Positions 1 through 49,314 of a stretch of DNA of 49,314 nt are shown piece by piece. The stretch is from an uncultured Kiloniella sp. (GTDB taxonomy: Bacteria > Pseudomonadota > Alphaproteobacteria > Kiloniellales > Kiloniellaceae). Both the position numbers and the translations under genes were made by a program. The notes under the pieces are model-generated. The model worked only from the letters and a program-made list of their open reading frames with translations. It searched no databases and was not told the DNA's origin. The stretch is from positions 1-49,314 of the forward strand of contig NZ_CAKZMP010000081.1 of assembly GCF_937128705.1 (NCBI RefSeq), written 5' to 3'. Within the stretch, counting starts at the first letter, position 1; each line of letters begins with the position of its first letter.

Positions 1-743
1 GACGCAAAAAAGGCTGTCACAGGTGTTGGTGCACCTTCGTACACATCCGGTGTCCACATATGGAATGGTACTGCAGAAATTTTGAACGCGATAGCAGCAC
101 AAACAAAAACCAGCCCGACAACAAGACCAACTTGTGGAGACTGATCACCAGCAGCAAGGCCAGAAATAACAGTTCCCAGCGTGTCAAAGTCTGTGGTTCC
201 AGTAAATCCATAGATCATGGAACAACCGTATAACAACATCCCCGAAGACAAGGCACCGAGCACAAAGTACTTCAAGCCAGCTTCTGAAGAACGCAGGTTC
301 TCACGGCGAATGGCTGCAATGACATAAAGTGCCAAGCTTTGAAGTTCCAGACCGACATATAGTGACATCAAGTCATTTGACGAGATCATCATCATCATGC
401 CGAGCGTCGCCAAGACCATCAGCACAGGAATTTCAAACCTTGCCATGCCTTCACGTTCAACGAAGCGCTGGGTCATCAAAATACCAAAGCCAGATGCCGT
501 CAAAGCAACAAGCTTCATATAGTTCGCATAGGCATCAACAACAAAGAGGCCACCGAATGCTAAACCTTGTTTTTGACCGCCAAAGAAGATCAGGCCGAAA
601 GCGACAGCAATGACAGCAACCGACAAAGCCGAAACAAAACCAGCTGTTTTATTGCCCGCATAAGCTCCGTAAAGCAGCAGCACCGTTGCAGAACATGCCA
701 GGAAAATCTCGGGCAATGCCATTGATAGATCTGTTGTGATCAT
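1..743 (-). CDS. nuoN: NADH-quinone oxidoreductase subunit N (partial, 3' part lies outside window)
   Basis: Reverse-strand translation from the ATG at 743 gives MITTDLSMALPEIFLACSATVLLLYGAYAGNKTAGFVSALSV..., hydrophobic and NuoN-like; directly downstream of nuoM in the nuo order. Not present as one ORF in the track because it is open at the window edge. Confidence 0.88.
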   Translation of the reverse strand, partial: MITTDLSMALPEIFLACSATVLLLYGAYAGNKTAGFVSALSVAVIAVAFGLIFFGGQKQGLAFGGLFVVDAYANYMKLVALTASGFGILMTQRFVEREGMARFEIPVLMVLATLGMMMMISSNDLMSLYVGLELQSLALYVIAAIRRENLRSSEAGLKYFVLGALSSGMLLYGCSMIYGFTGTTDFDTLGTVISGLAAGDQSPQVGLVVGLVFVCAAIAFKISAVPFHMWTPDVYEGAPTPVTAFFA

Positions 744-756
744 CTTGATAGCCCCT

Positions 757-2283
757 CTATTGACCAAAGACCTGCGCAAACATCGGCGCGGCGTTCGAGG
801 CTGCGATTGCAGTCTCATAGTTAGTGACAAGATTACTTACGGATGCAGACATGATATCCAGGAAGCTCGGTGGATAAATCCCCATCCACAGTGTAAGAAT
901 GATCAAAGGTGCAAAGACAGCTTTTTCTCTCCAGTTGAGATCCAGAAGTGCCTTCACATCATCTTTTTCCAGTTTCCCGAAGATTACCTTGCGATAAAGG
1001 TAAAGCATGTAGGCTGCGCCCAAGACCATACCTGTTGCAGCAAGTGCAGCAACCCATGTGTTTGCTTTAAACGCCCCGACCAAAACAAGGAATTCGCCAA
1101 CAAAACCACCTGTTCCTGGCAAGCCGACTGACGCAAGCATAAAGACCATGAACATCAGGGCATAGACAGGCATCCTGTCCACAACGCCACCATACGCCGC
1201 AATCATACGTGTATGCATACGGTCATAAATAACGCCAACACAAAGGAAGAGTGCCGCAGAAACAACACCATGTGACAGCATCTGATAAATTGCGCCTTCG
1301 ATACCTTGTTGGTTCGCGGCAAAGATACCGATTGTCACATAGCCCATATGTGCAACAGAAGAATAAGCAATCAGCTTTTTCATATCTTCCTGCGCCAAAG
1401 CAACAAGTGATGTATAGATCACCGCGACAATAGAAAGCGTATAAACCAAAGGTGTGAAGTATACAGAGGCTTCAGGCATCATTGGTAGCGAGAAACGCAG
1501 GAAGCCATAAGCCCCCATTTTCAACAGAACCCCGGCAAGAATAACAGATCCAGCTGTTGGGGCTTCCACGTGTGCGTCTGGCAACCACGTATGAACGGGC
1601 CACATCGGCACTTTAACCGCAAAGGAAGCAAAGAAGGCTATCCAAAGCCACTTCTGCATTTCCGACGGGAAAGTGGTTGTCATCAACGTCGTGATATCCG
1701 TTGTTCCTGCGAATGAATACATTGCCAAAATGGCAACCAGCATCAATACAGATCCTGCAAGTGTATAAAGGAACAGTTTGAAAGCCGCATAAACACGACG
1801 CGCACCGCCCCAAACACCGATGATCAGGAACATCGGGATCAACACACCTTCGAAGAAGATATAGAAGACAACAATATCAAGCGCACAGAACATGCCGACC
1901 ATCATGGTTTCAAGAATAAGGAAAGAAACCATGTATTCCTTCACACGCTTGTTCACAGCACCCCATGAAGAGATAATGCAAATTGGCGTCAGAAGTGTTG
2001 AAAGCAGAACAAAGAGAACAGAGATACCATCGACGCCCATACGATAAGACAGGCCAAGCGAAGGCATCCATTCAACTTCTTCCACAAACTGGAACTCGGC
2101 AGTTCCGCGTTCAAACCCAGTCCAGAGAAGAAGAGAAACCGCAAACGTCACCCCGGATACCCAAAGGGCAACCCAGCGTGAGTTTTTAGCAACGGCCTCT
2201 TCATTATCCCCCCGGATAAGAAGAATGATAAGCGCACCCAACAAAGGGGCAAAGGTCACAATTGAGAGAATATGATCTTGCAT
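757..2283 (-). CDS. nuoM: NADH-quinone oxidoreductase subunit M
   Basis: ORF 757..2316; likely start [17 protein letters not shown] at 2283. Antiporter-like membrane subunit with [31 protein letters not shown] motif. Confidence 0.96.
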
Positions 2284-2288
2284 AGCCC

Positions 2289-4220
2289 TTAACCTGCGTT
2301 GGAAACGATATACCAAGTAATCAGGGCAACGACCCCGATTAACATGGCAAATGCGTAATGATAGACATATCCGCTTTGCAGACGGCTCGCTTTACCCGCA
2401 AGAATGCGTGTAAGAGAACTCACCCCATCTGGTCCGTAAGCATCAATTACAGCACCATCCCCGGATTTCCAGAGGAAGCGGCCAATCTTGACGGCAGGAC
2501 GTACAAAGAGAAAGTCATAGAGTTCATCAAACATCCATTTTCTGTAAACAAAAGTATGGACTGGTTTGATGATTGACACGAAAGTCGCCGGAAGGCTTGG
2601 CACGAACATATAGAAGACATATGCCAGAACAATCCCGCTGATCGCTGCAATTAATGGTACAAGCTTCACCCATGTCGGAACATGGTGTGCCGCTTCAACC
2701 GTGTCATTTGCAGCTAGAACCAGAAGTGAATCACCCCAAAATTCTGTTTTAAGATCACCAACGAAGTAGTTGTATCCCAACCACCCAGCAAAGAGAGCAC
2801 CAACACCCAGAACAAGTAATGGGATCATCATCACCATTGGTGATTCGTGAACGCCCTTCATTGTGTGTTCATCCGCACGCGGATTACCATGGAAGGTCAT
2901 GATCAGCAGACGCCAGGAATAAAATGCTGTCATAAAGGCAGCAGCTGTCCCCGCCCAGAAGGCAAACATACCCTGTGTGGAATGATCAGCATAAGCAGCT
3001 TCAAGGATAAGATCTTTCGAGAAATATCCAGAAAGCGGTGGAATACCAGCCAAGGCAATTGATCCGATCCACATAAGAAGATAAGTCGCTGGAATCATTT
3101 TCCAGATACCACCCATCTTACGCATATCCTGTTCGTGATGCATCGCATGGATCACAGAACCTGCACCTAAGAACAACAGCGCTTTAAAGAAAGCGTGTGT
3201 CATCAGGTGGAAAATAGCACCACCATAAGCAGATACACCGATAGCAAAGAACATATAGCCAAGCTGTGAACAGGTTGAATAGGCAATCACCCGCTTGATA
3301 TCAAACTGAGTCAGACCAATTGTTGCCGCAAAGAAGGCCGTTGCGGCACCAACGTAAGTAACAACTTCCAACGCAGCAGGTGCATATTCAAACACAGGCG
3401 AGAAACGACAAAGCATGAAGATACCCGCGGTCACCATTGTCGCCGCATGAATAAGTGCAGAAACAGGCGTCGGGCCTTCCATCGCATCTGGCAGCCATGT
3501 GTGCAGACCAAGTTGAGCTGATTTGCCCATTGCACCAACAAAGAGCAGCAGACAAATAATTGTCAGGGCATGCCCTTCATAACCAAGGAATGTGAACTGA
3601 GCTGTCGATAGCCCCTCTGCCTGAGGGAAGATTTCAGCAAAGTTGACCGAACCAAAGAGAACAAAGACACCCATGATTCCAAGGGCGAAGCCAATATCAG
3701 CAACGCGGTTGACCAGAAACGCTTTCATTGCTGCCGAACAAGCCGACGCCTTTTCATACCAAAAACCAATCAGCAGGTATGACGCCAGCCCAACACCTTC
3801 CCAACCAAAGAACATCTGAACAAGATTGTCAGAAGTAACCAGCATTAACATGAAGAAGGTGAAAAGTGACAGATACGAGAAGAAACGCGTAATTGACTTG
3901 TCTTCGGACATGTAACCGATTGAATAAAGATGCACCATTGAAGAGACAACAGTTACAACAATCAGCATTACGGCTGTCAGCGTATCAATTTTCAACGCCC
4001 AAGATAATTGAAAATCACCCGAATTAATCCAGGTAAACAAATGTGTTGTCCGCGCGTTTCCATCAATGGCGACATCAAAGAAAACAACGAATGATAAAAC
4101 AGCTGATACAAGTAGTAACCCAGTGGTTAGTACTTGGGCTCCGCGATCGCCGATCCACTTGCCAAACAGGCCAGCAATAAATGAACCTAACAGAGGGAGA
4201 AAGACTATAAAGTTTTCCAT
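2289..4220 (-). CDS. nuoL: NADH-quinone oxidoreductase subunit L
   Basis: 643 aa; [21 protein letters not shown] and [30 protein letters not shown] motifs. Confidence 0.97.
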
Positions 4221-4227
4221 CGTCGGA

Positions 4228-4539
4228 TTAGCCTTTCATCATGTTGATATCTTCAACCGCGATTGACCCGCGATTACGGAAGTAGATAACCAGGATCGCC
4301 AGACCGATCGCCGCCTCAGCAGCAGCAACAGTTAAAATAAAGACGGCGAAGACCTGACCAACCAGATCACCCATATGGGTAGAGAAAGCCACAAAATTGA
4401 TGTTCACGGCCAAGAGCATAAGCTCAATAGACATCATAATAACAATGACGTTCTTTCTATTAAGAAAGATACCAAAGATGCCTAGGGTAAACAGAACAGC
4501 CGCGACAACCAGGTAATGGGCTAGACCAATTTCTAACAT
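4228..4539 (-). CDS. nuoK: NADH-quinone oxidoreductase subunit K
   Basis: 103 aa; [14 protein letters not shown] and [20 protein letters not shown] motifs. Confidence 0.97.
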
Positions 4540-4541
4540 GG

Positions 4542-5156
4542 TTAGATTCCACTCCCGCTGGATACTTTTTTGATTTCAACGGACTCTTCACGACTACGGT
4601 TGATTTGATCAGAAATAACCTGTTTACGAACACCGTCACGCTGACGGAGCGTCAGAACAATTGCTCCGACCATCGCAACCAATAAGATCAAACCACAAGC
4701 TTGGAAGAGGTATGCGTATTTAGTGTAAAGCACCTGCCCCAAAGCCCGCGTGTTATGAACAGTGTCCATATCGGGAATTGGCACAGCCGCCGTAGCCACA
4801 ACATCAGGTGCTGTGAATGATGAAGACAAGATCACGACAAGTTCCAAAAAGAGAACCAGACCGATAGAACCGCCAATCAGCAAATATTGCTTAAAGCCCT
4901 GTCGTGCGCGCTCGATATTGATATCAAGCATCATAACAACAAAGAGGAAGAGAACTGCCACAGCCCCGACATAGACGACCACGAGGATCATCGCGAGGAA
5001 TTCAGCCCCCATCAGCACAAAAAGACCAGCCGCATTAAAGAAGCAGAGGATAAGGAACAGAACCGAATGAACCGGGTTCTTGGAAGAAATCACCATAACT
5101 GCCGAAGCAATGGCAACTGCTGCAAATAGATAGAAGACGAGCGCCTGAACGATCAT
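4542..5156 (-). CDS. nuoJ: NADH-quinone oxidoreductase subunit J
   Basis: 204 aa; [51 protein letters not shown] is NuoJ-typical. Confidence 0.96.
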
Positions 5157-5229
5157 TTGGCTACCCTTTCTTTATAGGCCTGGTGTTGGCATATGATTTT
5201 TTTCATAAACACTTTTTTATCCCAAGCTT

Positions 5230-5718
5230 TTAGCGGTAAGGAGTATCCAACGCGATGTTCTGCGCAATTTCGGTTTCCCAACGGTCGCCATTCGCAAGCA
5301 GCTTGTCTTTATCATAGAAAAGCTCTTCACGTGTCTCAGTCGCAAACTCAAAATTTGGTCCCTCGACAATTGCGTCCACCGGGCAAGCCTCTTGGCAAAA
5401 TCCGCAATAGATACACTTCGTCATATCAATGTCATAGCGTGTTGTACGGCGACTGCCGTCATCACGCGGCTCAGCTTCGATTGTAATCGCCTGTGCCGGG
5501 CAAATAGCTTCACACAGTTTACAGGCGATACAACGCTCTTCCCCATTCGGGTAGCGGCGCAAAGCATGCTCTCCACGAAAACGGGGGCTAATTGGCCCTT
5601 TTTCGTATGGGTAGTTAAGGGTGACCTTTGGCTTAAAGAAGTACTTAAGCGTCAAGGCCATTCCGGAAAGCAGTTCGGTCAAAAGAAGACTGCGGACTGG
5701 GTTTTTCATAAAAGCCAT
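5230..5718 (-). CDS. nuoI: NADH-quinone oxidoreductase subunit I (two 4Fe-4S clusters)
   Basis: 162 aa; [19 protein letters not shown] and [32 protein letters not shown]. Confidence 0.98.
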
Positions 5719-5774
5719 CGTCCTCTATCTCTCCATATTTCTTTTTATTATTTTCTTTTCCATCACCAGATCTC

Positions 5775-6806
5775 CTATTGAGCCACTGGTAACAGGTCAA
5801 AACCAACCAGTACCCCAGCCGTCAGGAATACCCATAACAGGGAAAACGGCAGGAAGACTTTCCATCCCAAACGCATCAGTTGGTCATAACGGAAGCGCGG
5901 GAATGTGGCACGAACCCATAGGAAACAGAAAAGAACCATTGCAATCTTCAATGAGAACCAAACAGGCCCAGGTATCCAGTTCAACGGCGCAATATCCAAA
6001 GGCGGCAACCAACCACCAAGGAAAAGAATTGTAGCCATTGCACTCATCAGGATCATGTTTGCGTATTCCCCAAGGAAGAATAACGCAAAGCTCATGGAAG
6101 AATACTCAACCATGAAACCAGCCACGATTTCTGATTCACCTTCGGGTAAATCGAATGGTGAGCGGTTTGTTTCAGCGAGAATGGAAATGAAGAAGATCAC
6201 AAACATAGGCAGCAACGGGAACGCATACCAGTTCAAAAGGCCATAATTCCCTTTTTGCGCCATCACGATATCTGACAGGTTCAATGATCCTACGCACAAA
6301 AGAACCGTAACAATCACCAAGCCCATGGAAACTTCGTAGGACACCATCTGCGCCGCTGAACGAAGGGCACCAATGAAAGGATACTTCGAGTTAGAAGCCC
6401 ATCCCGCCATGATCACGCCATAAACACCCAATGATGAGATCGCGAAAAGGTAGAGAATACCAACGTTAATATCACTAACAACCAGACCTTCGCCAAAAGG
6501 AATAACGGCCCAAGCAACAAGACTAAGAATAAAGGTTAGCATTGGTGCCATAATGAAGATGATCTTGTTCGATCCCGAAGGAAGAATGGTTTCCTTCATC
6601 ATCAACTTGACCGCATCCGCAAAAGGCTGCAATGCACCAAAAGGCCCAACAACGTTTGGTCCTTTGCGAAGTTGCATCGCACCGATAACTTTACGTTCCG
6701 CCAGCGTAAGATAGGCCACCGCGATCAGCAAAGGACCGACAATTACCATAATTTGCGCAACGATCATGATCGTTGGCAGAGCGTATCCTTCCCAGAATTC
6801 AACCAT
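5775..6806 (-). CDS. nuoH: NADH-quinone oxidoreductase subunit H
   Basis: ORF 5775..6842; likely start [53 protein letters not shown] and [29 protein letters not shown]. Confidence 0.97.
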
Positions 6807-8865
6807 TTGTTCCAGTAGCTCCCTGCTCTTTACCCAGTACAAATTGCTCTGTACAGGCAGACATCGTTTCAGATGAACGGCTGATCGGATCAGTCATATA
6901 GAAATTCTTGATGTTACTTGTGAAAGGATCAGAAGATAGCTTTTCCTTGCTCTTCGCAACATCGCCCAAGCCAGTTGTTGAGACCTGATCAATTGCAGCA
7001 AAGACAGGATTAACATCGATCATTCTTTGACGCAGTTGCCCAAGGTTATCATAAGGCAGTGCCTCACCAACCTGTTCTGACAATGCGCGAAGAATAGTCC
7101 AATCTTCTCTGGCTTCACCCGGAGGGAACGTCGCAAGACGTCCCAATTGAACGCGGCCTTCTGTATTTACATAGGTGCCGTTTTTCTCGGTATAGGCCGC
7201 ACCCGGTAAAATCACATCCGCAGCCGAAGCGCCTGCATCCCCATGGTGCCCTTGATAGATCACAAAAGCATTCTTCAGCTTGGAAGTATCAATCTCGTCT
7301 GCACCTAACAGATAAACAGCTTTGATCGATCCCTTTTCAGCACCGTCAAGAATACCAGCAACATCGACACCATTTTTGCCCGGAACCAAGCCTAGATCCA
7401 GGCCAGCAACACGAGAAGCTGCCGTATGAAGAACATTGAAACCGTTCCAGTCATCCTGAACAAGACCGTATTTATCGGCAATCGCTTTTGCTTCAGCAAG
7501 AACTGCAGCACCATCATCCCGGGTCAACGCGCCCATACCAACAATAATCATTGGCTTCTTGGCGTCCTTCAGCACATCAGCAAAAGAGCTTTTACCAGAT
7601 GTAACTTCTTTCAAAGTGTCCGGGCCTGCACCTAAGTACTCATATTCATAAGTCAGATCAGCGGCTTCACCGATCATACCTACTTTAAAGCCACCTTCCA
7701 GGAAGCGTTTGCGCAACCTTGCGTTAATAAGTGCGGCTTCCCAACGTGGATTTGTTCCGACAAGAAGAACAGCGTCGGCTTCTTCAATACCAGCGATAGA
7801 GCTGTTAAAGAGATAGGTTGAACGATCATCAACGCTCAACTTGGCACCGTCCTGACGACAGTCGATATTTTCAGATCCCAGATTAGCCATGAAGTCTTTC
7901 AGAGCCACCATGGATTCTGCGTCGTTCAGATCGCCAGAAATCGCCGCAATTTCATTCCCTTTAAGAGGAGATAGTTTCCCTTTGATTGCGGCAAAAGCTT
8001 CATCCCAAGATGCCGCTTTCAACTTGCCATCAACACGGACATAGGGGCGATCAATACGCTGACGGCTCAAACCATCTGTAATGTAACGGGTTTTATCAGT
8101 GATCCACTCTTCGTTCACATCTTCATGGATACGCGGAAGAACACGAAGAACTTCACGGCCGCGAACATCAATACGAATGTTAGACCCGACAGCGTCCATC
8201 ACATCAATGGAGTTTACCTTTTTCAATTCCCAAGGACGGGCATTGAATGCATAAGGTTTGGACGTCAGCGCGCCGACAGGGCAAACATCAACCAAATTAC
8301 CGGACAGTTCAGTATTAACAGCCTTTTCCAAAGTCGTGATCTCAACATGACCACCACGATTTAAAAGGCCAACTTCTTCAATACCAGCAACCTCAGTCGA
8401 AAAACGCACGCAACGTGTACATTGAATACAGCGGGTCATGATCGTCTTGATCAATGGCCCCATGTATTTTTCAGTAACCGCACGTTTGCTTTCTTTGTAA
8501 CGTCCGTGATCAAGACCAAAGGCCATGGCCTGATCCTGAAGATCACACTCACCACCCTGATCGCAGATAGGGCAATCAAGCGGGTGATTGATCAAAAGGA
8601 ATTCCATCACCCCTTTACGGGCTTTTTGAACAACCTCGGTATCTGTCTTGATCACCATGCCTTCGCCAACCGGCATTGCACAAGATGCAATCGGTTTCGG
8701 GGCACGTTCCATTTCGACCAGACACATCCGGCAATTACCGGCGACGGAAAGACGTTCGTGGTAACAGAAACGTGGAATTTCTGCCCCCGCAAGTTCGCAT
8801 GCCTGAAGAACTGTCAGGCCGTCTGCGACTTCAATCTCTTTACCGTCAATCGTCAACTTTGGCAT
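6799..8865 (-). CDS. nuoG: NADH-quinone oxidoreductase subunit G
   Basis: 688 aa; N-terminal 2Fe-2S ([18 protein letters not shown]), [17 protein letters not shown] and [12 protein letters not shown] motifs. Confidence 0.97.
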
Positions 8866-8874
8866 CAGTCTCTC

Positions 8875-10170
8875 CTACTCCGCTGCCTGGCGCGATTGCT
8901 TGTATTCGTTAATCCGGCGCTCTAATTCCGGACGGAAATTCCGGATCAAGCCCTGAATTGGCCAAGCTGCAGCATCACCAAGCGCACAAATTGTGTGACC
9001 TTCAACCTGCTTTGTAACATCCCAAAGCATATCGATTTCTTCAACATCAGCTTCGCCGCGAACCATGCGCTGCATAAGACGGAACATCCATCCCGTTCCT
9101 TCGCGGCATGGCGTACACTGGCCACAGCTTTCGTGTTGATAGAAATGTGAAAGTCGGCAGATAGCTTCGACAACATCGGTGGACTTGTCCATCACGATAA
9201 CCGCCGCTGTTCCCAAACCGGAACCCGCTTCGCGTAATGCATCGAAATCCATGGTCATGGTATCACACACATGCTTTGGCAGCATCGGAACGGATGATCC
9301 ACCCGGAATTACTGCAAGCAGATTATCCCAACCGCCACGAACACCACCCGCATGCTTTTCAATAAGCTCACGCAGAGGAATACTCATCGCTTCCTCTACG
9401 TTACACGGCTTGTTTACATGACCAGAGATAGAGAAAATCTTTGTCCCGGTGTTATTTTCGCGGCCAAACTGTTTCCACCAATCAGGTCCTCTGCGCAAGA
9501 TGGTCGGCGACACCGCAACTGTTTCCACATTGGTCACAGTTGTTGGACATCCATACAGACCACAGGCCGCAGGGAATGGCGGCTTCAGACGAGGTTGACC
9601 TTTTTTACCTTCCAAACTCTCCAGAAGGGCGGTTTCCTCACCACAGATATAGGCACCAGCACCACGGTGAACGTGGACATCAAATGCCCAGCCAGAACCG
9701 CAAGCATCATCACCCAGTAATCCATCAGCTCTTGCCTGCTCGATGGCAGCTTCCAAGCGCGTGGATTCTAGATAATACTCACCACGAATATAGATGTAAG
9801 CCGTATGAGCGCCCATTGCGAAACCAGCAATCAGGCAACCTTCGATAAGCGTATGTGGATCATTGCGCATGATCTCACGGTCTTTACAGGACCCCGGCTC
9901 TGACTCATCGGCATTAACAACCAGATAACTTGGACGGCTTGGATCTTCTTTCGGCATGAATGACCATTTAATGCCAGCCGGGAAACCCGCACCGCCACGA
10001 CCACGCAGGCCAGAGTCTTTCATACGATTGACGATCTCTTCACGACCGAGAGCAACCAGATCTTTAGTGTTTATCCAGATGCCGCGTTTCTTCGCGCCTT
10101 CAAGACCCCAATCGTCCTGTCCGTAAAGATTTTGGAAAATACGATCTTTATCACCTAAAAGTGGCATCAT
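8875..10170 (-). CDS. nuoF: NADH-quinone oxidoreductase subunit F
   Basis: 431 aa; [46 protein letters not shown] and [15 protein letters not shown]. Confidence 0.98.
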
Positions 10171-10772
10171 TCACCCCCTTTTAGGGTTGTACGCTCACCC
10201 TCTGGCGCAGATGTAAGACGGCCAATTTGTGATCCGATTGGCACATCTTTGCCTGCGCGAAGCTCTTCGACAATTTCCATCATGCGTTCAGGGGAAAGAT
10301 CTTCGTAATACCAATCGTTGATCTGAACCATTGGCGCATTACAACACGCGCCCATACATTCAACTTCAACAACCGAGAAAAGACCATCTTCACTGACATC
10401 ACCAACCTTACTAACGCCAATTTTATCCATTGCCGCTTTCAGAATGTTGTCTGATCCGTTTAACCAGCACGGTGTTGTCCGGCAAACCTGGATAAAGTAC
10501 TTACCAACAGGTTTAAGGTTAAACATCGTGTAAAAGGTTGCAACCTCGTGTGCACGAATTGGCGCAATTTCGAGATATTCAGCAACATATTCAATTGCTT
10601 CGGGCGGTAGCCAGCCGTCGTTCTGTTTTTGCGCGATATAGAATAGACTAATGATCGCGCTGGCCTGACGGCCTTCAGGGTACTTGGCAACAATCTTTTC
10701 TGCTTCACGAAGGTTTTCTTCGGTAAACTTAAAGTCGCCTGTTTTGGCTTTTGGAAAACTACTGGTTTTCAT
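10167..10772 (-). CDS. nuoE: NADH-quinone oxidoreductase subunit E
   Basis: 201 aa; [15 protein letters not shown] ... [23 protein letters not shown]. Confidence 0.97.
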
Positions 10773-11947
10773 CGGTCAACCTCGCCGAAGACGATATCCA
10801 TTGAACCCAGAATAGCAACACTATCAGCCAACATGTGCCCTCGGCACATATAATCCATGGCAGCTAGGTGCGCAAATCCCGGTGCTTTGATTTTACAGCG
10901 GTACGGTTTGTTTGATCCGTCAGCGACAAGATAAACACCGAACTCCCCCTTAGGAGCTTCGACCGCAATGTAAGTTTCACCGGCAGGAACGTGGAAACCT
11001 TCTGTATAAAGTTTGAAGTGATGGATCAACGCTTCCATAGAGCGCTTCATGTCATCACGACGCGGAGGGGTAACTTTGTGATTTGGTGCAAGGACAGGCC
11101 CTTCGGGCATTTTCTCGATGCACTGCTTCATAATATGCAAGGACTGGCGCATCTCTTCGACACGAACAAGATATCTGTCGAAACAATCACCGTTCTTCCC
11201 AACTGGAATATCAAAATCCAGTTCGTCATAACAATCGTAAGGCTGTGATTTACGAAGATCCCATGCGATACCGGAACCACGGATCATGGGACCAGAAAGC
11301 CCCCAATCCATCGCTTCGTCAAAGTTCATGACACCGATATCAACGGTCCTTTGACGGAAAATTCTGTTTTCAGTCAGCAAACCTTCGAGATCGTCAATAA
11401 AGGACGGGAAATTCTCGCAAAATTCTGAAATATCAGACAGTAATCCGGCAGGAAGGTCCTGATGGACACCACCCGGACGGAAGTAAGCAGCGTGTAATCT
11501 GGCACCACAAGCACGCTCGTAGAATTCCATCAAGATTTCACGTTGTTCAAAGCCCCAAAGGATTGGTGTCATAGCACCAACATCAATCGCAAAGGTCGTG
11601 ATATTCAAAAGATGATTTAGAATACGGCCAATTTCACAATAGAGAACACGGATATACTGACCACGCTTTGGTACTTCGATATCAAGCATCTTTTCAACAG
11701 CAAGAGCAAAAACATGTTCTTGGTTCATCGGCGCGACATAATCAAGGCGGTCAAAATAAGGAATTGCCTGTAAATAGGTCTTATATTCAATAAGCTTCTC
11801 TGTTCCGCGGTGTAGCAAACCAATATGCGGGTCTGCCCGCTCAATGATCTCGCCGTCCATTTCCATAACAAGACGAAGAACACCATGCGCAGCCGGATGC
11901 TGAGGACCAAAGTTCAGCGTAAGCGGCTTAATCGTTGCTTCAGCCAT
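10769..11947 (-). CDS. nuoD: NADH-quinone oxidoreductase subunit D
   Basis: 392 aa; [42 protein letters not shown]-term [11 protein letters not shown]. Confidence 0.98.
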
Positions 11948-12576
11948 TAAGCAGCCCCCTCTTCATTTTCCTGTTCGGCCTTTTCATCCCCTGGCAGGTT
12001 CACAATACCTTCCCACGGGCTGGAGAAATCGAAGTTCCGGAATTCCTGTGTCAATTTCACAGGTTCATACACAACACGCTTTTGTGTCTCGTCATACCTG
12101 ACTTCTACATAGCCTGTAAGCGGGAAGTCTTTGCGTAGCGGATGCCCTTCGAAACCGTAATCGGTCAGTATACGACGAAGATCCGGATGGTTGGCAAAGA
12201 AAATGCCGTACATATCCCATACTTCACGTTCGTACCAGATCGCAGAACTGAAAAGCCCTGTCACGGATTCAACTGGCGTTTCATCGCTTGTTGAAAACTT
12301 GATCTTGATACGCTGATTATGGGTAAGAGATAGAAGACAGTAAACGATTTCAAAACGCTCTTCTCTGGCCGGGTAATCGACCGCAGTCAATTCCACCAGC
12401 TGCCTGAATTGACAGTTTTGATTGTCTCTTAGGAACTTTATAACCTGAAGGAGGGTATCTGACTTTGCCCAGATGACAAGTTCGTCATTTATAAGCTCAG
12501 TTCCAGTTACCGCCTCTCCCAAGGTAGTGGCGATAAAATCGCCCAAGTCCAGTAAAGCCTGATTCATATGGTTCAC
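11947..12576 (-). CDS. nuoC: NADH-quinone oxidoreductase subunit C
   Basis: 209 aa; [50 protein letters not shown]. Confidence 0.97.
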
Positions 12577-12602
12577 CAGTATTTAGGAATGCCCGAGATA
12601 GG

Positions 12603-13157
12603 CTACCTGCGGAATTTCGCGGTTCGTTTGATTTTCTTTTGAAGCTGTAGAATGCCATAAATAAGCGCCTCAGCCGTCGGCGGGCACCCAGGAACATAAA
12701 TATCTACAGGAACAACTCTGTCACAGCCACGAACGACAGAATAAGAATAGTGATAATAGCCGCCGCCATTTGCACAAGACCCCATTGAGATAACCCAACG
12801 AGGTTCAGGCATCTGATCATAAACCTTACGCAAGGCCGGCGCCATTTTGTTGGTAAGTGTACCAGCAACAATCATCACATCTGACTGACGAGGCGACGGG
12901 CGGAAAACCATGCCAAAACGGTCCATGTCATAACGGCTACACGCCGCGTGCATCATTTCCACCGCGCAACAAGCCAAACCAAAAGTCATCGGCCACAAAG
13001 ACCCAGACTGTGCCCAACCTGTAAGCTGATCCATACGCGCCAACACAAAGCCACGTTCAGCGAGTTCTTCGCCAACGTTTTGCAGAACAAGATCTTGCTC
13101 CGGACCTGGCGGCAGCGGTGCCCCTTGCTTGAGAGCTGGATTAGAGATTACTCCCAT
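12603..13157 (-). CDS. nuoB: NADH-quinone oxidoreductase subunit B
   Basis: ORF 12603..13178; likely start MGVISNP at 13157. [13 protein letters not shown] ... [44 protein letters not shown]. Confidence 0.97.
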
Positions 13158-13531
13158 TCCAATGCCCCTTTCTTCCATTCGTATGCAAAGCCAATCGTCA
13201 AAATGACCAAAAAGACCACCATCGACCAGAAACCAAAGAGACCGATATCACCCAGTGATACGGCCCAAGGGAACAGGAAGGCGACTTCAAGGTCGAAAAT
13301 AATGAAGAGGATTGCCACTAGGTAGAAGCGCACATCAAAACGGCCACGCGCGTCATCAAACGCTTCGAAGCCACACTCATAAGTACTGATTTTCTCTGAA
13401 TCAGGGTGCTGTTTAGCCATGATAACAGAAGCCAGCATCATTGCGATAGCCAGACCCACTGCAATTCCGAGAAAGATCAGAATTGGCAGGTATTCCGCCA
13501 ACATCCCATCTAAGCCCATCTCTCCATACAA
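13148..13531 (-). CDS. nuoA: NADH-quinone oxidoreductase subunit A
   Basis: 127 aa; [45 protein letters not shown]. Exact start uncertain. Confidence 0.96.
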
Positions 13532-13790
13532 TCTGCACGAGGGTTACCGCGCAAATCACCTTTCATGTCGAATATGACAAGAGGCCTTTATGGCCCTATT
13601 TTTTAAGTATGTATTAAATATCGCCCAAAGGCGACATAAGCAAACATAGAATCGCCACAATCCAGAAAAAATCGTATTATCCCAGTAGCGGAATCAAGTA
13701 TTAACCGAAGAACTCATGAAAACACATTCCGTTCTACAGGATAAACATTTGCAATGTCTTAAGGGATATAAGGAGTATCATAAGAAATGA

Positions 13791-13867
13791 TGGCGAGGAT
13801 GACGAGACTTGAACTCGCGACCTCTGGCGTGACAGGCCAGCGCTCTAACCAACTGAGCTACACCCCC
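13791..13867 (-). tRNA. tRNA-Asp (GTC), CCA encoded
   Basis: Reverse strand GGGGGTGTAGCTCAGTTGGTTAGAGCGCTGGCCTGTCACGCCAGAGGTCGCGAGTTCAAGTCTCGTCATCCTCGCCA folds as cloverleaf; anticodon GTC. Confidence 0.95.
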
Positions 13868-14242
13868 ACATAACCATCCCTGCGGACGAGGGTTTATTTA
13901 GTGTAGTACCCACCCCCTGTCAAGCGACGGAATAGATTTTTGACAGTTTTTTTTTAGTTTTTTGAATAAAGCCTAAAATAAGAAGAAAATCCTTTAGCAT
14001 CAATGATCTAACGAATCGATTTAAGAGCGGTAATAGTTGAAAAACTTGCCCTCTCTTCCCCACATAAAAATATAGAATCGCGTTCAATTTTGTAGAGACT
14101 CTAAGAGAAAGTCTTTTCATACAAATCTTGAGCTCATTTTTTATATAGGAAAAAGAAACTAATAAGAAAATTACATATAGATTAACGACATCGAGGCCCC
14201 ATGAACGCTACGCCTATAAAAGATTAAAAAGACAACCACATA

Positions 14243-14276
14243 AAAAAATGGCCAGAGCATTACTCTGACCATTTTC
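14243..14276 (-). terminator. Putative intrinsic terminator of the nqr operon
   Basis: Reverse strand AAAATGGTCAGAGTAATGCTCTGGCCATTTTTTT just after the nqrF stop: stem plus T-run. Confidence 0.75.
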
Positions 14277-14286
14277 AGTTTCGATG

Positions 14287-15510
14287 TTAGCCACCGAAAT
14301 CGTCTAACATAATATCTTCTCGGTCGACTCCAAGCTCAAGGAGCATGTTAATTACCGAGGAATTCATGATCGGCGGACCGCACATATAATATTCACAATC
14401 TTCTGGTGCCGCATGGTTCTTAAGATACTCATCATAAAGCACGTTATGAATAAAGCCCGTGTAACCATCCCAATCATCTTCTGGCAAGGCATCAGATAGC
14501 GCCACATGCCAGGTAAAGTTTGGAAACTCGGCAGCCAACTGATCAAAGTCTTCTACAAAGAACATTTCCCGTTTTGACCGTGCACCGTACCAGAATGTGA
14601 TCTTACGATCCTTATTCTTTAGACGCTTAAGCTGGTCAAAAATGTGACTGCGCATCGGTGCCATACCAGCACCGCCACCGATAAAGACCATTTCCTTATC
14701 AGTATCACGAGCAAAAAATTCACCGAACGGACCAGAGATCGTCACCTTGTCCCCAGGCTTCAGGTTGAAGATATAAGATGACATCTGTCCCGGAGGAATA
14801 CCTTGTGTACCGGGTGGCGGCGATGCCACACGGACATTAAGCATAATCATTCCACGTTCTTCCGGGTAGTTCGCCATGGAATAAGCACGCTCAACAGGCT
14901 CGGCAACAGTCGATTCGAATTGCCAAAGATTGAACTTGTCCCAATCTTCCCGGTATTCTTCTTCAACGTCGAAATCTTTATATGTCAGTTTATGTGCCGG
15001 CGCTTCGATCTGAATGTATCCACCAGCGCGGAAATTCACATCCTCGCCTTCGGGCAAATCAAGAATCAATGACTTAATAAAGGTCGCCACGTTCTCGTTA
15101 GAACGAACCGTACATTCCCATTTCTTAACACCAAAGACTTCTTCAGGAACTTCGATTTCCATATCCTGCTTAACTGCAACTTGGCAGGATAGGCGATCCC
15201 CGCAAGAGGCCTCTCGTTTAGTGATGTGGCCTTCTTCGGTCGGCAGAATAGAGCCTCCGCCTGAGAAAATTTTCACCCGGCATTGCGCGCAGGTACCACC
15301 ACCACCACAAGCAGAAGGCACAAAAAGCTTCTGTTCAGCCAATGTTTGCAACAACTTTCCACCAGCCGGAACCGAAATTGTTTTCTCACCGTTAATAGTG
15401 ATATCAACGTTTCCGGTAGAAACCAGTTTAGAGCGTGCAGCAAGAATAATCGTGACAAGCGCCAGAACGATCAGTGTAAAAAGCAGGATGCCTAATCCAA
15501 ATGTGATCAA
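14287..15510 (-). CDS. nqrF: Na+-translocating NADH:quinone reductase subunit F
   Basis: 407 aa; 2Fe-2[15 protein letters not shown] plus FAD/NAD reductase domain ([31 protein letters not shown]); C-term MLDDFGG. Confidence 0.97.
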
Positions 15511-15523
15511 TTGAGCCTCCCCT

Positions 15524-16132
15524 TTACAATTTCACGCCACTAAAGGACATGAAGGCCATCGCCATAAGGCCGGCAGTGATGAAGGTAATACCTAGGCCCT
15601 GAAGACCGTCAGGTATATCCGAATACTTTAGTTTTTCGCGAACACCAGCCATCGCCGTGATTGCCAAAGCCCAACCAAAACCGGAAGAAATGCCGTAGGT
15701 CGTTGCCTCTGCAAAACTATAGTCGCGCTCGACCATAAAGAGCGAGCCACCAAGAATAGCGCAGTTCACTGTAATCAACGGCAAGAACACACCCAAAGCG
15801 TTGTAAAGCGGTGGGAAATATTTATCCAAAACCATTTCAAGTATCTGAACCAACGCCGCAATAACGCCGATGTAAGAAATCAGACCAAGAAAGGTCAGAT
15901 CGACATTATCAAACCCGGCCCAAGAAAGAGCCCCCGGCGCCAGAAGGTAAGTCAGGATCAGATTATTTGCAGGCACCGTAATAGCCTGAACAACCATCAC
16001 AGAAATACCGAGGCCGATAGCAGTCGCGATCTTTTTCGACACAGCAATAAAGGTGCACATGCCCAGGAAAAATGAAAGCGCCAGATTTTCAACGAAAACC
16101 GCCTTTACGGCTAAAGAGATCAGCTCTTCCAT
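15524..16132 (-). CDS. nqrE: Na+-NQR subunit E
   Basis: 202 aa membrane protein; [34 protein letters not shown]. Confidence 0.97.
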
Positions 16133-16785
16133 TAGTGTTCCTCAACCACTTGAATTTTATAATCACGCTCTTCAACTTGCTCTGGTTTCCAAGCACGGAA
16201 CGCCCAGATAAGCAGACCAATGACAAAGAAAGCTGAAGGAGGCAGTAGCAAAAGACCGTTCGGTACATACCAACCACCGTTATTCACAGTCTCAAGTATC
16301 GTCACCCCAAAAAGCGAGCCAGAACCGAAAAGCTCACGGATCACACCAACAAGCATCAAAATCAATCCGTAACCCAAACCATTACCAATTCCATCAATGA
16401 AAGATGCAATCGGCGGATTTTTCATCGCAAAGGCTTCAGCACGCCCCATCACAATACAGTTGGTGATAATCAAACCGACAAAGACAGAAAGCGTTTTGGA
16501 AATCTCGAAAGCATAGGCCTTGAGAACCTGATCAACGACAATCACAAGTGACGCAATAATCACCATCTGTACAATAATCCGGATGGAACCAGGGATTTGA
16601 TTTCGGATCATGGAAATGAACATCGATGCAAATGCTGTAACCGCTGTTACAGCAAGGGCCATAACAAAAGCCACCTGCAAAGAAGATGTTACCGCCAGCG
16701 CTGAACAGATACCAAGAACCTGTAGCGTAATCGGATTGTTATCGACCATCGGGTCGAGAATAAGTTCTTTAGGAGTCTGCGCCAT
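16132..16785 (-). CDS. nqrD: Na+-NQR subunit D
   Basis: 217 aa; [25 protein letters not shown] motif. Confidence 0.97.
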
Positions 16786-17591
16786 TAGATCTCTCCCGCT
16801 TTAACTGATTCTAGGAAAGGAGCATATCCCGCCTTACCCATCCAGAAACGTACCAGATTATCTACGCCATTAGACGTCAGTGTTGCACCGGCCAAAGCGT
16901 CGACATGGAATTCCTGACCAGCAGGCGGTGCCGTTTTAGCAACTGTAATCTGTAGCACGTCATTCTCATCATAAAGCTTTTTACCACGCCATAGTGATTT
17001 CCAGCGCGGATTGTCAACTTCAGCACCAAGGCCCGGCGTTTCAGCATGACTGTAGAACTGTAATCCAAAAATATCGTTGGCGTTTTCTTCAACAGCAATG
17101 AACCCATAAAGCGTCGACCAAAGTCCATACCCATGTAGAGGTAAGATCACCTTATCGAGACTGCCATCTTCATTACGCAGGAGGTACACAGTCACAAACT
17201 TGGCTTGCCGACCAATCGACGCCGGATCATCTGTCAATTCAACAGACAATTCAGGGTCATCTGCAGCAGCACGGTCATCAAATGTGTTTACGTCGAATTG
17301 ATCCGTAAATTCACCTGTTGCAAGCTCTAGCACATGTGGTTCGAAAACCTTGAAAGCCTCTGTCACATCTGTACCTGGACTATAAAGCCCGGCCACCTGC
17401 AGAATGTTGATTTGCTTGTCTTTAAGCTTGTTGATTTCCTGCACAGGTCTCAACGACACCGCAACAGCAGACACAATCATCGAAGCCACAAGACAAAGCG
17501 TTACAGCTACAACTACCGTTTTGCCCACTGAATCAGGGGGCGTGTCAAGAAAACGGCGTAACAATCCAGGTTTTTTATTTTCGTCAGGCAT
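16785..17591 (-). CDS. nqrC: Na+-NQR subunit C
   Basis: ORF 16785..17630; likely start MPDENKKPG. Contains [17 protein letters not shown] and the FMN-attachment-like [20 protein letters not shown]. Confidence 0.96.
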
Positions 17592-18783
17592 TACGCTTTG
17601 CCCTCCGCTTAATATTGGCTTGTACCACAAAATAATCGATCAGTGGCGCAAAGACGTTTCCGAATAAAATGGCAAGCATCATTCCCTCGGGGAAAGCCGG
17701 ATTAATTACCCGGATCATGACCACCATAAAACCAATCAACGCGCCATAGATATAACGCCCAACGTTGGTGTGGCTGGCAGAAACAGGTTCCGTAACCATA
17801 AAGGCAAGACCAAAAGCAAAACCACCCGTTACAAGATGCCAATACCACGGCATTGCAAACATCGGGTTACTGTCAGACCCAACCCAATTGAGAAGCAAAG
17901 AAAAGCCGATCATACCGCCCAAACAACCAACGACAAGACGCCAATTGGCAATCTTGGTAATCAGCAAAAAGCTCAACCCAATTAAACAGGCCAATGTAGA
18001 GGTTTCGCCAATAGATCCTTGGATCGTACCAAGAAAGGCGCTTGTCCAATCAATCCCACGAGCAGCAAGTTCCGAGAATCCTTCAGAAGCGCTGACAGAA
18101 AGGGCCGTCGCGCCAGAGAAACCATCGACAGGTGTCCAAATAGTTTCGCCCGACATTTGTGCTGGATATGCAAAGTAAAGGAAAGCACGTCCGGTAAGCG
18201 CAGGGTTAAGAAAGTTCTTCCCAGTTCCGCCAAATACCTCTTTACCGATAACAACGCCAAAAGAAATACCTAGAGCAACCTGCCACAAAGGGGCACTTGG
18301 TGGTAAAATCAACGCATAAAGCATTGAAGTAACTAGAAAACCTTCGTTAACTTCGTGACCACGCACCGTCGCAAAGATGACTTCCCAAATACCGCCAACA
18401 ACAAGTGTTACGATATAAATCGGAAGGAAATAAAGCAGACCATGTAAGAAATTGGCTATCGGATTATTAGGGTCAAAACCAACCCCTAATAAATCAAGAA
18501 GCCATACCCGCCAACCGGACGAATTATGAACTTCCATTGCCGTATTCGTCTGAAAACCGACATTATACAGCCCGATCAGAATACAAGGGATCGTCGCAAT
18601 GACCACATAGGTCATGATCCGCTTCATATCCACATAAGATCTTGCATGCGGAGCGACTTTCGTCACCGTTTTTGGCGTGTAGAGAAAGCTCTCAACCATT
18701 TCATAGATGGGGAAGAACTTCTCGTATTTACCACCATTCGTGAAATGAGGCTCTATACGATCGAAAAAGTTGCGAATACCCAC
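17584..18783 (-). CDS. nqrB: Na+-NQR subunit B
   Basis: ORF 17584..18861; likely GTG start at 18783 (VGIRNFFDRIEPHFTNGGKYEKFFPIYEMVESFLYTP). Contains GFSGATALSVS, the FMN site-like SGAT. Confidence 0.96.
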   Translation of the reverse strand: MGIRNFFDRIEPHFTNGGKYEKFFPIYEMVESFLYTPKTVTKVAPHARSYVDMKRIMTYVVIATIPCILIGLYNVGFQTNTAMEVHNSSGWRVWLLDLLGVGFDPNNPIANFLHGLLYFLPIYIVTLVVGGIWEVIFATVRGHEVNEGFLVTSMLYALILPPSAPLWQVALGISFGVVIGKEVFGGTGKNFLNPALTGRAFLYFAYPAQMSGETIWTPVDGFSGATALSVSASEGFSELAARGIDWTSAFLGTIQGSIGETSTLACLIGLSFLLITKIANWRLVVGCLGGMIGFSLLLNWVGSDSNPMFAMPWYWHLVTGGFAFGLAFMVTEPVSASHTNVGRYIYGALIGFMVVMIRVINPAFPEGMMLAILFGNVFAPLIDYFVVQANIKRRAKRNA

Positions 18784-18787
18784 GAGA

Positions 18788-20131
18788 TCAGCCCTCCTTT
18801 TCGATCTTGTTAAGGCAGTCGCGTAGCGCCGTGCCATATTCATACTTGGCTGGGCAAGCAAAGCCGACTACGCCAAGATCTTCTTCGTCCAATTCCAGTG
18901 CACCGAGTGCCTGTGCCTGATCGGTGTCCATCACCAAAAGCGCACGTAAGAGCTGAGTTGGTAAATAATCCTGCGGCATAAGCTCTTCAAAAGTACCAAG
19001 CGGCACCATAGCTCTACGACCACCGTTGAGGTTTGACGTCAAAGCATAAAGCTTCTTAGAGAAAGCAGATCCCAATACAGGTTGTACTGAATATTTCGAC
19101 GGCATTGGGAGAATCCAACCCATCGTGATCTGTTTTTGGTCTTCTTCGATCAATGTAATCTGACGTGCGTAGCGGCCAAGGTATCCATCTTCGCCCTCGC
19201 CCATACGCCCACTAAGAATTGACCCTGAAATCATGCGAACAGGCACATCACCGGGAATATCTTGGGCAACCAGATCTGCCATCGATGCACCAGCAATCGT
19301 GCGAACCAAACGAGGATTAGCGCAAAGAGGACCAGACAATGCAACAACACGGCTTGCATCATAACACCCAGTTGAAATCAACTTGCCGATCGAAATGACA
19401 TCCGAATAGCCTATTGTCCAAACAGCTTGATCACCTTTTGGTGGCTCAAGAAAATGTATATGTGTTCCAGCCAAGCCAGCAGGATGAGGCCCAGAAAAAC
19501 TGGCAACAGTTACGTCTGAAAGGTCTGAACCTGGAATATCAACATCTGGAGCTTGGCAAAGATAGGTTTTACCCTCTGTAAGCAGCGTAATCGCTTCCAG
19601 TCCTTTGCGAAAATCCTTTGCTTCATCAGCGATGATCTCTGCAGGATCAGCCGAGAGCGGCTCTGAATCCATCGCCGTCACAAAAATGGCTGACGGTCTG
19701 CTGTCCGGTACAGGAACCTTCGAATAAGGTCTCGTGCGAAACGACGTCCAAAGTCCAGCAGCACAAAGACGCTCAACCAAACCTTCTGCAGTAGAGACAT
19801 CACCCACGCTAGAAAAATCAATCGGTTCAGCAGCCGTCTCATCAATGTCAATTACGACACTGATCAAGACACGTCGTGCGCCTCGATTGATCGCTCTAAT
19901 CCGACCAGAAACTGGTGATGTGATAAGAACTTCAGGTGTGTCTTTATGAGATAGAATAGGGGTTCCTGCCGCAACGACATCCCCTTCCTGAACCGAAAGG
20001 CGCGGTTTCAGGCCAATATAGTCCGCGCCTAATATAGCAACGGAGCCAACTGTAGCAGGATCTTTGATTCCAGGCTCGGGTGCCCCCAGCACAGGAACAT
20101 CAAGACCTTTTCGTAACGAGAATTTCGGCAC
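18788..20131 (-). CDS. nqrA: Na+-NQR subunit A
   Basis: 447 aa; MPKFSLRKGLDVPVLGAPEP ... YLGRYARQITLIEE. Confidence 0.96.
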   Translation of the reverse strand: MPKFSLRKGLDVPVLGAPEPGIKDPATVGSVAILGADYIGLKPRLSVQEGDVVAAGTPILSHKDTPEVLITSPVSGRIRAINRGARRVLISVVIDIDETAAEPIDFSSVGDVSTAEGLVERLCAAGLWTSFRTRPYSKVPVPDSRPSAIFVTAMDSEPLSADPAEIIADEAKDFRKGLEAITLLTEGKTYLCQAPDVDIPGSDLSDVTVASFSGPHPAGLAGTHIHFLEPPKGDQAVWTIGYSDVISIGKLISTGCYDASRVVALSGPLCANPRLVRTIAGASMADLVAQDIPGDVPVRMISGSILSGRMGEGEDGYLGRYARQITLIEEDQKQITMGWILPMPSKYSVQPVLGSAFSKKLYALTSNLNGGRRAMVPLGTFEELMPQDYLPTQLLRALLVMDTDQAQALGALELDEEDLGVVGFACPAKYEYGTALRDCLNKIEKEG

Positions 20132-20293
20132 GTTTATGCAGTCCTGTAAAAATTTTTAGCTCTTATGCGACAATTATGCGGCCTCTTAAAGTACTTTTTT
20201 GGGCACAAAGACTTAATTTTTTGTTGAATCTGCTATAAAACTCGCCCATAAGCCAATGAAACTAGCTTTTATATTAGCACGGAGGCCTTAATA

Positions 20294-21340
20294 GTGCCGG
20301 ATAATTTCCTCATTTCGCGCCGTAATTTCATGATCATGCCTGCTTGCCTCGCTGCATTGAGTGCTTGCAAATTAGGATCTTCATCATCGGTGTTAAAAGT
20401 CGCCGGTCTCACCATGGGCACCAACTACTCTATAGTAGCAGTCGATCACACACAGGCTTTATCAGAAGAACAGCTGCGTAAAGATATTGATTCAGCTTTG
20501 TTGCAAGTAAACACACAGCTATCTAACTGGGACCCTGCATCTGAAATCTCACGCTTCAATGCCTCGACATCAACCGACTCGGTCACTGTTTCTCCTGCAC
20601 TTGCAGAGGTTATGAATGCTGCCAATGCCGTTCACACCGCAAGCGACGGGCAGTTTGATGTTACTCTCGGTCCATTGATTGATCTGTGGGGTTTTGGTTC
20701 AGTAGGCAACACTGCACAGACACCGACAGCAGAGGCAATTGAAACTGCACTTCGCGCGTCAGGTCAAAGCCGGACCTTACGTGTTTCTGATCAATCGCTT
20801 CAGAAACAAACACCTGAAACAGAAATTTATCTCTCTGCTATTGGCAAAGGTTATGGCGTTGATGTAATTGCCCGTAAGCTTGAGAGCCACGGCATCAAAG
20901 ACTTTATGGTAGAGATTGGTGGCGACCTATACACTGCGGGTCTCAATCCAGATGGTACACCATGGCAAATCGGTATTGAGACACCAGATGCACATGACCG
21001 TACAATGCAAGAAGTTGTTGGCCTTTCAAACCTTGGCATGGCGACATCTGGTGACTACCGGAACTATTTCGAGCAGGACGGTGTGCGTTATTCACACATC
21101 ATCGACGCTCAAACAGGTCGCCCGATTACTCACACAACTGCGTCTGTAACAGTACTAACAGAAAATGCGATGCTGGCTGATGCTTGGGCAACTGCCATGC
21201 TTGTTCTTGGTAAAGAGCGCGGTCTGGAAATTGCAAATAATCTTGATATGGCCGTATTGTTCATTGAACGTGATAGCAATGCTACCCATACTAAGTTTAT
21301 CACAACGCCAAGCACGCGCTTTAGCGACATGCAAGCTTAG
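20294..21340 (+). CDS. apbE: FAD:protein FMN transferase (ApbE), lipoprotein; GTG start
   Basis: 348 aa; lipobox-like LAALSAC, LTMGTNYSI, VEIGGDLYTAG, HIIDAQTGRPI motifs of the ApbE family. Confidence 0.95.
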   Translation: MPDNFLISRRNFMIMPACLAALSACKLGSSSSVLKVAGLTMGTNYSIVAVDHTQALSEEQLRKDIDSALLQVNTQLSNWDPASEISRFNASTSTDSVTVSPALAEVMNAANAVHTASDGQFDVTLGPLIDLWGFGSVGNTAQTPTAEAIETALRASGQSRTLRVSDQSLQKQTPETEIYLSAIGKGYGVDVIARKLESHGIKDFMVEIGGDLYTAGLNPDGTPWQIGIETPDAHDRTMQEVVGLSNLGMATSGDYRNYFEQDGVRYSHIIDAQTGRPITHTTASVTVLTENAMLADAWATAMLVLGKERGLEIANNLDMAVLFIERDSNATHTKFITTPSTRFSDMQA

Positions 21341-21358
21341 AGATTGGATAACTGACCA

Positions 21359-21586
21359 GTGGCTACCTTCTTATTAGCATTCGGCATCTTAGCCCTACTC
21401 GTCCTAGGCATGGCCATTGGTGTTATTATGCAGGGCAAGACGATTAAGGGCAGCTGTGGTGGCTTAAACGCCATCAGTGGCGCTGATCATTGCTTGGTCT
21501 GCAATAAAGAAGTCGATCCAAACAGTCCTCTTCGTGACAGACTAAGTTGCCCGCGCGCACGGGAAAAACAGAATCAATCTAGTTAG
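21359..21586 (+). CDS. nqrM: Na+-NQR maturation protein NqrM; GTG start
   Basis: 75 aa; one TM then GKTIKGSCGGLNAISGADHCLVCNKEVDP: Cys pattern characteristic of NqrM (DUF539). Confidence 0.93.
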   Translation: MATFLLAFGILALLVLGMAIGVIMQGKTIKGSCGGLNAISGADHCLVCNKEVDPNSPLRDRLSCPRAREKQNQSS

Positions 21587-21609
21587 ATAACGAACAGACT
21601 CCCTCGTCA

Positions 21610-21648
21610 TAAAAATCCTCTCTAATTATCTGATTAGAGAGGATTTTT
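21610..21648 (+). terminator. Intrinsic terminator after apbE-nqrM
   Basis: aaaatcctctctaattatctgattagagaggatttttt: perfect AATCCTCTCTAAT/ATTAGAGAGGATT stem with T-run. Confidence 0.85.
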
Positions 21649-21692
21649 TGTATCTATTTTCTTGTCATAAAAAAATCTGGGGAATCTGTTTA

Positions 21693-21878
21693 CTAAGATC
21701 CTGTTGTGAGAGGCACAAATCCTAATATCAATAGGCAACTTGCTGCAACAAGGCCGGAAATCCACAGTTGCCAAGTCGGCCCTTCGGCTTTCCACACTCG
21801 GCGATATTTATAGCCAGCCATACAGGCGATTACGAAAATTAACGTCGCGCACCAAGGGGCAAGAGTTATCGTGATCAA
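21693..21878 (-). CDS. Small membrane protein (61 aa), TTG start
   Basis: MITITLAPWCATLIFVIACMAGYKYRRVWKAEGPTWQLWISGLVAASCLLILGFVPLTTGS: two predicted TM segments separated by a basic loop; not overlapped by another gene. Confidence 0.5.
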   Translation of the reverse strand: MITITLAPWCATLIFVIACMAGYKYRRVWKAEGPTWQLWISGLVAASCLLILGFVPLTTGS

Positions 21879-21962
21879 AAAGCAAGACTTCCCTAAGTAA
21901 ATGATTTGTCTTATAGTTATTAAGCACAGTCCATAATGACAATCAAGTCAGGATGCTTTCTT

Positions 21963-22484
21963 ATGCCTACGACCTATCAAGCACCAAGAAAAAGTGACAA
22001 CCAGCAAAAAAAAACAGTTAGCCAGTCGGCGCAATCAAACTTTGCTGCCGGAACAGCCACCGTACAAAATATTATCGCTAACAAAGGCGATGCTGTTTTT
22101 TCGATTAACCCTCAAGACACTCTCGGAAAAGCAGTCGAACTTCTCAGCGAAAAACGGATTGGGGCCTTGGTTGTTTCCGATTCTGGCGGTACGTTGCTCG
22201 GCATTCTCTCTGAACGAGATATTGTTCGGAAACTCGCAGAAACGCCCGGACGCACCCTACCCCATAAAGTCGAGCAAGTTATGACCAGTGAAGTAGAAGT
22301 GTGCACTCGGGACGAAGCACTTGTATCCGTCCTCCGCCGCATGACAGATGGTCGCTTTCGACACATGCCAGTGGTAGAGAATAACAAGCTGATAGGTGTC
22401 GTCACGATCGGTGATGTGGTGAACTACCGACTTAATGAACTAGAGTACGAGACCCTACAGCTAAAACAGCTGGTTGTTGGTTAA
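21963..22484 (+). CDS. CBS-domain pair protein
   Basis: ORF 21936..22484; VFSINPQDTLGKAVELLSEKRIGALVVSDSGGTLLGILSERDIVRKL ... MPVVENNKLIGVVTIGDVVNYRL: two CBS repeats. Confidence 0.9.
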   Translation: MPTTYQAPRKSDNQQKKTVSQSAQSNFAAGTATVQNIIANKGDAVFSINPQDTLGKAVELLSEKRIGALVVSDSGGTLLGILSERDIVRKLAETPGRTLPHKVEQVMTSEVEVCTRDEALVSVLRRMTDGRFRHMPVVENNKLIGVVTIGDVVNYRLNELEYETLQLKQLVVG

Positions 22485-22758
22485 AGAGCGCACGTCGAGG
22501 GGTTAAAACTCACAGCCATGAGAGCTTTATCATGATGATGTCTCTCTCTCCTCGAGCTATTTTCAATCCATCACCTTCACAGCAAGCCTAACGAACGTTT
22601 ATTGGATTAATTACAGCTGACTGATCGCTCTATTAAGTAAGCGATCAACCAGAATGAAATGCCAGAATGAAATGGATCGTGTAAAAGCTTACCGATAACG
22701 TCTAGAACGGCTTTTGATATTCTATATCAAAAGTACAAGACACTGATTTATAGACGCA

Positions 22759-22794
22759 AAAACGGCGCTTCAATTATTTGAAGCGCCGTTTTTA
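22759..22794. terminator. Bidirectional intrinsic terminator
   Basis: aaaacggcgcttcaattatttgaagcgccgttttt: perfect stem with A-run 5' and T-run 3'. Confidence 0.85.
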
Positions 22795-22803
22795 TAAGAC
22801 GTC

Positions 22804-22879
22804 TGGTGGGCGATGACAGGCTCGAACTGCCGACCCTCTCGGTGTAAACGAGATGCTCTACCAACTGAGCTAATCGCCC
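22804..22879 (-). tRNA. tRNA-Val (TAC), CCA encoded
   Basis: Reverse strand GGGCGATTAGCTCAGTTGGTAGAGCATCTCGTTTACACCGAGAGGGTCGGCAGTTCGAGCCTGTCATCGCCCACCA; anticodon TAC. Confidence 0.96.
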
Positions 22880-22963
22880 ACCAGACGTCTCGTCTGATGA
22901 AGGAGCTTTTAAGGTGATTCGCGTTCCTTGGCAAGGGTAAAATTACACAAAATTGACAATAAA

Positions 22964-23000
22964 CAAAAAAAAACCGGCTAGCTGATCGCTAACCGGTTTT
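22964..23000 (-). terminator. Intrinsic terminator downstream of hup
   Basis: Reverse strand AAAACCGGTTAGCGATCAGCTAGCCGGTTTTTTTT. Confidence 0.85.
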
Positions 23001-23023
23001 TCATAAGCAACTACAAACAGTTA

Positions 23024-23299
23024 TTACTTGTTTACAGCGTCTTTCAAGCCTTTACCGGCTTTAAATTTAGGCTGCTTAGAAGCAGGAATCTGGATAACCT
23101 CACCAGTACGTGGGTTACGACCCTGAGAAGCAGCACGTGCTGCTACACTGAAAGTACCAAAACCAACGAGACGAACTTCGTCACCACCAGTTAGAGCATC
23201 TGTTACAGCTTCGAATACACCGTCGATAGCTTTACCTGCATCGGCCTTAGATAGACCTGTTTTATCAGCTACAGCTGCGACCAAATCATTTTTATTCAT
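23024..23299 (-). CDS. hupB: DNA-binding protein HU
   Basis: 91 aa; MNKNDLVAAVADKTGLSKADAGKAID ... GFGTFSVAARAASQGRNPRTGEVIQIPASKQPKFKAGKGLKDAVN. Confidence 0.97.
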   Translation of the reverse strand: MNKNDLVAAVADKTGLSKADAGKAIDGVFEAVTDALTGGDEVRLVGFGTFSVAARAASQGRNPRTGEVIQIPASKQPKFKAGKGLKDAVNK

Positions 23300-23468
23300 G
23301 GTTGACCCCCCCTCTAATTATACGGGTAAGATTGAAAAAAAGTGTCTAACGACTTCTTGATTGTGGGGCAATTGTAGATCGCTAATGGCAGCGACGTCAA
23401 TGCAAGAAACGTCCGAATCCCAAGGGTTTTGGTCGCATTTTATCTATCTTGCCCCACAAAAAGCACAA

Positions 23469-25868
23469 CTAGTGCGTAATTACCCCTTCACGATCGCCTT
23501 CATGATGCTTTTCAGCATCACTTCCTTCGTTCCAATCCTCTATCGGCGTCAGATTCTCTGAAAGCGCCGCTTTAAGGACCTCATCGACCGTAGAACAAGG
23601 AATTACCTTGAGTCCCTGAAGAACATTATCAGGAATATCGGCTAAATCTTTCTCATTTTCCTGCGGAATAATGACCGTTTTGATATTTCCACGAAGCGCA
23701 GCCATCATTTTTTCTTTCAAACCGCCAATTGGCAGCACACGACCACGCAATGTTACCTCACCAGTCATAGCAACATCGTGTCGAATCGGTGTTCCTGTCA
23801 AAACAGAGACGATCGAGGTCACCATCGCCACACCAGCCGAAGGCCCATCTTTAGGAGTCGCCCCCTCTGGAACGTGTACGTGGATGTCTTTTTTATCGAA
23901 TAGAGACGGCTTGATGCCAAATTCCAGACTACGACTCTTCACAAAATATTCTGCAGCCTGGATAGATTCCTTCATCACATCCCCAAGTTTACCTGTCGCA
24001 GAAACTTTACCCTTACCTGCAACAGTCACAGATTCGATTGTCAGGAGTTCACCACCAACTTCTGTCCAGGCAAGACCGGTAACAACACCGACAAGATCTT
24101 TCTGTTCAGCTTCACCGTAACGATAACGTTGAATACCAGCAAAATCACCAAGGTTATCAACGGTCACATGAACTGCATCCGTTGTACCCATCTCGATTTC
24201 TTTAACAGCCTTACGCAACAGCTTCGCAACTTCACGCTCCAGACTACGAACCCCTGCTTCTCGAGTGTAATGCTGTATCAATTTGCGAAGCGCTTCATCA
24301 TCAATAGACCACTCTTCTTTTTTGATACCATGATCTTTTAACTGCTTTGGCAACAAATGTCGGATCGCAATCTGCAGCTTCTCGTCTTCGGTATAACCCG
24401 GGATTCGAATGATTTCCATACGATCCAACAACGGCTGTGGCATACGCAACGAGTTTGCAGTCGTGACAAACATCACATCAGAAAGATCATAATCAACTTC
24501 GAGGTAGTGATCATTAAATGTATTGTTTTGTTCCGGATCCAAAACTTCAAGCAAAGCCGAAGAAGGATCACCGCGCCAGTCATTGCCCAGCTTATCAATC
24601 TCATCCAACAGGAATAACGGGTTAGACGATTTAGCCTTCTTCATTCCCTGAATAACTTTACCCGGCATAGACCCGATATAGGTTCTGCGATGCCCCCGCA
24701 CTTCGGATTCATCACGTACACCGCCCAAGCTCATACGTACAAAGTTACGTCCTGTTGCCCGCGCAATCGATTTACCCAAAGATGTTTTACCAACTCCAGG
24801 AGGGCCAACAAGGCAAAGGATTGGGCCTTTGACTTTACGCATCCGCTGCTGAACAGCCAAATATTCCAAAATACGTTCTTTGACCTTCTCAAGACCGAAA
24901 TGCTCTTCATCTAGAACTTTTCCAGCATTGGGAATATCTTTTTTGATTTTGCTGCGCTTTTTCCATGGAATAGAAAGCATCCAGTCAAGATAGTTACGAA
25001 CTACCGTTGCTTCCGCAGACATCGGGCTCATGTTACGAAGCTTTTTCAGCTCCGCCGTAGATTTCTCTTTAGCTTCTTTCGTGAGCTTGGTTTTTTCGAT
25101 CTTGTCTTCAAGTTCGGCAAGCTCATCGCGACCATCTTCGCCTTCGCCAAGTTCTTTTTGAATAGCTTTTAGTTGCTCATTCAAATAATACTCGCGTTGG
25201 GTTTTTTCCATTTGGCGCTTAACGCGATTTCTAATTCTTTTTTCGACTTGAAGAACGCCAATTTCGCCTTCCATAAAGCCGTAAATTTTTTCCAGACGTT
25301 CAGCAATTGTCTCGCATTCCAGAAGTTCCTGTTTTTCAGAAATCTTCAACGAAAGATGCGATGCAACTGTATCAGCAAGCTTACCAGATTCGTCGATTTG
25401 GTTAATTGAGACCAAAACTTCCGGTGGGATTTTTTTGTTCAGCTTAATGTATTGCTCGAACTGAGAAACCACACTTCTTGAAAGAGCATCAAGTTCTCTT
25501 TCATCACCCTCGTCATCGTCCAATGGCTCAGCTTCGGCCTGGAAGAAGTCTTCATTATCAGAAAATTTCGTAATCTTCGCACGACGAACACCTTCAACGA
25601 GCACCTTAACGGTACCATCAGGCAACTTAAGTAATTGAAGAACCGTACCGATTGTACCTACAGTGTAGATATCAGACGGGCTTGGGTCATCCTGGGATGC
25701 ATTTTTCTGTGTCACAAGCAGTATCTGCTTGTCTTCTTTCATCACATCTTCAAGCGCACGAACAGATTTATCACGTCCGACAAATAGTGGAACAATCATA
25801 TGCGGGAAGACAACTATGTCACGTAAAGGGAGTACGGGATAAACATCACCGTGAGAAATTTCCAACAT
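23469..25868 (-). CDS. lon: ATP-dependent protease La
   Basis: 799 aa; Walker A GPPGVGKTSLGKSIA; catalytic VPEGATPKDGPSAGVAM; order hup-lon-clpX-clpP-tig. Confidence 0.98.
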   Translation of the reverse strand: MLEISHGDVYPVLPLRDIVVFPHMIVPLFVGRDKSVRALEDVMKEDKQILLVTQKNASQDDPSPSDIYTVGTIGTVLQLLKLPDGTVKVLVEGVRRAKITKFSDNEDFFQAEAEPLDDDEGDERELDALSRSVVSQFEQYIKLNKKIPPEVLVSINQIDESGKLADTVASHLSLKISEKQELLECETIAERLEKIYGFMEGEIGVLQVEKRIRNRVKRQMEKTQREYYLNEQLKAIQKELGEGEDGRDELAELEDKIEKTKLTKEAKEKSTAELKKLRNMSPMSAEATVVRNYLDWMLSIPWKKRSKIKKDIPNAGKVLDEEHFGLEKVKERILEYLAVQQRMRKVKGPILCLVGPPGVGKTSLGKSIARATGRNFVRMSLGGVRDESEVRGHRRTYIGSMPGKVIQGMKKAKSSNPLFLLDEIDKLGNDWRGDPSSALLEVLDPEQNNTFNDHYLEVDYDLSDVMFVTTANSLRMPQPLLDRMEIIRIPGYTEDEKLQIAIRHLLPKQLKDHGIKKEEWSIDDEALRKLIQHYTREAGVRSLEREVAKLLRKAVKEIEMGTTDAVHVTVDNLGDFAGIQRYRYGEAEQKDLVGVVTGLAWTEVGGELLTIESVTVAGKGKVSATGKLGDVMKESIQAAEYFVKSRSLEFGIKPSLFDKKDIHVHVPEGATPKDGPSAGVAMVTSIVSVLTGTPIRHDVAMTGEVTLRGRVLPIGGLKEKMMAALRGNIKTVIIPQENEKDLADIPDNVLQGLKVIPCSTVDEVLKAALSENLTPIEDWNEGSDAEKHHEGDREGVITH

Positions 25869-26003
25869 ATATCCTCACAAGCTCGCTGGCTTAAAAACAG
25901 AGTCTAGGGGGTGATTTCTCACCCCCCATTAAATTAACAACTTTATATAGATAAGAACAGGTACGAAACCTTCAAGCCATTAAGCAAGAATGGCCTGCCA
26001 AAG

Positions 26004-27269
26004 TTACGCGTCCGTGCCGGTCTCTTCCTTGCTATCACCGTATATATAGAGAGGTTGCGCCTTACCGGTTACAACTTCGCTATTAATAACAATTTCTTCG
26101 ACACCTTTAAGGCCTGGCAATTCGTACATTGTATCAAGAAGAATACCTTCCATGATAGAACGCAGACCACGCGCACCGGTTTTCCGTTCAATTGCCTTTT
26201 CAGCAATTCCCAAAAGAGCACCATCGGTAAAGTTCAGCGCAACATCTTCCATATCGAACAGACGCTTATACTGCTTAACCAATGCATTCTTAGGTTCGGA
26301 TAAAATTTCGACCAGTGCATCAGCATCAAGATCTTCCAGTGTCGCAACAACTGGCAGACGACCAACAAATTCAGGGATCAAACCGAATTTCAACAAGTCT
26401 TCTGGCTCAACTTCTCGAAGGATGTCACCCATTCTTCGTTCATCTGGCCCGACGACATCTGCACCAAAACCGATGGATGATCCTTTGCCACGACCAGAGA
26501 TAATTTTATCCAGTCCAGCAAAAGCTCCGCCAACGATAAAGAGGATGTTTGTCGTATCGACCTGAAGGAATTCCTGTTGCGGATGCTTCCGTCCGCCCTG
26601 TGGCGGCACAGAGGCAACAGTGCCTTCCATGATCTTTAACAACGCCTGCTGAACACCTTCACCAGACACGTCACGTGTAATGGATGGGTTATCAGATTTC
26701 CGGCTGATCTTATCGACCTCGTCAATATAGACGATACCACGTTGCGCACGCTCGACGTTGTAATCAGCAGATTGTAGAAGCTTGAGAATGATATTCTCAA
26801 CATCTTCACCAACATATCCTGCCTCAGTAAGCGTCGTCGCATCAGCCATGGTAAAGGGAACGTCCAGAATTCTCGCCAAGGTCTGCGCCAGAAGTGTTTT
26901 ACCACAACCAGTTGGACCAACGAGCATAATGTTGGACTTGGCGAGTTCTACATCACCAGATTTATTCCCATGTGCCAGACGTTTGTAATGATTATGCACA
27001 GCCACAGAGAGCACTTTTTTAGCGTGCCCCTGTCCGATGACATAATCGTTTAACACATCACAGATATCCTGTGGCGAAGGTACCCCGTCACCAGATTTTA
27101 CCAATGATGATTTATGTTCTTCACGAATGATATCCATACATAGTTCTACACACTCGTCACAAATAAAGACGGTGGGTCCCGCAATCAACTTGCGAACTTC
27201 ATGCTGGCTCTTGCCGCAGAAGGAACAGTAGAGAGTATTTTTCGAGTCGTTATCGCTCGATTTTGACAT
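26004..27269 (-). CDS. clpX: ATP-dependent Clp protease ATP-binding subunit ClpX
   Basis: 421 aa; zinc-binding [19 protein letters not shown]...[23 protein letters not shown]. Confidence 0.98.
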
Positions 27270-27457
27270 TACGTATGAGCCTCGAAATCAATTCCCAATA
27301 TTAGGTCATGTTGACAGACAGACCCGACCCGCACAATGGGAAAAATCCATGTTATAAGCAAAACACCTCGACAATTACCAATAAAGTACCTGTCTTTTAT
27401 AATGAGGATAACAAAGCTTCGTTAATGAACTCTTCCCAATGCCGATCAAATTATCAA

Positions 27458-28102
27458 CTATTTAGATGCATCGCCTTTATCGCTCGCATCTGCTTCCCGG
27501 TGAGAAATAACCTCATCAATCAACCCAAATGTTTTAGCTTCATCGGGTGTCATAAAGTTATCACGCTCCATACCCTGCTCAATTACTTCAATTGGCTGAC
27601 CACAGTGGTCGGCATAAAGTTTGTTCAAGCGAGATCTGGTGTCGATGATATCTTTTGCATGAATCTCAATATCAGTTACCTGCCCCTGGAATCCACCAGA
27701 AGGTTGATGGATCATGATCTTGGAGTTTGGCAGGGCGAAGCGCTTGCCTTTAGCACCAGCCATCAACAACAAAGACCCTGCAGATGCGGCCTGACCAACA
27801 CACACAGTGGAAACTTCGGGTTTAATGTATTGCATGGTGTCATACATCGCCAAACCAGACGTCACCACACCGCCAGGTGAGTTGATGTAGAAAGAAATAT
27901 CTTTCTTTGGATTATCTGATTCAAGGAACAGCAATTGAGCGCATATTAGGCTAGCTACCTGATCGTTTACTTGACCAGTCAGAAAGATAATTCGCTCTTT
28001 TAGAAGCCTTGAGTAGATATCATAAGAACGTTCACCACGGCTTGTTTGCTCAACAACCATAGGAACGAGTGTATTCATATATATATCGCGTGGATCACTC
28101 AT
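27458..28102 (-). CDS. clpP: ATP-dependent Clp protease proteolytic subunit
   Basis: 214 aa; [41 protein letters not shown] with catalytic Ser/His. Confidence 0.98.
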
Positions 28103-28247
28103 AGCTTCCCCTCAACGTAATTCGCGTGTCACATATTAATTAACAAATTAAGCTCGTTAACTATATCTCACTAGAAAGTAATATGGGTTGCGCGAGAGAT
28201 TCGCACAACCCATACAACACGTTTAGTTTTATTAAGGCGATCAGACC

Positions 28248-29675
28248 TTAAGCATCTGCCTTTTTAGCAGCAGCTTTTTTAGCGGGCTTTTTGGCCGGAG
28301 CTTTTTTTGCAGCTGCTTTTTTGGCAGGTTTCTTTTTTGTTACTGCTTCGTTTTCAGCTTCGATCTGCTTACGAAGATCATCAGGAGAAATGGATTTCTC
28401 AGTAACCTTTGCAAGATCAACGATGAAATCAACAACCTTGTCTTCGAATACTGGCGCACGAAGGTTTGCCAAAGCCTGCGGGTTCTTTTGATAGAACTCG
28501 AAAACAGCCTGTTCTTGACCAGGATAGTTACGTGCTTCCTGAAGAAGAGCTGCGTTCAGTTCTTCTTGAGTAACATCAATTTCATTCTTACTGCCAACTT
28601 CAGAAAGAAGAAGACCAAGACGAACGCGACGTACAGCAATGTCCTGATATTCAGCTTTTAGCTCGTCTTCAGACTTAGCAGCATCTTCTTCGTCAAGCTT
28701 GCCCTGTTCTTTGTCGGCTTCGATCTGTTTCCAGATACCGTCAAATTCAGATTCAACCATTGCTTCTGGAACATCGAAGTCATGGTTATCAGCAAGCTGA
28801 TCAAGAACTTCACGCTTCAGTTGAGAATGTGCGATGCGGTCATATTCAGTTTTAACCTGCTCAGCAACACGCTCTTTAAGTTTTTCGAGGTTCTCTTCAC
28901 CAAGCTTTTCAGCAAGCGCATCATCAACTTCAGCAGGAACGGTTTCTTCGATGTCTTTTACTTTAACTTCAAAGACAGCATCTTGACCGGATAGCTTCTC
29001 GTTGCCGTAACCTTCTGGGAAAGTAACATTTACAGTTAGGTCATCGTCAACGTTCGCGCCAACAACCTGATCTTCAAAACCTGGAATGAACTGACCAGAG
29101 CCAAGCTCCAGTTTAAAATCATCGCCAGCCATGCCAGGAAGAGCTTCACCACCAACGGTGCCTTTAAAGTCGATTGTTACAACATCGCCTTCTTTAGCTT
29201 TACGCTTACGCTTAAGCGGCTGAGTAGTTTTGTGGTTTTCAGCAATACGACCAAGAGATTCGTCAACTTCCTTTGCAGGAACATCAACAGAAAGCTTTTC
29301 AAGGTTCAGTTTAGCGAAATCCATAGGCTCGATATCAGGGATGATTTCAAAAGCGATTGAATATTCGAGATCTTTACCATCATCAAAAGAAGTAACTTCG
29401 ATTTTAGGCTGCATTGCAGGACGAAGGCTACGCTCTGAGATAACTTCCTGAGAGGTTTCGTTTACCAATGCTTCGAGAACTTCGCCCATCACGGACTTAC
29501 CGTAACGTTGCTTCATCAATTTCATTGGAACTTTGCCAGGACGGAAGCCTGGGAGCTTGACTTGAGAACTTAGCTCAACCAGACGACTATCGATTTTTGC
29601 GTCGATGTCATTGGCGGGAACGACCACCGTAAATTCGCGTTTCAGATTGTCCGCGTTTGTCTCAGTTACCTGCAT
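28248..29675 (-). CDS. tig: Trigger factor with Lys/Ala/Pro-rich C-terminal tail
   Basis: 475 aa; MQVTETNADNLKREFTVVVPANDIDAKIDSRLVELSSQVKLPGFRPGKVPMKLMKQRYG; tail KKKPAKKAAAKKAPAKKPAKKAAAKKADA. Confidence 0.97.
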   Translation of the reverse strand: MQVTETNADNLKREFTVVVPANDIDAKIDSRLVELSSQVKLPGFRPGKVPMKLMKQRYGKSVMGEVLEALVNETSQEVISERSLRPAMQPKIEVTSFDDGKDLEYSIAFEIIPDIEPMDFAKLNLEKLSVDVPAKEVDESLGRIAENHKTTQPLKRKRKAKEGDVVTIDFKGTVGGEALPGMAGDDFKLELGSGQFIPGFEDQVVGANVDDDLTVNVTFPEGYGNEKLSGQDAVFEVKVKDIEETVPAEVDDALAEKLGEENLEKLKERVAEQVKTEYDRIAHSQLKREVLDQLADNHDFDVPEAMVESEFDGIWKQIEADKEQGKLDEEDAAKSEDELKAEYQDIAVRRVRLGLLLSEVGSKNEIDVTQEELNAALLQEARNYPGQEQAVFEFYQKNPQALANLRAPVFEDKVVDFIVDLAKVTEKSISPDDLRKQIEAENEAVTKKKPAKKAAAKKAPAKKPAKKAAAKKADA

Positions 29676-29780
29676 TTGCCGGCGACGCCTTTCATTTTAA
29701 CGTAAAAAAGACCTTGGAGGACAAAAGCAAGCTGCCCGGGCAGCGCTGGCCTTCCAGGGTCAAACAAATTAGTTTCGAGA

Positions 29781-29865
29781 TGGTGCGGGTGAGAGGACTT
29801 GAACCTCCACGCCTCTCGGCGCCAGAACCTAAATCTGGTGCGTCTACCAATTCCGCCACACCCGC
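29781..29865 (-). tRNA. tRNA-Leu (TAG), CCA encoded
   Basis: Reverse strand GCGGGTGTGGCGGAATTGGTAGACGCACCAGATTTAGGTTCTGGCGCCGAGAGGCGTGGAGGTTCAAGTCCTCTCACCCGCACCA; long variable arm; anticodon TAG. Confidence 0.96.
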
Positions 29866-30014
29866 ATTTCGTCTCGATTTGGAGGGGTTTAATACATCAT
29901 TACGGAGGACGCAACTAAGACTTTTCAATTTTGTTGTTTTTTTTTGATTTTCTCATCACGTTTTTCACTGATCTGCCCAAAAACCCCAGAATACTGCCAA
30001 TCTTTATTTTTCCA

Positions 30015-30758
30015 TCAAGAGCCAAAAACATTCTTAAGAATCTCTGTTGTTCGTGCCACTGGATTCTGACGAATCTGTTCTTCTTCCTTTGCCAGATAAT
30101 AAAACAGCCCTTCCAGCGCCTTAGAAACAGTATAATCAGTCAGATCAGCCTTCACATCCGGTACAAAAGGAATCGCTTTGTAGTTGGAAATCATTTCTTC
30201 ATAACTGTTAACCGCACCAACTTCTGAAAGTGTTCGGTCAATAATCGGTTTAAATTTCGCCTTTAAATCAGGGTTCATTTTTTCCTGAAAATACCTCGTG
30301 GCTTCGTCATTGCGTCCATTATAAATCCGTCGCGCATCTTCCAGCGTCATTTTAGAAATCGTATCAAGGAAAATTTCACGAGCTTCCACCGATGCTTTTT
30401 CTGCGCCACGATTGAGCTTGAGCTCCAGATCATCTGCCATAGAAGACAGGCCGACGGTGCGTAATGCGCCCTGAACTTTCTTCAAACTATCTGGTAAAGG
30501 AATATGAATGTTGCTATCCGCATTGAAACCGTCTTGCAAGCTGACTTGATCAACAACGCGGGAAGAACCAACTCGCAAGGCTTCCTTTAGACCCGTCGAA
30601 ATCTCACCAACACTCAAATTGCTCTGACTTTGATCATCCTGCTTCGCGTCACCGCCCTGGAGTATCTTAAGACCATCACTGAATAAATCAGCCTGTACGG
30701 GCAGCGTAAGAAGCGTAAATGATAAAGCAGCAGAAATTGTAATGGATTTTTTGAACAT
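30015..30758 (-). CDS. DUF4197-like exported protein
   Basis: 247 aa with signal peptide; LSVGEISTGLKEALRVGSSRVVDQVSLQDGFNADSNIHIPLPDSLKKVQGALR ... VSKALEGLFYYLAKEEEQIRQNPVARTTEILKNVFG. Confidence 0.85.
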   Translation of the reverse strand: MFKKSITISAALSFTLLTLPVQADLFSDGLKILQGGDAKQDDQSQSNLSVGEISTGLKEALRVGSSRVVDQVSLQDGFNADSNIHIPLPDSLKKVQGALRTVGLSSMADDLELKLNRGAEKASVEAREIFLDTISKMTLEDARRIYNGRNDEATRYFQEKMNPDLKAKFKPIIDRTLSEVGAVNSYEEMISNYKAIPFVPDVKADLTDYTVSKALEGLFYYLAKEEEQIRQNPVARTTEILKNVFGS

Positions 30759-30982
30759 GAAGATATTCCGAACCTGATAAAAAAGTTACCTAACCGAAGT
30801 TAGCTCTTATAGTTGTTTAGCTTAATTCTTGCTCTAGATGTGAAGAGAGAAACGTAGTGTCCCCACACAAGGAAGAAGAACCGAGCTAAACATCTACACA
30901 TATAACAGATTCGGAAAGCGCGTATATATACGTAAAACATTAAACGCAAAGAAATCACACTCATTAAGAAATATACAAAACA

Positions 30983-31012
30983 CAAAAGGCCCTGAACATT
31001 CAGTTCAAGGCC
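30983..31012 (-). terminator. Putative intrinsic terminator downstream of the 83-aa ORF
   Basis: Reverse strand GGCCTTGAACTGAATGTTCAGGGCCTTTTGTG hairpin with short T-run. Confidence 0.65.
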
Positions 31013-31053
31013 AAGTAATCATATTCCCGATTATCCCCTAAATACTTAAAGCG

Positions 31054-31305
31054 TTAAACCGCCTGGCAGTAACGCTCAGAAAAGCTTGAAAGACCAAGTG
31101 TCCTAAAATCTACGAACCCTGTACTGGTATCCCCATCAACCGATATGGAAAAATGTACATGCGGGATGCCAAAGGTATCCTTCTTTACATTAATAACCTT
31201 AGCTGTTTCCACAACCCGATGGGGATTCACATAACGATATTTGTGACCAACTTTGACTTCATCAGAGTCGCGCTTGAACTTATATAGACTATCAACGAAT
31301 GACAT
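31054..31305 (-). CDS. Hypothetical 83-aa protein
   Basis: MSFVDSLYKFKRDSDEVKVGHKYRYVNPHRVVETAKVINVKKDTFGIPHVHFSISVDGDTSTGFVDFRTLGLSSFSERYCQAV; coherent soluble protein with its own terminator and no competing ORF. Confidence 0.7.
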   Translation of the reverse strand: MSFVDSLYKFKRDSDEVKVGHKYRYVNPHRVVETAKVINVKKDTFGIPHVHFSISVDGDTSTGFVDFRTLGLSSFSERYCQAV

Positions 31306-31441
31306 AATTAAACCCTAAATACGAACACTTTCTATACATGACAGTGCCAATAATCGCAGGTAGCTATTAAATAAAAGTAAATAAATAGATCAAAAACCAC
31401 ATATTTTTTTGTAACTCTAAGGGGTTACAGACTCACACACA

Positions 31442-32920
31442 TCACTCACACCCCCTAAAGGGCACAATAGATTCACCAACACCATTGGGAAGATCATCAG
31501 CAATCATGCCACTTCCAGCCCTCTGTGCGGCATCGCTATGCAACCAAACTCCGGCACAGGCAGCATCAAATACAGATACTCCTTGCGCAAGTAACCCCGT
31601 AATAATACCAGCAAGAACATCACCTGTTCCACCACGTGCCAACCAATAAGGCGCATTCGTATTGATCACGGCCCGCCCATCCGGAGCCGCAATGATCGTA
31701 TCAGCCCCCTTCAAAACAATCGTGCACCCGGCCTTTTCGGCAGCTTCACACGCCCGCTCCAATCGACACCCCTGAGCTTGAGGAAAGAGCCTCTTAAACT
31801 CCCCCTCATGAGGCGTGATAATCACTTGATCATTTAATAACGACAATAACTCTTCAGGATTTCCCTCAAAAACACTGATGGCATCAGCATCAAGCACGAC
31901 AGGTACAAAGCAGTCTTTCAAAGTTGTCGCGACAAAAAATTTAAAAGCATCATTGCGCCCAGCCCCCGGCCCCACAACGAAAGCACTTATCTTTTTATTT
32001 CTCAAAAACGCTCTTAACACCAATGGATCTTTGTGCCCATCCACAATGAGACTCGGTGATGTTACCGCATAGACTAACTTGTCAGATTCGGAACAAAGCA
32101 CTGTCACAAGGCCTGAGCCAACTCGTAACGCAGACATTGCAGCCAATCGTCCCGCACCCGACATCTGGCCACCCCACACGAGACTATGGCCAAAATCGTA
32201 TTTATGGCGATCATAGTCATAGCGAGGGATTTGATCACACCATAGATCCGGATGATTTTCCTGACAGTTCAAAGACAAGCTGGCCGTAACTTCTTTTGGA
32301 ATACCAATATCAGCGACGATAATTTCACCACACAAATCAGCACCAGGGTAAAGACAATGCCCGGTCTTTTTAAGAGAAAAAGTAACAGTTTTTTCCGCAC
32401 GAAAAGCGACATCACCAACAACATTACCCGTATCGCCAGACACGCCACTTGGCACATCGACAGAAACAACACGCTTTTGTCGCGACCACTTAACATAATT
32501 ACAGCAGGCACGATCAAGGGGGCGTGACAGCCCCGCCCCGAAAAGCGCATCGACAATAACGTCGGCTTGCTCAAAGTTTTCCACACCAAGTTCAGGAACA
32601 ACACCCCCTTGCCATTCCAGAGCAAAATGCAGGGCATCACCCTCAAATTCTGATATAGGCAACATTGAATAGAGCTGAACCTCATACCCCCGCTCCCTCA
32701 ACACGGCAGCAGCGACAAAACCATCCCCGCCATTATTGCCAGGACCACAAAGCACAAGCACCCGCCCCTCAGGAATGATATCGCAAACGGCCTGCGCAAC
32801 AGCTTGTCCAGCATGTCGCATCAATGAAATTCCAGACACACCAGATTTTATCGCCAAGCTATCCGCCTGATACATATCGCGAACACTAAGAAGAGAATGA
32901 TCACCCCTACACATCATCAA
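31442..32920 (-). CDS. nnr: Bifunctional NAD(P)H-hydrate epimerase / ADP-dependent NAD(P)H-hydrate dehydratase
   Basis: 492 aa; GRVLVLCGPGNNGGDGFVAAAVL (epimerase) and VLKGADTIIAAPDGRAVINTNAPYWLARGGTGDVLAGIITGLLAQG (dehydratase). Confidence 0.95.
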   Translation of the reverse strand: MMMCRGDHSLLSVRDMYQADSLAIKSGVSGISLMRHAGQAVAQAVCDIIPEGRVLVLCGPGNNGGDGFVAAAVLRERGYEVQLYSMLPISEFEGDALHFALEWQGGVVPELGVENFEQADVIVDALFGAGLSRPLDRACCNYVKWSRQKRVVSVDVPSGVSGDTGNVVGDVAFRAEKTVTFSLKKTGHCLYPGADLCGEIIVADIGIPKEVTASLSLNCQENHPDLWCDQIPRYDYDRHKYDFGHSLVWGGQMSGAGRLAAMSALRVGSGLVTVLCSESDKLVYAVTSPSLIVDGHKDPLVLRAFLRNKKISAFVVGPGAGRNDAFKFFVATTLKDCFVPVVLDADAISVFEGNPEELLSLLNDQVIITPHEGEFKRLFPQAQGCRLERACEAAEKAGCTIVLKGADTIIAAPDGRAVINTNAPYWLARGGTGDVLAGIITGLLAQGVSVFDAACAGVWLHSDAAQRAGSGMIADDLPNGVGESIVPFRGCE

Positions 32921-33087
32921 AAGCCATAATAGTTAGAGAAATTCTTCTAACTATTACCATATCACGAGTGTACTTTCAGGCATTGATATATATGCGCCCA
33001 AGACTTAACGCATCAAGATATACAGCTGAGCAGAAAAGAAAAAACTATGCTGGCCGCGTTATCACCAACAAAATCAACGCTAAAAAA

Positions 33088-34044
33088 TCACCTTTTGGGA
33101 TTAAATTTAGGCTTTGGCACTAACAAACTACCAACACCATTATAGCCTCGGGGATTTTTCTTTGGCCTGAAATTACGGTCATCCTTAAGCGGGCCAATCA
33201 ATGCAACAACGTCCGCAGCAGCAATCGTCTCTGATGAAACAGGCTCTGGCTTAGGGACCGAAACCTCTACAATACTGGTAGACACCTCTTCAGAATCTGC
33301 CTCCACTTTCATATTCTCGGCCTCTAAAGCAATAGCCGAGTCTGAATTTTCAATGGCCTGCTCCCCAATAACAGGCTGCGCGTCTGCCTCTTTCACGGCC
33401 TCAGCTTTCAACTGCGCAAGTTCGGCAAGTTTAACAGATGCAGAGGTACTGCCATTTCTTGCTGCCGCCTGATACCACTTTTCAGCCACTTGATTATCGA
33501 CTGAAACAGACAGACCAAGGCGATAGACTTCGCCCAAGGCGTATTGAGCACCAGACACATTATTATTTGCCGATTGATGGAACCAGAAAACAGCGCGCTC
33601 AAAATTTTGCGCGACGCCTTCGCCACGGAAAAGAGCAAGCCCCAGATTATATTGCGCCATCGGATGGTCCGATTCCGAAGCCATACGCCAATACCCGACG
33701 GCCTTCGCCTGATCGGCCTCGACACCTTTACCCTGCGCATACAAACGGCCAAGATTGTTTTGAGCAGCAGCAACACCCTGACTCGCAGCAGCTTCGTACC
33801 ACTTAATTGCTTCGAGATATTTTGGCTCGCTACCAAACTCTGGTGTTTCGTAAAGCTTCCCCAAACTGTATTGGGCTTTTCCGTGTCCATTCTCTGCTAA
33901 CGGCAACCAGAATGACAAAGCAAGCGCATGATCTCCCTGTTCAAAGGCCGTTACACCGTTCAAATAATCATCTGCTTTTACGATATGTAACGGTGATAGT
34001 GTCATTACACTAACAAGAAGGACACGACTAAGGGTCTTACGCAT
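33088..34044 (-). CDS. Sel1-like/TPR repeat exported protein
   Basis: 318 aa with signal peptide; repeats such as AQYSLGKLYE, AQNNLGRLYAQGKGVEADQAKAVGYWRMA, AQYNLGLALFRGEGVAQNFERAVFWF, AQYALGEVYRLG. Confidence 0.9.
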   Translation of the reverse strand: MRKTLSRVLLVSVMTLSPLHIVKADDYLNGVTAFEQGDHALALSFWLPLAENGHGKAQYSLGKLYETPEFGSEPKYLEAIKWYEAAASQGVAAAQNNLGRLYAQGKGVEADQAKAVGYWRMASESDHPMAQYNLGLALFRGEGVAQNFERAVFWFHQSANNNVSGAQYALGEVYRLGLSVSVDNQVAEKWYQAAARNGSTSASVKLAELAQLKAEAVKEADAQPVIGEQAIENSDSAIALEAENMKVEADSEEVSTSIVEVSVPKPEPVSSETIAAADVVALIGPLKDDRNFRPKKNPRGYNGVGSLLVPKPKFNPKR

Positions 34045-34153
34045 ACTATTGAAACCTACGAATCTAAATTACAGGTGTGAACCTACATATTAGATCAATA
34101 TGGCTCAACAATGACCTTCACATTATGAACATTTATTTAGTTGAAAATTTATT

Positions 34154-34525
34154 TCAGGATCTTATTTGCTCTGGAACATCCTTATCCGGATACAAAGCCA
34201 AACAGGTGTATTGGAGCAATTTTTCACGATTACCCGAAGACATTATAACGCGTACACCGATCTGATTATCCCGTTGCCACATAACCTCACCTTGGAATTC
34301 GCCGGCAATGGAATGTGTCAGCGTAACTTCTTCACCGATATCAGCCCCTAGATTTCCCTTGAGACAAAATCCACCAAAAGACAAATCAGCGATGGTTGTC
34401 ATAACCGCTTGACCGTCTCTATCAACAACTTTTAGGGAAATCGGTTCAGAAGCCGGAAATCTGGGAGCCTGGCGTCTATCTTCACCAGCGATCGCGTTAT
34501 TTTCCATCACACATGCCTTCATCAA
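34154..34525 (-). CDS. PilZ-domain protein
   Basis: 123 aa; EDRRQAPRF ... ADLSFGGFCLKG (RxxxR and D/NxSxxG c-di-GMP binding motifs). Confidence 0.85.
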   Translation of the reverse strand: MMKACVMENNAIAGEDRRQAPRFPASEPISLKVVDRDGQAVMTTIADLSFGGFCLKGNLGADIGEEVTLTHSIAGEFQGEVMWQRDNQIGVRVIMSSGNREKLLQYTCLALYPDKDVPEQIRS

Positions 34526-34688
34526 TGAAACAATTATGTCAAATTAATGATAAATCAAAACAACCTAATCAGTCGTTAAGAAAATAATGGTCGAAAATAA
34601 AATATCTGTGATCGACCAGCAGGCATGAGACACAAAAAAAAGCGGCAAACCAAATGGTTACCGCGCACACCTAAAACCAAAGTTGACA

Positions 34689-34766
34689 TGGGGTGGCTGA
34701 GGGGACTTGAACCCCCGACCCCCGGTACCACAAACCGGTGCTCTAACCAACTGAGCTACAGCCACC
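34689..34766 (-). tRNA. tRNA-His (GTG), CCA encoded; includes G-1
   Basis: Reverse strand G GTGGCTGTAGCTCAGTTGGTTAGAGCACCGGTTTGTGGTACCGGGGGTCGGGGGTTCAAGTCCCCTCAGCCACCCCA; anticodon GTG, C73 with G-1 available. Confidence 0.95.
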
Positions 34767-35249
34767 ACAAGGTCAACGAGGTAACGTATATTCGTTACCG
34801 ATGAGCGAGCTTTTATACACATAGAGTGAAGCCGTCAAGCGCAACTGTACACACAAAGAAAATTGTTTTCACTCTCTTCTTATTATTATGGACACCCACC
34901 AAGCCAGAATAAAAGTAAAACTCCCTTAAACCGTAATATATCGCTAATCGACAGACCCCATCAGGAAGTATGAATTTTCCCTTAGCTCTACCTTAACCTC
35001 ATGAATAACGGATTCCTGACTCCGATCATATTCTCCGGCTTGGTAAGATCACATGAACGCAATAGCACTCAAAAAAAAACCACAAGCCCCTTAGTATAAG
35101 CGATCACGGTCGAATCCTCAGATCACTCAAATGACGTGAATATAATCAAAGACCACCCGCAAACCTAAATTTTAGGCACATAGTGCACAAAAAAAAGGCA
35201 CCCTATCCAAAACATTTTTTTAATACACCTAAAATTAGCCGTTTTAGAG

Positions 35250-35267
35250 TTGGCATGCATCATGCAA
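35250..35267 (+). promoter_or_regulatory. Putative sigma54 (RpoN) -24/-12 promoter of glnBA
   Basis: tTGGCatgcatcaTGCAa: GG-N10-GC spacing matching the RpoN consensus, about 65 nt upstream of glnB. Confidence 0.75.
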
Positions 35268-35271
35268 TTAA

Positions 35272-35670
<399 letters not shown>

Positions 35671-35729
35671 TCTAATCAAATAAGAACACATCCCATAAAG
35701 AAAATACTTTACTACAAAGGAAAGAGCTT

Positions 35730-37139
35730 ATGGCTGACGTAAAGAGCGTCCTTGATATGATCAAGGAAAACGAAGTTGAATTCGTTGATTACCGTTTCAC
35801 AGACCCACGCGGAAAATGGCACCACATGACAATGTGTGCTTCTGCTGTTGGTGAAGACGAGCTGGAAGACGGCATTTTGTTTGATGGCTCCTCCATCGAA
35901 GGCTGGAGAGCAATCAACGAATCAGACATGATCATCAAACCCGATCTTACATCCGCTGTTATGGATCCGTTTTCTGCACAGGCACAAATTATTTTAACCT
36001 GTACAGTATACGAGCCGGATTCAGGCCTACTTTACAATCGCGACCCCCGTGCGACAGCTGAACGTGCCGAAGCATATCTTCAGTCCACAGGTATCGGTGA
36101 TACTGTTTATTTTGGCCCGGAAGCTGAATTCTTCGTATTTGATAATGTACAGTTTGATACAAACAGCCACAGCACATTCTTCCAGTTGGATGACGAAGAA
36201 TCTCCGCACATGACTCGTGCCGAAATCGACGGCGGCAACTCTGGCCACCGTCCACGCGTCAAAGGTGGCTATGTTCCTGTAGGCCCTGTCGATACTGGCA
36301 TCGACCTGCGCGCAGAAATGACCACTGTTCTTAAGGCAATGGGCGTTGAAGCTGAAAAGCATCACCATGAAGTTGCGCCGTCACAGCATGAGCTTGGTGT
36401 TAAGTTCAACACACTTGTTCGCGCTGCTGATGAACTCCAGATCTACAAATATGTCGTACAAAACGTTGCCCACGCTTATGGTAAAACAGCGACATTTATG
36501 CCAAAGCCAGTTGCTGGGGATAATGGTTCCGGTATGCACTGTCACCAGTCAATCTGGAAAGACGGCAAACCAACTTTTGCTGGCGAGAGCTATGCAGGCC
36601 TGTCCGAGACCTGCTTGCACTATATTGGTGGCGTGATCAAACATGCGAAGGCTCTTAACGCCTTCACAAACCCATCAACAAACAGCTACAAACGTCTGGT
36701 TCCTGGTTTTGAAGCACCTGTGCTACTTGCATATTCTGCACGTAACCGCTCTGCATCTTGTCGTATTCCACACGGATCAAACCCGAAAGCAAAACGCGTA
36801 GAAGTTCGCTTCCCAGATCCTGTTGCAAACCCATACCTTGCGTTCTCAGCCCTTCTGATGGCTGGCCTTGATGGAATTCGCAACAAAATTCACCCTGGCG
36901 ATGCAATGGATAAAGATCTTTACGATCTACCAGCAGAAGAGCTTAAAGATATTCCAACGGTTTGTGGCTCTCTCAGAGAAGCGCTAGAAGCGTTGGAAGC
37001 TGATAACGAGTTCCTGCTTGCTGGTGATGTGTTCTCCAAAGATCAGATTGAAGCATACATCAACCTGAAATGGGAAGAAGTACAGCGCTTTGAAATGACA
37101 CCTCACCCTGTTGAGTTCGATATGTATTACAGCGCTTGA
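35730..37139 (+). CDS. glnA: Glutamine synthetase type I
   Basis: 469 aa; [28 protein letters not shown], and adenylylation-type region [24 protein letters not shown]. Confidence 0.98.
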
Positions 37140-37212
37140 TGCTGTAATATAATTGATTATCCCCAGGCTTCTTTTCTCGAAAGCCCTCATCTTCAAGGGA
37201 TAATACATCAAA

Positions 37213-37242
37213 CAAAAGCCCCCGAATGATCGGGGGCTTTTG
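37213..37242 (+). terminator. Intrinsic terminator after glnA
   Basis: caaaagcccccgaatgatcgggggcttttg hairpin with T-run. Confidence 0.9.
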
Positions 37243-37425
37243 TCATTTATAGGTAGTTCTATCTACGTAAATCACTCAATTACAACTGAACGAAATTATT
37301 CTTATCTCTTTAATCAGCTAGGTATGCCTTGGTGCACGGTCACTTCACATCCCCCGAAGTGACACCCCCCTTTGCACGGGGTGTATCTAGCACCCCCAAT
37401 CAAACTGCCTGCCAAGCACTAAGAT

Positions 37426-38067
37426 TTAAGTTGCGACCAAGGCTTTGTCTTTTCCTTCTGCCAAAAGACAAAGCCTCACCATTTCCGGTAAGCTTCTGAC
37501 ATCCAGCTTTTCCATTATTCTGGCGCGATGAACCTCAACTGTTCGAGTGCTGATACCCAGCTCATAGGCAATGACCTTATTCAAAAGCCCAAGAACAAGC
37601 TTATCCAAAACCTCTTTTTCTCGAGGAGTGAGTTTTTCAATAACATCAACAGCATGAGCTTTAAGCTCTGATTCTTCTTGCTGCGCCTCGCTTTGCTGAA
37701 GAGCTGAAGTCACAATCTCGGTGATTTCCGTATCAGAGAATGGTTTTTCAACAAAACTAAAGGCCCCTGCCTTCATTGTTTCAACAGCTTTTGGAATATC
37801 GCCGTGACCAGAGATCATGACGACAACAAGATTACTATCTGATGCTTTAATTTGTTTAAGTGCCTCAACACCATCCATACCGGGCATCCGTATATCCAAG
37901 AGGATACAACCAGAATGACCAAGCAGGTTTTCAGAAAAAAATTCTTCTGCTGATGCAAAAGTCTGAATAGAAGCCTCAAAAGAGGACGTACTTAATAGCA
38001 ATTCAGTAGATTCACGTACAGCATCGTCGTCATCAATAATGTATATATACATATCGTCTCTCAGCAA
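37426..38067 (-). CDS. FixJ/NarL-type two-component response regulator
   Basis: 213 aa; IDDDDAVRESTELLL, LLDIRMPGMDGVEAL, KPF, and LuxR HTH LTPREKEVLDKLVLGLLNKVIAYELGISTRTVEVHRARIMEKL. Confidence 0.93.
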   Translation of the reverse strand: MLRDDMYIYIIDDDDAVRESTELLLSTSSFEASIQTFASAEEFFSENLLGHSGCILLDIRMPGMDGVEALKQIKASDSNLVVVMISGHGDIPKAVETMKAGAFSFVEKPFSDTEITEIVTSALQQSEAQQEESELKAHAVDVIEKLTPREKEVLDKLVLGLLNKVIAYELGISTRTVEVHRARIMEKLDVRSLPEMVRLCLLAEGKDKALVAT

Positions 38068-38272
38068 AACCGTTTGAACTCTGTCTCATTCTACAACAAA
38101 CTATCAAACAGGTATCTAAATATTCCAAAGCCTTCCAAGCATTATTTACAACAATAAGAAAGACAACAAGCTCTAGTTTGCTTTCCTGATCACAAGCAGA
38201 ATAGATTTGATCCCGACAACCAGAAGACAGCTCGCGCTAGATTGCAAATAATATGATTATCGACCACAGCAA

Positions 38273-40333
38273 ATGCTGACATTTGCGACCAAAGCCTTTT
38301 CGAAAACAACCACGATACTGGTGGCTGTTTTGTTTTGTGTGGTCGCCCTTAAAGTTTCAGATCCATGGGCCATAAGAATTCTGCGTCATAACACTTTTGA
38401 TGTGTTTCAAAAGATAAGCCCAAATCAAGAAGAAACTCAGAATATTGTGCTGGTAGAGATTGATGAAAAGAGCCTCAAAGCAAAAGGGCAATGGCCTTGG
38501 CAAAGGAATATTCTTGCAGATCTTTCTCATAAAATCCTACAGCAATCCCCACGCGCCCTAGCAATAGATATCGTTTTTCCTGAACCGGACAGAACTTCCC
38601 CCAGTCTTATCATTCAGAACAATCCGACACTCGCACAGCAATTAACGCCGCTTAAGCAGAACTTCCCCTCATACGATGACATTCTTGCCGATGCACTCAA
38701 TGGCCATCCTGTTATTTTGGGCATGGCCACAGGTTATGGCACAGATCAGCGCGCCCCGGTCGAGACAACAACAAGTATAAAAATGTACGGGGATGATGTC
38801 AGGTCGACCTTACCACAGTTTAACTATGTCCTCAGAAACATAGAGCAGCTTGAAAAGGCAACAACACAAGGCGTCAACAATCTGGCCTCAGAACGAGACG
38901 GGATTATTCGACAGCTCCCCTTGCTATACAATGTAAACGGTACAATCATCCCGTCATTTGAGATAGAAACCCTGCGCGTCGTTAATAATGCAGACCAAAT
39001 TGAATTAACGACAGAAAACAATAAGCTCAAAAGTATCAAATTAAATTCATTCGATTTGACCATGAGCAATCGAGGTAAACCCTGGATCTATTTCAGTAAA
39101 AATTCCGAATACATAAACGTATCAGCCTATGAAACACTTACAGACGCAATCGACGACACTCTTTTTAAAGATAAAATTGTCATTCTAGGGGTAACTGCCC
39201 TTGGTATAGCCGATCACACACTAACGCCAGTAGGATCAAGCTTGTCAGGCCTAGCAGTTCACGCTCAGGCTCTGGATAACATGCTGACCGACACGCTCCT
39301 CACGCGTCCCTCCTCTTTCTTCTGGATAGAATTAAGTTACCTGCTTTTAATTGGTATCATTTTCCTTGTCGTTCACAAACGACACGGAGCCTTAGAAGTT
39401 ACCGTTACATTTGCTGTTTTATGCTGGATAACCGTCCTTGCATCTTCTGGCCTGTTCGCTTTGAGATTAGAGCTCTTTGACCCTTCCCTGCCGATGATAC
39501 TGACATTAATCATGTTTATGATTTCCGTTTCCACCGGTTTTGTCATGGAACAAGCACGCAGGCGAGAAGAAGCCAGAATCGCCGCACAAATGGAACGCGA
39601 AAAAGAAGCACGGATCAGAAAACTACAAAATGAGCTACTTCACACCATCGGCAAAAGCTCAGTCCAGAAGCTTTCTTCATCTATTGCACACGAACTCAAT
39701 CAGCCCCTTGCAGCCATTTATAACTTCACAAACGCAGCCAAAAAAATTCTGGATAAAGGCAATCTTGATCAAGAAACAATCAAACCTGTTTTAGAGAAAA
39801 TTCTAAAGCAAGCTGACCGCGGGAATGAAATTCTACGAACAATCCGGGATGCAGCCGAAACGGGCAAGACCAGCCTGGTGCCTCTTAATATAAACCAGAT
39901 AATTATCGAAGAAATTGAATTACTTAATGATTCTGACTTAGGAGAGAAGGTTACCATAAACACAAACCTTGCCCCAAACATTACAAATGGCACAGCAAAC
40001 GAAATTCAATTACACCAAGTCCTCCTTAACCTGATTCGTAATGCAAAACAGGCAACAGAAGAAGTCGATAAAAATAACCATGAAATACTAATTTCAACAT
40101 GCGAAAACCCCAAAGGTATGATTGAGGTTGCCGTAAGCGATACAGGCCCAGGACTAACATCTGATCAGAAAAAAGATCTCTTCAAACCTTTCTTTACGAC
40201 AAAAGAACAAGGCACAGGATTAGGCTTGGCAATCAGCCGCTCGATTATAGAAGCTTGGGGCGGTAATCTATGGGTAGAAGACAACAAAAAAGGGGGAGCA
40301 ACTTTCAAGTTTACTCTCCCCCTTCGTGACTAA
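38273..40333 (+). CDS. CHASE2-domain sensor histidine kinase
   Basis: 686 aa; CHASE2-like periplasmic domain (IVLVEIDEKSLKAKGQWPWQRNILADL ... ALAIDIVFPEPD), TM segments, His box IAHELNQPLAAIYNFTNAAKKIL, HATPase DTGPGLTSDQKKDLFKPFFTTKEQGTGLGLAISRSIIEAWGG. Confidence 0.93.
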   Translation: MLTFATKAFSKTTTILVAVLFCVVALKVSDPWAIRILRHNTFDVFQKISPNQEETQNIVLVEIDEKSLKAKGQWPWQRNILADLSHKILQQSPRALAIDIVFPEPDRTSPSLIIQNNPTLAQQLTPLKQNFPSYDDILADALNGHPVILGMATGYGTDQRAPVETTTSIKMYGDDVRSTLPQFNYVLRNIEQLEKATTQGVNNLASERDGIIRQLPLLYNVNGTIIPSFEIETLRVVNNADQIELTTENNKLKSIKLNSFDLTMSNRGKPWIYFSKNSEYINVSAYETLTDAIDDTLFKDKIVILGVTALGIADHTLTPVGSSLSGLAVHAQALDNMLTDTLLTRPSSFFWIELSYLLLIGIIFLVVHKRHGALEVTVTFAVLCWITVLASSGLFALRLELFDPSLPMILTLIMFMISVSTGFVMEQARRREEARIAAQMEREKEARIRKLQNELLHTIGKSSVQKLSSSIAHELNQPLAAIYNFTNAAKKILDKGNLDQETIKPVLEKILKQADRGNEILRTIRDAAETGKTSLVPLNINQIIIEEIELLNDSDLGEKVTINTNLAPNITNGTANEIQLHQVLLNLIRNAKQATEEVDKNNHEILISTCENPKGMIEVAVSDTGPGLTSDQKKDLFKPFFTTKEQGTGLGLAISRSIIEAWGGNLWVEDNKKGGATFKFTLPLRD

Positions 40334-40351
40334 AAGGTATTTGTATGTATT

Positions 40352-40984
40352 TTAACGCAATACCATATCAACTCTACGGTTGAACGCTCGGCCACCTTGC
40401 CCTTCACCGCCACCAAGTGGGTTTTCCTCGCCCAGAGACTTGATATCAATAGACCCACCATCGATTCCGTTCTCGATTAGCTTGTCACGCAAATTATCCG
40501 CCCTGCGAAGGCCCAGCTCTTTATTGTAATCTGAAGCGCCAATGGTGTCAGTATGACCAATAAGGCTGATATCCACAGTTTCTCTTGTGGCAATTTCAGC
40601 TAAAACGGATGCAAAAATCACATTTGATTCCTCTGTTAGCTCTGCGCTATCAAAGCCAAAGAAGAAGAAGAATGATAGTGGCTTTGGCGGTTGAGCTGCC
40701 TCTGTTTCAGCAACCAACTTGGCAACAATATCATTTGAAAGTTCTCTTGGTTTTTTAGGTGCTTTGTCATCTGGAATTTCTACGACGGTATTAACCGAAG
40801 AAATAGTTTGCACACCCGCATCGTTTCGAACACTGACTTCACCAACACTTCCATCTTCCTCTGGCAACAGAATAACATAGTTACCACGAGGCGCCGAACA
40901 GCCAGCGAGAACCAAGAACAAAATTGATAATAGGAATTTAGATATAAATTTAGGCATTAAACGCTCCCCCTTGTCCACTGACAT
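40352..40984 (-). CDS. OmpA-family lipoprotein
   Basis: 210 aa; lipobox LVLAGC; C-terminal OmpA domain SLIGHTDTIGASDYNKELGLRRADNLRDKLIENG. Confidence 0.92.
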   Translation of the reverse strand: MSVDKGERLMPKFISKFLLSILFLVLAGCSAPRGNYVILLPEEDGSVGEVSVRNDAGVQTISSVNTVVEIPDDKAPKKPRELSNDIVAKLVAETEAAQPPKPLSFFFFFGFDSAELTEESNVIFASVLAEIATRETVDISLIGHTDTIGASDYNKELGLRRADNLRDKLIENGIDGGSIDIKSLGEENPLGGGEGQGGRAFNRRVDMVLR

Positions 40985-41457
40985 TATTCTGCACGTACAA
41001 ACATCTTAGTGCCCCGAACAGATATTGTTCCGGCAGGCGTTGATATTTGTAAATCCTCATCTGGGTTTTTAGTCAGCTTTGCGATAATGCCCGAAATATA
41101 TAAAAGCGTTCCTTCAAAAAGCTGAACAGCAAAAGCTAGCTTTTTGTTATCAGGATCGAATTCAAAATTATTCAATTTCAGGGAAGAATTACTCCCCAAA
41201 GAAACAAGGGTGTTATCTCGAAAAGAAACCCCTAACGATGATTCATTACGTGTTTTAACAATGTCATCCTTGTACAAAGGGTCACCGATTTGAAGAATCC
41301 GCTCGGCACCCGCACTTTCAACATAACAGGCACCATTTAATACCTTTACATAAGCTATTGCACTTTCATCTGCCTGCGCCACTGAAGTCGACGCAAACAA
41401 AAGCGACATAAAAGCCAATTTTAAAAATGACGAGCTTAATTTCCTGACAAGAAACAT
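40984..41457 (-). CDS. FecR-domain exported protein
   Basis: 157 aa with signal peptide; QIGDPLYKDDIVKTRNESSLGVSFRDNTLVSLGSNSSLKLNNF ... ISTPAGTISVRGTKMFV; 1-nt overlap with the OmpA gene. Confidence 0.9.
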   Translation of the reverse strand: MFLVRKLSSSFLKLAFMSLLFASTSVAQADESAIAYVKVLNGACYVESAGAERILQIGDPLYKDDIVKTRNESSLGVSFRDNTLVSLGSNSSLKLNNFEFDPDNKKLAFAVQLFEGTLLYISGIIAKLTKNPDEDLQISTPAGTISVRGTKMFVRAE

Positions 41458-41888
41458 CGTTTCACAACCTTTTAGTTCTATAAAAAATTCAGGTACGTCT
41501 TAACGCAAATCAACCCTGTAATAACAAGTATCAATTCAACATCCTTGATATTACCATATCGTGTAATTCAACTTACATCAGTAACAAATATCAATCTAGA
41601 AGTATAAGACAACAGCTAAATATTTTCGAACAAAAGCCATCAAAAACATAATCTTTAAATTACGTACATATCAAAAAACCGTTGATGTAGAAATCTAAAC
41701 ATTATGCATAATACTGAAACAATACTTTAACCATTCCCATAAATATTACTCTGCACATTGCCTTAAAATTTGCCGTCGCAAGCCAAAGTTGAGAGAAAAA
41801 ATAAAATCATCAACTTACTTAAAGACACTTGTAAAATTACATGGTATTTTAATTAAAATTTATTCACAAATTTACATTACAGGCTTCA

Positions 41889-42095
41889 ATGTATATTCCG
41901 CCTATCTACACACGGACGGGAACAATCATTACCCCTGAACTCCGCGCGGACCGGGGGCCAGCCTTTAAGCCTGCGACAGCCGACACAATAGAAGTACAGA
42001 AAATCAAAACCATAAATCCTGATAATTCTGGTAGTCAAAAATTACTCGCGCCGCCTACGGATGGCAGAGGAAGTCGAGTTGATATTTTGGTTTAG
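41889..42095 (+). CDS. Hypothetical 68-aa protein
   Basis: MYIPPIYTRTGTIITPELRADRGPAFKPATADTIEVQKIKTINPDNSGSQKLLAPPTDGRGSRVDILV; alone in a long intergenic gap. Confidence 0.5.
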   Translation: MYIPPIYTRTGTIITPELRADRGPAFKPATADTIEVQKIKTINPDNSGSQKLLAPPTDGRGSRVDILV

Positions 42096-42201
42096 ATATA
42101 AGAGATCAGGATTTAAGCCTGTCCCGACTTAATAACGCAATCCAGGATACTTTAAACAAGGCTTGTTAGGCACCAAACTTAGACAAAACACCGGCCCAGA
42201 C

Positions 42202-42240
42202 ATAACAAAAGCGCGGTCAAACGATCCGCGCTTTTGTTAT
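42202..42240. terminator. Bidirectional intrinsic terminator
   Basis: ataacaaaagcgcgg...ccgcgcttttgttat: 15-bp perfect inverted repeat between convergent genes. Confidence 0.85.
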
Positions 42241-42263
42241 GTGTCATTCTTTGCAACAGCTTA

Positions 42264-42428
42264 TTAGGCCGCAATACCTTCCCGCCAAGCGGTAGAAGAT
42301 TTGCATGTCTTGCAAATGCGTTCGCCAGGCCATTCGCTCACGAACTTTTCCCGACACTTCAGACAACTACGTTTTTTCTTTTCATACACCCGGTCAGAAA
42401 CCGGCTTTGTATTGGACTGATCGCTCAT
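42264..42428 (-). CDS. Small zinc-ribbon protein (54 aa; below the ORF-track cutoff)
   Basis: Reverse-strand MSDQSNTKPVSDRVYEKKKRSCLKCREKFVSEWPGERICKTCKSSTAWREGIAA with CxxC...CxxC; GGAGGGAT Shine-Dalgarno upstream. Confidence 0.8.
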   Translation of the reverse strand: MSDQSNTKPVSDRVYEKKKRSCLKCREKFVSEWPGERICKTCKSSTAWREGIAA

Positions 42429-42836
42429 TAATCCCTCCGTAGGATCCGGTAACTTAATAACCTCAAGAACCGTAGTCCTAGGTAAATAGATAATTAGTTA
42501 AGTTCTTCTGCAGAAAAAAACAGAAGAAAAGGTCTCCAAAGCTCGTCAAGAGCCATCACTATCTGACACCCTATGGACAAATGCACAGTAGACAGAACTA
42601 TTTAAAATCATAAAATAGCACTATATCTATACATTTTGTATAGCGTCTCAAATTGTGGCGATTCCGACAGTCGACTACATAGAGACTTATGTAGTAAGAA
42701 ACGGAACGGAGACTCAAACAAAGGCACTTTGTGCATTGCACAAGTATTAAATAATGTAAGTGAGAAAAAAAATCAACTGCCGTTGTGTGAAATTTGACGA
42801 TGTCAACGTATTTTTCCGTCGTTTTTTTGTAATATA

Positions 42837-43220
42837 TTATTCCACAACGAAAGGTTTTACCTGCCCTCCATAGCCATGCACGCTATCATGAGCACGTATA
42901 AAAACTTTTTTTACACCTTTGGGAATCTCAACGCCAGATAAAGATCTGGTAAAGGGTTGCTCATTTTCATGAGGATGATGAAGCACGCGTGTTGCTAAAA
43001 TGGTTTCGTCTTCGGTGATGACCTCCCAACGATTAGCATAGTGATCCCAACCTGTGTCATCGTGACGCACTGTCACATCAAAGCGCCAACCACGATCGCC
43101 ATCCTTGTAACCTTTAACATTAATAACATCTGCCTCGCCTGCAACCACAGGATTCAAAAAAGAAAAAAGCAATATAAGAGGCAACAGTATATAACGGATA
43201 ATGGCAGAAATTTTTTGCAT
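42837..43220 (-). CDS. Hypothetical exported protein
   Basis: ORF 42837..43250; likely start MQKISAIIRYILLPLILLFSFLNPVVAG (signal peptide), then a soluble domain with VTVRHDDTGWDHYANRWEV and RVLHHPHENEQPFTRSL. Confidence 0.8.
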   Translation of the reverse strand: MQKISAIIRYILLPLILLFSFLNPVVAGEADVINVKGYKDGDRGWRFDVTVRHDDTGWDHYANRWEVITEDETILATRVLHHPHENEQPFTRSLSGVEIPKGVKKVFIRAHDSVHGYGGQVKPFVVE

Positions 43221-43264
43221 AACGTCCCCAAGAAGAATTCTATCAAACAATAACAGTTCGCTAT

Positions 43265-43489
43265 CTATAACAGAGGTAATGCAGTAATGCTTTTCACAAC
43301 CCGGTGAGTTTTATGAAATACAAAACCACAGATGAGAATCCAGTCACCGCCATCAAGCATTACCAAATTCAACTTTGCCCCACACCTTACCCTTTCGGAG
43401 TCTAGGCGATATACATCAGGAATAAAATGCTCTTGGGCGAAACAAAACGTGAATACACTATCATCTGGAACTTGCCTTAGCCTGATCAT
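43265..43489 (-). CDS. Hypothetical 74-aa protein (part of a longer ORF)
   Basis: MIRLRQVPDDSVFTFCFAQEHFIPDVYRLDSERVRCGAKLNLVMLDGGDWILICGFVFHKTHRVVKSITALPLL; fills the gap between parE and the exported protein. The upstream extension of the ORF is antisense to parE and unlikely real. Confidence 0.4.
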   Translation of the reverse strand: MIRLRQVPDDSVFTFCFAQEHFIPDVYRLDSERVRCGAKLNLVMLDGGDWILICGFVFHKTHRVVKSITALPLL

Positions 43490-43506
43490 CAACACATAAT
43501 GTTCCC

Positions 43507-45498
43507 ATGTCAGATCTATTTCAGTCAGCCCCCACAAATGAAACCACGGTTGATTATTCAGCCAAGGATATTCAAGTTCTCGAAGGTTTAGAACCTGTTC
43601 GGCATCGCCCCGGTATGTATATCGGCGGCAATGATGAACGCGCCATGCATCATCTTGTTGCAGAGGTTCTTGATAATGCCATGGATGAGGCAGTAGCAGG
43701 CCATGCGACACGAATCGATATTGAACTTGGTCTGGATAACCATATAACAATCAAAGACAACGGACGTGGCATTCCCGTCGATGCTCATCCAAAATATACG
43801 GACAAATCTGCACTGGAAGTCATCCTGACCACCCTGCACTCTGGTGCCAAGTTTACACAGGATGCCTATGCAACATCCGGCGGCCTTCATGGCGTAGGTG
43901 TTTCCGTCGTAAATGCTCTGTCTGATGCCATGTATGTTGAAGTCGCAAGAGATCGACAGCTTTACCGACAGGAATACAGCAAAGGTCATCCGCAAACTAA
44001 GCTGGAGTTGATTGGCAAAACCAACAATCGACGCGGAACGACAATTTCATTCCACCCGGACGCCGAAATTTTTGAGCCCGGTTGTAAATTCCAACCCGCC
44101 CGTCTCTACAAGATGACGCGATCAAAGGCCTACCTTTACAAAGGCGTTCAAATCCGTTGGACATGTGAACCTTCCCTTGTCGAGGGTAGTAATATTCCCC
44201 CAAGCGAAGTGATCCACTTCCCAAACGGCTTGAAAGATTTTATTGATTCACAGCTTGGCGAACGCCCTGCCCTAACATCTGAATCCTTTGCTGGTGAAGC
44301 TGAATTTTCTGATGGTCAGGGACGTGCGGAATGGGCCATTTGCTGGCCCCGAGACGAACAAGGCTTCGTCAATTCCTATTGTAATACAATCCCGACACCT
44401 GATGGCGGCAGCCATGAAAGTGGTATGCGCTCTGGCCTCCTAAAAGGTCTCAAGGCATACGGAGAACTTACAGGAATCAAAAAAGCGGCCCAAATTACAG
44501 GCGATGATCTTCTGAACGGCAGTATTTCCGTTCTCTCCGTCTTTATCAGGGACCCGCAATTTCAGGGACAAACCAAAGATAGACTCGCCACCCCTCTTGC
44601 TGCCAAATTAACCGAAGCAACTATTAAAGATCACTTTGATCTTTGGTTGGCCAGTAATCCTGAAAGTTCCAGACTTTTACTGGAACGTATTATAGAGCGC
44701 AGTGAAGATCGGTTAAGAAGAAGACAAGATAAAGAAACAAGTCGGAAAACTGCGACGCGTAAAGTTCGCTTACCCGGAAAGCTTGCCGACTGTAGTAGCA
44801 ACAGATCAAACGATACTGAAATCTTCTTGGTAGAGGGCGATTCAGCTGGTGGCTCTGCCAAGCAAGCACGTGATAGAAAAACACAGGCGATTCTTCCCCT
44901 TCGTGGAAAAATTCTAAACGTAGCCTCTGCAACAGCGGACAAAATCAAAGCAAACCAAGAGATCGCAGATATTAGCTTGGCACTAGGCTGTGGCACCAAA
45001 GGCCAGTTCGATAAAGACAAGCTTCGTTACGAACGCGTCATAATCATGACGGATGCCGACGTTGATGGTGCTCATATTGCTTCGTTGCTGATGACTTTCT
45101 TTTATCAGGAAATGCCAGGTCTGATCGAAAGCGGTCATCTCTTTCTGGCAATGCCACCGCTTTATCGTCTTACACAAGGCAGTAAAACGGTCTATGCCAT
45201 GGATGACGAGCATCGACTTGAACTGGAAAAAACTGAACTGACTGGACGCGCGAAAATCGAAGTCAGTCGCTTTAAAGGTCTTGGTGAAATGCCACCTCGA
45301 CAACTTAAAGAAACAACAATGGACCCATCCAAAAGAGTCCTCTTGCGCGTTACCGTTCATCACAATGATGATTTTGATCCTGCCGAAAGCCAAAGAGCCG
45401 CAGCGGACAGAGTAAATTGCCTAATGGGTAAGAAACCGGAACTACGGTTTAACTTTATCCAGGACAACGCAAAGTTCGTTTCAGATATCGATATCTGA
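43507..45498 (+). CDS. parE: DNA topoisomerase IV subunit B
   Basis: 663 aa; LEGLEPVRHRPGMYIGG, HHLVAEVLDNAMDEAVAGHA, EIFLVEGDSAGGSAKQARDRKTQAILPLRGKILNV, IIMTDADVDGAHI. Confidence 0.97.
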   Translation: MSDLFQSAPTNETTVDYSAKDIQVLEGLEPVRHRPGMYIGGNDERAMHHLVAEVLDNAMDEAVAGHATRIDIELGLDNHITIKDNGRGIPVDAHPKYTDKSALEVILTTLHSGAKFTQDAYATSGGLHGVGVSVVNALSDAMYVEVARDRQLYRQEYSKGHPQTKLELIGKTNNRRGTTISFHPDAEIFEPGCKFQPARLYKMTRSKAYLYKGVQIRWTCEPSLVEGSNIPPSEVIHFPNGLKDFIDSQLGERPALTSESFAGEAEFSDGQGRAEWAICWPRDEQGFVNSYCNTIPTPDGGSHESGMRSGLLKGLKAYGELTGIKKAAQITGDDLLNGSISVLSVFIRDPQFQGQTKDRLATPLAAKLTEATIKDHFDLWLASNPESSRLLLERIIERSEDRLRRRQDKETSRKTATRKVRLPGKLADCSSNRSNDTEIFLVEGDSAGGSAKQARDRKTQAILPLRGKILNVASATADKIKANQEIADISLALGCGTKGQFDKDKLRYERVIIMTDADVDGAHIASLLMTFFYQEMPGLIESGHLFLAMPPLYRLTQGSKTVYAMDDEHRLELEKTELTGRAKIEVSRFKGLGEMPPRQLKETTMDPSKRVLLRVTVHHNDDFDPAESQRAAADRVNCLMGKKPELRFNFIQDNAKFVSDIDI

Positions 45499-45509
45499 TA
45501 TAAACCAAG

Positions 45510-45577
45510 CCATAATTCAAATAAAAAAAGCACTGCCATTCATCTCGATGGCAGTGCTTTTTTTATTTGAATTATGG
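45510..45577. terminator. Bidirectional intrinsic terminator with unusually long perfect stem
   Basis: ccataattcaaataaaaaaagcactgccat / tcatctcg / atggcagtgctttttttatttgaattatgg: 30-bp perfect inverted repeat, 8-nt loop. Confidence 0.9.
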
Positions 45578-45707
45578 TTGGCTCAATATGCGATAATCCC
45601 GACTTTGCCCCTTTTTTGTCACAAAGCCCCACCCTTTGGGCATAAAGCCGCGAGATAAGAATACAAAGAAACAAAACAACTTTATTCTTAGATGACAGGG
45701 CAGCGGC

Positions 45708-47978
45708 ATGCTGAAAACAATCACACAGAAACAATTAAACTTTTCGATTAAACAACAATTTATCAGGGGGCTATTGGCTGCCTCTATAATTGTTATGGGC
45801 ATAGGTCCCTCGGTTGCAAATGGACTGGTGTCCCCAAATGACATGAAAAGAGGCTCGTTGTTATTGAAAACAACGGAAGCCGGTAAAATGGTCGAAGCCA
45901 TTCAGCTTGCAACCAATGTAGAGATTGACATCAACGGACCGATTGCCCGAACGAAAGTCACCCAACGCTTTAGAAACCCTTCTGATGGCTGGGTTGAAGG
46001 AACCTATGTTTTTCCTCTTCCTGAAACATCAGCTGTAGATACACTCAAAATGCAAATCGGTGATCGTTTCATCGAAGGCATTATCAAGCCCAAAGAAGAG
46101 GCTCGAAAAATTTATGATGACGCCAAAAGAGAAGGCAAAAAAGCCAGTTTGGTTGAACAGTTACGCCCCAATCTCTTTACCAACTCGGTCGCAAATATAG
46201 GGCCGCAAGAAATCATCGTTGTACAGATTGAATATCAAGAAACGGTCAGGCAATCGAATGGTCTTTTCTCGCTCCGTTTCCCAATGGTTGCAGCCCCCCG
46301 CTACAACCCAAAGCCACGCATTGTCGAAAGTGTAAATTTTGAGAATGATGAACAGTGGGGAACAGTAAAAGATTCCGTTCCGGATCGTGAAGAGATAACG
46401 TCTCCAGTAATAAATCCGGCAAGACAAGCACAAAGCAATCCGGTGTCTTTGAATGTCAACTTGGCTTCCGGCTTCCCCATTGCTGAAATCAAAAGCCCGT
46501 TCCACAACATTATTACAGACTATAAATCCAAAGATCAGGTTGAAGTCTCTCTCAGTGATCAAGTCGTCCCTGCAGATCGCGATTTTGAACTAAACTGGAA
46601 AGCCGAACCAAAAAAATCTCCCCGCGTAGCCCTATTTAAGGAAACAATTGGTCAAGATGACTATTTCCTTGCCTTTGTTACTCCCCCCAAACTGGCTCAA
46701 CTTGCTCAGGATGAAATAACAACACCAGACAGGGAAGTTATCTTTGTTATTGATAACTCAGGCTCTATGGCTGGCCCTTCTATGAGACAGGCAAAGGAAA
46801 GCTTGCTTTTAGCTCTTGCAAAGTTGAGCGATCAGGATCGCTTTAACGTCATAAGATTCGATGACACCTACGAAGTCCTTTTCCCTTCAGCTCTTGAAGC
46901 CAATACTGGCAATCTTGATATCGCAAAAAGATTTGTCTCATCTCTCGAAGCTGATGGCGGAACAGAAATGTTACCTGCGCTGGAAGCCGCCTTGGAAGAC
47001 CAAACCCCGCACGAAAAATCGACTTTACGCCAGATTGTATTCTTGACGGATGGTGCCATTGGCAATGAAAAACAAATGTTTGATACCATTGTAAAAAAAC
47101 GTGGTCGTTCCAGAATCTTTACCGTCGGTATTGGTTCTGCCCCCAACAGTCACTTTATGAACCGCGCATCCAGCTACGGCAAAGGAACCTTTACCCATAT
47201 CGGATCAGAACAACAAGTCAGATCCCGTATGAACGAACTATTTACAAAGCTTGAAACCCCGGTGTTAACCGATCTTCAGGCAAACTGGCCAGAAAGTAAT
47301 CAACCCGAGAAAAACAATGTAGAAATGAGCCCACGTCACCTCCCCGATCTCTACAGTGGTGAGCCCGTCGTTATCTTGGCTAAAGCCAAAAATACGGTTC
47401 GATCAGTCAAAGAAACACTGGATGTTTCTGGCCAGTTCTCAAACCAACCCTGGACAATTAAATTACCGCTCCACAAAGCACAGCAAGGCAATGGTATTGG
47501 CAAACTATGGGGCAGAAAGAGAATTTCAGAAATAGAAGGACAGTACTTTCAGGCCGATAATTGGAATGTGCTTGATCAATACATACTCAATACAGCTATG
47601 AAATACGGCCTAATCAGCAAAATGACGAGCCTTGTCGCAGTTGATATCACCCCGACGCGGCCAACTGGTACAGATTACAATAGTCAGAAGATAGCGTTAA
47701 ACCTTCCTGCTGGTTGGGATTTTGAGAAAGTCTTTGGGCCTGATTACACTTCGGCTCCAGAACAACTTGAAAATGCCAGCATTTCATCCCTGCATGCCTT
47801 AGCTGCAAGTGATACCCCCTTGGCAAATCTAGCCTCTGCAAAAGCTAAATCCATTCCCTTACCTGCAACAGCAACAACAGCGGAATTAAAAATCATTCTT
47901 GGTATTCTTCTGTTACTGGCAACGGTATTCTTTATGCTGGTCTCCCGTAAAATGCTTCTAAATGGACAGCGTCCATAG
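45708..47978 (+). CDS. Marine proteobacterial sortase target-type protein (VIT + VWA domains)
   Basis: 756 aa; signal peptide, VIT domain (VTQRFRNPSDGWVEGTYVFPLPETSAVDTLKMQIGDRFIEGIIKPKEEARKIYDDAKREGKKASLVEQLRPNLFTNSVANI), VWA MIDAS VIDNSGSM, C-terminal LPATA followed by TM and basic tail. Confidence 0.93.
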   Translation: MLKTITQKQLNFSIKQQFIRGLLAASIIVMGIGPSVANGLVSPNDMKRGSLLLKTTEAGKMVEAIQLATNVEIDINGPIARTKVTQRFRNPSDGWVEGTYVFPLPETSAVDTLKMQIGDRFIEGIIKPKEEARKIYDDAKREGKKASLVEQLRPNLFTNSVANIGPQEIIVVQIEYQETVRQSNGLFSLRFPMVAAPRYNPKPRIVESVNFENDEQWGTVKDSVPDREEITSPVINPARQAQSNPVSLNVNLASGFPIAEIKSPFHNIITDYKSKDQVEVSLSDQVVPADRDFELNWKAEPKKSPRVALFKETIGQDDYFLAFVTPPKLAQLAQDEITTPDREVIFVIDNSGSMAGPSMRQAKESLLLALAKLSDQDRFNVIRFDDTYEVLFPSALEANTGNLDIAKRFVSSLEADGGTEMLPALEAALEDQTPHEKSTLRQIVFLTDGAIGNEKQMFDTIVKKRGRSRIFTVGIGSAPNSHFMNRASSYGKGTFTHIGSEQQVRSRMNELFTKLETPVLTDLQANWPESNQPEKNNVEMSPRHLPDLYSGEPVVILAKAKNTVRSVKETLDVSGQFSNQPWTIKLPLHKAQQGNGIGKLWGRKRISEIEGQYFQADNWNVLDQYILNTAMKYGLISKMTSLVAVDITPTRPTGTDYNSQKIALNLPAGWDFEKVFGPDYTSAPEQLENASISSLHALAASDTPLANLASAKAKSIPLPATATTAELKIILGILLLLATVFFMLVSRKMLLNGQRP

Positions 47979-47980
47979 CC

Positions 47981-48356
47981 ATGAAAACCTCTAGTACTAT
48001 AAAGCCTACCTTACAAATACGAAGACCCTTTCAGAGGCCCCCTCAACATCTGGTAAGAGGAGTGAGAAAGCTCCTCTTACTCGCATTATTCATGGCTGGG
48101 TTTGCCCTGATCGGGGATGGTCTCTACATCAAATTAAAAGCCGTTCTGGCGCAACACCTGTTACAACAGGCCTGGCAGGAAACCTTAACCACCCAGACAC
48201 CACAAAGAGCATGGTCATGGGCCGATACATATCCTGTCGCAGAAATCAGCCTTCCCGATCTGGCTATAGATCCTGTAATCGCCTTACGCGGCAGTAGCGG
48301 CGAGGCCTTGGCATTCGCCCCCGGTCATTTGGAGAACACTGCCCGCCCCGGTCAGC
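47981..48356 (+). pseudogene. Class GN-like sortase, N-terminal part only (apparently truncated; end approximate)
   Basis: Follows the sortase target gene after 2 nt. Translation has TM then WSWADTYPVAEISLPDLAIDPVIALRGSSGEALAFAPGHLENTARPGQ, resembling the start of GN sortases, then turns unrelated (HVPQPRCRNSLSSASPSSADDLLG*). The catalytic His/Cys regions are absent in all forward frames downstream. Confidence 0.75.
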
Positions 48357-48509
48357 ATGTTCCTCAACCCCGCTGCCGCAATAGTCTATCCTCAGCCAGC
48401 CCAAGCAGTGCTGACGACTTACTGGGATGAGCCGGAGAAATTCGAGCAGATGAACCGTGAGTTGAAAAAGTTCATTCGCAAAGTCGAAGATGAAGGAATT
48501 CACGAGTAG
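48357..48509 (+). CDS. Hypothetical 50-aa ORF, possibly 5'-truncated (first of a phage-like small ORF cluster)
   Basis: MFLNPAAAIVYPQPAQAVLTTYWDEPEKFEQMNRELKKFIRKVEDEGIHE; amphipathic C-terminus; no clear Shine-Dalgarno before this ATG. Confidence 0.45.
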   Translation: MFLNPAAAIVYPQPAQAVLTTYWDEPEKFEQMNRELKKFIRKVEDEGIHE

Positions 48510-48593
48510 CGACCAAATAACGCGCATTGCGTGTGTTATAGTAAAGTTGCCTAAATTTCAACCAGTGATACAATCAAGAAAACAGGAGGCGTT

Positions 48594-48797
48594 ATGAAAT
48601 CAATACTTGCAACTGCTATCAAAGCTGGACTGGTGTACATGATTCGAAATTATGCCGCCTCACTGGTGTTTGACATGATTGTTGAGCAGGCCGAAAAGCT
48701 CTCACGTCGCACTGATACTGACATCGACGATAAGGCTGTGGCCATGCTGAAAAACGACAAGAGCGACTTCATAGCAGCCATCAAGGGCAGAATCTAA
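48594..48797 (+). CDS. Small phage-like protein (67 aa)
   Basis: AGGAGG Shine-Dalgarno; MKSILATAIKAGLVYMIRNYAASLVFDMIVEQAEKLSRRTDTDIDDKAVAMLKNDKSDFIAAIKGRI. Confidence 0.75.
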   Translation: MKSILATAIKAGLVYMIRNYAASLVFDMIVEQAEKLSRRTDTDIDDKAVAMLKNDKSDFIAAIKGRI

Positions 48798-48825
48798 TTA
48801 AAGCCAAACTTAAAGGTGTGGAATT

Positions 48826-49041
48826 ATGAGTTCAAAACTACTTAAAGATGCAACACAAGAAGAGCTTCTTGCTGAATTGATTGAGCGCTCTGGAGGTCTT
48901 AGTCAAGCTCCTGATACTATTCGCTATTGCAGTACCATGCGAGAAGCGCTAGTTGGGATTGGTTATGATGAAACAGCTAGTATTTTCTTAGATCAAGAAT
49001 CATACGAAGCGTTAGTTGATATTGTCGGGGCTGATAAATGA
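48826..49041 (+). CDS. Small phage-like protein (71 aa)
   Basis: MSSKLLKDATQEELLAELIERSGGLSQAPDTIRYCSTMREALVGIGYDETASIFLDQESYEALVDIVGADK; compact, stop overlaps next start (ATGA). Confidence 0.7.
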   Translation: MSSKLLKDATQEELLAELIERSGGLSQAPDTIRYCSTMREALVGIGYDETASIFLDQESYEALVDIVGADK

Positions 49042-49151
49042 AAACCAAAGCGAAAGCAACAAGTTACAAGCCGAAGAAGCCGAAGAAGAAAGCCAAAAAG
49101 GTCGCGGGCGGTTTTGACTACAACATCACAAAGCGACGGAAGTCAGCATGA
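49038..49151 (+). CDS. Small highly basic protein (37 aa; below the ORF-track cutoff)
   Basis: MKTKAKATSYKPKKPKKKAKKVAGGFDYNITKRRKSA; ATGA overlaps with both neighbours indicate translational coupling. Confidence 0.65.
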   Translation: MKTKAKATSYKPKKPKKKAKKVAGGFDYNITKRRKSA

Positions 49152-49314
49152 TTTTACTCTTCGCGGTCATTGCGCTGGTTATATTCATATTCACCGCCAA
49201 GAGACTGGCTCTCGTATCATTTATAGCGTTTTTCATTGCACAATTCATATCGACGCGAAGTGTAGTGACGTTCAGCTATGAGGCTGCTGTAATCAGCATG
49301 ATGATTCTGAACTT
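49148..49314 (+). CDS. Hydrophobic membrane protein (partial, runs off window)
   Basis: MILLFAVIALVIFIFTAKRLALVSFIAFFIAQFISTRSVVTFSYEAAVISMMILN...; ATGA overlap with upstream ORF. Confidence 0.6.
   Translation, partial: MILLFAVIALVIFIFTAKRLALVSFIAFFIAQFISTRSVVTFSYEAAVISMMILN

Follow-up and report, generated by a model that had tools for sequence, protein, structure and literature searches.

A phage-derived extension within a class GN sortase gene at the end of a Kiloniella contig, a probable chimeric join

We identified an abrupt switch from host to phage DNA near the end of a 49,314-bp stretch of DNA from an uncultured Kiloniella sp. (the window), and this join is probably an assembly or library chimera, that is, an artefact instead of a biological insertion. 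The switch lies inside a class GN sortase gene, with the last Kiloniella-matching base at 48357 and the first foreign base at 48358. Since the window is one complete contig (C81) of a genome assembled in 442 contigs, the junction is located just 957 bp from a contig end. The original prediction, made from the letters of the window, had described an insertion junction with an integrated phage or plasmid and had named an assembly join as the alternative; it is this alternative that fits better, and the ending that it had seen is that of a contig, not a point in the middle of a replicon.

The sortase gene and its neighborhood

Positions 1 to 48357 on the forward strand are collinear over their full length with a single contig of K. 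majae, in four blastn blocks of 82-90% identity that follow one another in order (1-22483, 22744-34874, 35132-41671 and 41801-48357). This ordered alignment with one contig identifies the region as ordinary Kiloniella-type chromosome, and the nearest named relatives of the contig are Kiloniella species. Among its genes are, all on the forward strand, parE, coding for DNA topoisomerase IV subunit B (43507-45498; TIGR01055, 789 bits, above the cut-off), and the gene of a marine proteobacterial sortase target protein (45708-47978; TIGR03788, 809.8 bits with a cut-off of 551.65). The target protein harbors VIT and VWA domains according to Pfam and is the dedicated partner of the sortase encoded directly downstream; such adjoining genes for a sortase and its target are already known from Gram-negative bacteria (PMC3237569). 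The C-terminus of the target protein (47830-47978) carries a variant LPXTG sorting signal, in which LPATATT precedes a hydrophobic stretch and the tail behind it is basic.

The frame at 47981-48430 on the forward strand encodes 149 aa, of which residues 37-126 match positions 2-90 of the 174 positions in the NCBIfam profile TIGR03784 ('class GN sortase'). Its score of 98 bits is below the cut-off of 158.25, and the K. majae orthologue reaches 200.9 bits; a match to half of the profile at such a score indicates that the sortase gene is cut in half. Judged by this profile match, the frame is a fragment of a member of the class GN sortases, with the 5' part of the gene (about 126 codons) occupying 47981-48357 and ending at the junction. 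Comparison with relatives carrying an intact sortase, which had been proposed as a check, found orthologous open frames of 208-260 aa intact in seven relatives of the genus. Thus, the N-terminal half on this contig, the target gene upstream and the intact orthologues all fit the known pair of a class GN sortase (TIGR03784, marine_sortase) and a VIT/VWA target (TIGR03788), but, unlike in that system, the gene on this contig stops after about 126 codons, with the remainder found on another contig and about 150 bp missing in between.

The DNA identity to four Kiloniella orthologues is 80-85%, and in all four alignments it ends exactly at 48357. Beyond the equivalent position, the Kiloniella orthologues run on through the HRDTHF region to TCWPF, whereas neither of these catalytic His and Cys regions was found after 48357 in the 49,314-bp contig. 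The original prediction was therefore right on three points, namely, that the frame starts as a class GN sortase, that it switches sharply to foreign sequence and that no sortase core follows the switch. A short ORF of 50 aa (48357-48509) opens at the junction, and its ATG straddles the two sequences, the A being the last base of the sortase part and the TG belonging to the foreign DNA. Since this start codon was created by the join, the ORF is a by-product of it. The exact junction sequence has no match among the IMG/VR contigs.

An observation apart from this locus concerns a class GN-type sortase that shares 45% identity with the Kiloniella one and comes from a record with the title 'Bacillus subtilis strain SK6B4'. 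The matched residues are the same as in a Pseudochrobactrum match in the same list, and the record looks mislabelled or contaminated.

The foreign tail and its viral relatives

The 957 bp after the junction (48358-49314) are phage DNA, matching IMG/VR contigs of P22-like podoviruses at 82-91% identity across three small genes and a promoter-like site. Three of these uncultured virus contigs served as the relatives of the tail: IMGVR_UViG_3300006467_000144 (38.7 kb), IMGVR_UViG_3300007276_000191 (30.5 kb) and IMGVR_UViG_3300011126_000046 (22.3 kb). Parts of the module of small ORFs in the tail, and its promoter-like site, are 80-91% identical to these relatives at the DNA level, including a 277-bp stretch with 91% identity to IMGVR_UViG_3300006467_000144. 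In the INPHARED phage collection there was no DNA match to the tail and only one marginal tblastn protein match; in Rfam no structured RNA matched the tail, and the matches elsewhere were all tRNAs. Among the family genomes searched, no other member carries the tail segment. A plasmid origin was considered and rejected, as the tail has no PLSDB match.

All the features of the tail lie on the forward strand. The segment at 48358-48509, in the frame of the 50-aa ORF, probably stems from the 3' portion of a phage gene, the 5' portion having been cut off by the junction; residues 19-46 of the ORF match the C-terminal end of phrog_10463 very weakly (E 0.039), the ORF at 48357-48509 has no relative among the IMG/VR viral contigs, and the bases 48358-48546 have no match in the IMG/VR relative phages. 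A sigma-70-like promoter, TTGCCT-N16-TACAAT, follows at 48547-48574, and the site recurs at the same place in related phages. Behind it lie an ORF of 67 aa (48594-48797), which along its entire length shares 94% identity with one in IMGVR_UViG_3300007276_000191 and which matches phrog_2738 (E 4e-6); an ORF of 71 aa (48826-49041) with a relative in IMGVR_UViG_3300006467_000144 (53% identity over 64 aa); a basic ORF of 37 aa (49038-49151), 81-89% identical in three phage records; and the 5' part of a membrane-protein gene (49148-49314), cut by the contig end, which is 91-96% identical in three phage records and 149 aa long in the relatives.

The region 48547-49314 has the appearance of a mosaic module that precedes the terminase genes and in which very short phage ORFs follow a single conserved promoter-like site. 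Its counterparts in the relative phage sequences compared are at 4952-5480, 1-550 and 4383-5167 of their respective segments. The short ORFs differ between records by gain, loss or reordering: the 67-aa-type and 71-aa-type ORFs stand in one order in the tail and in the opposite order in IMGVR_UViG_3300006467_000144, and IMGVR_UViG_3300007276_000191 lacks the 71-aa ORF at the position of the module.

The relatives carry terminase, portal, head and ejection genes, an O-like replication protein, a NinG-type gene and an Ant-type anti-repressor. On our reading of this gene content we base the putative labels P22-like podovirus, ERF-type recombinase and YqaJ-type exonuclease. IMGVR_UViG_3300006467_000144 is bounded by a direct terminal repeat of 127 bp, so this podovirus genome, about 38.6 kb in length, is probably complete; it encodes an anti-repressor and no recognisable integrase. 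Searches for the tyrosine integrase domain PF00589 gave no match in the three relative records, while the controls were positive; the ORFs of at least 180 aa in IMGVR_UViG_3300006467_000144 included no recombinase by inspection, and a subset of its ORFs scanned against PHROGs were structural, replication, modification or regulatory, with no recombinase among them. The literature on Kiloniella phages yielded nothing bearing on this case.

The remaining sortase and phage sequences, and the origin of the join

The rest of the sortase gene is present elsewhere in the genome, as the original prediction had allowed. Contig C170 (5,574 bp) begins inside the gene, with the TCWPF region and the C-terminus encoded by its bases 2-121, which is part of the half that had been proposed for a search. 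From base 2 onward, 4.6 kb of the contig align collinearly with K. majae at 84%, downstream of the matching sortase position, and its start shows no phage or other foreign bases. By K. majae coordinates the gap between 48357 and base 1 of C170 is about 150 bp, including the HRDTHF region, and this missing stretch is on no contig of the genome. The remainder of the phage is absent as well. A DNA search of the genome with the 30.5-kb and 38.7-kb relatives (about 69 kb in total) recovered only the tail and four short matches at the position of a phage tRNA-Arg, and a search with the terminase protein of one relative gave no match. Because an alignment of these two relatives extends over 12.1 kb, the searches should have picked up any resident phage of this group. 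The phage tRNA-Arg (anticodon TCT) is itself encoded at 7267-7343 of a searched phage sequence, and the roughly 800 bases after it hold no convincing ORF and no Rfam match.

A contig made chimeric by an assembly misjoin shows the same abrupt switch to an unrelated genome near its end, while its true continuation sits on a different contig, and here the host locus likewise resumes past the join, on C170. One junction only, close to a contig end, and a host sequence that resumes cleanly after about 150 bp point to a contig end that was wrongly extended. We suggest that the chromosomal contig met a weakly covered or ambiguous spot within the sortase gene, and that its end would then have been extended by 957 bp from a P22-like podovirus in the same sample, during library preparation or assembly. 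The join would thus have arisen in vitro or in silico, and the sortase gene would most likely be unbroken in the organism, its 3' end resuming at base 1 of C170 and the 150 bp between, intact in the cell, being left unassembled. Two considerations speak against a chimera. The Ant-type anti-repressor, NinG and O-like replication protein of the relatives are usual in temperate phages, so that one can conceive of a temperate relative that does encode an integrase, and the contig of a true prophage could have been left out if the genome was binned from a metagenome.

A real insertion, in which a P22-like phage or part of one integrated into the sortase gene, about 150 bp were removed or separated and the assembly or bin lost the body of the phage, appears unlikely. 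It agrees with the foreign sequence being genuine phage DNA that includes a conserved gene module and a promoter-like site, with phage genes lying directly beside host DNA and with the lambdoid-type regulatory genes of the relatives; moreover, assemblies are often interrupted at repeats or at elements that free phage also carry. However, if the insertion were at 48357, the next sortase base should join the other end of the phage, and no contig holds that 150-bp stretch; a second host-phage junction was not found, C170 starting with clean sortase sequence. Neither direct nor inverted repeats were seen at 48200-49314, which covers the one junction in the sequence, and on this side a direct repeat (att core) of the kind for which the original prediction had proposed a search did not show. 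Furthermore, no integrase occurs in the 957 bp or in the relatives, the remaining phage genome is not in the assembly, and the site is within a protein-coding gene, not in a tRNA gene or another usual attachment site. Of the claim of an integrated phage or plasmid, the phage nature of the DNA thus held up, and the integration and the plasmid were not supported. The more specific version, in which a marine P22-like podovirus lacking any recognisable integrase really inserted by an unspecified route with the loss of about 150 bp and switched off this copy of the class GN sortase, seems slightly less probable still; if it were true, the insertion would disable the strain's copy of a surface-protein sorting enzyme.

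The capture of a phage fragment of about 1 kb through illegitimate recombination, stably disrupting the sortase as a remnant, would account for the 957 bp seen and for the lack of any other phage part in the genome, but we regard it as very improbable, because the conserved phage ORFs are intact, with up to 91-96% protein identity to virus contigs, and do not look decayed, and because the segment stops inside an ORF at the contig end, not at host sequence. There is hardly any chance that the sequence after 48357 is a normal sortase variant, the outcome that had been named in advance as contradicting a junction. Nothing was found in its favor, and it is ruled out by the genus orthologues, which continue with HRDTHF and reach TCWPF, and by the match of the sequence after 48357 to phage DNA.

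If the join is chimeric, as we consider probable, it has consequences for how the contig is used. This genome, once annotated, would be credited with a truncated sortase and a prophage attachment that are probably both unreal, and any inference from this contig that Kiloniella is the host of the podovirus would depend on a chimeric join.
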